Shown here in pieces: positions 1 through 50,882 of a stretch of 50,882 nt of DNA. This DNA is from Hyphomicrobiales bacterium (GTDB lineage Bacteria; Pseudomonadota; Alphaproteobacteria; Rhizobiales; Aestuariivirgaceae), in assembly GCA_025363755.1 (NCBI GenBank), contig JANYLQ010000058.1, positions 1 through 50,882 on the forward strand. Direction: 5' to 3'. Numbering within the stretch: position 1 is the stretch's first letter; the number at the start of each line of letters is the position of its first letter. Under the pieces are notes generated by a model. That model was not told the DNA's origin, made no database searches, and worked only from the letters and a program-made list of their open reading frames with translations. Both the position numbers and the translations under genes were made by a program.

Positions 1-594
1 TTGGCGGCGGTTATGTTTGCTCTTTCACCAATTGCAACTGCATTGATTTCAATTTTTCTACGAGTACGTCCGCCAAATTTTTGGGGAATGTTTGGAATTA
101 TGTTAGGGTTGATCGGAGCGTTGACAATTACAGTGGGCAGAAACAAAAATTTAGATACCAACGGATCGCTCTGGATCATTGTGGCGTTACTTATCCCTAT
201 TTTTCTGGGCATCGGCAATGTCTACCGCACCTTAGCTTGGCCAAAGGGTGCCGCGCCCGATGTGTTGGCAGCATACACAAATTTGGCGGCCGTGCCCTCC
301 TTAGTTACAATTTTTGTTTTTACGGGGTTTGACTTAGCGCCACTTGCTTCATTGGGCGTACTCATCGTGTTGCAGATAGTGGTTTCAACAATTATGTTTT
401 TGATGTTCTTTCGGCTTCAACAGATCGGCGGCCCGACTTACCTCAGCCAAATTGGTTATGTCGCAGCCGCCGTTGGATTGTTTATTGGTGCAACGTTCAT
501 GGGAGAAATCTATCTCCCTTTGGTTTGGATTGGAGCAGGGGTTGTGGCTCTTGGTATTACTGTGTCAACGTGGAGCGAATTAAAGAAAAAATAA
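1..594 (+). CDS. EamA/DMT-family membrane transporter, 5' truncated
   Basis: Drug/metabolite transporter (EamA) half. The reading frame is open from base 1, so the true start lies outside the window; the TTG at base 1 is probably internal. About 197 residues remain, holding roughly six hydrophobic segments separated by short polar loops and ending in a basic tail (SELKKK). Full EamA proteins have ten helices and about 290-300 residues, so about one third is missing at the N-terminus. The ordering of helices and the G-rich motif near residue 30 (GIMLGLIGALTITVG) fit the end of the first EamA repeat followed by the second. The substrate cannot be told from sequence. Downstream lies IS debris, so no operon context is visible. 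Confidence 0.75.
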   Translation: MAAVMFALSPIATALISIFLRVRPPNFWGMFGIMLGLIGALTITVGRNKNLDTNGSLWIIVALLIPIFLGIGNVYRTLAWPKGAAPDVLAAYTNLAAVPSLVTIFVFTGFDLAPLASLGVLIVLQIVVSTIMFLMFFRLQQIGGPTYLSQIGYVAAAVGLFIGATFMGEIYLPLVWIGAGVVALGITVSTWSELKKK

Positions 595-929
595 GGCACA
601 TTCTGCAATGAGCATTGATCTTGCATTAGCCTGCCATAGCGGCAGTTGCACGGGCATACAGTATACAAGTATTTGCCTATGAAACGAGTTGAGCAACAGT
701 ATCGTCCGCCCGGCTCGGCGGATTTGAACAAAATTACTCTGGCAATATCGCGAGGTTTCTAGATGTATAGCTATCTGTTATTTTTTTCAGGCTGTTAATT
801 TTCACTAAGAACTGACCCGTGTAATTTGTTTATGTCGCACTCCGTAATCCCGATTACATTCGGACAATGAACGCGCTTGCTCGTCCTTGGACTTGCCACG
901 GTTTGATTCCGCGTCCTTGATGAGAAATA
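595..929. other. Non-coding stretch with no recognised gene
   Basis: No convincing gene here. A short minus-strand frame ending near 804 encodes a charged peptide (it includes RGKSKDEQARSLSE) that I could not assign. It may be another gene scrap, since the stretch sits beside a truncated insertion sequence. No terminator, tRNA or array was seen. Confidence 0.5.
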
Positions 930-1292
930 TTAGCCATTAAGGAGAACGGTTATGGCAAAAGTACACAACGATACGCCGTGTCCGTCACGGTGAACCTTGA
1001 CGATTGTGGCATCAACCATGGCATACTCCATATCGGGATCATCAGATACCGCTTCGAAAATACGCTGGAAAACATCACCTTTGACCCAATCGCTGTAGCG
1101 TTTGAACACGGTATTCCACTTGCCAAATTGCGCTGGAAGATTGCGCCACGGGCTGCCGGTTCGCGCAATCCAAAGTACGGCTTCGAGAAATTGACGATGG
1201 TTGTTGCAATACCGCCCTGGATCACTGGGCTTGCCTAAACAGTACGGTTCCATCATCGCCCATTGGGCATTTGTAAGCACACGTCTATCCAT
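930..1292 (-). pseudogene. IS5-family transposase, N-terminal half only
   Basis: The first ~107 residues match the DUF4096/IS5 transposase N-terminal region well. They contain [11 protein letters not shown] near residue 6, the [13 protein letters not shown] motif at about 42-54, [13 protein letters not shown] and finally [15 protein letters not shown], which carries the first catalytic Asp of the DDE triad. In intact relatives this is followed by AKGGTQ and the second half with the other acidic residues. Here the homology ends abruptly and about 15 unrelated residues lead to a stop. The second Asp and the Glu are absent, so the enzyme is dead. Confidence 0.85.
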
Positions 1293-1359
1293 GGCAAACT
1301 TCCTTCGGAGCTTGAATCACGTCTCAACTGATTTGGGAGTCCTGAATCTCCACAGACCC
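930..1359 (-). mobile_element. Truncated IS5-family (IS427-group) insertion sequence
   Basis: Remnant of an IS5-family element. One end is intact: read on the minus strand, the sequence inward from 1359 begins GGGTCTGTGGAGATTCAGGA, the usual terminal-repeat style of the IS427 group, and is followed about 60 bp later by the transposase start. The other end is lost, because the transposase frame breaks off near 970 and no matching inverted repeat is visible downstream. The element is therefore not mobile by itself. Confidence 0.8.
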
Positions 1360-1464
1360 TAGTGCAGTTTTGGCCCGTCACTTGGCAAAATTTGTCTCCG
1401 CCGTTGACAAAATATTACAAGGAATTCTTAGGTTAAAGATCCAAAATCGCCAATAATATCTGGT

Positions 1465-1665
1465 TCAGAAATTTTTTGGTGAGTTCGTCCAATTGATTCG
1501 ACAAAAGCGGTCTTTTTTCAGACCCGCGTAAAAGCAAAACAACTTTGCAGTTTCTTCAAGTTCTTCAGTTGCAAAAAGCGCTGTTGAAAGGCTGGTTCCA
1601 GAGATTACTGGGCCATGATTTGCAAGCAATACAGCATCATGGTCGGTCGGGTGGATGATAAGGTA
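1465..1665 (-). pseudogene. Class II aldolase/adducin family, C-terminal remnant
   Basis: A minus-strand frame of 66 codons with a clear class II aldolase tail. It includes HDAVLLANHGPVISG, with the conserved NHG segment around the metal site, followed by ATEELEETAKLFCFYAG, the usual C-terminal helix that lines the subunit interface. It ends at a TGA at 1465-1467. The frame is closed by a stop immediately upstream, where IS66 sequence begins. Only about a quarter to a third of a normal 210-260 residue protein remains. In the family these enzymes cleave sugar phosphates or tetronate derivatives; this copy cannot function. The remnant suggests a former sugar-acid pathway gene destroyed by IS activity. 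Confidence 0.7.
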
Positions 1666-1699
1666 CTAAAGGACAGAGCCAACTTATAACAGTTGCATA

Positions 1700-1843
1700 G
1701 TTGGGGCTGATCTCTCCGCGTTTGCCTTTAAACACAAGCACATGCCGGCCATGCAGATCATGCTTCAACATTTCCTGCACCAACAGCGCAAATTCGCCAC
1801 CGCCTTAACGCATATCCGTCTGGCCCGTCGGAACCGAAATCAT
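1700..1843 (-). pseudogene. IS66-family TnpB (Orf2) remnant
   Basis: The minus-strand frame from the ATG at 1841-1843 reads MISVPTGQTDMR, then an in-frame TAA (1805-1807), then continues in the same frame with FALLVQEMLKHDLHGRHVLVFKGKRGE. This is the signature of IS66 Orf2, normally TDMRKGFDGLALLVQE... and VFRGRRGDL. About seven codons after PTG are missing, the Lys codon after TDMR has become a stop, and homology ends near 1715. It directly abuts the aldolase remnant. The boundaries are approximate. Confidence 0.65.
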
Positions 1844-2045
1844 CGGGCTTCAAGCGCTGCATTCACTCGCCGCTAAGCTCCCGATACCACTGTGCCACTT
1901 ACCCGAAGCTTGGTGCCTGTCATAGATCACTTGTTGTTCAGGCAAGAGTTTGGTCTCATCAAGTATAGGTAAAGGTTTCACCTGCAGATCTTGCTTGGTC
2001 CCGCAAGTTTAGCCTAGAATTTAATTTCTGTACCATTGATAATAG
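1844..2045. other. Degenerate intergenic sequence upstream of the MmgE/PrpD gene
   Basis: No intact gene. The stretch may hold further decayed IS66 sequence, but no frame is convincing. The promoter of the following plus-strand gene must lie here. No clear ribosome binding site precedes the ATG at 2046. Confidence 0.4.
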
Positions 2046-3404
2046 ATGAAACAAAACATCCCTTCCAAAAAAGACCGTGACATTTTACATGAGCCAAGGT
2101 TACCAAAGGTTATGAGTTTATCCCGATCACTTACAATAGGCATTCAGAGCAAAAAGATTGAAGCCGCTGATCTGATGTGGGCGAGTTTCTTCGTGCTCGA
2201 TACTGTGGCTTGCGCTTTGGGGGCTTTGCGGACGCCCCCTGCCCGCACGTTGGGCGCGGTCGCGCCACCGCAAAATACTGACGTTGCGCGACGAGCATTC
2301 TATTTTGGTGGCCTCGCTCACATTCTCGAAATGGATGATCTGCACCGGACATCCGTCACACATCCAGGCTGCGTCGTCATCCCTGCGGCTTGGACTTTGG
2401 CGGACTCTCTTGATCTTGGGGGACGGGCATTTTTGACCGCTGTGTTGCATGGCTATGAAGCATGCGCGCGCGTGGGGAACGCAGTTGGCAAAGAACATTA
2501 CAAGGTTTGGCATAATACCAGCACGTGCGGGCCATTTGGTTCGACGATGGCGGCTGCAACTTTATTGGATTTATCAGAAGACCAATGCGTCTGGGCGCTG
2601 GGCAATGCTGGCACGCAGTCCTCTGGCCTTTGGGAATTTATGGACTCTGGTGCCATGAGCAAACATCTACACACGGCCCGCGCAACGGAGTCTGGCGTTC
2701 TTGCAGCTCTACTGGCCAAAGAAGGTTTCACAGGGCCAGATAAAATTCTGGAAGGAGAAAAAGGATTTTTCAAGGCCCTCTGCCCTGACCCAAACCCAAG
2801 CGCAATTCTTGCATCGTTTGATGATCCGTGGGAATTGACACGAACATCAATCAAGCCTTGGCCCTGTTGCCGTCATACGCACCCTACGATTGATGCGGCC
2901 ATCAGTTTGCATCAAGACATTGGCAATCGCTCGATTTCTGAAATCTCGGTGCGAACCTATAAGGCAGCACTTGATGTCTGTGATCGCCCCGCCCCCAATG
3001 ATCCTTATAGCGCCAAGTTTTCATTGCAGCATTGTGTAGCTGTAGCGTTGGCCGATGGTCGCGTGACGCAGTCGAGTTTCAATGAGAACAGCCGAGCGCG
3101 CATAGCCGAGATAAGTCAGAAAGTGACGGTGAGTTTGTCGCCCGATGTCGAAGCGCGTTATCCAAAGGCGTGGGGCACTGATATCGAAGTTCGGCTTTCC
3201 GATAAGCAAGTGCTTCAAGCAGCGCGCGAGCATTGCAAGGGCGATCCGGAAAATCCGGTCACATCTGACGAGATGAGTGCCAAAGCATTGGAACTTTTTA
3301 TTGGTGGCGGTATGAAGCCAGATAAAGCTGAGCAATTGATTGCCGTGATCGCTGATCTTATCAATGATCGACCAGTGCGCGATCTCAATCTCTTCAAATC
3401 TTAG
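2046..3404 (+). CDS. MmgE/PrpD family protein
   Basis: Member of the 2-methylcitrate dehydratase (PrpD)/MmgE fold family, about 452 residues as expected. The helical N-terminal region contains FFVLDTVACALGALRTP at about 48-64, followed by HILEMDDLHRTSVTHPGCVVIPAA at about 92-115, with the family's conserved D-D-x-H and HPG elements. The smaller C-terminal domain follows. These cytoplasmic enzymes dehydrate or isomerise tricarboxylates and other organic acids; the exact substrate cannot be read. No clear ribosome binding site is visible; a start at the internal ATG at 2112 is also possible. It converges with and overlaps the CitE-like gene by 11 bp. MmgE/PrpD genes accompany itaconate-type clusters in pseudomonads, which fits the CitE and LysR neighbours. 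Confidence 0.9.
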   Translation: MKQNIPSKKDRDILHEPRLPKVMSLSRSLTIGIQSKKIEAADLMWASFFVLDTVACALGALRTPPARTLGAVAPPQNTDVARRAFYFGGLAHILEMDDLHRTSVTHPGCVVIPAAWTLADSLDLGGRAFLTAVLHGYEACARVGNAVGKEHYKVWHNTSTCGPFGSTMAAATLLDLSEDQCVWALGNAGTQSSGLWEFMDSGAMSKHLHTARATESGVLAALLAKEGFTGPDKILEGEKGFFKALCPDPNPSAILASFDDPWELTRTSIKPWPCCRHTHPTIDAAISLHQDIGNRSISEISVRTYKAALDVCDRPAPNDPYSAKFSLQHCVAVALADGRVTQSSFNENSRARIAEISQKVTVSLSPDVEARYPKAWGTDIEVRLSDKQVLQAAREHCKGDPENPVTSDEMSAKALELFIGGGMKPDKAEQLIAVIADLINDRPVRDLNLFKS

Positions 3405-4197
3405 CGGCGCGAGCCAAAATCGCTTGTGCACGCAAGCGCACGGGCGCATCCACCATCATGCCATCCACCACTGCGACACCAGCGTGGCTCCCAGCCAAGA
3501 TACGCTCTGCCCAGGTTATTTCCGTCGCTGAAGGGGCAAAGGCCAATTTGACCGACGCAATTTGAGTTAGATGGATGCACAATTTTCCGGAAAAGCCCAA
3601 AGCCGCTGCATAAGCCGCATCGTTCTTCACTACAGCGTCGTCTCCAATTTGCGCCGTGACGCCATCAATGGGTGGCGCAATTCCTGCCAAACGTGAAGCC
3701 AAAACCAATTCGCTTCGCGCTGCAAGCAACGCGTCACGCTCATGGGCACAGCCGAGATCTACGCAATAATCAAGTGAGCCAAAGACCAGGCGCAATGGGC
3801 CACTTGCCGCAATAGCGCGGGCATTGGCCAAACCCTTGGCTGTTTCGATAATCGCTAAAATTTCAGCATTTGGATTGATATTTCGAACCGCGTTGACATC
3901 ATCAACGCTTTCCACTTTTGGAAGTAGGACGCCCTGCTGACCAAGCTTTGTAACAGCACCAACATCGTCCTTGAACCAAGGCGTTGCCACAGCATTCACA
4001 CGAAATAGAATTACGCCTCCAGGTAGACTTGCTTTTGTCAGTTGATCGCGTGCTACGACCTTCTCGCCAGCAGCAACCGCATCCTCAAAGTCAATAATTA
4101 TAGCGTCAGCACCAGATTCTGCAGCCCTTTCAAAACGGTCAAGTCTTGTGGCTGGAACAAAGAGCGGGGCAACGCAAGTTTTGAATGTGTTATTCAT
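3394..4197 (-). CDS. HpcH/HpaI aldolase / CitE-like citrate lyase beta family
   Basis: CoA-ester lyase of the CitE type, about 267 residues. The N-terminus has APLFVPATRLDRFERA and then ADAIIIDFEDAV (about 31-42), which holds the acidic metal-site residues. GSLDYCVDLG lies near residue 140, the family's active-site Asp region. Such enzymes cleave citramalyl-CoA, malyl-CoA or citryl-CoA in the cytoplasm. It lies 12 bp downstream of the LysR gene on the same strand, so the two are probably co-transcribed. With the CoA-transferase and hydratase at 22.5-24.4 kb it could act as a citramalyl-CoA lyase in itaconate breakdown. This is inference; malyl-CoA or a related ester is equally possible from sequence alone. 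Confidence 0.88.
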   Translation of the reverse strand: MNNTFKTCVAPLFVPATRLDRFERAAESGADAIIIDFEDAVAAGEKVVARDQLTKASLPGGVILFRVNAVATPWFKDDVGAVTKLGQQGVLLPKVESVDDVNAVRNINPNAEILAIIETAKGLANARAIAASGPLRLVFGSLDYCVDLGCAHERDALLAARSELVLASRLAGIAPPIDGVTAQIGDDAVVKNDAAYAAALGFSGKLCIHLTQIASVKLAFAPSATEITWAERILAGSHAGVAVVDGMMVDAPVRLRAQAILARAAKI

Positions 4198-4209
4198 CAG
4201 GCCCTTTTC

Positions 4210-5085
4210 CTAACTTAAGTTCATTAACTTCAAAACATGCTGCACTAAAGTCTGCTTTTCGCCCTTGCGCCACGCCAAAACAATCGGCACTTTTCGTGGT
4301 ACCGATAGACGCCGAAACACCAGTCCGTTGCCGTCATAAACGCGTGGCAAGCCTGCGTAAAACGATATGCCAAGTTCCTTTGCAACCAATCCCATCAAAG
4401 CCGCCGCACTAGACGCCTCATAGATGATTTGAGGCACAGCACCACCAGTTGCGTAGAGATCGAAAATGATTTGGCGAAATGCCGACCAGTCCAATTCATT
4501 GCCCAAAAGCACTCTTTCTGTCAGCACGTCAGAAATCGCCAATTTGCGTTTATTGGCTAAACGATGCGCAGTCGGCAACACTGCATAAATTGGCTCTTCA
4601 ACCAGAATACGTGTTTCCACATGCGGGCTGTTCATCTGGCCAATCATAATGCCAAGATCAATGTTGCCCTCAATAAGAGCCATGCGCTGCTGCATTGTTG
4701 ACATGTAGGTGAGTGAAACGCCGATATCAGATTTGTGTTTGGAAAGTGCCGCCAACATGTCTGGTAATACCGTATGAATGGCAAAATCCATATATCCCAA
4801 TATCAAATTTCCTGCTGTGCCATTTGCCGATTGCTGCGTAACCTTCACAGCTTGTTCCAAGTTTTGAAGCAACATGCGGGCTTCTCGTAACAAGGTTTTT
4901 CCGGCTTCAGTCAATTCTACATGACGTGTAGTTCTCCACAAAAGTTGAACCTGCATGTCTAATTCTAGGTTTTGAATGAGTCTGCTCAACGCCGGCTGCA
5001 CTGTCGCCAAACGCTCAGCCGCCCTATGGAAGTTAAGCTCCTCTGCCACGGCAATAAAAGCTTTGAGTTGACGAATATCAGTCAT
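4210..5085 (-). CDS. LysR-family transcriptional regulator
   Basis: A typical 291-residue LTTR. The N-terminal winged helix begins MTDIRQLKAFIAVAEELNFH, with RAAERLATVQPALSRLIQNLE as the recognition region, followed by a linker helix and a type 2 periplasmic-binding-like effector domain from about residue 90. It is the first gene of a minus-strand pair with the CitE-like gene and is divergent from the isochorismatase-HyuA-HyuB operon. A near-perfect palindrome lies 6 bp upstream of the start codon and probably serves autoregulation and control of one or both transcripts. The effector is unknown; candidates are itaconate/citramalate or an N-methylhydantoin derivative. Confidence 0.93.
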   Translation of the reverse strand: MTDIRQLKAFIAVAEELNFHRAAERLATVQPALSRLIQNLELDMQVQLLWRTTRHVELTEAGKTLLREARMLLQNLEQAVKVTQQSANGTAGNLILGYMDFAIHTVLPDMLAALSKHKSDIGVSLTYMSTMQQRMALIEGNIDLGIMIGQMNSPHVETRILVEEPIYAVLPTAHRLANKRKLAISDVLTERVLLGNELDWSAFRQIIFDLYATGGAVPQIIYEASSAAALMGLVAKELGISFYAGLPRVYDGNGLVFRRLSVPRKVPIVLAWRKGEKQTLVQHVLKLMNLS

Positions 5086-5090
5086 TTAGA

Positions 5091-5111
5091 TTGATACTAT
5101 AATACTATCAA
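5091..5111. promoter_or_regulatory. Candidate LysR operator, 21-bp palindrome
   Basis: TTGATACTAT-A-ATACTATCAA: the two 10-base arms pair at nine of ten positions around a central A. It lies between the LysR start codon (5085) and the divergent isochorismatase gene. The size and T...A outer spacing suit an LTTR dimer. Its closeness to the regulator gene suggests negative autoregulation. Confidence 0.6.
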
Positions 5112-5187
5112 TTGATAAAAACAAAGCATTTCATTTTCATTTTTGGTCCCGCCATACTGTCGGCCAGCTAACCAAGGAGGAAGTGCG

Positions 5188-5877
5188 ATGCAAACCAGTG
5201 ATGAAGTCAAGAAAGCGCTCGAAGTCGTTTTTAAAGCTAATGCCGATTTCTATAAGACGCGGGGATTTCAGCGCCGCATCGGCTACGGGAAAAAACCAGC
5301 CCTGCTCATTATTGACCTTGCAAATGCGTGGACACGGCCTGGAAATGCTTTTACGTGCGATAACATGGACGAGATTATTGATACCAATCAGCAACTCCTA
5401 AAGGCTTTCCGCCGACGTGGCCTGCCAGTGGTTTACACCACAACCGCTTATGATGTGACCGATCGCAATGTTCCCGGCGACATGGGACTTTGGCACCATA
5501 AAATCCCAGTGGAAGTGCTAAGTGTGGGATCAGAAGCTGCGGCCATAGACAGCCGTATCGCGCCACAAAAAGGTGAACACGTGATCGTCAAAAAGCGGGC
5601 CAGCGCGTTTCACGGCACTTATCTTTCCGGCATGTTGAAAACGATGGGCGTTGACTCAGTCATTGTCACTGGCGTGACAGCTGCAGCCTGCGTCCGGAAC
5701 TCGATTGAAGACGCCATTGCCGATGGATTTAGGCCCATCGCGGTAAAGGAAGGGATTGGCGACCGCGTTGCTGGAGCCGTTGAATGGAACCTGTTTGATA
5801 TTGATGCAAAGTTTGGTGACGTTGAAACTCTAAAAAATGTTCTTGCCTATCTTGACTCCAACGATATCAACGTATGA
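5188..5877 (+). CDS. Isochorismatase-family amidohydrolase, N-carbamoylsarcosine amidase-like
   Basis: A cysteine hydrolase of 229 residues. The start at 5188 is chosen because GGAGG (5177-5181) precedes it. The catalytic triad is visible: Asp43 in LIIDLANAWTR, Lys135 in VIVKKRASAFHGT and Cys168 in GVTAAACVRNS. Both the spacing and the extended N-terminal helix resemble N-carbamoylsarcosine amidohydrolase, which releases ammonia and CO2 to give sarcosine. It lies 35 bp upstream of a HyuA/HyuB pair, the two subunits of ATP-dependent N-methylhydantoinase. That is the enzyme order of creatinine breakdown via N-methylhydantoin. Other carbamoyl amides, such as N-carbamoyl amino acids or a maleamate-like compound, cannot be excluded. 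Confidence 0.88.
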   Translation: MQTSDEVKKALEVVFKANADFYKTRGFQRRIGYGKKPALLIIDLANAWTRPGNAFTCDNMDEIIDTNQQLLKAFRRRGLPVVYTTTAYDVTDRNVPGDMGLWHHKIPVEVLSVGSEAAAIDSRIAPQKGEHVIVKKRASAFHGTYLSGMLKTMGVDSVIVTGVTAAACVRNSIEDAIADGFRPIAVKEGIGDRVAGAVEWNLFDIDAKFGDVETLKNVLAYLDSNDINV

Positions 5878-5912
5878 AGTGTTATTAATGCACTAGACTT
5901 ATGGAGGCCTTG

Positions 5913-8003
5913 ATGATCCGAGTTGGCGTTGACGTTGGTGGTACATTCACTGACATCGTACTGGAAAAGGCCTACAAAAGGGGGCAGCAATCTATATTCG
6001 TGCACAAAGTTTCATCAACCCCGACGGACCAATCTGTTGGAGTTGTGAAAGGCATCGTCGATATCTGTAAAATGGCGGGGGTTGCACCTAGCACTGTTGA
6101 TATGGTGTTCCATGGCACCACTGTCGCCACCAATATGGTGATCGAACGCAAAGGTGCGGAGGTGGGCATGATCACCACGCGTGGTTTCCGCGACATCCTC
6201 CATATGGCCCGACATAAACGCCCGCACAATTTTTCATTGCAATATGATGTGCCGTGGCAATCCAAACCCTTGGTCAAAAGGCGCAACCGAATTGTAGTGG
6301 ATGAGCGCCTGATGCCGCCTACAGGCGAGGTCGAAACACCGTTGAATGAGCAACAGGTGCGTGAAGCTGCAATGTTGTTCAAGAAGCGCGGCCTCAACTC
6401 CGTGATTGTCTGCTTTCTCTTCTCATTCCTGAATGATGCACATGAGCAAAAAGCCAAAGCCATTGTGCAAGAGATAATGCCCGATGCTTTCGTATCTTGC
6501 TCTTCTGAAGTGGTGAACGTCATTCGTGAATATGAGCGCTTCTCGACAGCGGCGATGAATGCCTATATCGGGCCGCGTACTTCGCTTTATCTGCGCCGCT
6601 TGAAAGACCGGCTGCAGGAAAATGGTGTCAATGCTGCGGTACGTATCATGCAATCCAATGGTGGCATTTCAACCATTGAAAATTCGTCCGTGCGGCCTGT
6701 GGGGCTCCTACTGTCTGGTCCTGCCGGAGGTGTGATCGGTGGGCGCTGGACTGGGGCTGCCTGCAAAACTAAGAATGTGATCACCATCGATATTGGCGGC
6801 ACATCAGCAGATATTTCTGTTATTCAAAATGGCGAATTACGGATTAAAAATCCGCGCGATACCGAAGTGGCCTCCCTGCCCGTTTTGGTGCCGATGATTG
6901 ATATCGATGCCATTGGTGCTGGTGGCGGGTCAATTGCTTATCTTGATCCAGGTGGTGCGTTCCGCGTTGGCCCGCGTTCGGCAGGCGCTGAACCTGGCCC
7001 CGCTTGCTATGGCAAGGGCGGAACGGAACCTGCCGTCACAGATGCGCAAGTTGTGCTTGGTCGACTTGACCCTGAACATTTTCTAGGCGGTGACTTGAAG
7101 ATTGATCTAGGCCTTGCGCACAAAGCCGTGGATCAGCATATTGCCAAGAAATTGGGCCTATCGGTGAAAGATGCGGCCCTTGGTATTTTGAAAGTCGTCA
7201 ACAACAATATGGCGCTGGCGATCAATGGCAATTCGGTGGCCAAGGGCATCGACCCGCGCAACTTCACATTGATGGGATTTGGTGGTGCGGGCCCACTTCA
7301 CGCGACAGCTTTGGCTGAAATGATTCACGCCAAGGATGTGATTGCTCCACTTCATCCCGGCATTACAGCGGCCATGGGCCTGCTTCTCACCGAGCTTCAG
7401 TATGAATTCACGCGTTCGGTTTTGATCGTGGCCGATCAAGCTAGCGACAAGGATTTCGTCGAAGCCAACAAGATTTTGAGTGACCTCAAAAAACTTGCCA
7501 GCTCCCAGCTTACCGCGGATTGCATTGCTGTATCCAAACAGGCATTCACGGCCATCGCTGAATGCCGCTATGTGGGCCAAGGCTTTGAGCTTCGTGCGAC
7601 AATGCCGAAGGAAGCGCTATCCAAAAAGAATATAGGCGCTGTGGTCAAAAGTTTTTATGCAACGCATAAACAAGTCTATGGCCATGCCTTTGACGATCAA
7701 TCTGTTGAAATCATCACCTTGCGTGTTGTAGGCAGTGCAAAGGTTGACACATTGAAATTACCGAACCTAAAAAAGGGCAATCGTAATAATCCGGCCTCTG
7801 CCAAGCTCTATGTGCGCGAGACCGTGTTTGATGATGGTAAATCGGTGAAGACGCCTCGTTATGATCGATCCAAACTGCTAGCAGGTGACAAAATTACTGG
7901 CCCTGCCCTCATCGTGCAGCACAATTCTACCACCTTGGTGCCGCCGAAATATAGAGCCACAGTTCTGGGCCATGGCGACATTCATTTGAGCCGCGGCAAG
8001 TGA
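5913..8003 (+). CDS. hyuA: Hydantoinase/oxoprolinase subunit A (HyuA-type ATP-dependent)
   Basis: A 696-residue ASKHA-fold subunit. It opens with the phosphate-binding VGVDVGGTFTDIVLE, then has FHGTTVATNM near residue 70, SNGGIST, and a second ATPase-like half with ITIDIGGTSADISV at about 290 and GAGGGSIAY at about 335. With HyuB it uses ATP to open hydantoins, N-methylhydantoin or 5-oxoproline. The start at 5913 is preferred over the ATG at 5901 because GGAGG at 5903-5907 sits five bases ahead of it. Its stop is 11 bases before the hyuB start, so the two are co-translated. It differs clearly from the second HyuA at 25.6-27.7 kb. Substrate is inferred from the upstream carbamoylsarcosine-amidase-like gene. 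Confidence 0.9.
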   Translation: MIRVGVDVGGTFTDIVLEKAYKRGQQSIFVHKVSSTPTDQSVGVVKGIVDICKMAGVAPSTVDMVFHGTTVATNMVIERKGAEVGMITTRGFRDILHMARHKRPHNFSLQYDVPWQSKPLVKRRNRIVVDERLMPPTGEVETPLNEQQVREAAMLFKKRGLNSVIVCFLFSFLNDAHEQKAKAIVQEIMPDAFVSCSSEVVNVIREYERFSTAAMNAYIGPRTSLYLRRLKDRLQENGVNAAVRIMQSNGGISTIENSSVRPVGLLLSGPAGGVIGGRWTGAACKTKNVITIDIGGTSADISVIQNGELRIKNPRDTEVASLPVLVPMIDIDAIGAGGGSIAYLDPGGAFRVGPRSAGAEPGPACYGKGGTEPAVTDAQVVLGRLDPEHFLGGDLKIDLGLAHKAVDQHIAKKLGLSVKDAALGILKVVNNNMALAINGNSVAKGIDPRNFTLMGFGGAGPLHATALAEMIHAKDVIAPLHPGITAAMGLLLTELQYEFTRSVLIVADQASDKDFVEANKILSDLKKLASSQLTADCIAVSKQAFTAIAECRYVGQGFELRATMPKEALSKKNIGAVVKSFYATHKQVYGHAFDDQSVEIITLRVVGSAKVDTLKLPNLKKGNRNNPASAKLYVRETVFDDGKSVKTPRYDRSKLLAGDKITGPALIVQHNSTTLVPPKYRATVLGHGDIHLSRGK

Positions 8004-8014
8004 GGGAGATGATC

Positions 8015-9817
8015 ATGGCAAAAACAGCAAAGAAAACTTCGCGCAAAACAAAAAAGATTGACCCCATTTCTCTGCAGGTGATTGGTGGTGCGCTGCACGC
8101 CATCGCCGAGCAAATGGGCAATGTGCTTTACCGCATGTCTTACTCATCTATTATCCGCGAGAGCCAGGATTTGGGTGCTGGTCTGTTTGATGTGAATTAC
8201 AACACGCTCTGTGAATCTGATTCAACGCCGATGCATATTGGTTCACTGCCCGGCTATCTACGTGGCATTGAGCACACGATTAAATTGAAAGATTGGAAAC
8301 CGGGTGATTGCATATTACACAATCACCCTTATTTCGGTGCCAGCCACTCCCCTGACATTGCTGTCGTCATTCCCATTTTCTTCAAGGGTGAGTTGGTTGG
8401 GTTCTCCGCCAACACCGCCCATCACGTGGATATTGGGGCCGCTACACCTGGCCTTATCATAGATGTTCCAGATGTGTTTGCAGAAGGCATGTTGATGAAT
8501 GCGCTCAAACTTTATGATCAAGGAAAACGCAATGAAAGTGTTTGGAACTACATCCGCAACAACACGCGCGTGCCCAGCTTGGTGATGGGTGATCTTGAAG
8601 CGCAAATTGCTTCGGCAGAACTGGGCGTGAAGAAGTTCCAAGAACTGCTCACCACCTATGGCAAAGACACTGTGATGCAAGCCACCGTGCAGCTGATGGA
8701 TTATACCGAATCCATGTTGCGCCGAGAGATCGACAAGATCCCAGATGGCGATTATGTCGCTGAAGGCTTCCTCGATGATGATGGGCGCAACCGCAATAAA
8801 ACCCTGCCCGTAAAAGTCACGGTGCGGGTGCGCGGCGATGGTGTTGAGGTTGATCTCACGGGTTCATCGCCGCAAGTGCCCACTGCTTTTAATGTGCCGT
8901 TTGAAGGTTCAACGAAAGTTGCATGCTATTTTGCCTTCCGTTCGCTGTTGCTCGACACCTATACCCACAGTGAATATATTCCACAGAATGAAGGGTCTTT
9001 CCGTCCTGTCAAAGTGACCGCACCCAAAGGGTCAATCTTCAACCCCATTCCACCCGTCGCCGCCGAAGCGCGGTTCTGCCAAATTCAACGCGTGGTGGAT
9101 TTGATCATCAAAGCTTTAGCTCCTGTGTTGCCCGATAAATGCACCGCCGGAAATGCAGCAACTCTTTCTTTCGCCGCCTATTCTGGTGTGCGGCCATCAG
9201 GCGATTATTGGGTGTTCCTCGAGGTGAATGAGGCAGCCATGGGTGGCAGGCCCATGTCTGATGGCCCTGACACAATCGAAGAGCTGATGCGCAACACACG
9301 AAACAATCCGCTTGAAGATTTGGGCATGCATATTCCTCTGATTTGCGATCGTTATGAATGTCGTTCTGATGTTTTTCCCGGTGCGGGGAAATTCCGAGGT
9401 GGCCAAGGAGTTGTGAAATCACAGCGCTTTTTAACACCAGGATTTGTAACCCATGAATCAGACCGCCACAAAGATGCACCTTGGGGCATATTTGGCGGCA
9501 CTGCTGGGGCTGTTGGCCGCCTTGAAACTTATAACAGTGCCAAGCCCGGCGATGTTACACAGAACTATGCAAAGTTTTCGGGCCTGCGCGTGGAAGTCGG
9601 TGATGTGGTTTCCTATGTTTCGCCATCTGGCGGCGGCTATGGTGATCCGCTTGATCGCGACCCTGAAAAAGTAATTGATGATGTACTTGATGATTTTATC
9701 GACGTTGCACATGCACACGATGTTTATGGTGTAGTGCTTAAAGCCACTGATGATGGCTATAATTGGGGGCTTGATCTGGGAGCCACCGAAAAGCGCCGTG
9801 CTGAATTGAGAAAATAG
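8015..9817 (+). CDS. hyuB: Hydantoinase/oxoprolinase subunit B (HyuB-type)
   Basis: Partner of the preceding HyuA, 600 residues. The start at 8015 follows GAGGGAG by six bases; GTG 8000 and ATG 8009 are less likely. After a lysine-rich tail comes DPISLQVIGGALHAIAEQMG, then LHNHPYFGASHSPDIAVV near residue 107 and HHVDIGA near 137. These His/Asp-rich motifs match the HyuB metal and active-site region. The C-terminal end contains GKFRGGQGVVKS and SPSGGGYGDPLDRDPE, both family hallmarks. HyuA2B2-type enzymes act in the cytoplasm. It is the last gene of this operon; the next gene (9865-10770) converges 47 bp away. Confidence 0.9.
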   Translation: MAKTAKKTSRKTKKIDPISLQVIGGALHAIAEQMGNVLYRMSYSSIIRESQDLGAGLFDVNYNTLCESDSTPMHIGSLPGYLRGIEHTIKLKDWKPGDCILHNHPYFGASHSPDIAVVIPIFFKGELVGFSANTAHHVDIGAATPGLIIDVPDVFAEGMLMNALKLYDQGKRNESVWNYIRNNTRVPSLVMGDLEAQIASAELGVKKFQELLTTYGKDTVMQATVQLMDYTESMLRREIDKIPDGDYVAEGFLDDDGRNRNKTLPVKVTVRVRGDGVEVDLTGSSPQVPTAFNVPFEGSTKVACYFAFRSLLLDTYTHSEYIPQNEGSFRPVKVTAPKGSIFNPIPPVAAEARFCQIQRVVDLIIKALAPVLPDKCTAGNAATLSFAAYSGVRPSGDYWVFLEVNEAAMGGRPMSDGPDTIEELMRNTRNNPLEDLGMHIPLICDRYECRSDVFPGAGKFRGGQGVVKSQRFLTPGFVTHESDRHKDAPWGIFGGTAGAVGRLETYNSAKPGDVTQNYAKFSGLRVEVGDVVSYVSPSGGGYGDPLDRDPEKVIDDVLDDFIDVAHAHDVYGVVLKATDDGYNWGLDLGATEKRRAELRK

Positions 9818-9864
9818 CAGGGGCGACCCACAATAAAGTAGACCGCCCAATCAATTCACAGCAA

Positions 9865-10770
9865 TCAAACGACTTCCGGCCGCTTGCCTTCGGCAAATGG
9901 ATAGCGCTTGCGAAAATCAACAGCGATTTCTTCGAAGGTCATCCATTCGGTGCCTTCCTTCTTGTTTATATAATTGATCAGTCGTTCCAGCATCAATAAC
10001 ACCTGCGGTCTGCCACTGACATCAGGATGAATGGTGAAAGCGAACACGGCATAGTCCATATTATCATAAACCCAATCGAACTGGTCGCGCCACATTTCTT
10101 CAATATCACGCGGATTGACGAAGCCGTGGCTGTTTGGCGCCTTCTTCATAAACATCATTGGCGGCAGATCATCCACGTACCAGTTGGCACCGACTTCAAC
10201 GAGATCGATTTCTTTGCCATGGATCATCGGTCTCATCCATTCCTTGGCGGTCTTGGAATAGTCGATCAAATTCCAGCTGTCCCCGACCTTGGCATAGAAA
10301 GGTTGGAAATCGCGATAGCCTTGGCTGTGGTCATATTTGAAGCCATATTTCAACAGCAGTGCTGCGGTGGAATTCGACATTTCCCACCAAGGTGCCACAT
10401 AACCTCGTGGCTTCTGGCCAGAGACTCGTTCAATCAAATCAACGCAATGCGCCAAAACTTCTTCTTCTTGTGTCGGTGTCATAGCTATTGGATTTTCATG
10501 GAGATAGCCATGGGCACCAATTTCATGGCCCTCAGCGGCAATGCGCTTCACTTGATCGGGAAAAGACTCAATTGAATGGCCTGGAATAAAAAATGTCGTC
10601 TTCAGTTTATATTTCTTGAACAAATTCAGCAGGCGAATATTGCCGACTTCGCTGGCAAACACACCACGCTGAATATCAGAAGGCGAGTCTCCACCACCAT
10701 AAGAACCGATCCAACCTGCAACCGAGTCAACGTCTGTACCAAAAGCACAAATTATTTTCTTCTTAGCCAT
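9865..10770 (-). CDS. NodB-fold polysaccharide deacetylase family, imidase/PgdA-like
   Basis: A 301-residue single-domain carbohydrate-esterase-4/NodB protein without a signal peptide. Asp residues of the metal site are in [10 protein letters not shown] (about 10-19), the HxxxH motif is in [14 protein letters not shown] (about 81-94), and YVAPWWEMS near 123 carries the usual conserved segment. The opening [20 protein letters not shown] and [11 protein letters not shown] resemble the subfamily containing bacterial cyclic imide hydrolase and H. pylori PgdA, rather than secreted chitin deacetylases. Being cytoplasmic and last in an amidase-OYE operon, it is more likely a cyclic imide or ureide hydrolase than a cell-wall enzyme. 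It lies 12 bp downstream of the OYE gene. Confidence 0.82.
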
Positions 10771-10782
10771 TTTCTTTCTCCA

Positions 10783-11976
10783 TTATTTAAATTTGGTGGA
10801 CCATTTTGGATCTTCGAGACCGAGGGGATAGGCAATGCCGTAATCAAGTGATGGGCGAACCACATATTTCCTATCGAATGGCAGCCAGTTGTAATCAACA
10901 CCTGATCGAACAATGTAAGGCCAGTCTGGGTGCGTGAAACTTTGGCGGCCAATGGCCACCATGTCGCCGCCGCCAGAGGTCAAACAAGACTCAGCTTCTG
11001 GCCCATCAGCGATACCGCCGTTGGTGATCACAGGTAAACCAGACGCTTCTTTCAGCACGTTTGGCATTGGCGTTTTAGAATTGGAATCGCGATTATCGCG
11101 CCAGCCGAAGCTCGACCAATGCAACGCGTCGATCTCAGCGCCGCGTAAAGCGTTGCCAATGGCGCGCGCATATTCAACGCCGCCCGGCCAAGCGCCTACA
11201 AAATCATCCACACCATCTTGCGACAAACGCAATGTGATGAGTTTTTCTTTGCCAATGGCCTTGCGCACTTTTTCGCACACCATACGCCCAAAGCGCACAT
11301 TGTTTTCAGGTGAACCGCCAAATTCATCTGTGCGCTGATTAATTTTTGGTGTGATAAACTGCCAGAGCAAATAGCCATTGGCACCGTGAATTTCTACGCC
11401 ATCAAAGCCTGCATCAACTGCGCGCGCGGCTCCATCAGCAAAACCTTGGGCGACTTTCTCCAATTCCTTAACGGTCAATTCGCGCGCTTTATTGAATGTT
11501 ACTTTCGGCCACATCTTGTTTTTAACATTGCGGATTTGCCGTTCGTAATCTGAATCCGTGTAAAGTGTCCATCCACCACTCTGTGTGGCCGAAGCACTCA
11601 CCGGTGCTTTTCCGCCAAGAACACGCGGATCTGACACGCGGCCACCATGCATCAGTTGCATGATCGCGGTGGCTCCATGTTCATGAACGGCCTTGGTGGT
11701 TTTTGTCCAACCTTTCACATGTTTCTTATTGGCTATGCCGGGCTGTGAGAGATAGGCTTTGCAGCCCAATTTATCTTCTTCGTAGGTGCCTTCAGTGATG
11801 ATCATGCCAAAGCCCCCTCGCGCGCGTCTGGCATAATAGGCGGCCATTTCATCCGTTGGCGAGCCATCGGCTTCAGCCATCTGGCGTGTCAACGGTGCCA
11901 TGGCGATGCGGTTCTTTATCGTATGTTTGCCAATTTTAACTGGCGAAAAAAGTGTTTTGTGAACGTCCATATTCAT
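10783..11976 (-). CDS. Old Yellow Enzyme family NADH:flavin oxidoreductase
   Basis: FMN-dependent TIM-barrel ene-reductase or demethylase, 397 residues. The start is TLFSPVKIGKHTIKNRIAMAPLTRQMA. AIMQLMHGGRVSD near residue 102, VEIHGANGYLLWQF at about 195 and FGGSPENNVRFG at about 220 are the conserved FMN and substrate-site segments. The C-terminal ITNGGI and MVAIGRQSFTHPDWP bind the FMN phosphate. There is no second FeS/FAD domain, so it is the short OYE type. Its ATG overlaps the amidase stop by 4 bp, implying translational coupling. It probably reduces an activated C=C bond of a compound imported by the adjacent Pot-type transporter. Confidence 0.92.
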   Translation of the reverse strand: MNMDVHKTLFSPVKIGKHTIKNRIAMAPLTRQMAEADGSPTDEMAAYYARRARGGFGMIITEGTYEEDKLGCKAYLSQPGIANKKHVKGWTKTTKAVHEHGATAIMQLMHGGRVSDPRVLGGKAPVSASATQSGGWTLYTDSDYERQIRNVKNKMWPKVTFNKARELTVKELEKVAQGFADGAARAVDAGFDGVEIHGANGYLLWQFITPKINQRTDEFGGSPENNVRFGRMVCEKVRKAIGKEKLITLRLSQDGVDDFVGAWPGGVEYARAIGNALRGAEIDALHWSSFGWRDNRDSNSKTPMPNVLKEASGLPVITNGGIADGPEAESCLTSGGGDMVAIGRQSFTHPDWPYIVRSGVDYNWLPFDRKYVVRPSLDYGIAYPLGLEDPKWSTKFK

Positions 11977-13316
11977 CCCCTAATCAGCTGTTCGAGCGCA
12001 AGACCGCTGCCCAAGACAGCGACGTCGCGTCCATGTTGGGCGGAAAGTAAAAATCCGGTAGGCATGCCGTCGCGATCTGAGCCGCTCGGAATGGCAAGAC
12101 CACACCAATCTAAGAAATTTCCAAGCATTGTGTTTCGCAAAGTCTTAGCATTCACGCGGAAAAATTCTTCGATGTCTTGCTCCAGTGGAGCGATTGGCAT
12201 CGCCACGTGGGGTGTGGTCGGACACACCACGATTGCATCGCCAACGAGCGCGTTACATTGCGCAATCAATTCTTTTCGTCGCAATAACACTTCGACCAAA
12301 TCGACTGCCGTCATTTGCTCAGCGAGCTTAATCCGTTGAACCACACGCTGATCCATTTGTGCAGCCTCAGGCCCATTCACACATGCATAGTGCAGATGCA
12401 AAGCTTCGGCACCCAAAACATGACCTCTTGTTTTAATGAGATCAAGAATGGACTCAAACATCGGAAACTTTTTGTGGATGATTTTTCCACCGGCTTTTGA
12501 AATGCGTTTGAGTGCCGCCTCGAAATTCGCCGCCACCGCCAGTTCAATTCCTTCAAACATGACATTAACGGGAACTAAAAATGTTTGACCCTTTGGTGAT
12601 ATGGCCTTGATTTTCGGTTTGGCCTGACCGCGTAAAACTGCATCGACCAAAACGCAATCCTCCACCGTCTGAGCTAACGGCCCCAACGTGTCGAGCGTGC
12701 GCGACAACGGGAAAACACCATCCATGGCATAGTGACCTGTTGAGCTTTTGTATCCGACCACACCATTGAAAGATGCAGGAATGCGGATAGAACCGCCAGT
12801 GTCTGTGCCAATGGCCACGGGCAAGAGTCCTTTGGCCACCACAACGCCAGAAGCGGATGATGACCCGCCAGGAGAACGATGGGCTTTCAAATCATTTGGA
12901 TTGCGCGGTGTTCCATAATGCGGATTGAGGCCGATGCCAGAATAGGCAAACTCGGTCATATTCAATGTGCCGATCGAAATCATGCCAGCTGCCTTGCCTG
13001 CAGCAACAAGCTTTGCATCTTTCGCAGCAGGTGGATTCGATTTCAAAACTACAGAAGCAGCCGTCGTGACGCGACCCTCGATGTCGAACAAATCTTTCCA
13101 GCCGATAGGAACGCCGTCCAACAGGCTGAGTGGCTTTCCTGCCTTCAATCTGCGCCTTGATGCTTTAGCTTCATTGCCCGCACGATCCGCAAACAGATCA
13201 ATGAATATGGCTTGATCATCGCAGCTTGCGATATTGGCTAATACTTCTTCATTAAGTTCAACCGCGTCAATCTTGCCGCCGCGAAGTTTCTTTGAAAGTT
13301 GAACAACAGTGTCCAT
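11973..13316 (-). CDS. Amidase-signature family amidohydrolase
   Basis: Cytoplasmic amidase of the GatA/AS family, 447 residues from the ATG at 13316. An in-frame TTG at 13331 would overlap the upstream gene. The Ser-cisSer-Lys triad is visible: Lys74 in GVPIGWKDLFD, Ser152 in SPGGSSSASG and Ser176 in GTDTGGSIRIPASF. GatB and GatC are absent nearby, so this is a catabolic amidase rather than the tRNA amidotransferase. It follows the ABC ATPase by 4 bp and overlaps the OYE gene, placing it firmly in the transporter operon. Substrate unknown; an amide side chain of the imported compound is the simple guess. Confidence 0.92.
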   Translation of the reverse strand: MDTVVQLSKKLRGGKIDAVELNEEVLANIASCDDQAIFIDLFADRAGNEAKASRRRLKAGKPLSLLDGVPIGWKDLFDIEGRVTTAASVVLKSNPPAAKDAKLVAAGKAAGMISIGTLNMTEFAYSGIGLNPHYGTPRNPNDLKAHRSPGGSSSASGVVVAKGLLPVAIGTDTGGSIRIPASFNGVVGYKSSTGHYAMDGVFPLSRTLDTLGPLAQTVEDCVLVDAVLRGQAKPKIKAISPKGQTFLVPVNVMFEGIELAVAANFEAALKRISKAGGKIIHKKFPMFESILDLIKTRGHVLGAEALHLHYACVNGPEAAQMDQRVVQRIKLAEQMTAVDLVEVLLRRKELIAQCNALVGDAIVVCPTTPHVAMPIAPLEQDIEEFFRVNAKTLRNTMLGNFLDWCGLAIPSGSDRDGMPTGFLLSAQHGRDVAVLGSGLALEQLIRG

Positions 13317-13320
13317 CACC

Positions 13321-14421
13321 CTATTCCACAATCACCGTTGCACCGTCTTTTTTCCAAGCGATGAAGGCCTCATCGCCTGTAGCAAATCTGCCGCCATATT
13401 TATCGGCATGGCCTTCAAGGCCAATGCTGCGGCCCTCACCCAAGTCCACGTCCATTTGTACAATGTGGCCGATTTTTTGGATGCGGCCAACCTTAACGGG
13501 GATGCTGCATGTTCCATATGTCTTGGTAATTTCGACCTTGGAGGTTTTGGCTGGCAAAAGATCAATTGATTCAGCAGGCAAGATCAAATGGGCTTTTTGC
13601 TTTACAGCTACACCTGCTTGTGCCGTACCCATCAAAGCGCCATAAGGCGTATCCATGGTCACATTTTTACCATCAGATAGGCGCACTGTTCCGGGGATCA
13701 AGGTATTGCGGCCGATAAACTGAGCAACGAATAGACTTTTGGGTCTTGTATAGAGTTCATAGGGCGCACTAATTTGTTCGATGCGGCCTTGGTTCATCAC
13801 CACAATACGATCAGACAAGGCCAAAGCTTCGGATTGCGCATGGGTAACGAACACGAATGTGATGCCCAGAGACCGCTGCAAGAGTTTGAGTTCGTTTTGG
13901 ATGCTCTTGCGTAAATTGGCATCAAGTGCACCCAATGGTTCATCCAGCAAAAGAATGTCAGGCTCAACTACCAGCGAGCGCGCCAAGGCGATGCGCTGAC
14001 GTTGTCCACCTGAAAGGCGATCAGGACGCTGGCTTGCTATGTCGGTGAGGCCCAATGTCTCTAACATGCGGCTGACTTTCGCGTCACGCTCAGCAGGTGC
14101 CATGCCTTTCACATCAAGACCAAAGCCGATGTTGTCGCGCACTGTCATATGTGGAAAAAGCGCATAGTTCTGAAAGATCATCGATGTGGGGCGTTGTTCA
14201 GGCAAAAGATCGTTTATGCGTCTGCCACGAATGGAAATATCACCAGACGATATGTCTTCAAAACCGGCAATCATCCGCAATGTCGTGGTTTTGCCGCAGC
14301 CTGATGGTCCAAGAAAAGCGATGAACTCGCCCTTATTCACATCGAGATTAAAGTCAATTACGGCCGCTGTGCCGTTATCAAACACTTTGCCGACATTTGA
14401 GAGTTGAAGATCGAAGGCCAC
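13321..14421 (-). CDS. ABC transporter ATP-binding protein, PotA-like (second copy)
   Basis: A 366-residue ATPase of the spermidine/putrescine or iron (PotA/FbpC) type. Walker A is GPSGCGKTT (about 38-46), the signature is RLSGGQRQRIALARSL, and Walker B is ILLLDEPLGALD followed by the H-loop VFVTHAQSEAL. A TOBE-like C-terminal domain of about 120 residues follows. It belongs to the same array as the PotA/PotB/PotC genes at 17.2-20.0 kb, so the importer has two different ATPases for two permeases. They may form a heterodimer, or this copy may serve a different pairing. A 68-bp gap with a strong hairpin separates it from the binding-protein gene. Confidence 0.93.
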   Translation of the reverse strand: MAFDLQLSNVGKVFDNGTAAVIDFNLDVNKGEFIAFLGPSGCGKTTTLRMIAGFEDISSGDISIRGRRINDLLPEQRPTSMIFQNYALFPHMTVRDNIGFGLDVKGMAPAERDAKVSRMLETLGLTDIASQRPDRLSGGQRQRIALARSLVVEPDILLLDEPLGALDANLRKSIQNELKLLQRSLGITFVFVTHAQSEALALSDRIVVMNQGRIEQISAPYELYTRPKSLFVAQFIGRNTLIPGTVRLSDGKNVTMDTPYGALMGTAQAGVAVKQKAHLILPAESIDLLPAKTSKVEITKTYGTCSIPVKVGRIQKIGHIVQMDVDLGEGRSIGLEGHADKYGGRFATGDEAFIAWKKDGATVIVE

Positions 14422-14451
14422 GACGTTGGAAATTCCATTATAGAGGAAAGG

Positions 14452-14477
14452 CTGACCGGAGCGAATACTCCGGCCAG
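14452..14477 (-). other. Intra-operon RNA hairpin downstream of the binding-protein gene
   Basis: On the minus-strand transcript CTGGCCGGAG, a six-base loop and CTCCGGTCAG form a 10-bp stem. The single A/C mismatch of the plus strand becomes a G-U pair in the transcribed RNA. There is no U-run, so it is more likely an mRNA 3'-end protector or partial attenuator than a full terminator. Confidence 0.6.
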
Positions 14478-14489
14478 TGTTTCTGAAGA

Positions 14490-15722
14490 TTACGCAGACA
14501 AGAATTCATCCCATTTGGAAATGAGGTGATCATACTCATCTGGCCACTGATGCCAGTAGGCCACGTTCTTGGCACGTGTATCGAGCGAGCCGCCGTCGCG
14601 CAGGTCACCTTCCTTAATGCCGCGATCTTCTTTGCCAACCCAAGGCTTGCCTTCATACCAGAAGGCATACTTGTCTTTGTCCATCGCACTTTGGATATTG
14701 GTTGTTGGCGAGTAGTAGCCCTGCTCTGACACTGCAATTGCTGGAGGGCCAGAGAGCCAATAATCGGTGTAGGCCACAACTGCTTCCATGTTTGGCGTGC
14801 CGGTGATAGCCGAGTTGCCGATTGACCAAGCGCGATAGCCTTCTTTGGCCACTGCATATGTGCAGGCCTTGCCTTGGGCCTTAACAGCCATAACAGCGGG
14901 CTGCCAAGCATCGGCGATGATCATTTCACCTGAGGCGAGCAAGTTCACCAATTCGCCGAAATCGCCCCACAAGGCGCGGAACTGACCTTCCTTTTTCTTG
15001 GCAATCAGGAACTTGGCTGCTTCATCAATCGATGCTTTGTCGGGATTGCCTGGATTTGGTACTTTCAAAAGCCCAAGGGCATTCATGGCCAAAACGGCTT
15101 CACCGAAAGCAATCAGTGGGTCGACGTTCAGACCAGTCTTGCCCTTAAACTTCTTATCGAAAATGGCAGTCCAGGTTGAAGCTTCTTCGGCTGACACGAG
15201 ATCAGGACGATAGCCAATGGAGTCGTAGTTGTAGACAGTTGGAACCATCCATAATTCAGTCTGTGCTTCATCTTTCCAAATCTGTCCTACGATTTGAGAC
15301 TTCTTGTCCCATTTGTCAGAACCCTTGGTGAAGGTGTCGCGGATATTGCCCCAGTTCTTCAAAGCTGAAGTGGCAATGGGGGTGATCTTGTTGGTTGTTG
15401 TCACGGCAGGCAAACGTTCACCGATCGTTTCCCACACATCATAGGCTGATGTGCCAGCGAGAAGTTCTGTCTGTGTGTTCGGGAAAATATCGGCTTTGCC
15501 TGATACTGCCTTCACACCGGACTTTGCTTTGAAGTCATTCAGAATGCGTTCTTGTACTGTCACTGAAAGGCCCACAGTGCGCAGTTCTTGATCGGCAAGT
15601 CCTGCTGCAAATGCCTGTTGTGAACCCCAAGGCACACCCACTGACAATGCAGCACCACCAGCAGCGCTCGCAAGGAATTTGCGGCGGTTCAGATGGTAAT
15701 TTCTAATACTATCTATGCTCAT
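14490..15722 (-). CDS. Exported PotD-type solute-binding protein, Tat signal
   Basis: Extracellular solute-binding protein of the polyamine/spermidine (PotD/PotF) class, 410 residues. The N-terminus has a twin-arginine motif in NRRKFLASAAGG, then a hydrophobic stretch and an AFAAG cleavage-like site near residue 39. The mature part begins ELRTVGLSVTVQERIL and contains MVPTVYNYDSIGYRPDLV at about 167, the domain-crossing region typical of the class, and AIFDKKFKGKTGL. It should deliver the ligand to the PotB/PotC-like permeases encoded upstream. Hairpins flank the gene on both sides, which probably allows a higher protein level than for its operon partners. The ligand is unknown; neighbouring amidase and dehydrogenase genes argue for a nitrogenous carbon source rather than a polyamine itself. 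Confidence 0.92.
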   Translation of the reverse strand: MSIDSIRNYHLNRRKFLASAAGGAALSVGVPWGSQQAFAAGLADQELRTVGLSVTVQERILNDFKAKSGVKAVSGKADIFPNTQTELLAGTSAYDVWETIGERLPAVTTTNKITPIATSALKNWGNIRDTFTKGSDKWDKKSQIVGQIWKDEAQTELWMVPTVYNYDSIGYRPDLVSAEEASTWTAIFDKKFKGKTGLNVDPLIAFGEAVLAMNALGLLKVPNPGNPDKASIDEAAKFLIAKKKEGQFRALWGDFGELVNLLASGEMIIADAWQPAVMAVKAQGKACTYAVAKEGYRAWSIGNSAITGTPNMEAVVAYTDYWLSGPPAIAVSEQGYYSPTTNIQSAMDKDKYAFWYEGKPWVGKEDRGIKEGDLRDGGSLDTRAKNVAYWHQWPDEYDHLISKWDEFLSA

Positions 15723-15758
15723 GTTACTTTCCTTCCTACGTTAATAATTCTTCTCCCT

Positions 15759-15795
15759 CTTGCTTGTGCGGCGTCAGTAACGCCCAACAAGCAAG
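15759..15795 (-). other. RNA hairpin upstream of the binding-protein gene
   Basis: Perfect outer stem CTTGCTTGT / ACAAGCAAG (9 bp), a two-base internal bulge, inner stem GGCGT / ACGCC (5 bp) and a five-base loop. It overlaps the last codons of the upstream SDR gene and ends 37 bp before the binding-protein start codon. No U-run follows, so it looks like a 5'-stabilising or processing structure rather than a terminator. Confidence 0.6.
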
Positions 15796-16517
15796 CCACC
15801 ATCCACCACCACCACTTGCCCCGTCATATAGCGAGCGGCGTTGGAAGCCAGGAACTGGATAACGGCGGCAATTTCTTCCGGTTCTCCAATTCTTCCCATG
15901 GGAATGTAAGCGCCGCACTTGTCGGCATCCGGTCCCACGGAATGTTCTTTTGATAAAAGTTGTGCTGTGCGGATATAGCCCGGTGCTATGCCATTCACCC
16001 GAATGCCATCACGCGCGAGTTCCACGGCAAGCCCACGCACCAATCCCACAACGCCGGATTTAGCAGCGGAATAATGCACATGCTCGTCCCAGCCATAAGC
16101 AACACCCATGATGGACGAGACAGCGACTATTGAGCCTTTTTTTGCGGCCTTCATTGCGGGTGCGGCGGCGCGCACAATACGAAAGATACCCTTGAGATCG
16201 ATGTCTAAAGTATGATCCCATTTTTCATCGGTCATTTGCGCCAAGGGCACTTTGTGAGCGATGCCCGCATTGGCCACGATACAATCGAGTGCACCATGTT
16301 TTTTCTCAACCGCTGCAATTACCGCATTGACGTTTTCAGTGGAGCGCACATCAAGCTTATGAAACTCAGCTTGTTTTCCGATTTCGGCAGCGACAGAAAG
16401 ACCCGCCTTTTCAAGCACATCAGTAACGATGACATGATAGCCTGCTTTGCCAAATGCATGAGCAGCGGCACGACCAATACCTATGCCTGCACCCGTAATT
16501 AGCACTGTTGGGCTCAT
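15774..16517 (-). CDS. Short-chain dehydrogenase/reductase (SDR) 1
   Basis: A classical 247-residue SDR. The cofactor motif is TGAGIGIGRAAAHAFG (about 7-22), NAGIAH follows at about 84, and the catalytic Tyr-Lys pair is in VHYSAAKSGVVG near 150. PGYIRTAQ then precedes a C-terminal substrate loop. The acidic residue after the second beta strand (IVTDVLEKAG) suggests NAD(H) preference. It overlaps the second SDR gene by 4 bp in the Pot-type importer operon. It probably oxidises an alcohol, or reduces a keto group, of the imported compound or a breakdown product. Two consecutive SDRs are consistent with an epimerising pair or sequential oxidations. Confidence 0.92.
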   Translation of the reverse strand: MSPTVLITGAGIGIGRAAAHAFGKAGYHVIVTDVLEKAGLSVAAEIGKQAEFHKLDVRSTENVNAVIAAVEKKHGALDCIVANAGIAHKVPLAQMTDEKWDHTLDIDLKGIFRIVRAAAPAMKAAKKGSIVAVSSIMGVAYGWDEHVHYSAAKSGVVGLVRGLAVELARDGIRVNGIAPGYIRTAQLLSKEHSVGPDADKCGAYIPMGRIGEPEEIAAVIQFLASNAARYMTGQVVVVDGGLLVGRY

Positions 16518-17236
16518 AACATCACATCTCCTGAATTGGGGCCTATCGTTTGGCCAACAAAGAGGGAAGCTTGATCAGACAGCAGAAACGCAACAGCGGC
16601 GGCAACTTCCTCAGGCTCTCCGAAGCGGCCCAAGGGTAATTCGGCCGCTTTAGTTTTGCGCCAAGAGTCTGAAAGCCCCATCACCAGTGGGGTGTTTATT
16701 GGGCCCGGGGCCACTGCATTGACGCGTACACCTTGAGCACTCACTTCACGTGCCAAGGATTTCGTCATTCCAATAATACCAGACTTGGCTGCAGCATAAT
16801 GAACAAGCTCTACACCACCAATTTGGCCAAGCTGCGAAGCGATATTTACGATTGAGCCTTTGCCAGCTTTTAACATAGGCTCTAAGACTGCTCGCATCAT
16901 CAAATAGGTGCCGCGTAAATGCACTGCAATCATGCGGTCAAAATCACCAGGCTCTAAATCTACAAATTTGGATTGATGCACATGACCCGCATTGTTCACC
17001 AAATGTGTGCAATCACCAAATTCCGCTTTACAAGTTGCGACAATGACTGACACATCTTTTTCTTCTGAAACGTCGCCACCAGTGGCTTTGACTTTGCCAC
17101 CGATCTCCTTGGCAACTTGTTCTGCAGCTTCCAATCTGAAATCATTGACCAATACGCTATAGCCATCTCGCGACAAGCGATGCGCAATAGCACGGCCGAT
17201 TCCTGAACCTGCTCCGGTGACGATTGCAGTGTTCAT
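16514..17236 (-). CDS. Short-chain dehydrogenase/reductase (SDR) 2
   Basis: A classical 240-residue SDR beginning MNTAIVTGAGSGIGRAIAHR with the cofactor Gly motif. The NNAGHVHQ segment lies near residue 86 and the active-site pair is in VHYAAAKSGIIG near 147. PGPINTPLV and FLLSDQASLFVGQTI complete the fold. Its ends overlap the permease upstream and SDR 1 downstream by 4 bp each, so it is translated as part of the transporter operon. Sequence similarity to SDR 1 is moderate, only family-level by eye, so it is probably not a recent duplicate. Substrate unknown. Confidence 0.92.
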   Translation of the reverse strand: MNTAIVTGAGSGIGRAIAHRLSRDGYSVLVNDFRLEAAEQVAKEIGGKVKATGGDVSEEKDVSVIVATCKAEFGDCTHLVNNAGHVHQSKFVDLEPGDFDRMIAVHLRGTYLMMRAVLEPMLKAGKGSIVNIASQLGQIGGVELVHYAAAKSGIIGMTKSLAREVSAQGVRVNAVAPGPINTPLVMGLSDSWRKTKAAELPLGRFGEPEEVAAAVAFLLSDQASLFVGQTIGPNSGDVML

Positions 17237-18081
17237 CCAATCTCCTCCTGAATGGCAATTTTCTTGGCGCGGCGCACGGAGAGCCCCATCAAAATTGCAT
17301 AAACAGCAAGAAGCGAGAAGGAGAACAGTGTGGTAAGAACACCAAAGGCGAAAATATTGGGGTGAATTTCAACAGCGAATGTGCCGTATATTGCCAAAGG
17401 CAATGTTTGTTCATTGGATGAAAGCAAGGTCCGTGAGAACTCGTCGTAAGAGAGTGTGAACGCAAAGAGCATTGACGACAGAACGCCCGGGAAAATCAAA
17501 GGAAACGTGACTTTACGAAACGTGCGCATCGGTGAAACGCCAAGCGACCACGAGGCTTCTTCGACCGAAGCATCGAACCGATTGAGAATGGCCAGCATCA
17601 CCAGAAAGGCGAATGGGAACGTGTAGACCACATGACTGACAAAGGCTGTGCTCCACCAATGGCGATCCACGTTGAAGATATTTTTCGAAACCAGCGCTAC
17701 GCCGAGGCCGGTCAACAATCCCGGCGTAATCATGCCCAGCACAATAAGGTAAAATACAATGTCAGATCCTTTGAACTTTTTGCGAAACGCTTGAGCCGAC
17801 ATCACGCCAAGGACAGTTGATGTAACCATCGTCATAAATGCGAGGATCAGCGAACGTGTCATTGCCTGTCCAACGGGTAGCGGTGCAACACGCGAAGCTT
17901 CGGTCAAACCAAAGATATGGCGATACCAGTAGGTCGACCATTCAATGATCGGAAATTGCGGACCACCTTCAGGGCCCTGCTGGAAGGACAAGATCGTTAA
18001 AATGAAAAATGGACCGTAGAGGAACAGAATAAACAAAGCCACATAGACAGCGAGAATGGGTTTGAGAACACGGGACTCCAT
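17233..18081 (-). CDS. ABC permease, PotC-like
   Basis: Inner-membrane permease of 282 residues with about six transmembrane segments. The first is VYVALFILFLYGPFFILTIL. The cytoplasmic EAA loop is visible as VEEASWSLGVSPMRTFRKVTF at about 192-212, which docks on the ATPase. The length matches the PotC/YdcV type. It lies 2 bp after the PotB-like gene and overlaps SDR 2 by 4 bp. It works with the PotB-like subunit, one or both PotA-like ATPases and the Tat-exported binding protein to import a small organic solute. Confidence 0.93.
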   Translation of the reverse strand: MESRVLKPILAVYVALFILFLYGPFFILTILSFQQGPEGGPQFPIIEWSTYWYRHIFGLTEASRVAPLPVGQAMTRSLILAFMTMVTSTVLGVMSAQAFRKKFKGSDIVFYLIVLGMITPGLLTGLGVALVSKNIFNVDRHWWSTAFVSHVVYTFPFAFLVMLAILNRFDASVEEASWSLGVSPMRTFRKVTFPLIFPGVLSSMLFAFTLSYDEFSRTLLSSNEQTLPLAIYGTFAVEIHPNIFAFGVLTTLFSFSLLAVYAILMGLSVRRAKKIAIQEEIG

Positions 18082-18083
18082 CT

Positions 18084-18947
18084 TCAGAGTTCCCGTCGCA
18101 AATCAACGATGCGCAAGAATAAGGCAACTACAATCCCCATGACGATGGTGAGGATCACGCCGACGACTGAAGCCAGTGCCCATTTCAATGATCCCACTTG
18201 AGTCACAATAATGTTTCCAAGCAAATTCACCTTGCGGCCCGATAAGGCGGAGGCTGTCGCAAATTCTCCAAGCACCATAACCGAGACAAATATCGCGCCA
18301 ACAACCACGCCTGGCAGGCTGAGTGGAAAAATGATCTTACGGAAAATGCGCCAGAAGCCTGCACCCAAATCGCGCGAAGCTTCAATGATATTGGGATCAA
18401 TGCGGCCCAGCATAAACGCAATCGGCCCCACCATGAACACGCAATAAATTTGCGTCATACCAATAATCACCGAGAGTTCAGTGAACAGCAAGGCTTCGAT
18501 CGGTGCCGAAATAATTCCGAATTTCTGTAGAATAATGTTGATGGCACCTTCTTTGCCCAACATGGGTCGCCATGCCAACACGCGGATCAGGAAGGATGTC
18601 CAAAAGGGGATAACGCAAATCACCAACAAGATGGTGGACAGGGTTTTGTTTTTCACGAACAAGCCCACATAGAGCGCGGTCGGATAGCCAATCACCAAAG
18701 TCGCAATCAAGACAATCAACCAGATGCGCACAGTCGTGAACAAGGAAGTGATATATGTGTCGGATGCAAAAAATTGCTGCCAACTCGCCAATGTCAAAGT
18801 CGATTCAATTTTGAATGTGGTCTGTGTCCAGAATGAAACATAAACGATCATCAAAATGGGTATAACCAGAAACAGCGTCATCCAAATCACACCCGGGGCG
18901 ATGAGCCACCAAGCTGTTGTTGAGGATGTTTTTGCTGGAACTGCCAT
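18084..18947 (-). CDS. ABC permease, PotB-like
   Basis: Inner-membrane permease, 287 residues from the ATG at 18947, chosen because GAGG (18953-18956) lies just upstream. The longer frame to 18989 would overlap the ATPase gene by 34 bp. It has about six hydrophobic segments. The EAA-type loop IIEASRDLGAGFWRIFRKIIF is in the expected place (about 195-215). The first segment (WWLIAPGVIWMTLFLVIPIL) is typical of PotB/YdcU proteins. It is the partner of the PotC-like permease encoded next. Confidence 0.93.
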   Translation of the reverse strand: MAVPAKTSSTTAWWLIAPGVIWMTLFLVIPILMIVYVSFWTQTTFKIESTLTLASWQQFFASDTYITSLFTTVRIWLIVLIATLVIGYPTALYVGLFVKNKTLSTILLVICVIPFWTSFLIRVLAWRPMLGKEGAINIILQKFGIISAPIEALLFTELSVIIGMTQIYCVFMVGPIAFMLGRIDPNIIEASRDLGAGFWRIFRKIIFPLSLPGVVVGAIFVSVMVLGEFATASALSGRKVNLLGNIIVTQVGSLKWALASVVGVILTIVMGIVVALFLRIVDLRREL

Positions 18948-18955
18948 GATGCCCT

Positions 18956-20023
18956 CTAACCAAACACAATTGCATCTTCGGGTTTCCACCGCAGACGATA
19001 AGATTTTTTCGGTTCAAAAGTTTTTGGAGCGCCGTGCGACAGGTGATGTTCAACTTCAATTACCTTGCCTCCTATCGCTTCGAAGAAATACATGATTGAT
19101 GAGCCGAGATATTCGCTGGCTATGAAATTTGCGGGCAGGCTTGGCCCCTTGCCAGCGCTTCCGTCCGAATCAACAGCAACGCGGTCATAGCGCACGGCAT
19201 AGGCAGGATGATCAGATTTGGTTTTTTGGATAAAAGCCAAATCGCCATATTCAGACTTGAACGCAGAGCCAGAAATGCTGCCATCAAACATATTATAGCG
19301 GTTTAAAAACTTCGCGACGTTTGGTGTGGCCGGTTTGCTGTAAACATGGTCAGGATGATCAAACTGTGCGATGTGCCCGCGGTCGAGAACGATCACCCGG
19401 TCACCCATAGCGAGCGCTTCAGTTTCGCTGCCTGTTACATGAAGGAACGTGACACCCAGTCGCTCACGAATGGCGCGCAACTCATTGCGCATGCGACCGC
19501 GCAAGTTTGCATCTAAGGCCCCGAGCGGCTCATCAAGCAAAATCAATTTAGGTTCAGTCACTAAAGTGCGGGCAAGTGCCACGCGTTGCTTTTGCCCACC
19601 CGAAATCTGGCCAACGCCACGCGCACCCAAACCTTCAAGACCTACCAGCTTGATGATGTCACTGACGCGATCTACAATCTCGTCATGCGGCAATGGATCA
19701 TTCCGGTTGGCTAAGCCAAAGCCAATATTGTCAGCCACCGACAGATGCGGGAAGAGCGCAAAATTCTGGAACACAAATCCAATGCCGCGTTCGTGCGCAG
19801 GCAAGGAAGAAACATCGCGACCATTGATTTCAATGCGGCCCTCATCAGGCGTTTCAAAACCGGCGATGGTGCGCAGCAAAACAGTCTTCCCAGAGCCGCT
19901 GGGGCCTAACAGTGAGACATATTCATTGCGTTCGACAGACAGATTTATATTGTCCAAAGCCACGGTCACACCGTAGCGCTTGGACACAGCATCAAGACGA
20001 AAAATGTGAGCTTCTGCTGTCAT
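18956..20023 (-). CDS. ABC transporter ATP-binding protein, PotA-like (first copy)
   Basis: ATPase of 355 residues, first gene of the importer operon. Walker A is GPSGSGKTVL (about 39-48), the signature is QISGGQKQRVALARTL, Walker B is LILLDEPLGALDANL, and the switch His is in FLHVTGSETEAL. Here the usual VTHD/VTHSQ switch reads HVTGSETEA: the His sits before Val-Thr and the canonical position is Gly. That is worth noting, because the second ATPase in the operon keeps a normal VTHAQSEAL. In asymmetric ABC dimers one degenerate switch site is common. A TOBE-type C-terminal domain follows. The probable promoter and tandem operator lie at 20024-20258. Confidence 0.92.
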   Translation of the reverse strand: MTAEAHIFRLDAVSKRYGVTVALDNINLSVERNEYVSLLGPSGSGKTVLLRTIAGFETPDEGRIEINGRDVSSLPAHERGIGFVFQNFALFPHLSVADNIGFGLANRNDPLPHDEIVDRVSDIIKLVGLEGLGARGVGQISGGQKQRVALARTLVTEPKLILLDEPLGALDANLRGRMRNELRAIRERLGVTFLHVTGSETEALAMGDRVIVLDRGHIAQFDHPDHVYSKPATPNVAKFLNRYNMFDGSISGSAFKSEYGDLAFIQKTKSDHPAYAVRYDRVAVDSDGSAGKGPSLPANFIASEYLGSSIMYFFEAIGGKVIEVEHHLSHGAPKTFEPKKSYRLRWKPEDAIVFG

Positions 20024-20188
20024 CTTCCAAACCGCACTTGGGTGTTTTCACCCTTTAGAACGGCTTACCTCCTGCTTCGACACTAGGCCTCATTTTTGTT
20101 GTACTCATGGCGTTGAGCGCACAAAAACTTGTAAAGAAGCTAAGCAAAAATGACTAATGTATGCAAGGTAAATTTTATTGCTATATTT

Positions 20189-20224
20189 TAGTGCAGAGAT
20201 CGCAAAAATAGTGCATTAATCGCA
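20189..20224. promoter_or_regulatory. Tandem 16-bp operator-like direct repeat
   Basis: TAGTGCAGAGATCGCA (20189-20204) and TAGTGCATTAATCGCA (20209-20224) match at 12 of 16 positions, with the mismatches confined to the central four bases. They start exactly 20 bp apart, about two helical turns. Each copy contains TGC-N7-GCA, an inverted repeat suited to a GntR-type dimer. The site is 166-201 bp upstream of the PotA-like start codon and just downstream of the GntR gene. Confidence 0.6.
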
Positions 20225-20229
20225 TAATT

Positions 20230-20259
20230 AAAATGCCTAAAGTATTCATGATGCATTTT
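20230..20259 (-). terminator. Weak terminator-like hairpin after the GntR gene
   Basis: AAAATGC (20230-20236) pairs with GCATTTT (20253-20259), a 7-bp AT-rich stem with a 16-base loop touching the GntR stop codon. The minus-strand tail after the stem is only modestly U-rich, so termination here is likely to be partial at best. Confidence 0.3.
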
Positions 20260-21254
20260 TATTTGATCTTGGTGAGGTACGGAACTGTCAACCGCGACTC
20301 GCTGATAACGGCCACGATTTTCAATCGCGCCAAAGATTTTTGTGCCATTACTTTCAAATGGTTCTCGAGATAATCAGCGGCGGGATCAATCAAGCGCCGC
20401 TCGATCAGTCGGAAAAGTGAACGATATTCATCCGCGGCAAAACGGTCGCGCGGCAGGCCTAATTTGGTCAGAGCGCGGTTGGCCGCCAAAAGCGGCAATT
20501 GGATATTGCGAATTACCGCAATCATTTCGGCATTGGGAACTTTGGCAATGCAGGTGTCCATCAAGGCCTGTTCGAAATCTTCGGTCTCGCTAAATTCACT
20601 TGTTCCCTCGCTTGCTAAGCGACTGAGTCGTTCCACTGCGGCATAGTCAATCGCAGGGGCCGCCAGCTTGAGTGCAGCTGGTTCAAGTATGCTTCTAATC
20701 GCAAAACGCTCACGTACAGATTGGGCTGTCAGAGGACCTGCGATCCAATGTGAACTCTGATTTTTGCGAATGAGGCCGCGCTCGTTCAATCGACTTAGAA
20801 CGTCGCGTACGACGGTGCGGCTTACGCCCAAATGTGCGCTAAGCTCAGTTTCAATGATACGAAACTCTCCAAAAATCAGACTAGAGGCTACAGCCTGTTC
20901 CACTTGATCATAGACTTGCTCCCACATGCTACGGCTTTGCAGGGCTTCATCGATTTCATCAGGGACATGCAAATCAAGTGAACGAATGTCGAGGCGTCTT
21001 GGACTGGTTAAAGCGGTGCCCTGCCCGACCATAAAACCACGGCCATCAAACCGTTGGATTAACTTTTCTTCTTCCAACATTTTCAGCGCCATTTGCACCG
21101 GCGCCCGGCTCGATTGCATCAACTCCGCAATTGGCCCCTCCAACAACACAAAACCTTCGGGGAGTCGACCAGAATGAATATTGTTGCGCAGCACACGGCT
21201 GATCAACTCATAGCGCTTTTGCGTGGATGGCTTTTCGCCGGGCTGGGATATCAT
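20259..21254 (-). CDS. GntR/FCD regulator with two tandem winged-helix domains
   Basis: Transcription factor of 331 residues from the ATG at 21254, which overlaps the stop of the upstream binding-protein gene as ATGA. Most FadR/FCD regulators have one N-terminal winged helix and 220-250 residues. Here two are seen. The first (about 13-77) has YELISRVLRNNIHSGRLPEG, SRAPVQMALKMLEEEKLI and RGFMVG. The second (about 108-172) has WEQVYDQVEQAVASSLIFGE, GVSRTVVRDVLSRLNERGLI and HWIAGPL. A helical FCD ligand domain (about 175-310, with RSILEPAALKLA) follows. The first helix-turn-helix is less canonical and may bind DNA weakly or dimerise. The operon position and the repeat at 20189-20224 suggest control of the Pot-type importer operon. 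Confidence 0.85.
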   Translation of the reverse strand: MISQPGEKPSTQKRYELISRVLRNNIHSGRLPEGFVLLEGPIAELMQSSRAPVQMALKMLEEEKLIQRFDGRGFMVGQGTALTSPRRLDIRSLDLHVPDEIDEALQSRSMWEQVYDQVEQAVASSLIFGEFRIIETELSAHLGVSRTVVRDVLSRLNERGLIRKNQSSHWIAGPLTAQSVRERFAIRSILEPAALKLAAPAIDYAAVERLSRLASEGTSEFSETEDFEQALMDTCIAKVPNAEMIAVIRNIQLPLLAANRALTKLGLPRDRFAADEYRSLFRLIERRLIDPAADYLENHLKVMAQKSLARLKIVAVISESRLTVPYLTKIK

Positions 21255-22483
21255 GGCGCTACACCCCTCACGCGCTCCACAAAGCGCCCCCAAGCGCGTG
21301 CCGCATAATTATGCTCATCCATAACTGTGTTCCAAACAGCGATGCGGTTTGTGCGCTCAAGATAAGCCCCGCCAGATCGGCGTGCACCCAATTTCACAAC
21401 TGTTTGTCCTGCCGGTCCCAAGAGATCAGATTGCGCTTCTTCACCATTGTACCAATAAGCCCACTCATCGTCGTTAAGATGCGCGTGCACAGGATCAATC
21501 ACAGACATGTAATAGCCTTGCCGCGCCATCACAGCGCCAGACCAACCTGTGAGCCACCAGTTCATATATTCATAGGCCATGTCGAGCGTGTCGCCGCTCA
21601 AACCATGACGCAGGCTCATGCCGCCATGCCAAGCGCGATAGCCTTCCATCGGAACGGCTTCAATGAAGTGTGGGGTCTCGCCGCCAAGATCGCCATAAGC
21701 TGGCGACCACATGCTTTGCACATCAATGCGGTGGTCGCGTACCAATTGACCAGCATCAGCTGCCGACTTCCACATGGTGTGGAAATAGCCCTTCTGACGC
21801 TTGTCTTCCAGCAGCGCCATTAGGGCGTCAATTTCAGCAACCGTCATGTTGCCGACATCTGCAAAGGAAAGCGCGCCTGCGGCTTCAGCAGCCAAGGCGG
21901 CATCAAACAACCCAATTGCTGGTTCATCCACCAACGCAATGCGGCCTTTGGCGCGCTCATCAAAGAGCCAGGCCCAACTTTCAGACTGCCGTTGCGAATA
22001 ACCAAACACGCGGGCATCATAGCCAAAAGAGTCGAGATTATAGACAGTGGGTAACATGCTGATGTGGCGTTGCGGTTCCGAGCCCAGTGAATCGCCCGGT
22101 TGCACATAAAGTTTTTTCACTGGCGCATCACCATGACCGCGCCAAGCATAGCGGCTGATGCCGCCGCGCTTAGTAAGGTCGCTTACCTTGTCCCATAGCG
22201 TGATGCGCTGCGTATCTATCGGTTGCAGTGAACCCCAAAACCACACAATATCAAGATTGTGAAAACACTGGTCATAGACATCATATGTTTGCGGCGACAA
22301 GGCCGCTTTACCCTGGCAGGTCAGAAAATCCAGAACTTCGAATTCCAAATCAAAGCCCAGATCAGCCTCGGCCTTTTTCTTCACCTGATCCAGCAGGGTG
22401 ATGGCCGTGCCCAAAACACGCAGCTTCCTCCGGCCTTTTATAGCTGGCGAAGCAAGATCAGGCGTTATGTTTTTCGGTGACAT
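21251..22483 (-). CDS. PotD-type solute-binding protein lacking a signal peptide
   Basis: A 410-residue type 2 periplasmic-binding-protein fold of the spermidine-binding class. The domain starts almost at the N-terminus, KLRVLGTAITLLDQVKKKAE from about residue 20, preceded only by a polar SPKNITPDLASPAIKGRR leader with no hydrophobic core, Sec or Tat signal or lipobox. SMLPTVYNLDSFGYDARV at about 142-159 parallels MVPTVYNYDSIGYRPDLV of the exported relative at 14.5-15.7 kb. Only 12 bp separate its ATG from the previous stop, so a hidden signal sequence upstream is excluded. It overlaps the GntR gene by 4 bp. It may be a cytoplasmic ligand sensor or carrier; alternatively it is exported by an unrecognised route. 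Confidence 0.88.
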   Translation of the reverse strand: MSPKNITPDLASPAIKGRRKLRVLGTAITLLDQVKKKAEADLGFDLEFEVLDFLTCQGKAALSPQTYDVYDQCFHNLDIVWFWGSLQPIDTQRITLWDKVSDLTKRGGISRYAWRGHGDAPVKKLYVQPGDSLGSEPQRHISMLPTVYNLDSFGYDARVFGYSQRQSESWAWLFDERAKGRIALVDEPAIGLFDAALAAEAAGALSFADVGNMTVAEIDALMALLEDKRQKGYFHTMWKSAADAGQLVRDHRIDVQSMWSPAYGDLGGETPHFIEAVPMEGYRAWHGGMSLRHGLSGDTLDMAYEYMNWWLTGWSGAVMARQGYYMSVIDPVHAHLNDDEWAYWYNGEEAQSDLLGPAGQTVVKLGARRSGGAYLERTNRIAVWNTVMDEHNYAARAWGRFVERVRGVAP

Positions 22484-22495
22484 GGGCCTTTGCTA

Positions 22496-23317
22496 TCATT
22501 CATGGGCCTCAGCCTCAATCGTTATGACACCTGCTGCATTGGCGATTTTGGCTATACCCTGTTTTTTGCCTACCACTTTAAACGTCTGACCTGCGATCAG
22601 GGGCGAGACACAGCGATAGTCAAAATTCTTGGGTACACGCCCGACCAGCACTGCCAATTGATTGAGTGTAAGTGCCGCCTGCATGGGACCGTGCACCAAC
22701 AAGCCCTTATACCCTTCGTTGTTCTGCGCATAAGGCAAATCATAATGAATGCGATGGCTGTTGAAAGTGATGGCCGAAAAGCGGAACAGCAGCTGTGGCG
22801 AAGCGTCCACGCGCCATTCCAGATCGCCAACAAAAGGCGTTTCAGGAGCTTCTGGTGCTAAGGCTTGCCTAGCGGCTTCACGGAATAAAATATCATGGCG
22901 TTCGCGGATTGCCAGAGTACCATTGGCTTTGATCTCGTGAATGACCGACACAAAACACATAACTCCGGCTTTGCCTGTGCGGTGTTTCACTTCGGAGATA
23001 GTTGCCGTTCTTGAAACTTTGTGGTGTAAGCGCAAAGGTGAAAATGTTTCAATTTTGCCGCCCGCCCACATGCGGCGCGGCAGCGGCACGGGCGGCAAAA
23101 ATGTGCCTTTTGCCTCCGCGCCGTCGGGGCCAAGTCTCGCAATATCGTGGATCGGCAAGGCAATGCACCAATGCAGGCCGGGGGGCGCTTCGGCTGCGTT
23201 TTGTGGCTTGAAAACATGCGGTGCCAAGGTTGCGCGGAATTCATCCATCAAGCGCTGTGTCACCACATCTTCAAAACTCACCGACTTACCAATCCAGGAT
23301 TCAAAACTGTCAGTCAT
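22496..23317 (-). CDS. MaoC-like/HTD2-type acyl-CoA hydratase
   Basis: Double hot-dog protein of 273 residues, similar in layout to mesaconyl-C4-CoA or itaconyl-CoA hydratases. The N-terminal half has HWCIALP and PRRMWAGGKIETFSPL. The C-terminal half carries FRFSAITFNSHRIHYDLPYA (about 179-198) with the hydratase-type Asn-His-x3-His element, followed by GLLVHGPMQAAL. Such enzymes add water to an enoyl-CoA of a C4/C5 dicarboxylate in the cytoplasm. It overlaps the CoA-transferase gene by 4 bp. With that gene and the distant CitE-like lyase it could form an itaconate, mesaconate or citramalate route. Substrate is not certain. Confidence 0.82.
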   Translation of the reverse strand: MTDSFESWIGKSVSFEDVVTQRLMDEFRATLAPHVFKPQNAAEAPPGLHWCIALPIHDIARLGPDGAEAKGTFLPPVPLPRRMWAGGKIETFSPLRLHHKVSRTATISEVKHRTGKAGVMCFVSVIHEIKANGTLAIRERHDILFREAARQALAPEAPETPFVGDLEWRVDASPQLLFRFSAITFNSHRIHYDLPYAQNNEGYKGLLVHGPMQAALTLNQLAVLVGRVPKNFDYRCVSPLIAGQTFKVVGKKQGIAKIANAAGVITIEAEAHE

Positions 23318-24432
23318 CGCGCAAATTCCTGTCTGATCTTTTGCGTCTGCTCACCAAGTGCGGGCACTGGCCCTGCGTCAAACTTCTCGCGCCCAGCTGG
23401 CAGGGGCACATCGATCAATGTGCCATCATGCAGAGCTACCGGAAAATTCCGCAATGCCGGATGATTCACGGCATTAGCCACCGTCGAAGATTTCGCCCAA
23501 GCAATGTCGTTTGCTTCAAGTTTGGCAATCGCTTCAGCGCAGGTCATTTTACGGAACACGGTCAAGATCACCTGATCCAAAGCAGCGCGATTTTTTAAAC
23601 GCGATGGATTGTCATGAAATCTTGCGTCCGCGGCGATTGCAGCATCACCCAGAACGCCAGCACAGAAGCGTTGCCACTCTTTGGGGTTCTGAATCGAAAT
23701 CACTACATCGCCATCTTTGCAGGCAAAAGGTGCATAGGGATAAATCGAAGCATGGGAGAGGCCATGCCGTCCGGTTGTCCGGCCACCATATTTCAAGTGC
23801 AACATTGGCACGCTCATCCAATCCGCGATGGAATCAAACATCGCCACTTCAATCACCCGGCCTTTGTCTGTCACGCCGCGCTCGATTAAAGCTTCGAGCA
23901 CCATGGCCTGCGCATTCATGCCAGTTGCAATATCAGAAACAGATACGCCCACTTTGGATGGAACTTCCGGCGTGCCCGTCACCGCACACAACCCGCTCTC
24001 CGCTTGTACCAACATGTCATAAGCCCGCATGTGGAGATACTCCGTATCCTGACCATAGCCCACAATATCAACAGCGATGAGACGCGGTTGCAACGCCACC
24101 AAATCTTTCGACCCCAAGCCTAAACGCTGCGTGGCACCAGGTGCGAAATTCTGCACAAACACATCCGCCTTGGCGATCATCCGGTGCACCAAAGCCAGAT
24201 CATCCACCGCTTTCAAATCCAGAACACAGCTTTCCTTGCCGCGATTGAGCCAGGCAAAATAGGCCGAAATACCATGCACAGCTTTATCATAATGCCGCGC
24301 CGTCTCGCCTTCTTCGCGCTCAATTTTGATGACACGCGCACCCGCGTCCGCCAGCCGCAATGTGCACATAGGTGCGGCCACGGCCTGCTCCAAAGAAACC
24401 ACCAACAAACCTTTAAGCGGGCGAGACATCAA
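23314..24432 (-). CDS. CaiB/BaiF family (type III) CoA-transferase
   Basis: CoA-transferase of 372 residues. The N-terminus has PLKGLLVVSLEQAVAAPMCTLRLADAGARVIKIE (quoted in pieces: LEQAVAAPMCTLRLADAGA and RVIKIEREEGE), the usual Rossmann-type opening. WLNRGKESCVLDLK at about 61 and DVFVQNFAPGATQRLGL near 89 are conserved. The catalytic Asp expected after the family motif is likely in YDMLVQAESGLCAVTGTP (about 139-156), where the Asp follows AY. It transfers CoA between dicarboxylic acids, for example succinyl-CoA to itaconate or mesaconate. It is translationally coupled to the acyl-CoA dehydrogenase upstream and the MaoC hydratase downstream. Confidence 0.9.
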   Translation of the reverse strand: MMSRPLKGLLVVSLEQAVAAPMCTLRLADAGARVIKIEREEGETARHYDKAVHGISAYFAWLNRGKESCVLDLKAVDDLALVHRMIAKADVFVQNFAPGATQRLGLGSKDLVALQPRLIAVDIVGYGQDTEYLHMRAYDMLVQAESGLCAVTGTPEVPSKVGVSVSDIATGMNAQAMVLEALIERGVTDKGRVIEVAMFDSIADWMSVPMLHLKYGGRTTGRHGLSHASIYPYAPFACKDGDVVISIQNPKEWQRFCAGVLGDAAIAADARFHDNPSRLKNRAALDQVILTVFRKMTCAEAIAKLEANDIAWAKSSTVANAVNHPALRNFPVALHDGTLIDVPLPAGREKFDAGPVPALGEQTQKIRQEFAR

Positions 24433-25574
24433 TAAGACCGCGGCAAGCCAAGCACATGCTCAGCGAGATAAGACAGAATAAGATTTGTCGAGATCGGTGC
24501 CACTTGATAAAGCCGCGTCTCACGGAACTTGCGCTCAATGTCATATTCCTCAGCAAAGCCAAAACCACCATAGGTTTGGATGGCCACATTAGCCGCTTCG
24601 AAAGACGCATCTGCTGCCAACATCTTGGCCATATTGGCTTCAGCGCCGCAATCTTCGCCCGCTTCAAATTTGCGCAACGCCTCTTTCACCATCAAATCGG
24701 CAGCGCGCATATTCGCATAAGACTTGGCGATGGGGAATTGCACACCCTGGTTCTGACCAATGGGCCGCCCGAACACTTCGCGTGATTTGGCATAGGTCGA
24801 AGCCTTCTCAATAAACCAGCGCGCATCGCCCACGCATTCTGCCGCAATCAAAATGCGCTCGGCATTCATGCCCGACAGCACATAGCGAAAGCCCTTGCCC
24901 TCTTCACCAATCAAATTTTCCGCAGGCACTTTGAGATTGTCGAAAAATATTTCTGTAGTCGCATGGTTCATCATCGTGCGAATGGGGCGGATGGTGAGGC
25001 CATTGCCACGCGCCTCGCGCATATCGACAATGAACACGCTCATGCCATCGGTGCGCTTGGCGGCCTTTTCTTTCAACGTGGTGCGCGCCAAGAGGATCAT
25101 CAAATCGGAATGTTCAGCGCGGCTGGTCCAAACCTTTTGGCCATTGATCACATAGTGATCGCCCTCGCGCCGCGCGAAGGTCATGATGGATGTTGTGTCT
25201 GTGCCGCTGGTGGGTTCAGTCACGCCAAAAGCCTGCAACCGCGTTTTGCCGCAAGCCACGCCAGGCAGATATTTCTGCTTCTGCACCGCAGAGCCATGGC
25301 GCAACACCGTGCCCATCACATACATTTGCGCGTGGCAGCTTGCGCCATTGCCACCCGACGCCTGAATTTCCTCAAGGATCGCCGCAGCCCCCGAAAGCGG
25401 CAAACCAACACCGCCATATTCTTCAGGGATCAAAGCCGCTAGAAACCCAGATTCCGTCAGTGCACGGACGAATTCAGACGGATAAGCCATCTCCCGATCC
25501 AGCTTCCGCCAATATTCACCGGGGAAGCCTTCACATAATTTGCGCACTGAAGCGCGAATATCATCATAAGTCAT
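24429..25574 (-). CDS. Acyl-CoA dehydrogenase family protein, catalytic Glu replaced
   Basis: FAD-dependent flavoprotein of 381 residues. The N-terminal helical domain (LIPEEYGGVGLPLSGAA) is followed by the FAD segment QAFGVTEPTSGTDTTSI (about 115-131), GQKVWTSRAEHSDLMI and the C-terminal helical bundle with IQTYGGFGFAEEYDIERKFRETR. After this, where medium-chain enzymes have YEGTSQI with the base Glu, the protein reads YQVAPISTNLIL. The base must come from elsewhere or the chemistry differs. The ending HVLGLPRSY is shared, as I recall, by a distinct subgroup. A gene of this class sits beside the itaconyl-CoA hydratase gene in P. aeruginosa. It is co-operonic with the CoA-transferase. Confidence 0.9.
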   Translation of the reverse strand: MTYDDIRASVRKLCEGFPGEYWRKLDREMAYPSEFVRALTESGFLAALIPEEYGGVGLPLSGAAAILEEIQASGGNGASCHAQMYVMGTVLRHGSAVQKQKYLPGVACGKTRLQAFGVTEPTSGTDTTSIMTFARREGDHYVINGQKVWTSRAEHSDLMILLARTTLKEKAAKRTDGMSVFIVDMREARGNGLTIRPIRTMMNHATTEIFFDNLKVPAENLIGEEGKGFRYVLSGMNAERILIAAECVGDARWFIEKASTYAKSREVFGRPIGQNQGVQFPIAKSYANMRAADLMVKEALRKFEAGEDCGAEANMAKMLAADASFEAANVAIQTYGGFGFAEEYDIERKFRETRLYQVAPISTNLILSYLAEHVLGLPRSY

Positions 25575-25615
25575 GTACGCAGCCTAAACTGCCAAGCATG
25601 ATTTGTGCAACATCG

Positions 25616-27694
25616 TTATCTCTTCCCCGTAATCACATAAGACCCCGTTGCATCCAACACGGCCACCCATTTCGGCTCAATCACTATAGTTGTCGTAACT
25701 TCCTCAATGATGGCTGGCCCCGTGATCTTGGCCCCGGCCCCTAAGCGCTCGCCATCATAGATCGGCGTTTTTGTGGCTTTGCCCGAGGCTTCGAAGATGG
25801 CTTTGCGATAGCCCTTAAGGGCTTTGGCTGCTGTACCGCCCTTGGCGTATTTCGGCAGCTTGGGCTTTTCGATTTTGCCATAGATGGTGGATTCGATGTT
25901 GACAACCTCCACAGCATTGTGGGGTTCGGCATAAGTGTAAAGTTCTTGGTGGCGTTTGTGGAAGGCAGTTTGTAATTTTCCGATAGATTTTTCGTTGATC
26001 TCAAATTTGCCAATATCCACCGTGCATTCGTGCACCTGGCCCACATAGCGCATTTCCATGCTACGCTTGATCTCGATGTCTTTCTTAACAAAGCCGTCGG
26101 CCAACAAATGTTTCATGCCTTGCGTCTCAACCTTCGCAAACAAACTGTTGAGCTTTTTGCAAGATTCCACGTTGTCGAGTTTCGCTGGCGAAGTTGCCAT
26201 ATAATTATATTTCACGTCAGAAATAATTTGACCAAAGGCACAAAGGCCCGACGCAAGTTTTGGCAGGATGATCGTCTCAATGCCCATCTCGCGCGCCAAT
26301 GATGTGATGTGTGCGGCGGTGGCCCCGCCGGCGCCCACCAACACAAAGTCGCGTGGGTCATAACCGCGCTCGACCGACACGCGCCTGATGCCATTGACCA
26401 TGTTGTTGTTGACGATCGTGAACATGCCATAAGCGGCACGCTCCACAGACATGCCCAATTTGGTCGCCACTTTTTTCACCGCAGCCGTTGCCTTGGCCAC
26501 ATCGAGCGGCAGCTTGCCGCCAAGCAATCCTTCAGGATTGAGATAACCCAACACCAAGTTTGCATCCGATGTGGTGGCTTCGGTGCCGCCTTGGCCATAG
26601 CAGGCGGGGCCAGGTTCAGAACCTGCAGATTGCGGGCCCACTTGCAATATGCCGTGCGCATCAATCCAGCCAATCGAGCCGCCACCTGCACCCAGCGTTT
26701 CGACCTGAATCATAGGAACTCCAATGCGATAGCGCAAGAAGTCAATGTTCTTGTTGAGATTGGTTTGGCCATCTTTGGTGAGTGTGATGTCAAAAGATGT
26801 GCCACCCATATCAACGGTGATCACATTCCTTTTCTTGAACGGAGCAGACACATAAAGCCCCGCTTGCGGCGCTGAGGCGGGGCCAGAATTGATGGCATAG
26901 ACCGAGCGGTCGGTCATCGCTTGGCCAATGGCGAGACCACCATTAGATTGGAAATAGCGGACCGGCTGTTTGGCCCCCAGAGATTTGAAATAGGCGTCGA
27001 CGGCGGCCACATATTTCCGCATTACAGGAGCGAGATAGGCATTCACCACTGCGGTTGACGTGCGGGTATATTCGCGGATCTGCGGATAGAGTTCACTGCC
27101 CACTGTGAGAATGGCATTCGGCATGATTTCACGCACGATGGCAGCAGCGCGCAATTCATGGGCAGTGTTGAGCACTGACCACACAAATGAAATGGCAACC
27201 GTCTCCACACCTTCTTTCAAGAACAATTCACAAGCCGCACGCACATCTTCCTCATGCATTGCTGTGCGGATTGATCCGTCAGAAATCACACGTTCCCGAA
27301 CCCCACGCCGCAAATAGCGCGGCACCAGCATGGTGGCGGCGGGATATTCGGGGTCATAGCGGAAGCCATCTTCCTTGTGGCCATTGCGGATTTCAATCGA
27401 GTCCTCATGGCCTGCCGTGCAGATCAGCCCGGTCTTGCCACCACGATGGGTGATCAGTGCGTTCAAGCCCACCGTCGTGCCATTGATGCAAAGATCGCAG
27501 TTTGAAACAATATCTGAGGCCGCAACGCCAAAAGCATCGGCGATTAATTTCAAACCATTCTCAATCGCCTTGGTGGGATCAGTTGGTGTAGACAGCGCCT
27601 TGAACAGTTTCACTTTGCCGTTTTTGCGATCAGCAACTACAAAATCAGTGAAAGTGCCGCCAGCATCAATGCCAAGGCGATATTGACTTTTCAT
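25616..27694 (-). CDS. hyuA: Second hydantoinase/oxoprolinase subunit A
   Basis: A 692-residue HyuA-type ATPase subunit opening YRLGIDAGGTFTDFVVADRK. It has INGTTVGLNALITHRGGKTG near residue 70, FQSNGGLAIGQ, ITVDMGGTSFDITLTKDG at about 290 and GAGGGSIGWIDAHG. Its sequence is clearly distinct from the copy at 5.9-8.0 kb, so the pair arose by an old divergence or separate acquisition. Gene order is inverted relative to that pair: here subunit B precedes subunit A, with an ATGA overlap. It is followed after 41 bp by the acyl-CoA dehydrogenase gene. Probable role: ATP-dependent opening of a hydantoin, oxoproline or related lactam, or, in the acetone-carboxylase-like branch, carboxylation. The former is preferred. 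Confidence 0.88.
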   Translation of the reverse strand: MKSQYRLGIDAGGTFTDFVVADRKNGKVKLFKALSTPTDPTKAIENGLKLIADAFGVAASDIVSNCDLCINGTTVGLNALITHRGGKTGLICTAGHEDSIEIRNGHKEDGFRYDPEYPAATMLVPRYLRRGVRERVISDGSIRTAMHEEDVRAACELFLKEGVETVAISFVWSVLNTAHELRAAAIVREIMPNAILTVGSELYPQIREYTRTSTAVVNAYLAPVMRKYVAAVDAYFKSLGAKQPVRYFQSNGGLAIGQAMTDRSVYAINSGPASAPQAGLYVSAPFKKRNVITVDMGGTSFDITLTKDGQTNLNKNIDFLRYRIGVPMIQVETLGAGGGSIGWIDAHGILQVGPQSAGSEPGPACYGQGGTEATTSDANLVLGYLNPEGLLGGKLPLDVAKATAAVKKVATKLGMSVERAAYGMFTIVNNNMVNGIRRVSVERGYDPRDFVLVGAGGATAAHITSLAREMGIETIILPKLASGLCAFGQIISDVKYNYMATSPAKLDNVESCKKLNSLFAKVETQGMKHLLADGFVKKDIEIKRSMEMRYVGQVHECTVDIGKFEINEKSIGKLQTAFHKRHQELYTYAEPHNAVEVVNIESTIYGKIEKPKLPKYAKGGTAAKALKGYRKAIFEASGKATKTPIYDGERLGAGAKITGPAIIEEVTTTIVIEPKWVAVLDATGSYVITGKR

Positions 27695-29451
27695 ATTGGC
27701 AACCCGGCGCGCAATTGTTGGGTCGCTGCGTCATCAATATGCAAAACCGCATTCAGCACCACGCCATAATCTCGGCGAGCGCCCTCAAGCGAAACCAAGC
27801 CATTCTTCACATCCCACACCACCTTTTCGATTGGCCGCTCGAAGGGATTGCCATAGCCACCACCGCCCGGATTTTTATTGGTGATGGTTTGACCGGGGGA
27901 AATATTTTCCATCACATTGGTGCGAACAACTTCAGTTTTACCGTGGCGCTTGAATTCAACGCGGCCCACTTTTTCATCAACCATGGCAGACACGGCACCT
28001 GCCGCTCCCATAGCTGGAATACGGCGGCCTTCGCCGAAGCCAATGCACAGCATGTCTTTGTCGAGCGGTTCCACTTCCCAGGCGGTTCCCGAACCACCGC
28101 GGAATTTTCCAGCGCCACCTGAGTCTGTCATCAAGCCATATCTGTGAATGATGATGGGATAGGAATATTCGAGAAGTTCCACATCGCCGGATGTGAGCGC
28201 GCCGAAACAACATTCCGGCCCCACCGCATGCCAGCCATCTTGCTGCGGTGTGGCACCGCCACCAGAGATGATGGTGGCCAAAACCATGGTGACAAACTCT
28301 TCATTGCTGCGCGTATCCCAGCCTGCAATGTTCAGCCCATTCGCATGGCCCCAGCTCGCCGCCACTTTTGATGGCATGGCTTTTTCGAAGGCCAGACGCA
28401 CGGCATCGGTCAGGGTTTCCATTGGCGTTGTGGTACAATTCATGTGGGGTGCCGGTTCAGCCGCATTGCATATCGTGCCCTTCGGTCCGAAATCCAGCGA
28501 CACGCAGCGATAGAGCCCCTCATTGTAAGGCGGAGGCAAAGCCGCAAACATCATAAGCCCGAGATAAACCCCAGAATGCGAATTGCCTTCATAGGAATTG
28601 ATGAAGTAAGGAATTTGCGGCGGGCTTTTAATGGCGATGTGACAGGTATCTTTTTTGATCGTTACGGTGGCGGTGATATCAAAATCACCAAAGCCATGGC
28701 CAGCATCTTCCAGAATGGCTGTGCCAGAATAGGTGCCATCGGGCACCGAGGCGATCAGCAAGCGCATATGCTGATCGGCCATATCCAAAAGCTCGTTGAT
28801 GCAGGCATCTACCGCAGGCTTGCCATATTTATCGAGCATCGCCAGCAAATTGCGCTCGCCCACTTGGCAGGCCCCAATTAGCGCATTGAAATCCCCTTCT
28901 TGATCACGCCTGGCCCGCATGTTGGTGAAAATCATATTGAGCACATCTTTTCTCGGCTTGCCCATGTCCCAGATTTTTACGGGCGGAATGCGCAAGCATT
29001 CAGCGTAAATATCTTTGGCAGCGGGGTTATAGCCCGCAGGTACTGGCCCACCAATGTCGGTCAAGTGGCCTTTGCACACTGTCCAATAGACCAACTCACC
29101 CTTGTAAAACACTGGTTTATACATGCAGGTATCAATTGCGTGGCTCCCGCCAAAGGCGGGATCATTATGCAGAATTAAATCGCCATCATGAATATCGCCC
29201 ACAAAAAACTTGGCGACGGATTTCATTGCGGGCATAAGCGAGCCCAAGTGAATTGGAATATCTTGCCCCTGCAGAATCATTTCCGGCTTTGCGTTAAACA
29301 GAGCCGTTGAATAATCATGTGCCAAATTAAACACCGATGAGCGCGCGGTTTTTTCCAACGCCAACGTCATCTCGCGCTGCGTGGTTTCAAGAATGCCCCG
29401 TATCACTGAAAGAGTAATAGGATCAACTTTAGATTTGCGCTTGGCAGCCAT
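27691..29451 (-). CDS. hyuB: Second hydantoinase/oxoprolinase subunit B
   Basis: A 586-residue HyuB-type subunit. A short basic leader AKRKSKVDPITLSVIRGILE starts the fold. LILHNDPAFGGSHAIDTC (about 90-107) and GHLTDIGGPVPAG (about 123-135) carry the His/Asp motifs. GGAGKFRGGSGTAWEVEPL and KNPGGGGYGNPFERP occur near the C-terminus. The start at 29451 is supported by GAGGGAAG six bases upstream. It is the first gene of the large minus-strand array; its promoter must lie in 29452-29604, shared with the divergent dehydrogenase gene. Confidence 0.88.
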   Translation of the reverse strand: MAAKRKSKVDPITLSVIRGILETTQREMTLALEKTARSSVFNLAHDYSTALFNAKPEMILQGQDIPIHLGSLMPAMKSVAKFFVGDIHDGDLILHNDPAFGGSHAIDTCMYKPVFYKGELVYWTVCKGHLTDIGGPVPAGYNPAAKDIYAECLRIPPVKIWDMGKPRKDVLNMIFTNMRARRDQEGDFNALIGACQVGERNLLAMLDKYGKPAVDACINELLDMADQHMRLLIASVPDGTYSGTAILEDAGHGFGDFDITATVTIKKDTCHIAIKSPPQIPYFINSYEGNSHSGVYLGLMMFAALPPPYNEGLYRCVSLDFGPKGTICNAAEPAPHMNCTTTPMETLTDAVRLAFEKAMPSKVAASWGHANGLNIAGWDTRSNEEFVTMVLATIISGGGATPQQDGWHAVGPECCFGALTSGDVELLEYSYPIIIHRYGLMTDSGGAGKFRGGSGTAWEVEPLDKDMLCIGFGEGRRIPAMGAAGAVSAMVDEKVGRVEFKRHGKTEVVRTNVMENISPGQTITNKNPGGGGYGNPFERPIEKVVWDVKNGLVSLEGARRDYGVVLNAVLHIDDAATQQLRAGLPI

Positions 29452-29604
29452 GATCTTCCCTCACTTTATTGAGCAAGGCTAGACTTCAATCGTGCAATCC
29501 GTCTTGGCCGCGTGTGAACGCAGATTTGTCTCTCGGTGAACCCAAACTCATTTGCAAATCAATGGCGATGTGGTTCAAGCTGTCCGGTGAGTTGGGGACA
29601 CATC

Positions 29605-30573
29605 ATGTCAAATCGATCTGAGCAACCGATAAACACTGCGATTGTGGGTACCGGTTTCATTGGCCGCGCCTGGGCCATTTCCTTTGCCCGCGCTGGGGCC
29701 AGTGTTCGCCTGTGGGATCAGGCGGATGGTGCTGCCATTAAAGCCGTCGACTATGTTTCCGGCGTGCTCAATGATCTAGCGCAGAATGATTTGTTGAATG
29801 GGCAAGAACCGACAGCTGTTCTGGCCCGCATCTCAGCAGTTGCGACACTGGAAGAAGCTTTGGCTGATGCCAGCCATGTGCAGGAGAACACGCCTGAAGT
29901 TCTTGAAACTAAAATCAGGGTTTTTCAAATGCTCGACGCCGCAGCGCGGCCCGATGCCGTGTTGGCAAGCTCCACGTCGGCGCTGCTGCCCTCGCACTTC
30001 ACAGAGGGCCTAAAGGGTCGCGGTCGTTGCATTGTGGTGCATCCGATCAACCCACCTTATCTCATTCCGGCAGTGGAAGTCGTACCTACCCCTTGGACAA
30101 CGCCAGAAACCGTCGAACATACGCGTAAGTTCATGGAGTCAGCAGGCCATGCGCCGATCGTGATGAAGAAAGAGCTCGATGGTTTCATCATGAACCGCTT
30201 GCAGGGCGCATTGCTCGAAGAAGCCTTCCGTTTGGTGGCCGATGGCTATGCCAGCGTCGAAGATGTTGATATCGGCTTGCGCGAAGGGCTGGCACTGCGC
30301 TGGTCTTTCATGGGGCCATTTGAGACGATTGATCTCAATGCGCCAGGCGGCATCCGCGACTATTGCGAACGTTACCAAGGTATCTATTCAAACATCTTCC
30401 CGCAGATGCAAAGACGTGTCGATTGGGCAGGTGCTGTGATGGACACGATCGAACCAGAGCGGCGCAAATCATTGCCCGCAGGCGAACTGCAACAGCGCCA
30501 AATCTGGCGCGACAAGCGACTGATGGCCTTGGCCGCCCACAAACGACGCGCTGCGAAAGATATTGGAAAGTAA
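29605..30573 (+). CDS. 3-hydroxyacyl-CoA-dehydrogenase-like enzyme, lambda-crystallin/L-gulonate dehydrogenase type
   Basis: NAD-dependent dehydrogenase of 322 residues. The start at 29605 is supported by GGGGA nearby and directly precedes the domain. The Rossmann motif is INTAIVGTGFIGRAWAISFA (about 9-28), with Asp in RLWDQAD favouring NAD. VQENTPE, STSALLPSHFTEGL, VVHPINPPYLIPAVEVV (about 147-163) and GFIMNRLQGALLEEAFRLV (about 195) are family hallmarks with the catalytic His and Asn. Single-unit proteins of this class oxidise L-gulonate, L-carnitine or 3-hydroxyacids. The xylulokinase-like and Rbs-type genes nearby favour a sugar acid (gulonate to xylulose route); carnitine remains possible. 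Confidence 0.88.
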   Translation: MSNRSEQPINTAIVGTGFIGRAWAISFARAGASVRLWDQADGAAIKAVDYVSGVLNDLAQNDLLNGQEPTAVLARISAVATLEEALADASHVQENTPEVLETKIRVFQMLDAAARPDAVLASSTSALLPSHFTEGLKGRGRCIVVHPINPPYLIPAVEVVPTPWTTPETVEHTRKFMESAGHAPIVMKKELDGFIMNRLQGALLEEAFRLVADGYASVEDVDIGLREGLALRWSFMGPFETIDLNAPGGIRDYCERYQGIYSNIFPQMQRRVDWAGAVMDTIEPERRKSLPAGELQQRQIWRDKRLMALAAHKRRAAKDIGK

Positions 30574-30585
30574 CTTAGCAGACAT

Positions 30586-31551
30586 TTAGTTCTGCTTTAA
30601 CTTCACATAACTTCCTGCCGCAACGGCAGCAATGATAATGGTTCCAACAAGTATATCCCTCACATAACTATCAACACTCAACTGCGTGAGGCCATTGCTC
30701 AATATACCGATGATCAGAACACCCACCAGTGTGTAAAGCACACGGGGTTCGCCATGCCGTCCGATGGTCATGCCAAGAAATACGGCGGCAATTGCATCAA
30801 GCATCAAGCCGCTGCCTTGGGTCGGGTTGGCCGAAGCCACACGAGATGCGTACATTAATCCGGCAATAGCAGCGCCAATGCCTGTGATACAAAAGGCTGC
30901 AAGGCGGGTTCGGCGCACATCAACACCTGCCAACCGCGCAGCTTCGGCATTGCCGCCCATGGCATAGACATGACGCCCGAAGACTAGTTTTTCCAACGTG
31001 AACCAAGTGACGAACAATGACAGCGCTGCGATGATTGTGAGGTTCGGTAGATTTAAAACTTGATCACCGGAGGACCAGATTGGAATACCGCCCTTGGCAA
31101 TGGCGGAGAAGCTGGTGGGAATTGCGCCGCCAAAAATCGTTTTGCCGCCGCTCACCAAAAAGGCTGTGCCGCTAAAGATTGTCATAGTGCCCAGTGTTGC
31201 CACGAAAGGGAGTATCCCCACGTAACTGACCAAAAACCCGTTGAAAGCCCCTCCGAAGATACCCACCAATATGGCGGCAGACACACCGAGTAGAACAGAG
31301 CCTGTGGCCTGGAATATAACTGCGGCTACAATGCCAGCCAAGCTTGCCATCGAACCCACGCTCAAGTCAAAATCACCCATCGCCATCACCACCGTCATGG
31401 CAAAAGCGGTGACAGCAAGCATACTCATTTGCTGTGAGATATTAAGCAAGTTGCGCCCGGTCATGAAGGTGCCTGGCAACATGAACCAAAAGAATGCGAC
31501 TAAGCCAAAGAAACAAAGAAGCGTGCCGTAGGTTTGGATGAACTTCAGCAC
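30586..31551 (-). CDS. Rbs-type ABC sugar permease
   Basis: A 321-residue BPD_transp_2 permease (RbsC/XylH class) with eight to ten hydrophobic segments. Characteristic pieces are MGDFDLSVGSMASLAGIVAA (about 58-77), TLGTMTIFSGTAFLVSGG near 140 and GGNAEAARLAGVDVRRTRLAAF near 200, the coupling loop. SRVASANPTQGSGLMLDAIAAVFLG follows. It lies 15 bp downstream of the matching binding-protein gene and converges with the dehydrogenase gene at a gap of only 12 bp. The RbsA-type double ATPase normally found in such operons is missing from this locus, so the transporter must borrow one or is incomplete. Confidence 0.92.
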   Translation of the reverse strand: MLKFIQTYGTLLCFFGLVAFFWFMLPGTFMTGRNLLNISQQMSMLAVTAFAMTVVMAMGDFDLSVGSMASLAGIVAAVIFQATGSVLLGVSAAILVGIFGGAFNGFLVSYVGILPFVATLGTMTIFSGTAFLVSGGKTIFGGAIPTSFSAIAKGGIPIWSSGDQVLNLPNLTIIAALSLFVTWFTLEKLVFGRHVYAMGGNAEAARLAGVDVRRTRLAAFCITGIGAAIAGLMYASRVASANPTQGSGLMLDAIAAVFLGMTIGRHGEPRVLYTLVGVLIIGILSNGLTQLSVDSYVRDILVGTIIIAAVAAGSYVKLKQN

Positions 31552-31566
31552 GCGAGTTTGAACGGC

Positions 31567-32499
31567 TTATTCGCTAGCGTTTGCAATTGTGATCAACCGA
31601 GTTGGAACATAGATTACACCTTGCTTCATCTCTTCACCGCCCATTTTGCGTTTAACGGCATCAGCTACGGCACTGCCAATGCCTCTAAAATTCTGCGCCA
31701 TCGTTGCTTCAAAGTTTGTGCCTTTGCCAATGGCCGCACGGGCTTCTGGATTGGCATCAATACCAGTTATCACGATGCCCTCACCACTTCGGCCTGCAGC
31801 CTCAATGGCTTGGAGTGCGCCCAGCGCAGGCTGGTCCCATGCCGCCCACACGGCAGAGATTGCGCCCTTATCTGGGTTAGCTGCGAGAATGGCTTCCATC
31901 TTGGCACGACTATCGGCAATGCCGCCATCTTTGACATCTGGTGTCACTCGGTCGAGCACTTTAATGTCAGGATAATTCTTGAAAATCGCATCCGCAATAA
32001 TTCCGCGTTGTTGCACCGGCGGAAATGCTTCAAAAATAAACATGACCACTTTGCCTTTGCCGTTGATGCGGTTGACAACATAAGAAGCAGTGTCGGCGGC
32101 CATGGAATAGCCGTTGCTGGTGACATTGGTCACAAGCAGTGGCGATGCGCCCGCATCCATGCCAAACACGGGAACACCTGCGGTTTTGGCTGCTTCAAGG
32201 CCAGCGGTTACTTGCGATGGATCAACGTTGATCACAATGGCAGCTGGCTTTTGATTGGCGGCATCCTCAAGGCGCGAAATGACAGCGGCGACATCGCCTT
32301 TGGTGTCGACAACATTGACATCCCAGCCATTGGCCTTGGCTTTTTCTTGGAAGGCTTCGACATAAAATTGCGTGCCGGGTTGGGCAAGGTAAGGCGTGAT
32401 CACGGTAATCTTTTCACCGGCAGCAGCGGCTATGCCGCTCATCAATGCCAAAGCGGAAGCTGTTGCGAGGCCTAATAATTTTCTGCGAACCAAATTCAT
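31567..32499 (-). CDS. Rbs-type sugar-binding protein
   Basis: Periplasmic type 1 binding protein of 310 residues from the ATG at 32499, preceded by GAAGGGGATAACATC. The longer frame to 32613 would run into the divergent kinase gene. The signal peptide is NLVRRKLLGLATASALALMS followed by an AAAAG cleavage region near residue 25. The mature part begins KITVITPYLAQPGTQFYVEA. AIVINVDPSQVTAGLEAAK and GVPVFGMDAGASPLLVTNVTS (about 118-138) are the usual hinge and ligand-site segments. It probably binds a pentose, polyol or related sugar. It is divergent from the xylulokinase-like gene with an 85-bp shared regulatory gap. Confidence 0.92.
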   Translation of the reverse strand: MNLVRRKLLGLATASALALMSGIAAAAGEKITVITPYLAQPGTQFYVEAFQEKAKANGWDVNVVDTKGDVAAVISRLEDAANQKPAAIVINVDPSQVTAGLEAAKTAGVPVFGMDAGASPLLVTNVTSNGYSMAADTASYVVNRINGKGKVVMFIFEAFPPVQQRGIIADAIFKNYPDIKVLDRVTPDVKDGGIADSRAKMEAILAANPDKGAISAVWAAWDQPALGALQAIEAAGRSGEGIVITGIDANPEARAAIGKGTNFEATMAQNFRGIGSAVADAVKRKMGGEEMKQGVIYVPTRLITIANASE

Positions 32500-32584
32500 G
32501 ATGTTATCCCCTTCTCTGTTGTGCGCTTTGCTTCGCACGCCTTTTCCGGCACAATAATACTGCACAAAATTTTGAGGCGCGCAA

Positions 32585-34012
32585 ATGTTAATTGGAATTG
32601 ATGTCGGAACCACCGCTGTAAAAGCAGCTTTGTTTGACCATCAAGGCCGGGCGCTGAAAACATTTAAAAGACTATATCCCACCAAGCGGCCTGCCCCCGG
32701 CCATGTTGAACAAGATGCATCAGATTGGCTGAAGCCCGTTCTCGAAGCGCTTTCCCAATTCGGCGAAGACCGCGTTGAGGCCATTGGTCTTTGTTCTCAA
32801 GTGAACACCCATGTGTTTGTTGATGCTCAAGGCAAGCCGATTTTGCCCGCATTTACCTGGCAGGATGGCCGTTGTGCAGAAGAAGCTGCCCAGCTCGATG
32901 CGCAGATCACGGAAGCAGAAAAACTAGCTTGGTGGGGAGCGCCGCTGCCGATTGATGCCAGCCATATTCTCGCGCGAATGGCCTATGTGGTTAAGCACTT
33001 TCCAGATGTTTGGCAAAAGACACGCTGGGTGATGGCACCAAAGGATTATTGCCTTCTGCATCTAACAGGCGAGGCTGTTACTGATCCGATGACCGCCTTT
33101 GGTATTGTGGACAGCAATCTCAAGCTTGTGCCGCGCCTGCTCAATCTGGTTCAAGGTGCAGCCGAACGCTTGCCTGCTTTAGTGTCGTTTACAAAAGTGG
33201 TCGGGCATATTCGCAATGGTCTGCCTTGTGCGGGCGTGCCTGTGGTGACAGGTGCTATGGATGCGTGGTCGGGCTTGCTGGGTGCGGGTGTCAGCGAAGA
33301 AGGTCAAGGTCTCTATCTCAGTGGTACGAGCGAAATCCTCGGCATCGTGTCCTCGCGCAAAGCAGCAGTGCCGGGCGTTATCGCTTTTCCAAAATGCGAA
33401 GGCATTGTGCTGCATGCGGGCCCCACTCAATCGGGCGGAGCTTCGCTAGAGTGGGTAGCAAAATTACTGGGCCGCAGCGCCGCTGAGATTTCGGAACTGG
33501 CAGCCAGTGCTGACACATCAGAGCCGCTTCCCATATTCCTCCCCCATCTTGAGGGCGAGCGTGCGCCGCTCTGGGATATCAACGCGCGCGCGTCATTGTC
33601 AGGGCTTTCATCAAGCATGGGCCCGGCAGAGGTGGCGCGTGCGGTGCTAGAAGGTGTGAGCTATTCGGCCCGGCTGGTGATGGACAGTTTGGAAATCTCG
33701 GCCTGCCTGCGCCCCAGCGAGATCAACCATTCCGGCGGCGGTGCGGCGTCTGACATCTGGTGCCAAATTCGCGCTGATGTTTTGGGCCGCCCGATCAAGC
33801 GCATGAAAATGCTTGATGCGGGTGTTCTGGGAGCAGCCCTGATGGCGGGCACAGGCGTCGGCATATTTCACTCTTTAAATGCCGCCGCAAAAACTTTCGT
33901 CGCCGTGGATAGGGTGTTTGAACCGGACTTAACCGAAAGCGACCGCCATAAAAATAGTTTTGAAAAATACAAAATGCTTTATCAGCGATTGGTGCCATGG
34001 CATGCGCACTGA
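32585..34012 (+). CDS. FGGY-family carbohydrate kinase, xylulokinase-like
   Basis: A 475-residue two-domain sugar kinase. The N-terminal phosphate motif is MLIGIDVGTTAVKAALFDHQ, then GHVEQDASDWL (about 39). The substrate region GLCSQVNTHVFVDAQGKPI and AFTWQDGRC at about 96-104 is xylulokinase-like. The second ATP motif GTSEILGIVS lies near 250, and SGGGAASDIWCQIRADVLGRP near 380 is the family's C-terminal signature. It should phosphorylate xylulose or another ketose in the cytoplasm. Lying divergent to the Rbs-type binding protein, it very likely handles the sugar imported by that system or formed by the upstream dehydrogenase. Confidence 0.92.
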   Translation: MLIGIDVGTTAVKAALFDHQGRALKTFKRLYPTKRPAPGHVEQDASDWLKPVLEALSQFGEDRVEAIGLCSQVNTHVFVDAQGKPILPAFTWQDGRCAEEAAQLDAQITEAEKLAWWGAPLPIDASHILARMAYVVKHFPDVWQKTRWVMAPKDYCLLHLTGEAVTDPMTAFGIVDSNLKLVPRLLNLVQGAAERLPALVSFTKVVGHIRNGLPCAGVPVVTGAMDAWSGLLGAGVSEEGQGLYLSGTSEILGIVSSRKAAVPGVIAFPKCEGIVLHAGPTQSGGASLEWVAKLLGRSAAEISELAASADTSEPLPIFLPHLEGERAPLWDINARASLSGLSSSMGPAEVARAVLEGVSYSARLVMDSLEISACLRPSEINHSGGGAASDIWCQIRADVLGRPIKRMKMLDAGVLGAALMAGTGVGIFHSLNAAAKTFVAVDRVFEPDLTESDRHKNSFEKYKMLYQRLVPWHAH

Positions 34013-34112
34013 AGTTTTAGTTGCATTCCAGATAGCTCAGAAAGCGCAAAGATATACCATGAGCAAGCGTCCGATGTTGCAACGACGATCATGGGGTTCT
34101 GATGCAGCTGCT

Positions 34113-35084
34113 TCAATTAGGCTTGTAGACCCGCTTTGCTTCAGGATCATCCATATCAAAAGGTAATTCGGCCAAATCTTTCCACAATGCATCGGGGATA
34201 GTGAAATTCGCCCAATCAATGGTCTGCTGCACGCGGTCCGGTGTTGAGACGCCGCAGATCGTCGATGCAATCAGTGGTGAGCGCATGGAAAATTGCAAGG
34301 CTGCGGCCCCGACAGGAACACCATGTTGCGAACACAGTGCTTCAATCGCCTTGACGCGCGAGACAACCGTATCATCAGCAGGCTGATAAGCGAATAAAGG
34401 TTGCACGGCGGCCCCCTTGGCCAGAATGCCGCTGGCATAAGGCGCTGCGTTGATTACGGCGATCCCACGCGCCTTGGCAAATTCAACCATCTCAGCGCCA
34501 TTGCGGTTGAGCAACGTGAAGCGGTTGTGGCTGATGATGGCATCAAATGGATAATCGCGCAAAAGCTGCATCATCACATCAACGCGCCCCGCCGCAAGAC
34601 CAACGGCTTGGGCAAGCCCCTGCTCCTTCATGCGGAACAAAACATCCAGCGCCCCGCCCTTCTTGGTCACATCGCCCAGGCTTGAAGCATATTCCGGATC
34701 ATGAAGATGCAGCAGCGGAATGCTATCCACACCCAGCGCCTTCAAGCTTTCATCCAGCGAGGCCTTGGCCCGGTCACCATCGAAAAGATTAGTCTCCATG
34801 TTGCGGTCAAGCTTCGAGGAAATGATGAACCCCTTCGGCAACCCGCCGCGCTCAGCGATTGCTGCACCAATGCGTGCCTCGCTGCGCCCCGCCCCATAAT
34901 TGCGCGATGTATCAATAAACCCAATCTCGTTATCAAAAATAGCATTCAGCGTAGCCCGCGCGCGGGCTTCATCTACGCCATAACCATAGGTATCCGGCAT
35001 ATCGCCCAAGGCGGTCGTGCCAAAACAAATGGACGGAATGGCAAGCGTGGTTTTGGCGACTGTGATGCGGGCGTTCTGGGGCAT
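34113..35084 (-). CDS. Aldo/keto reductase, L-fucose/D-threo-aldose dehydrogenase-like
   Basis: A 323-residue TIM-barrel AKR. It opens with the usual SICFGTTALGDMPDTYGYGV. The catalytic residues appear as Asp and Tyr in FIDTSRNYGAGRSEARIG (about 56-73), Lys in GFIISSKLDRN at about 84-94 and His in IPLLHLHDPEY near 120. The NADP-type C-terminal segment is in AALQFSMRSPLIASTICGVS. The subgroup with these features oxidises aldoses to lactones, or pyridoxal. It fits with the neighbouring sugar kinase and Rbs-type genes but is convergent with the kinase, so it is separately transcribed. Confidence 0.88.
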   Translation of the reverse strand: MPQNARITVAKTTLAIPSICFGTTALGDMPDTYGYGVDEARARATLNAIFDNEIGFIDTSRNYGAGRSEARIGAAIAERGGLPKGFIISSKLDRNMETNLFDGDRAKASLDESLKALGVDSIPLLHLHDPEYASSLGDVTKKGGALDVLFRMKEQGLAQAVGLAAGRVDVMMQLLRDYPFDAIISHNRFTLLNRNGAEMVEFAKARGIAVINAAPYASGILAKGAAVQPLFAYQPADDTVVSRVKAIEALCSQHGVPVGAAALQFSMRSPLIASTICGVSTPDRVQQTIDWANFTIPDALWKDLAELPFDMDDPEAKRVYKPN

Positions 35085-35289
35085 GGGGTTCTTCCTTTTG
35101 ATGGTGGTGTGTTAGCGCATAATGTGAGCATCGTCATCTGTGATGGATTGCTCGGGTGGAGGGACAGATTGAGTGGAAACTGTTTGTGCGGAAGCAGAGG
35201 AGGCTGGAAGTGGAGTTTACTGGTGAGTTTGAATCGGAGCGGGCATCACGCGAAATTACAATAGAATGCACTGGCACCTTAACTCCATT

Positions 35290-35574
35290 TCATTTTTTAT
35301 TTTTGATGAGTTCTAGATATTTTTGGCGGGCTATATACATTAGGTAAAGGTCAACGCTGTGTTTGGTTGCACGCAGTCGCTCCCATGTTTCAATTTCCGG
35401 GTCTCCCTCTCGTCGAACTAGTACGCTGAACATTTCTTCGCGATGCTTTTGCTCTGGCAAAAATGGAGAAAAGGCATCATGAAAAATCGAAGCTAACTTC
35501 TCTTCAGACCCGTCCCAACCGGCGAAAAGATGTAAAGCACCGCCTAGACTTGTGCGAAACGACTCACGGGCCAT
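35290..35574 (-). CDS. Small ORF, probably the displaced C-terminus of the AbiV-like protein
   Basis: A 94-residue frame if read from the ATG at 35574; an alternative start at 35610 overlaps the AbiV gene by 32 bp. It is acidic then basic, with FAGWDGSEEKLASIFHDAFS and a lysine-rich end. No family recognised. There is no plausible ribosome binding site ahead of 35574. Removing one base from the T8 tract at 35586-35593 joins the AbiV frame to this one as ...KSDEFFSFDEMARESF..., giving one protein of about 500 residues. I therefore think it is the tail of that protein, either by real frameshift or by a sequencing indel, rather than an independent gene. Confidence 0.5.
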   Translation of the reverse strand: MARESFRTSLGGALHLFAGWDGSEEKLASIFHDAFSPFLPEQKHREEMFSVLVRREGDPEIETWERLRATKHSVDLYLMYIARQKYLELIKNKK

Positions 35575-35578
35575 TTCG

Positions 35579-36793
35579 TCAAACGAAAAAAAACTCGTCA
35601 GATTTAGCAAGGAGAGCGAGGCCGTCCAAATACGGTTGAAAGATTGGCATCACGACATCCCATTTCATGGGTGCAAATGCTAGAAAGCACTCGAGGGCAC
35701 GTGTAACATTTGTTTCTGTCAGCGCAACTGCTCGTCCATCACCCCAGAATGATTTAGGTCTATCAAAGCCAACTAACATATCGGGATGTTCAAAGTCTTC
35801 TATCAACTTAAACAGCCTTTGTTCATAACCAGGTCGCTGGAACCAAAAATAACCGATGCTTCCCAAGTTGAGGCACGCAACAAAGAGTTTTGCTAAGTTG
35901 GATGCTTTATCGTGGAGCGCTTTTATGCTCGTGTTGTCATGAAGAGTAATCCGGAGATCAAAGCTATCTTTTTTACCCGTCCAGACCAGTTCAGCCACCT
36001 TTCCCAACTTTTCGTTCCAGAAGCTCAATATTTTTGCTCGGATCGCGTGAGACGGGGTGTAGATAGTGGTCTTGGCTCGCCACCTAGGTTTATGAGTACT
36101 GTCGTGAGCGGCCTCTCGTGCAAGTTCCTCCTGAAGAATTTCTGCACCTTTCCGTTCAGCCTTTTCGATTTCATCGCGTGCCCACGCCACCGATGCACGC
36201 GCATCGTCGCCTAGTTCATTATGCTTGTCTATTGACATCTCGCTTAGAAGATATTTCTTAGCAGTCCCATCACTCGCCATAGTGTCAAGAAACCATATCA
36301 AGAGCTCGTCGGGTGTCTCATCAGGCGCTTCGCGTGCCTCCTCCAATTTCAGTCGGGATCGTGCCAGTTTCAGTAACGAGGCTGCCCGTTCCGCACTAAC
36401 TATTTCCTTTGGTGGCAGATCAGTGAAATCGCTATTCGGATCAACATAGAGCGATGAAAGCCTTAGTTCGTGTGCGTTTTTGGCCATCACTCCGGCTGCT
36501 TCAAAGTTTTTAGGATCAATTCGTCCCATGGGAGTCCACAGCGCCCACTGCAGTTTCCTCGTGTGACTTTCAAGTCTCTTTTCCACCCACGAGTTATCTG
36601 CGTTAGCAACTGAATTAGAAAATACCATGCTTCCTTTGCCAATTTCCTCCATCGCAAGTAGGCCGAGATGATAAACAACATGCGGATACTTCTCGGTAAT
36701 TGAAAGCTTTTCGGCTGCCTCTAAGAAATCATGTGCTTGGGCAAGACACAATCTGTAAATGTCTATGGCTGATCGAGTTTCAGTAGCAGTCAT
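35579..36793 (-). CDS. AbiV-family (HEPN) abortive-infection-like protein, probably C-terminally frameshifted
   Basis: A 404-residue protein. The N-terminal region (about 10-100) has the AbiV/HEPN pattern: AQAHDFLEAAEKLSITEKYP, then HVVYHLGLLAMEEIGKGSMV (about 38-57), with an ESHTRKLQ helix at about 75. AbiV proteins are abortive-infection or toxin-like HEPN domains that act inside the cell after phage infection. The middle and C-terminal parts match nothing I recognise and make it about twice the length of a bare AbiV. The frame ends KSDEFFFV at a T8 run, and the next frame continues in register. Neighbours are unrelated metabolic genes, so it is an isolated accessory gene. Confidence 0.7.
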   Translation of the reverse strand: MTATETRSAIDIYRLCLAQAHDFLEAAEKLSITEKYPHVVYHLGLLAMEEIGKGSMVFSNSVANADNSWVEKRLESHTRKLQWALWTPMGRIDPKNFEAAGVMAKNAHELRLSSLYVDPNSDFTDLPPKEIVSAERAASLLKLARSRLKLEEAREAPDETPDELLIWFLDTMASDGTAKKYLLSEMSIDKHNELGDDARASVAWARDEIEKAERKGAEILQEELAREAAHDSTHKPRWRAKTTIYTPSHAIRAKILSFWNEKLGKVAELVWTGKKDSFDLRITLHDNTSIKALHDKASNLAKLFVACLNLGSIGYFWFQRPGYEQRLFKLIEDFEHPDMLVGFDRPKSFWGDGRAVALTETNVTRALECFLAFAPMKWDVVMPIFQPYLDGLALLAKSDEFFFV

Positions 36794-36927
36794 CGTGGTG
36801 AACCAAAAACCTTTAAAATAGTCAGTTACTTTGCATTTCGATAGTAGATTTGCAAGAAATGTGGCCGTTACCCTTTGTTTTCAAAATTATCAAACTTAGT
36901 CAAAAATAAAGAGAGCACTTTTCCCGC

Positions 36928-37179
36928 TCAAACATACGTCCGCCAATCATGCTGTTCCTTGAACCCTAATACTTCCCAAATCTTCCGCGCCAACGCCAAA
37001 CTCAAAGCCCTCCCCCTTCCGCCCAGCTGTGCCGAAGGTTTAACAGAATCGCGAGCATACCAGTTCTCCTCGCTGTGCTTTCCAACGTCCATGGCCTCCG
37101 GGCAAAGCTCTAGCATCGTTGATGCCTCGCTATTGCCTGCGTGCTCAAATGGGTATTGGTGGTTGGCGCTTGGCGTCAT
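36928..37179 (-). pseudogene. Creatininase-family amidohydrolase, C-terminal remnant
   Basis: An 83-codon frame that ends like a creatininase/FAPy-deformylase-type protein. FEHAGNSEASTMLELCPEAM corresponds to the conserved HAGxxETSxMLxLxPE block, including the metal-site Glu region, followed by VKPSAQLGGRGRALSLALAR near the end. About two thirds of the usual 240-260 residues are absent, and in this copy the usual ET is EA. It is bounded by the AraC promoter region upstream and the AbiV gene downstream. Of interest because the window also holds a possible N-methylhydantoin route of creatinine breakdown. Confidence 0.5.
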
Positions 37180-37281
37180 CAGCGGGTGGGCTTTGATCCG
37201 GCTGCGGATGACGTGACGGCTTGCACTCTAAAAATTCTCGTCCTAGGCTTTGCCAAAATCGAGGGCCTGCAGGTGTCGAAC

Positions 37282-38238
37282 ATGTCGCAAACCATCTCCA
37301 CCGCCAACATTGCGCCACGCGAGCGCAGCGGGTTTTGGCATGAGACGATTGCGTCCACTTACTTCCCGCTCGATTTGCAATTCCGCGATGCCGCCCGTTT
37401 TCAGGGCGCGCTTTCGAATTGGGATTTGGGCGGGGTTTCGCTGTCGCGGCTCACCTCGGAGGCGTTGCAATATAAGCGGCTGGCGCATCATTTTCGCGGC
37501 GAGCGCGAGGAGCATTTTCTGGTAACGGTTCCGGCGCGGTCGGAAATATTTTTTGCGCAATCGGGAAAGGATGTGCGCTGTCATCCCGGCGGATTTATTT
37601 TGGAGCGCAGCCATGAGCCTTATGAATTCTCCCATGATGATGCGGCTGATCTTTGGGTGTTGAAGGTTGAGGCCAAGGCTTTGGGCCTTAGGCTGCGTGC
37701 GCCTGATCGCTTCTGCTCCATGCAGTTCAACGCCGCTGATGGAGCGGGCGGATTGTTTGCCGATATGCTGCATCTGATCCCGCAGCGCTTTGACGGCATG
37801 TCTGGCGAGGGGCGCGAAACCGTGGGCAAGCAGCTCATCGATCTTTTGGTGCTGGCGCTGAAAAATGATGAGCGCACGCTGACCACCGGAAGCTCCACCG
37901 TGCGCGAGGCGCATTTGACGCGCATTGAAAGTTTCGTGCGGCGCAATTTGTACGATGCCGAGTTGGATCCAGAAAGCATTGCACGCGCTTGCGGAATTTC
38001 TACGCGCTATTTGCACCAGCTGTTTCGCGACACCAACCAAACGCTTGGCAGCTGGATGCGCGATCAACGTCTCGCGGCCGCGCGCGAAACTTTGGCCGAC
38101 CGCGCCAACAAGCAAAGCCTGGCCGAAATCGCTTACGCCCATGGCTTTGGCGACCAGGCGCAGTTTTCGCGTAGTTTCAAAGCGCAGTTCGGCCTGGCGC
38201 CGAAAGAATATCGCCATCAAGCCAAACCAAAAATGTAA
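37282..38238 (+). CDS. AraC-family transcriptional regulator
   Basis: Regulator of 318 residues from the ATG at 37282, preceded by GCAGGTG; the longer frame from 37141 overlaps the creatininase remnant. The N-terminal AraC_binding_2/cupin-like domain (about 1-190) contains YFPLDLQFRDAARFQGAL and FILERSHEPYEFSHDDAADL. The C-terminal AraC double helix-turn-helix (about 210-310) has IARACGISTRYLHQLFRDTN and IAYAHGFGDQAQFSRSFKAQ followed by FGLAPKEYR. This is the FeaR/NimR-like architecture. It is GC-richer than its neighbours. It converges on the PxpC gene and has no operon partner, so its target is not evident. Confidence 0.92.
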   Translation: MSQTISTANIAPRERSGFWHETIASTYFPLDLQFRDAARFQGALSNWDLGGVSLSRLTSEALQYKRLAHHFRGEREEHFLVTVPARSEIFFAQSGKDVRCHPGGFILERSHEPYEFSHDDAADLWVLKVEAKALGLRLRAPDRFCSMQFNAADGAGGLFADMLHLIPQRFDGMSGEGRETVGKQLIDLLVLALKNDERTLTTGSSTVREAHLTRIESFVRRNLYDAELDPESIARACGISTRYLHQLFRDTNQTLGSWMRDQRLAAARETLADRANKQSLAEIAYAHGFGDQAQFSRSFKAQFGLAPKEYRHQAKPKM

Positions 38239-38305
38239 AATCCATCCACTCATGATCAAGATATAACACCTAATCACGGCTGAATTATGGCTAATTTTCC
38301 TATTT

Positions 38306-39274
38306 TTAGATAATATTTCTTATTTTTTCGATAATCTTGGCGCGGTCTCTACGGGCTTTCAGGGCTTGCGCCATGGTCACCGCCATAAAGCGCGTTGGCG
38401 TGTGCGGCTGCAATTGGCCAATCAAATCCATATCGGCTGAGATCACTGCACCCACCATGAAGTATCCTCCGCCCGAGACTGCATCCCTGTGCAGCACAAT
38501 AGGTTCAGTGCCGCTGGGAATCTGAATCGAGCCATAGGGATAACAGGCATCGACGATGTTTGATGGATCAGAGCCTGCACCAAAGGGTGGCACACGATCG
38601 ACAAACTCAATCTTGCGCCCGCCTTTGAAGCGATAGCCAATTCGGTCTGCTTCCGGTGCCACTTTCCAAGTATCTTCGAGGAAATGCTTGCCCGCATCTG
38701 CTGTTATGCGGTGCCAATAAAGTCCCGGTAACATGCGCAGTTCGGCAGGCGATCCCGGCCCACGACGGAGTTTTTCAGGAATAGTTCGGCCTTCTTTAGC
38801 ACCCCTGCCCTTGCCAAATTTCAGCGTATCACCTTCCGCCAGCTTGCGGCCCTCATGGCCACCGAGTGCGCCGAGCGTGTAAGTGGAGCGCGAACCCAAA
38901 ACCACCGGCACGTCAATGCCGCCAGAGATAGCGATGTAAGCGCGCGCACCCTTTTTCAAAAAATCAAAAGACAGCACATCGCCCTTCTTCACTTTGAACG
39001 AGGTCCAAGTGGCGCGAAACTCGCCATTCACTTTCGGCGGCAACTCGCCACCGGTCACTGCGACTGTGGCGTCGTCGCTGAATTTGAGTTCCGGCCCCAT
39101 AAACACGGCTTCGAGAACCGCAAGGCCTTCCTTATTGCCCACCAACATATTGGCGCATCGCAATGCGAAACGGTCCATAGCGCCGGAAATTGGAATACCA
39201 ATGTGATAATATCCAGGCCTGCCCAAATCCTGCACCGTGGTTGAAAGCCCGGGCTTTAAAACTTTAACGGCCAT
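38306..39274 (-). CDS. pxpC: 5-oxoprolinase subunit C / biotin-dependent carboxyltransferase (KipA type)
   Basis: A 322-residue AHS2-domain protein. It begins VKVLKPGLSTTVQDLGRPGY and has GIPISGAMDRFALRCANMLVG (about 27-47), AVFMGPELKF, then AYIAISGGIDVPVVLGSRSTY near 110, all standard for PxpC/KipA and the urea-amidolyase carboxyltransferase tail. With PxpA and PxpB it opens 5-oxoproline to glutamate using ATP. It overlaps pxpB by 11 bp and is last in the operon; 67 bp separate it from the convergent AraC gene. The accC and BCCP genes in the same operon hint that a biotin-carboxyl step may be involved here. Confidence 0.92.
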   Translation of the reverse strand: MAVKVLKPGLSTTVQDLGRPGYYHIGIPISGAMDRFALRCANMLVGNKEGLAVLEAVFMGPELKFSDDATVAVTGGELPPKVNGEFRATWTSFKVKKGDVLSFDFLKKGARAYIAISGGIDVPVVLGSRSTYTLGALGGHEGRKLAEGDTLKFGKGRGAKEGRTIPEKLRRGPGSPAELRMLPGLYWHRITADAGKHFLEDTWKVAPEADRIGYRFKGGRKIEFVDRVPPFGAGSDPSNIVDACYPYGSIQIPSGTEPIVLHRDAVSGGGYFMVGAVISADMDLIGQLQPHTPTRFMAVTMAQALKARRDRAKIIEKIRNII

Positions 39275-40139
39275 TGAGCGCCCCCATCAGTTTTGCGTTA
39301 TAACCATCCATATCTTTTTTGAAGTCTTCAAGCGAGAAGGTCACATCCTTCATGCGAGGGCTGAATTTGCCTTTCTCAACGGCTATCACCGTCGCATCAT
39401 ATTCAACCCGATCAATGGGTTTCCACTTCACAATATCGCCAGGCCTAAACAGGCACATAAAATCTTTGAGATATTTGATTTTCTGATTGGGATCATAAAT
39501 CGGCATTGGTGTGATACCGAACATCTGATAACCACCCGCACCCCGCACCGAATAGATGCAACCAAAGCAACCGCCATGGCCCACGGTGAGTTTCGGCGTA
39601 TCGGTTCTGGGCCGCAAATATTTTGGCGATTGAATCTGGCGCTGGCGCTCAACCATCTGATAAAGGAACGGCAGGCCTGCTACAAAGCCCACCATCGAGA
39701 CAAACCATGGTGCACCCGAATGGGCCTTGATAAATCCATCCAGACCATCAAGGTTGTTGATGCGCGCAGTATATTCCACATCGGTGGAGGTTGGGTCTTG
39801 ATGGCGATCCCGGAACTTCGTCAAGGTCTCATTGGTCCAGGGATCATTATACAAAACTGGAATTTCGATGATGCGGGTTTTGAGTTTTGATTTGCTCTTG
39901 CCTGCCGATTTCTCAATCGCCTTCAGTTCCTTCATCAGATCACTAGGTTTGATCACATCAGGATTAAACTTGATCTGGAATGAAGCATTGGCCGGACAAA
40001 TTTCGGTGACACCTTTAATCTTGGCCTTTTTCACCGCCGTGGTGATGGAAAGACTTTTGAAAAAAGCATCGAGTGACATTTCTTCATCGCATTCGACAAA
40101 GATATGTTCATCGCCACCATAAGAATAACGGATTTTCAT
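39264..40139 (-). CDS. pxpB: 5-oxoprolinase subunit B (KipI type)
   Basis: A 291-residue AHS1-domain protein, the second half of the PxpB/PxpC unit. Features are IRYSYGGDEHIFVECDEE at the start, RIIEIPVLYND at about 88, SGAPWFVSMVGFVAGLPFLY (about 140-159) and GGCFGCIYSVRGAGGYQMFG (about 194). MPIYDPNQKIKYLKDF and FRPGDIVKWKPIDRVEYD close the domain. The N-terminal 90 residues are somewhat longer than in B. subtilis KipI. It follows accC with a 4-bp overlap, so the four genes are translationally linked. Confidence 0.9.
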   Translation of the reverse strand: MKIRYSYGGDEHIFVECDEEMSLDAFFKSLSITTAVKKAKIKGVTEICPANASFQIKFNPDVIKPSDLMKELKAIEKSAGKSKSKLKTRIIEIPVLYNDPWTNETLTKFRDRHQDPTSTDVEYTARINNLDGLDGFIKAHSGAPWFVSMVGFVAGLPFLYQMVERQRQIQSPKYLRPRTDTPKLTVGHGGCFGCIYSVRGAGGYQMFGITPMPIYDPNQKIKYLKDFMCLFRPGDIVKWKPIDRVEYDATVIAVEKGKFSPRMKDVTFSLEDFKKDMDGYNAKLMGALNGR

Positions 40140-41515
40140 GTTGCATCCACCTCCTTCAATCTTATTGCATTCGCTTCAAGCCAGCCTTCCAGCCAGCGCG
40201 TGTGGAAATTCGCTTTGCGCACATCAGAGTCTGTCGCCAGCACTTGATGCAAAGTCTTTGTCGTTTTTAATCCGCCCACGTTGAGTTCACTGAGCGCACG
40301 TTGCAAACGGTTGATCGCCTGCTCACGTGTTTCATCCCACACGATGAGTTTTCCCAAAAGTGAATCATAAAATGGCGGAACCTGATAACCATCATAAAGC
40401 AACGTATCAAAGCGCGTGCCCATCCCGCCCGGAATCCGCAAGTTCGAAATCGTACCGGGCCCCGGCATGAAATCTTTCGCCGGGTCTTCTGCATTAATGC
40501 GCACTTCAATGGCATGGCCTGATTTCTTGATGTCGCTTTGTTTGAAGCGCAGCGGCTCGCCACCCGCGATGCGGATCATCTCGCGCACCAAATCAATTCC
40601 GGTGATCATTTCAGTAACGGGGTGTTCAACTTGAATACGCGTGTTCATTTCGATGAAGTAGAATTCTTTAGAAGTATCATCATAAAGATATTCAATCGTG
40701 CCAGCACCAGAATAATTCACTGCTTCGGTGAGTGCCACAGCTGAAGCACAAAGTTTGGCACGAATATCGTCCGGCAGAACAGGTGAAGGCGCTTCTTCCC
40801 ACACTTTCTGGCGGCGGCGTTGCAATGAACATTCTCGTTCAAAGCAATGCACCGCGTGTTTGCCGTCACCCAAAACCTGCACTTCAATATGGCGGGCATT
40901 GTTGATCACGCGCTCGATGTATAACCCGCCATCACCGAATGCCGCTTGAGCTTCGGCACTGGCTTGCGGCACCAAGCGTTCAAATTCTTCCATGCTAGCT
41001 GCAATGCGAATGCCGCGTCCGCCCCCACCTGCGGCAGCTTTGATCATCACCGGAAAACCAATGCGCCCGGCAATCATGCGCGCTTCAACTTGGTCATCAA
41101 TGCGTCCGCCTGAGCCTGGTACAACCGGAACACCAGCTTTTTCAGCGGCCACACGTGCGGCCACTTTATCGCCCATGGTGCGAATGGCATGGCCATTGGG
41201 ACCAACGAAGATCAGGCCAGCTGCCACCACTGCATCCGCAAAGTTCGCATTCTCCGCTAGAAAGCCGTAGCCCGGATGAATAGCATCAGCGCCAGTGGAT
41301 TTCGCCGCGTTCAAAATGGCTTCGATGTTCAAATAAGATTTCGCCGCATGGGGAGGGCCGATGTTCACGGCCTCATCGGCCATTTTCACTGCTAGCGATT
41401 CTTGATCAGCCAAGCTGTGGACTTGCACAGTTTTAACCCCAAGCTCTTTGGCGGCGCGGATGATGCGTACAGCAATTTCGCCACGATTGGCAATCAGGAG
41501 TTTGCGGATTGGCAT
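40136..41515 (-). CDS. accC: Biotin carboxylase (AccC type)
   Basis: A 459-residue ATP-grasp biotin carboxylase. The N-terminal RKLLIANRGEIAVRIIRAAK is followed by HPGYGFLAENANFA at about 80. The glycine-rich ATP loop is in IKAAAGGGGRGIRIA (about 158-172). ECSLQRRRQKVWEEAPSP (about 230) and FIEMNTRIQVEHPVTEMITG (about 287-306) carry the metal and bicarbonate-site residues, and INAEDPAKDFMPGPGTI ends the core. It should charge the biotin on the small BCCP encoded upstream. No accB/accD-like carboxyltransferase is nearby; the PxpC-type domain is the only candidate acceptor. It is probably a second, catabolic AccC rather than the fatty-acid one. Confidence 0.93.
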   Translation of the reverse strand: MPIRKLLIANRGEIAVRIIRAAKELGVKTVQVHSLADQESLAVKMADEAVNIGPPHAAKSYLNIEAILNAAKSTGADAIHPGYGFLAENANFADAVVAAGLIFVGPNGHAIRTMGDKVAARVAAEKAGVPVVPGSGGRIDDQVEARMIAGRIGFPVMIKAAAGGGGRGIRIAASMEEFERLVPQASAEAQAAFGDGGLYIERVINNARHIEVQVLGDGKHAVHCFERECSLQRRRQKVWEEAPSPVLPDDIRAKLCASAVALTEAVNYSGAGTIEYLYDDTSKEFYFIEMNTRIQVEHPVTEMITGIDLVREMIRIAGGEPLRFKQSDIKKSGHAIEVRINAEDPAKDFMPGPGTISNLRIPGGMGTRFDTLLYDGYQVPPFYDSLLGKLIVWDETREQAINRLQRALSELNVGGLKTTKTLHQVLATDSDVRKANFHTRWLEGWLEANAIRLKEVDAT

Positions 41516-41519
41516 AGCG

Positions 41520-41756
41520 TTATGAAAGTTCGAGCAATGGTTGGCCAGCCATTACGGGCTCTTCATTATCAGTCAAGAATTTTGCGATCTTGCCTGCTTG
41601 ATCGGTCTTCACTTCGTTGAATGACTTCATCACCTCGATAATTCCAATCACATCCCCAATGGCAATCAAGTCGCCTTCATTTTTGAAGTTCGGTTTGTCG
41701 GGTGCGGGCTTTCGGTAGAAAGTTCCGGGTAAGGGTGAAAGAATGTGTTTAGCCAT
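41520..41756 (-). CDS. Short biotin carboxyl carrier protein
   Basis: A 78-residue single biotinyl domain. The biotinylated Lys is in IEVMKSFNEV (about 40-49), where EVMKSF replaces the EAMKM of ordinary AccB. This variant is, as I recall, common in PxpABC-linked carriers. The N-terminal ILSPLPGTFYRKPAPDKPNF and the C-terminal GQPLLELS complete the beta barrel. AccB usually has an additional Pro/Ala-rich N-terminal region, which is missing here. A GAGGAAC ribosome binding site precedes the ATG, and the gene ends 4 bp before accC. It probably shuttles CO2 from AccC to an unknown acceptor in lactam metabolism. Confidence 0.9.
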   Translation of the reverse strand: MAKHILSPLPGTFYRKPAPDKPNFKNEGDLIAIGDVIGIIEVMKSFNEVKTDQAGKIAKFLTDNEEPVMAGQPLLELS

Positions 41757-41774
41757 TTTTGTTCCTCGTAAATT

Positions 41775-42503
41775 CTAGGCAGCGTCGAGATAGGGTTGAA
41801 CAGCTTCGCGGACTGCTTTAACAATGGCAACTGCATTGGGTGTGTCGGAATGGATGCAGATCGTGTCAGCGCGAACAGCAACATCTTTGCCGCCAACACT
41901 TTCCACTTTGCCCTCTTTAATTGCGCGAACAGAGCGAGCTGCGGCGCGGACTGGATCTTTGGCATCATGCTCGCGCGTGATGATCAAGCCACCATCGTCG
42001 TTGTATTCGAGATCAGTATAAAACTCGGCGATGAATTTATGGCCGCGTGCGGGATAGACTTTATCATGCAGCGTGTTGATCATGCCCAGTAGCGGCACTT
42101 TAAAAACATCAGCGGCGTCGCACACACCGTTGGCAATATCATCCATCCGCGCCGCCATGCCATAAAGCGAGCCATGCGGCTTGATGTGGTTCAGCTGCAT
42201 GCCTTCAGCTTCCAGAAATCCTTTGAGCGCGCCGATTTGATAGATCAGGCAGTTGGTGATTTCCTCGCGGCTGATTTTCATTTCGCGCCGGCCGAAACCT
42301 TGCAAGTCTGGTAGCGAAGGGTGTGCGCCCACCTTCACGCCATGCAGCTTGGCCAATTTCACCGTGGCCCTCATGTGGTTAAAATCTGACGCATGAAAAC
42401 CGCAGGCGACATTGGCGATATCGATAAGTGGCATGATGCCAGCATCATCGCCGATCTTATAAAGGCCAAAGCCCTCGCCCATATCGCAATTGATCATCGT
42501 CAT
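41775..42503 (-). CDS. pxpA: 5-oxoprolinase subunit A (LamB/YcsF family)
   Basis: A 242-residue LamB/YcsF protein from the ATG at 42503. The longer frame to 42563 adds 20 residues not matching the family. The start is the diagnostic INCDMGEGFGLYKIGDD with ANVACGFHASDFNHMRATV (about 30-48) and VGAHPSLPDLQGFGRREM near 60. HIKPHGSLYG at about 104 and ADTICIHSDTPNAVAI near the C-terminus are the other signatures. It is required with PxpB and PxpC for ATP-dependent cleavage of 5-oxoproline. It precedes the BCCP gene by 18 bp. Confidence 0.93.
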   Translation of the reverse strand: MTMINCDMGEGFGLYKIGDDAGIMPLIDIANVACGFHASDFNHMRATVKLAKLHGVKVGAHPSLPDLQGFGRREMKISREEITNCLIYQIGALKGFLEAEGMQLNHIKPHGSLYGMAARMDDIANGVCDAADVFKVPLLGMINTLHDKVYPARGHKFIAEFYTDLEYNDDGGLIITREHDAKDPVRAAARSVRAIKEGKVESVGGKDVAVRADTICIHSDTPNAVAIVKAVREAVQPYLDAA

Positions 42504-42614
42504 CGGAATAACCCCAAACTTCTCACAGCGGATATTTATGGGTGAGAATCCGTTGAACGGCAAGTAGCTGGATTTTCATTGGGCGCATAAACTTCTTTGC
42601 TGTGGAGAACAGCC

Positions 42615-43544
42615 TCAGCTTGCGCCTGCAAAATATTTGAGCGACCGCGCCAAATCTTCCTCACGATAGCCACGGCCAATCACCACAATTGTGTTGTCTT
42701 CCCTGCTCTCTTGCTCTGGTAGAATTTCAGGTGATTGCGCGATTTTCCGCACTGTTTGCACCAACAGCCGTCCTGCGGGTGTGCGCACCACGCCCTTCAC
42801 GCGCATGATGTCATTGCCTCGGGCGTGGAGCAAAGCTGAAAGCCAAACGCTGAAGCTGGTCCAATCGACTGTTTCATCAAGAGCCAGTTTGGAGGGGAAA
42901 ATCGGCGACAATGCTTTTTCATTCAAAACTTCAGCCAGATGTTCAGGCTCAGACTGATCAAAATCTGGCAAGGGAACTTCCGTACCTTTCACGGTGCCAA
43001 AGATTTGTGCGCCCGGATTGATCACATGTAACGTTGCCAGCAAGCGCGCAAGATCATCTGGATTGGCCTCATCGATTTTAGATACCATCATGCAATCGGC
43101 AATCTCAATTTGCTTTCGCCCCAAAGGCTCGCTGCGCAATTGGATAAGCGCATGCAACGCATCCACCATCACCAAAGTTTCACTGACGATGATGTGATGC
43201 ACAAGAATGGGATCAGTGCGGATCGCTTCGACAATCGGGCCGGGGTCAGCCAAGCCGCTGGTTTCCAAAACGATGCGCTCGAGCCTGTCTTCCGTTTGCG
43301 AGCTTCGCTCATCACAAATTTTGCGCAACAGTGCGATGAGATCAGCTTTGCCCACACAACAAGCGCAGCCACCTGCGAGAACTGCAAGGTTCGATGAGCC
43401 TTGCAGCAAAGCATCATCCACCGGTGTTTCAGCTGCTTCATTTACAATCACAAAGGCCCCTTTGAAAACGCCTTCGTGCAATTGATGGCGCAGCCAAGTG
43501 GTTTTTCCAGAACCCAGAAAACCACCCAGCACCGTCATGCGCAT
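42615..43544 (-). CDS. COG0523/CobW-type metallochaperone GTPase
   Basis: A GTPase of 309 residues from ATG 43544, preceded by AGAAGG at five bases; an in-frame TTG at 43559 is less likely. The Walker A motif is VLGGFLGSGKTTWLR. The metal-binding CxCC is in AGGCACCVGKADL (about 60-72). SGLADPGPIVEAI follows the switch region, and the G4-like SKID is in MVSKIDEANPD. The C-terminal CobW_C part has FSVWLSALLHARGNDIMRVK. COG0523 proteins deliver Zn, Co or similar metals to partner enzymes. The partner may be one of the PxpABC/amidohydrolase proteins encoded downstream or the small Cys protein upstream. The 111-bp gap to pxpA may hold an internal promoter. Confidence 0.9.
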   Translation of the reverse strand: MRMTVLGGFLGSGKTTWLRHQLHEGVFKGAFVIVNEAAETPVDDALLQGSSNLAVLAGGCACCVGKADLIALLRKICDERSSQTEDRLERIVLETSGLADPGPIVEAIRTDPILVHHIIVSETLVMVDALHALIQLRSEPLGRKQIEIADCMMVSKIDEANPDDLARLLATLHVINPGAQIFGTVKGTEVPLPDFDQSEPEHLAEVLNEKALSPIFPSKLALDETVDWTSFSVWLSALLHARGNDIMRVKGVVRTPAGRLLVQTVRKIAQSPEILPEQESREDNTIVVIGRGYREEDLARSLKYFAGAS

Positions 43545-43561
43545 GCGGCCTTCTGACAAGT

Positions 43562-43867
43562 TTAAGAGTCCTTCTCGGTGGATGTTGTAAATCTGGGATC
43601 AAGCGGATCAACTGGTGAACCCGTCCACTGTTCGGCCAAGGCCCAGACTTCGGCAAGATCGCGCACGATGGTTTGATTGCCGAACTGATTGGAGATTTGG
43701 ATACCCGGCACCAACCCGCCATCATGCACATTCAGGCCGTAAGGTTTGAGCACACGTTCTAAAATATCCGCGCGACGAAATCGCGAACGCAAACGCTCAG
43801 CCATATTGGCAGCACCAGCCTCGGTCCAATGACCGGGGGCCTCCGGATATCCACAGGCAGAACACAT
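43562..43867 (-). CDS. Small CxxC protein of unknown function, linked to the COG0523 GTPase
   Basis: A 101-residue protein from ATG 43867, preceded by GAGGAAA. It starts MCSACGYPEAPGHWTEAGA with a CxxC pair directly at the N-terminus, then a basic helix LRSRFRRADILERVLKPYG and a hydrophobic/aromatic C-terminal half (LAEVWALAEQWTG, then DPLDPRF). No catalytic motif or membrane segment. The two cysteines could form half of a zinc site by dimerisation. It lies 17 bp upstream of the COG0523 start codon, so it is an obvious candidate client or metal-site partner. Function not known. Confidence 0.8.
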   Translation of the reverse strand: MCSACGYPEAPGHWTEAGAANMAERLRSRFRRADILERVLKPYGLNVHDGGLVPGIQISNQFGNQTIVRDLAEVWALAEQWTGSPVDPLDPRFTTSTEKDS

Positions 43868-43894
43868 GGTTTGGTATTTCCTCAAAGATGCCGA

Positions 43895-44353
43895 CTACAA
43901 CAGTAGCAGAAACCTACTCGTGAAAACAGGGCGAGTGTCAAATTTGAATCTGGGGTACACCCAAAGAAAAACACTGCGGTCACGCTCGTCATCTGGTGCC
44001 TGTAGTTTTGCATCTTGCTCGCCAATTGCATTGCTCTGAATTTGCTCAAGTGTGGCACCATTATCCGCCAAAAATTGTAGGACGCTGCCAACCCGAACTT
44101 GGGAAGGGGTCGTATTCCAGGAGTCCGTCCCTATCCTGCTCGCAGACCCCTGCATCCAGATGTTTGCCTTTTTGCCACTCAAAAGAGGCAAGACTTGTTC
44201 CTTGAGAAAGTTTTTGTGTTTTTCCTTTAGTGGGCGGAATTTGTGGTCTGCGAAATCATCAAAATCAAAATTCTAGAGCAGGGCCGTAAGCACTCCAGCA
44301 TGAACGAACTCTCCATGGGCATCAATCTTGCCAACACCCGTATCTTTATACAT
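43895..44353 (-). pseudogene. OmpA/MotB-like domain gene with an in-frame TAG
   Basis: From the ATG at 44353, preceded by a strong GAGGAGG, the frame runs 26 codons and meets TAG at 44273-44275, then continues open in the same frame for about 125 codons to 43895. The second part reads FDFDDFADHKFRPLKEKH, VLPLLSGKKANIWMQGSAS, RIGTDSWN, QVRVGSVLQFLADNGA and NAIGEQDAKLQAPDDERDRS. This corresponds to an OmpA-family peptidoglycan-binding domain. There is no signal peptide or barrel. Either the TAG is a genuine inactivating mutation, a sequencing error, or it is read through. It ends 28 bp before the small Cys-protein gene, so it may share its operon. Confidence 0.6.
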
Positions 44354-44993
44354 CAACTCCTCCTCGGGCAGGTTAATGACATGAATCGGAATACTTGCCA
44401 CATTATGAAACCACCAAATTATAGGAGAATCGTTGGCCGCCGCACATCACATAAATTGGGGATGACCTGGCACTTTTTTTGCGCATTTCGCAGTTTGGGG
44501 TCACCTGATTTTTAAGGCTTCTTCATTGCAAGCGATCGAAGCCGATCAAGACCGCTCTCGGAATATCTCTAATTGTAGGGCCTTTTTAAAGTTTCTCCAT
44601 TGTCACGTGGCAAGCAAACAACGTGCAGTGGTAATCAACAGCCCTGCATTTTCTTATCATTATATGAATAGAAAAGCAGAGCAACAACATTGCTCTACCA
44701 AACTTTTGGTTTGCGAGGCCTCCCGGGATTTTGTCCCGCCGTGTGTCCGATCGAATGTCTCCCGACTGGTGGAAGCTCTCGGACCAGCACACGTGAACAC
44801 GCATCGGAACCCTAGGTACAAACTCAATTTTCGGTCTGCAAGGGCGATGCCAACATTAATACCGTGAAATTGAATGATATTCTATTTCCAGTTTTCACAT
44901 TTTAGCGTAACTTTTGGAGTTGGTGCCCAAAAAATAACCAGTGTACTGGCGTAAGCATAACGTTTCAGAGATATCGCAATCGGCTTCTTGACC

Positions 44994-45009
44994 GATCAAA
45001 TTATTGATC
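44994..45009. promoter_or_regulatory. Candidate operator, perfect inverted repeat
   Basis: GATCAA-ATTA-TTGATC, perfect 6-bp arms about a four-base spacer. It lies 195 bp before the importer's first start codon. No regulator gene is adjacent, so its protein is unknown. Confidence 0.4.
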
Positions 45010-45042
45010 ATAGCGTAGACGATGGCGCTGGTTGCGCATGAT

Positions 45043-45065
45043 TTGCTCAATTGACAATTGCACAA
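45043..45065. promoter_or_regulatory. Candidate operator, CAATTG-N-CAATTG palindrome
   Basis: A symmetric CAATTGACAATTG core flanked by partly symmetric TTG/CAA outer bases. It ends 138 bp before the importer's first gene and lies close to the other palindrome, consistent with a regulated promoter region. Confidence 0.4.
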
Positions 45066-45203
45066 CAGATACCGAGGCACGACACAAAAATGCACTTTCA
45101 GTATTCAAAGGCCATTGCCGCCAAACAGAGACAGCGATACTCATTCAAGAGTTGATGCGAAGCAATGGATGAAAACGCATTAAGCTTCAGGGGACGGTAG
45201 TTT

Positions 45204-45995
45204 TTGCAGCAGCATCATAACGCTGATACCGACAGAATTTTGTTGGAAACCTCTGGTCTGACGAAGGTCTTTCGCGGACTAGTTGCGCTGCGTGATCACA
45301 CCATCACTCTGCGCGAGCATGAAATTCTGGGTGTCATCGGACCAAATGGTTCGGGCAAAAGCACATTCTTCAACTTGATAACCGGTTTTTCCAAACCGAA
45401 TTCTGGCCAAATCAGTTTCGATGGTCAATCCATCGCAGGCCTTGCCAACTCGCGCATTGTAGAGCTTGGGATTGCAAGAACCTTTCAAGGCTCGCGGTTG
45501 TTTTCATCATTGTCAGTTTCAGAAAATGTCCTGGTTGCAGCACAATTGCGTCATCCCATAGCACCGCTGAATGCTATTTTGCGCGGTAGCCGTTATTATT
45601 CGCGCCTCAAGGAAGCACAAGATATTGGCAATAGGCTGCTTGAGTTCATGGGGCTCACTGCACAGGCTGATCGATTGGCCGCCGATTTGCCTTATGGTGA
45701 CCAGCGCCGTTTGGAAATTGCCCGCGCCTTGGCCACAGAACCAAAACTGCTGCTGTTAGATGAACCCGCGGCCGGGCTGGATTCCCACGAGACCCATGAG
45801 TTGGTTTCTCTCATCAGATCGATTCGTGATAAGTTTGGCATCACAGTGGTGGTGGTGGAGCACGACATGGATCTCATCATGACAGTCTGTGAACGCATAC
45901 AGGTTTTAGCTGCAGGTGAGGTTATCTGCGTTGGCACGCCCGAAGAGGTACGCCGCCATCCTCGCGTTCGAGAGGCTTATCTTGGATATGAATGA
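45204..45995 (+). CDS. livG: Branched-chain-type ABC ATPase, LivG-like
   Basis: ATPase of 263 residues. The start is TTG at 45204 with AGGGGACGG upstream; no closer ATG exists in frame. Walker A is GPNGSGKSTFFN (about 47-58). The signature is atypical: LPYGDQRRLEIARAL, where LSGG is replaced by LPYGDQR, as is normal for LivG. Walker B is LLLLDEPAAGLD, with VVVVEHDMDLIM as switch. The C-terminal YLGYE is LivG-like. It is the first gene of an operon of five transporter genes plus a cyclase-family hydrolase. Confidence 0.93.
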   Translation: MQQHHNADTDRILLETSGLTKVFRGLVALRDHTITLREHEILGVIGPNGSGKSTFFNLITGFSKPNSGQISFDGQSIAGLANSRIVELGIARTFQGSRLFSSLSVSENVLVAAQLRHPIAPLNAILRGSRYYSRLKEAQDIGNRLLEFMGLTAQADRLAADLPYGDQRRLEIARALATEPKLLLLDEPAAGLDSHETHELVSLIRSIRDKFGITVVVVEHDMDLIMTVCERIQVLAAGEVICVGTPEEVRRHPRVREAYLGYE

Positions 45996-46719
45996 CAGCC
46001 ATTCAGCGATGTTTAAACTTCAAGGACTCCAAGTGAGATTTGGGGCCGTGCGCGCATTGAAGGGCATTTCATTGCACGTCAACCAAGGCGAAGTTGTCGC
46101 GCTCTTAGGGGCCAATGGTGCCGGAAAAAGCACGACGCTGCGAACCATCTCCGGCCTGTCGCGCCCCAGTGCTGGAAATATTTTCTTTGCAGGCCAATCT
46201 ATTACCACCTTCCCATCAACGAAAATCGTACGTCTCGGCATTGCCCATAGTCCCGAAGGTCGCCGCCTGTTTGGGGGGCTGACGGTTGCAGAAAATCTCC
46301 GGCTCGGCTCTTGCTCGCGCAGTGATACGGACGGAATTGCTGCTGATACTGAACGCATGTTTTCGCTGTTTCCAATTCTGCGTGAGCGCCGCCCTCAATT
46401 GGCAGGGACTTTATCGGGTGGCGAGCAACAGCAACTGGCCTTGGCGCGGGCTCTAATGGCTGCACCAAAACTGTTACTCTTGGACGAGCCGTCATTGGGG
46501 GTGGCCCCCTTGCTGGTCAAACATATCTTCGAAGCGCTTGCGGAATTGAAACGACAAGGTATGACCATGCTATTGGTTGAACAGAACATGAAGCTTGCAT
46601 TGAAGTTGGCAGATCGCGCTTACGTGCTGCGAACCGGTTCTATTGCGTTGCATGGAAGCTCAGCCGAACTGTTATCAGATGACCGAGTGGCGCAAGCCTA
46701 TCTGGGAGCGGCACAATGA
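45988..46719 (+). CDS. livF: Branched-chain-type ABC ATPase, LivF-like
   Basis: ATPase of 243 residues from the ATG at 45988, overlapping livG by 8 bp; 46009 is an alternative start. Walker A is GANGAGKSTTLR (about 42-53). HSPEGRRLFGGLTVAENLRL at about 92 is the LivF hallmark. The signature is TLSGGEQQQLALARALM, Walker B LLLLDEPSLGVAPLL and switch LVEQNMKLAL. It partners LivG at the membrane, giving one ATP site per permease. Confidence 0.93.
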   Translation: MNDSHSAMFKLQGLQVRFGAVRALKGISLHVNQGEVVALLGANGAGKSTTLRTISGLSRPSAGNIFFAGQSITTFPSTKIVRLGIAHSPEGRRLFGGLTVAENLRLGSCSRSDTDGIAADTERMFSLFPILRERRPQLAGTLSGGEQQQLALARALMAAPKLLLLDEPSLGVAPLLVKHIFEALAELKRQGMTMLLVEQNMKLALKLADRAYVLRTGSIALHGSSAELLSDDRVAQAYLGAAQ

Positions 46720-47618
46720 GCGATTTGGTATATATCCTTCAACAAATGATCAATGCGGTTAGCCTCGGCAGCCTCTATGCGCTGGTGGCAGTTGGACTGT
46801 CGATTGTCTTTGGTGTTCTAAAACTCACAAACTTTGCCCATGGCGATGTGATGATGGTGGGTGCCTTTACAACAGTGCTGCTGATTGGAGTTGGCATGCC
46901 TTTCATTCCAGCGCTTTTCTGCGGCATCCTTGGCGCGGCACTTGCTGGACTTCTCATTGAACGCATCGCCTATAGGCCTGTCCGAAATGCGCCTGATGTC
47001 ACGCGACTTTTGACGAGTCTCGCCGTGACTTACATTCTTGAAAACTTCGGCATTCTTGTCTTTTCATCTTCACCCCGAAATTTTCCGTTGCCAGATGCAC
47101 TCAACGAATCCTGGCAATTCATGGGTGGCGCAATCACCTTTACTAACATCAATCTCCTCACCTTGGCGCTTACATTTGCGTCATTGATCGGGCTTGGCTG
47201 GTTCATCACCAAGACGACACTGGGCCTTGGCATGCGTGCGGCATCAGAAGATATGTCGGCGGCACAACTTGTTGGCCTTGATGTTAATCGGTTGATCGTC
47301 GTGGCATTTATTGTTGCCTCAGGCTTTGCCGGATTGGCCGGAATTTTGTGGGCCGCACAAGCCGGGGTGATTCAGCCCCAGATGGGCTTTACGCCGCTGC
47401 TGAAAGCATTTGTTGCGGCCATCATCGGTGGGTTTGGTTCTATTGCTGGCGCACTTCTCGGTGGATTTGTGTTGGGCGCACTTGAAATCTTCATCGTTGC
47501 ATTTCTGCCTGATGCCATAACGCCTTATCGGGATGCCATCGTGTTTTCACTTCTTATTGCATTTCTGTTGTTCAGGCCGGGCGGCATATTAAAGCCCAAT
47601 CGGGAAATCAAACTATGA
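46716..47618 (+). CDS. livH: Branched-chain-type ABC permease, LivH-like
   Basis: Inner-membrane permease, 300 residues, with about eight hydrophobic segments. NAVSLGSLYALVAVGLSIVF near the start and LKLTNFAHGDVMMVGAF (about 40) are LivH hallmarks. SEDMSAAQLVGLDVNRLIVV at about 180 is the coupling loop, and AVIGGFGSIAGALLGG-type sequence (AAIIGGFGSIAGALLGGFVL) follows near 240. Both ends overlap neighbours by 4 bp. Confidence 0.94.
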   Translation: MSDLVYILQQMINAVSLGSLYALVAVGLSIVFGVLKLTNFAHGDVMMVGAFTTVLLIGVGMPFIPALFCGILGAALAGLLIERIAYRPVRNAPDVTRLLTSLAVTYILENFGILVFSSSPRNFPLPDALNESWQFMGGAITFTNINLLTLALTFASLIGLGWFITKTTLGLGMRAASEDMSAAQLVGLDVNRLIVVAFIVASGFAGLAGILWAAQAGVIQPQMGFTPLLKAFVAAIIGGFGSIAGALLGGFVLGALEIFIVAFLPDAITPYRDAIVFSLLIAFLLFRPGGILKPNREIKL

Positions 47619-48655
47619 TGGCGCGCGCTGTCACACTAGCTCTTGCGCTGGTGCTTATGGCGGCCATTGCTTTTGGTGCGCCATATGTTGTGAGTGATTA
47701 CATGGTGCGGATCATTTTGTTGATTGCCCTCAATTCCATATTCGTATTGTCGTTGTCTTTGAGCAACGGCTTCACCGGCGTGTTTTCACTCGGCCATGTT
47801 GGCTTCATTGGGGCAGGAGCCTATCTCTCCGGCATTCTTACCTTGACTGTCGAGCAGAAACATTCGCTTTTGCCTCACTTGCCCGCGTTTTTGAATTGGT
47901 TCAGCTTACCGTTCCTACCAGCAACTTTGGTGGCTGGCGTACTTATGACCCTGCTGGCCGTCATTGTGGGATACCCGCTCATGCGTTTGTCGGGATATTT
48001 TGTTTCGGTTGCCACCATGGGCTTTCTCATCATCGTCAATGTTGTGTTGATCAATGCCAGTGATTTTACGCGCGGTGCCCGTACATTCACAGGCGTGCCA
48101 CTGGATACTTCATTGCCATGGGTATTCGGTTGGCTGGCGGTCACTTTATTAGTGCTATGGCGCTTGGTATACTCACCCTTCGGGCGGCGGATGAAGGCTG
48201 TACGCGATGATACGATTGCGGCAAGCGCAGTGGGCATTGATGTTTTGAAAACGCGTCTTTTGGCGTTTGCAATTGGGGCCTTCTTTGCCGGTGTTGGTGG
48301 CTCGCTCTATGCGCATTATCTTGGTTCATTCTCACCCGTCACATTCTATTTTGCGATGACAATGAATCTCATTGCGATGCTAGTATTGGGCGGCATGGGA
48401 TCGCTGTCAGGCGCAATTATTGGTGTCATCTCCGTGTCCATCCTGTCTGAACTTTTGCGCTCTGTAGAACGCGGATTCACAATCGGGGACGTCACCATTC
48501 CAGCGCTCTATGGTGCCAGCCAGATCGTTCTGGGCTTCATATTTATCTTAATCATGATCTTCCGGCCAAAGGGGATCATGGGGGAACGAGAGCTTTCACT
48601 CGGATTCTTGAATAGTTCGGCAAAGATTCAATTTAAACAAGGAGAAGTAAAATGA
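47615..48655 (+). CDS. livM: Branched-chain-type ABC permease, LivM-like
   Basis: Inner-membrane permease, 346 residues, with eight to nine hydrophobic segments. IALNSIFVLSLSLSNGFTGV and FSLGHVGFIGAGAYLSGI (about 55-72) are typical, as are YSPFGRRMKAVRDDTIAA and AVGIDVLKTRLLAFAIGAFF at about 205 and VLGGMGSLSGAIIG near 260. The C-terminus is a lysine-rich tail (KIQFKQGEVK) that also supplies AAGGAG as the ribosome binding site of the next gene. Confidence 0.94.
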   Translation: MMARAVTLALALVLMAAIAFGAPYVVSDYMVRIILLIALNSIFVLSLSLSNGFTGVFSLGHVGFIGAGAYLSGILTLTVEQKHSLLPHLPAFLNWFSLPFLPATLVAGVLMTLLAVIVGYPLMRLSGYFVSVATMGFLIIVNVVLINASDFTRGARTFTGVPLDTSLPWVFGWLAVTLLVLWRLVYSPFGRRMKAVRDDTIAASAVGIDVLKTRLLAFAIGAFFAGVGGSLYAHYLGSFSPVTFYFAMTMNLIAMLVLGGMGSLSGAIIGVISVSILSELLRSVERGFTIGDVTIPALYGASQIVLGFIFILIMIFRPKGIMGERELSLGFLNSSAKIQFKQGEVK

Positions 48656-49830
48656 CGAATGTAACACGACGCACCGCCCTCGGATTGGGGCTTTCTGCGG
48701 CATTGATGGTTGGAACGACTGGCAGATCTTATGCTGCTGATCCAATCAAGATTGGGTTTCCGGCCAATTTGACGGGCAATGCAGCCTCGCTCGATGCCCC
48801 TATGTTGAATGGTGGCAAATTAGCTGCGGCTGAAATCAACGCCGCGGGTGGTGTGCTGGGGCGACCGATTGAACTTGTAGTATATGATACCAAGAGTGAT
48901 GCCACAGTTATTTCAACAGTTGGTAGCCAGCTCATCGATAGTGACAAGGTTGTCGGCATGGTTGCCTATTCTGATTCAGACTCAGTTCTGGCGCTAGGCC
49001 CGCAAATTCAGAAAGCAAAAATTCCGTTGATCACGCCCGGCGCGACATCACCAAAATTGCCAAGTCAACTTGGCGATGAAGTCTTCCTGGCTTGCTTTGG
49101 AGATAATGTACAAGCGGCAGTTGGTGCTGAGTTTGCGCTCAACAAATTAAATGCCAAGACTGGCTATTTGCTCACTGACATTGGTACTGAATACACAACA
49201 TTGCTGTCTGACTATTTTGTAAAAACCTATGAGCACGGCGGCGGCAAGCTCTTGGGTAAAGATAGCTACAAGACGGGTGATAAAACTTTCACAGCGCAAA
49301 TTGCCAAGATCAAGGCTTTGCCAGAAGCCCCAGGATTTATTTATGCCGCATCTCTGGTTGATGAAGTAACCCTCATCCTGAAACAGCTTCGTCAAGCTGG
49401 TATCAATGTGCCTGTTGTGGGCGGTGATGGCTATGACTCGCCGCTGCTTCTGCAAGTGGGTGGCAAGGCTGCTGAAAATACCTACTTCACCACGCATTCC
49501 TACATTGGTGAAGGTGCAACACCAAAGGTGCAGGCATTCATGACAGCATATAAAGCCGCCAACAAGGTGGATCCAGAAAATGCATTTGCGGCCCTTGGCT
49601 ATGACGCTGTCAAACTGATGGCTGATGCAATCAAACGCGCAGGTGCTGTCGATTCAGCGAAGATCCGTGATGCCATTGCAGCGACTTCCGGTTTTGACGG
49701 AGTGACTGGTACAATTACTTACCGTCCGGGCATTGCTGTTCCGGATAAATCGGTGTCGGTCATTGGCGTTAAAGATGGTAAGCTGATGCTGGCCAGTGAA
49801 TCAGCACCAACCTTTATACCGGAACCATAA
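48652..49830 (+). CDS. Branched-chain-type substrate-binding protein, LivK/Leu-Ile-Val-binding family
   Basis: Type 1 periplasmic-binding protein, 392 residues. The N-terminus NVTRRTALGLGLSAALMVG is a Tat-like signal ending in a SYAADPIKIG cleavage region near residue 26. DPIKIGFPANLTGNAASLDA starts the mature protein. LNGGKLAAAEINAAGGVLGRPI (in pieces GGKLAAAEINAAGGV and LGRPIELVVYDTKSD) and TPGATSPKLPSQLGDEVFLA near 128 are family segments. It gives ligand specificity to the importer. The cyclase gene downstream suggests an aromatic or cyclic amide/acid rather than a branched-chain amino acid. Confidence 0.92.
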   Translation: MTNVTRRTALGLGLSAALMVGTTGRSYAADPIKIGFPANLTGNAASLDAPMLNGGKLAAAEINAAGGVLGRPIELVVYDTKSDATVISTVGSQLIDSDKVVGMVAYSDSDSVLALGPQIQKAKIPLITPGATSPKLPSQLGDEVFLACFGDNVQAAVGAEFALNKLNAKTGYLLTDIGTEYTTLLSDYFVKTYEHGGGKLLGKDSYKTGDKTFTAQIAKIKALPEAPGFIYAASLVDEVTLILKQLRQAGINVPVVGGDGYDSPLLLQVGGKAAENTYFTTHSYIGEGATPKVQAFMTAYKAANKVDPENAFAALGYDAVKLMADAIKRAGAVDSAKIRDAIAATSGFDGVTGTITYRPGIAVPDKSVSVIGVKDGKLMLASESAPTFIPEP

Positions 49831-49834
49831 TATC

Positions 49835-50581
49835 GTGGCTGACACTTCACTTTGGCAAACCTATCGCGCCAGCCTTGCTGGCGCGATTTACACAGACCTC
49901 ACACACCCGTTCCATCCCGGTCAACCGCATTTTCCATCCTTTCCGGATGAAGAGCGGAAGTTGTTTTTCGATTTTGACAAGGGCGACGGATTCCAAGTCC
50001 ACCATTATGGTTTCGTCGGACAGTGGGGAACCCATGTCGATCCGCCCGTGCATTTCATCAAAGGTGGTCGAACACTTGACCAAATTCCAGTTGAGCAAAT
50101 GCTTTTGCCTCTTGTGGTCCTTGATATCAGTGCGCGGGTTGCAGCCGATGCTGATGCTACGCCAACACTTGACGACGTTACGGCCTGGGAAAAGCGCAAT
50201 GGACGCATCCCCGAAAAATCATTCGTGGCCTTGCGCACGGATTGGTCAAAGCGCTGGCCGGATGATACGCGCTTCTACAATCGGGGTAACGACAATGTGT
50301 CTCACTGCCCCGGCTGGACCAAGCCTGTTCTGACAGAACTTTTTGAAAAGCGCGACATAACAGCAGTGGGCCACGAGCAAATTGACACCGATCCTGGCAT
50401 TGCGACGTCCGCAGGGGATTACAGCCTCGAACATTACGTGCTCTCGCTAGATCGTTGGCAGATTGAAGTCATGGCCAATCTTGATCAAGTTCCCGAAGCA
50501 GGCGCATTGATCATGGTGAGTTGGCCCAAAGCCAAAGGTGGCTCAGGTTTTCCAGCACGGGCAGTTGCAATTCACAGATAA
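49835..50581 (+). CDS. Cyclase-family (kynurenine formamidase/isatin hydrolase-like) metal hydrolase
   Basis: A 248-residue cyclase-family protein from the GTG at 49835. A GTG at 49796 would overlap the binding-protein gene by 35 bp. YTDLTHPFHPGQPHFPSF opens the fold (about 19-36). The metal motif reads GQWGTHVDPPVHF (about 63-75), against HxGTHxDxPxH in KynB: the first His is Gln, while the other His and Asp ligands are kept. CPGWTKPVL and VGHEQIDTDPGI (about 189-200) are also family-like. These enzymes hydrolyse formylkynurenine, isatin and related amides or lactams. It probably acts on the ligand imported by the preceding five-gene transporter, with which it shares the operon. Confidence 0.88.
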   Translation: MADTSLWQTYRASLAGAIYTDLTHPFHPGQPHFPSFPDEERKLFFDFDKGDGFQVHHYGFVGQWGTHVDPPVHFIKGGRTLDQIPVEQMLLPLVVLDISARVAADADATPTLDDVTAWEKRNGRIPEKSFVALRTDWSKRWPDDTRFYNRGNDNVSHCPGWTKPVLTELFEKRDITAVGHEQIDTDPGIATSAGDYSLEHYVLSLDRWQIEVMANLDQVPEAGALIMVSWPKAKGGSGFPARAVAIHR

Positions 50582-50667
50582 TTTTGTGACGGCACGATTG
50601 TTCAGCACATGGCCGACTTCGTTGCAAAAGTCTTTTTGCACAAGTGAACGTAAATTTTAAGGACCAT

Positions 50668-50856
50668 TGTGAATAAACACCGAATTAGGACCCTCCGTCA
50701 GCTTTCTCATAAACGTCTGGTTTCAAATAGGAAGTGATGATCTAAGTGCGGTCTCTATCGGCGCCGGTCATGACCCTGTCGAAACAACTGGTTCTCCAAT
50801 AAATTCATGCCATTAACTAAAATTATTGCGGGGTCAAACTTCGGTGCTTATTCACA
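50668..50856. mobile_element. IS21-like inverted-repeat remnant or MITE
   Basis: TGTGAATAAACACCGAATTA starting at 50668 and, in opposite orientation, the sequence ending TTCGGTGCTTATTCACA at 50856 are imperfect terminal inverted repeats (about 20 of 25 bases). They enclose about 140 bp without a gene. The end sequence resembles IS21-family termini. No transposase frame is present, so it is a remnant or a non-autonomous element. The remainder of 50582-50882 holds nothing else recognised. Confidence 0.45.
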
Positions 50857-50882
50857 GTTCAGCGGTTTTTTTGAACTTTGGC

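Follow-up and report, generated by a model that had tools for sequence, protein, structure and literature searches.

A signal-less PotD-type binding protein encoded beside a double-winged-helix GntR regulator: a possible cytosolic sensing partner

PotD-type proteins are periplasmic. LysR- and LacI-type regulators carry a cytosolic binding-protein-like sensor fused to an HTH, and FCD regulators usually carry one winged helix. Sensing on behalf of a membrane partner is an established role of binding proteins. NspS-MbaA is described as a PotD-like periplasmic sensor acting with a membrane c-di-GMP enzyme (PMC9993111), CuaD-CuaSR as a binding protein that serves as histidine-kinase co-sensor (PMC10384115), and TorT-TorS, LuxP-LuxQ and XylFII-LytS as further co-sensor systems of binding protein and histidine kinase (PMC6321045). 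A genome survey, as its text presents it, treats SBPs as extracytosolic, passes signal-less sequences to manual curation and refers to cytosolic single-domain proteins with other functions; about 1% of the SBP-type proteins that it retrieved automatically were predicted to be cytosolic (PMC9602780). Among FCD regulators, TM0439 and Ps5454 are described as coordinating a metal through three histidines, a site that E. coli FadR lacks (PMC7674646). Among the matches listed from the open-licence literature, none describes a PotD-type protein that lacks a signal and occurs with a GntR regulator, and the matches listed for SBP-kinase pairs and for duplicated winged helices in FCD regulators do not describe the arrangement.

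The gene cluster and its signal-less binding protein

The window, a 50,882-nucleotide stretch of contig JANYLQ010000058.1 from a Hyphomicrobiales bacterium, contains this arrangement (Table 1). On the minus strand, HyuB, HyuA, acyl-CoA dehydrogenase-like, CoA-transferase-like and MaoC-like genes are followed by PBPcyt and GntR and, after a 235-bp gap, by an ABC operon in the order ABC1, two permeases, two SDRs, PBPtat, ABC2, amidase, an OYE-like gene and PDA. The names HyuA, dehydrogenase, CoA-transferase and SDR are readings of the sequences. PDA scores 75.5 bits against the PuuE model, under the model cut-off, and its homologue in L015 matches Pfam Polysacc_deac_1; the window CobW is ~31% identical to the L015 CobW, the gene directly upstream of the L015 PBPcyt. 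For the compound sensed, the cluster enzymes give no more than a hint of cyclic amides or N-heterocycles. The ABC transporter already has its own Tat-type receptor, PBPtat, which is 28% identical to PBPcyt and shows, by eye, a twin-arginine-like signal (NRRKFL...) at its N-terminus.

Table 1. Positions of the cluster features within the window.
Feature	Position	Strand	Remarks
PBPcyt, signal-less PotD/PotF-fold solute-binding protein	21251..22483	-	410 aa
GntR regulator, two winged helices plus FCD	20259..21254	-	331 aa
ATGA stop/start overlap, PBPcyt/GntR	21251..21254	-	
GntR first winged helix (PF00392)	21027..21212	-	46.7 bits
GntR second winged helix (PF00392)	20757..20921	-	34.3 bits
GntR FCD domain, aa 184-301	20352..20705	-	M232, Y277, H299 where metal-binding His usual
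Candidate operator copy 1, TGCATACATTAGTCATTTT	20147..20165	-	within ABC operon leader
Candidate operator copy 2, TGAATACTTTAGGCATTTT	20230..20248	-	83 bp from copy 1
ABC1, ABC ATPase with TOBE_2	18956..20023	-	
ABC permease 1	18084..18989	-	
ABC permease 2	17233..18081	-	
PBPtat, same-cluster binding protein, presumed transport receptor	14490..15722	-	
ABC2, second ABC ATPase	13321..14421	-	
PDA, PuuE/polysaccharide-deacetylase-like enzyme	9865..10770	-	
CobW-type GTPase	42615..43559	-	

PBPcyt has the two-lobed type II binding-protein fold, and the Pfam and NCBIfam profiles return no family match for it, enzyme families included. The initial annotation described it as lacking a signal peptide, and this holds: just a 12 bp spacer with three open codons precedes the ATG before the frame closes, so PBPcyt cannot encode a signal peptide there, and no hydrophobic stretch is present. 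Two relatives (L026 and L027) start two codons past a stop, straight at the first strand. When the best 14-residue stretch upstream of the fold is scored for hydropathy, all 42 signal-bearing rows reach at least 1.17, most with a twin-arginine-like motif, and 44 of the 46 signal-less rows are at or below 0.66; the exceptions are L015 (1.06) and L023 (1.14), in both of which the stretch precedes the start judged likely. The annotation had also pointed out that a signal peptide in close homologues would indicate simple N-terminal loss; among the relatives examined, no signal-bearing homologue exceeds ~44% identity to PBPcyt. Between the window and L004, dN/dS is 0.060 for PBPcyt and 0.025-0.059 for five other cluster genes (rough values, as dS is above 1). 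Judged from these comparisons of sequences, PBPcyt is under purifying selection and its lack of a signal is an old, shared trait, not a recent loss. The genomes point to a cytosolic location, and this branch appears to be kept inside the cell.

Homologues were sampled by one genome-contig scan, which gave 43 loci, and by family, class and phylum searches, which gave more; L067 and the weak PotD-like rows L059-L066, L068 and L069 were not counted as members. In an 86-row tree, from which L047, L056 and L058 were omitted as copies or short, the 45 signal-less rows, the window among them, fall together with one change (support 86/57), around a core of 42 (support 100/99). A quick tree of 124 rows, including 5 of the 33 PBPtat rows, again places the 50 cytoplasmic rows together with one change (support 76). 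Their nearest kin form a kinase-linked group of 32 rows (SH-aLRT 100), and the union of the two, 82 rows, has SH-aLRT 100. The branching order of seven basal cytoplasmic rows, the kinase-linked rows and 43 core cytoplasmic rows is not resolved in this tree, so that a single loss of the signal is not proven.

The kinase-linked group comprises L039, L041 and L042 plus 29 regions from the same phylum (L162-L189, L195). Their N-termini are signal-like, by hydropathy score in the first three and by eye in the other 29. A sensor histidine kinase gene lies directly downstream of the binding-protein gene in 31 of the 32 loci, a count in which L182 holds the sensor part alone and L042 ends too early to judge; Pfam HisKA and HATPase_c matches are confirmed in the L039 and L041 kinases. 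The L039 and L041 kinase queries have no match anywhere in the window. More distant relatives seen in context lie mostly within ABC operons.

Alignment of the four groups (cytoplasmic, kinase-linked, ABC and Tat) reveals a common core of E280, G281, R283, W285, Y325, W344, R369, G371, G372, R377 and W384. A further set, Q72, F74, H75, N76, D78, E390, H391 and N392, shows 94-100% conservation across the 50 cytoplasmic rows. These residues differ in the other groups, with two exceptions: the kinase group keeps Q72, and both the ABC and the Tat group keep E390. PotF W-F-D aligns with W285-H-G287 of PBPcyt, so the acidic residue of polyamine binders, two places past the Trp, is replaced by G287; since W-x-D is not kept, PBPcyt was rejected as a polyamine receptor. 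H75 and N76 align with PotF Y87 and F88, in a part of the alignment whose score is not significant.

Three clusters contain PBPcyt and a permease of another kind. L242, L244 and L246 hold GntR, amidase, PDA, permease, two SDRs, CobW and PBPcyt, together with a CxxC match, and have no match to the cluster ABC genes within their 16.5-19 kb stretches. The permease is of the MFS type by Pfam in L242 and L244 and by sequence resemblance alone in L246. Because some clusters thus keep PBPcyt with an MFS permease in place of the ABC transporter, PBPcyt is probably not a transporter part, and a role as ordinary second receptor of the ABC transporter was set aside as less likely. In genome G612 (L194), a generic ABC ATPase match (31%) occurs ~5 kb past PBPcyt, outside the L244 stretch.

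The GntR regulator, its distribution and a candidate operator

PF00392 matches GntR with 75.2 bits across two stretches and PF07729 with 24.3 bits, at the cut-off, and the fold agrees. Two winged helices before a single FCD domain, exceeding the usual single winged helix, were reported at the outset and are borne out. They do not mark the pair: the same genome encodes another GntR in which two winged helices are matched, beside an apparently ordinary sugar ABC operon, and four paralogues from other genomes (L237-L240) have no such binding protein within the fetched stretch. The double winged helix was therefore rejected as a hallmark of the PBPcyt-GntR pair.

The FCD domain of the window GntR keeps one of the three metal-binding histidines (Table 1). 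In an alignment of 51 rows, drawn from 98 loci with a GntR match (77 with full-length coverage, then de-duplicated), the triad is complete in 11 rows; these are the paralogues L237-L240 and seven rows from PBPcyt genomes, mostly basal. The remaining 40, including the window, lack at least the first His. E. coli FadR binds acyl-CoA although it is without the metal site; the pattern thus shows an effector site that has changed but need not be dead.

GntR follows the signal-less protein across genomes. In the window's family (69 genomes), GntR (E<=1e-20) is found in five, precisely the five with the signal-less protein, and in none of the eight with the ABC-type relative alone (E<=1e-50; G003, G014, G016, G018, G020, G040, G051 and G054). 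Among the 35 genomes searched for L011-L046, it occurs in 30 of 32 of the cytoplasmic form and 0 of 3 of the kinase-linked form (1e-15); the L019 genome falls outside this count, and the L019 locus itself carries the start of a GntR. Additional genomes contribute 6 of 7 for the cytoplasmic form (1e-10) and 0 of 30 for the kinase-linked form (1e-15), and in L005-L010 GntR lies inside the locus itself (6/6). The total is 47 of 50 searched cytoplasmic-form genomes vs 0 of 33 kinase-linked genomes, with one query used for all genome sets at the unequal cut-offs given and L005-L010 assessed by locus. The three PBPcyt genomes without a GntR match are L021, L044 and G768. For the L046 genome the match is a weak one (32%), possibly to a different paralogue.

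Adjacency is a different matter. Of 51 loci, 13 have GntR within 300 bp of PBPcyt and 36 have CobW immediately upstream of it, in most of these with a CxxC gene and PDA shortly before CobW. Three stretches in this count are short: L021 stops 8 bases and L046 143 bases upstream of PBPcyt, and L001 spans only 4.2 kb, so that farther neighbours fall outside them. The conserved pairing proposed by the annotation therefore stands as a genome-level association and fails as a strict adjacency, which was rejected. GntR adjoins PBPcyt within the window's group and, separately, in three basal rows: L029, where CobW adjoins as well, L118, and L243, where the two genes lie on opposite strands. Most other relatives in which GntR is visible have it divergent at the opposite end of the same cluster. 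The reported ATGA overlap is present in the window and recurs in L004-L008, with a different overlap in L009 and the genes apart in L010. Neither tight pairing nor translational coupling is general. The distance from CobW to PBPcyt is ~11.9 kb in L119/L120, ~0.5 kb on the other strand in L010 and ~20 kb in the window, and no CobW match occurs within 10 kb of PBPcyt in L012. GntR is probably the regulator of its catabolic cluster, and since both genes sit in that cluster their co-occurrence need not mean contact. In a mirror-tree comparison of the 25 loci holding all ten genes, the PBPcyt-GntR partial correlation of 0.45 is the highest for PBPcyt and fifth of 45 pairs, below GntR-ABC1 at 0.468 (point values only), and the raw correlation is 0.968 for PBPcyt-GntR and 0.969 for PBPcyt-ABC2.

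A candidate operator precedes ABC1. Its leader contains TGCATACATTAGTCATTTT and TGAATACTTTAGGCATTTT, the sole matches in the window at up to three mismatches; shuffled sequence gives a mean of 0.28 matches, with at least two in 3 of 100 shuffles, for a pattern that was derived from these very sites. TTGCATAC recurs in the GntR-ABC1 gap, where 8 of the window group's 10 loci have it. Among 25 further loci, 15 have a related site in that gap at P<=0.02 (single-base shuffles, uncorrected, not independent). No convincing candidate was found in the other 10 of the 25, in L243 or in the three MFS clusters.

Possible roles of the cytoplasmic protein

The reading that we tentatively favour, at nearly even odds, is that PBPcyt has turned into a ligand receptor of the cytosol and serves the double-winged-helix GntR/FCD regulator as its sensing partner. 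PBPcyt would bind a compound inside the cell, either an imported substrate or, more likely, a pathway intermediate, because the loop that follows strand 69-73 is unlike its counterpart in PBPtat; a changed loop on a conserved core fits sensing of an intermediate, not of the imported compound. The closed, liganded protein would contact GntR and alter its grip on the bipartite operator before the catabolic and transport operon. Since the window FCD has lost two of three histidines, ligand recognition may have shifted from the FCD domain to PBPcyt; such a shift would not be general, because the complete triad persists in seven GntR rows of genomes with PBPcyt. The absence of a signal in one old group, purifying selection, the co-distribution with GntR, the kinase-linked kin, the clusters without an ABC transporter, the rarity of the complete FCD triad and the operator candidates before ABC1 argue for the partner sensor. 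It is weakened by CobW being the more frequent neighbour, by the shared cluster, which could account for the co-occurrence by itself, by the mirror-tree ranks, by the three PBPcyt genomes without GntR and by the loci without an operator. The co-sensor interpretation of the initial annotation is thus strengthened by the age of the signal-less state, the tracking of GntR, the kinase-linked relatives and the ABC-less clusters, and loses the tight pairing and the hallmark helix. More speculative, and somewhat less likely than not, is the evolutionary course in which a periplasmic kinase sensor, or a protein of common ancestry with one, lost its signal peptide, so came to lie in the cytosol, and exchanged its partner for a one-component GntR whose effector site decayed in the core lineage; the outcome would be a cytosolic ligand receptor made of two proteins.

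Other roles can be weighed on the same evidence. MqnA/MqnD and yeast Thi5 are enzymes built on the binding-protein fold, and PBPcyt could be a cytosolic enzyme acting on a pathway intermediate, with F74, H75, N76, D78, H391 and N392 as catalytic residues. The conservation of these residues in the cytoplasmic group and their difference in the kinase-linked, ABC and Tat groups would suit this role, as would the setting of PBPcyt among enzymes, often beside CobW, and its retention without an ABC transporter; it is nonetheless unlikely, for E280, G281, R283, W285, Y325, W344, R369, R377 and W384 are common to plain binding proteins, the nearest kin are kinase-linked binding proteins and no enzyme family was matched. 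The frequent placing of a CxxC gene and PDA before CobW and PBPcyt allows a module in which PBPcyt, CobW and the small CxxC protein equip PDA, whose fold type is that of metal-dependent enzymes, and in which the PBPcyt pocket would hold a metal or chelate; the histidines peculiar to the cytoplasmic group would suit this. We consider this less probable still: in the window's group PBPcyt adjoins GntR instead, with CobW ~0.5, ~11.9 or ~20 kb off, L012 lacks a CobW match within 10 kb, and CobW could serve PDA without PBPcyt. That PBPcyt simply buffers the imported compound for the cluster enzymes, with no regulatory role, accords with its conserved core and its occurrence whether or not the cluster has an ABC transporter, but we judge it improbable, as it leaves unexplained the kinase-linked kin and the adjacency to GntR, seen both in the window's group and in basal rows apart from it. 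That the start was misread, that the signal was lost recently or that a transporter gene is decaying is very improbable and was rejected: a short N-terminal remnant (xAPAI...) does recall the end of the signal region in signal-bearing relatives such as L041, but the frame is closed, no examined signal-bearing relative exceeds ~44% identity, and the dN/dS of 0.060, rough as it is, is near that of the five other cluster genes.

Comparison with known sensing systems

If true, the partner-sensor reading would show how a module for sensing passes from one side of the membrane to the other and takes a new output partner, and how a one-component regulator can sense through a separate receptor protein. 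The likeness to NspS, as that system is described, is that PBPcyt is also PotD-type and NspS is a sensing binding protein; NspS acts from the periplasm on a membrane protein, whereas PBPcyt is signal-less and probably partners a transcription regulator in the cytosol. E. coli YdcS, PotF and PotD are periplasmic by their entry titles and 13-17% identical to PBPcyt. The systems of SBP and kinase resemble the nearest kin of PBPcyt, in which the binding-protein gene immediately precedes the kinase gene, but their binding proteins act outside the cytosol, unlike the signal-less PBPcyt with GntR in 47/50 genomes. Compared with the FCD/FadR-family regulators TM0439, Ps5454 and DgoR, the window GntR has an extra N-terminal winged helix and one metal-binding His left. 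Finally, the sensor of LysR- and LacI-type regulators is fused to the HTH, whereas PBPcyt is a separate protein encoded alongside an FCD regulator.

Unusual loci of the signal-less binding protein

In trees, the signal-less PotD/PotF-fold solute-binding protein (PBPcyt) of locus L034, from a contig filed as Halothiobacillus, places within the Roseobacter group, perhaps reflecting a misbinned contig or a transfer. Locus L026 carries a reduced gene set (see table); permease genes and the gene for PBPtat, the cluster's binding protein with a twin-arginine-like signal, have no match anywhere in this 21-kb locus.

Related regulator and kinase-linked proteins

The operon adjoining the second GntR regulator, in L258, reads as a sugar-type ABC operon. 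A large group of PotD-fold binding proteins with a signal (L039, L041, L162-L189, L195) has a histidine kinase gene, often hybrid, directly downstream of the binding-protein gene; the ABC transporter genes of the PBPcyt cluster found no match adjoining these binding proteins. This group is undescribed as far as a limited literature search showed.

Possible defence and catabolic genes of the window

The HEPN_AbiV-domain protein is a possible abortive-infection defence gene product. The CobW and small CxxC proteins beside the 5-oxoprolinase-like set are related to the pair that adjoins PBPcyt in other genomes. With the caprolactamase beta model, which has a cut-off of 1000 bits, HyuB reaches 1089 bits, a hint of lactam or cyclic amide catabolism.

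Features of the window and of other loci
Feature	Location	Strand	Remarks
HyuA/HyuB pair	window 25616-29451	-	
HEPN_AbiV-domain protein	window 35579-36793	-	PF18728, 59 bits
5-oxoprolinase-like set (CT_A_B, CT_C_D, biotin carboxylase, LamB/YcsF)	window 38306-43867	-	adjoins CobW and small CxxC protein
GntR, CobW, PBPcyt, asparaginase-like gene	L026 7679-12185		reduced gene set
Second GntR with two winged-helix matches	L258 6642-7553	-	same genome as window
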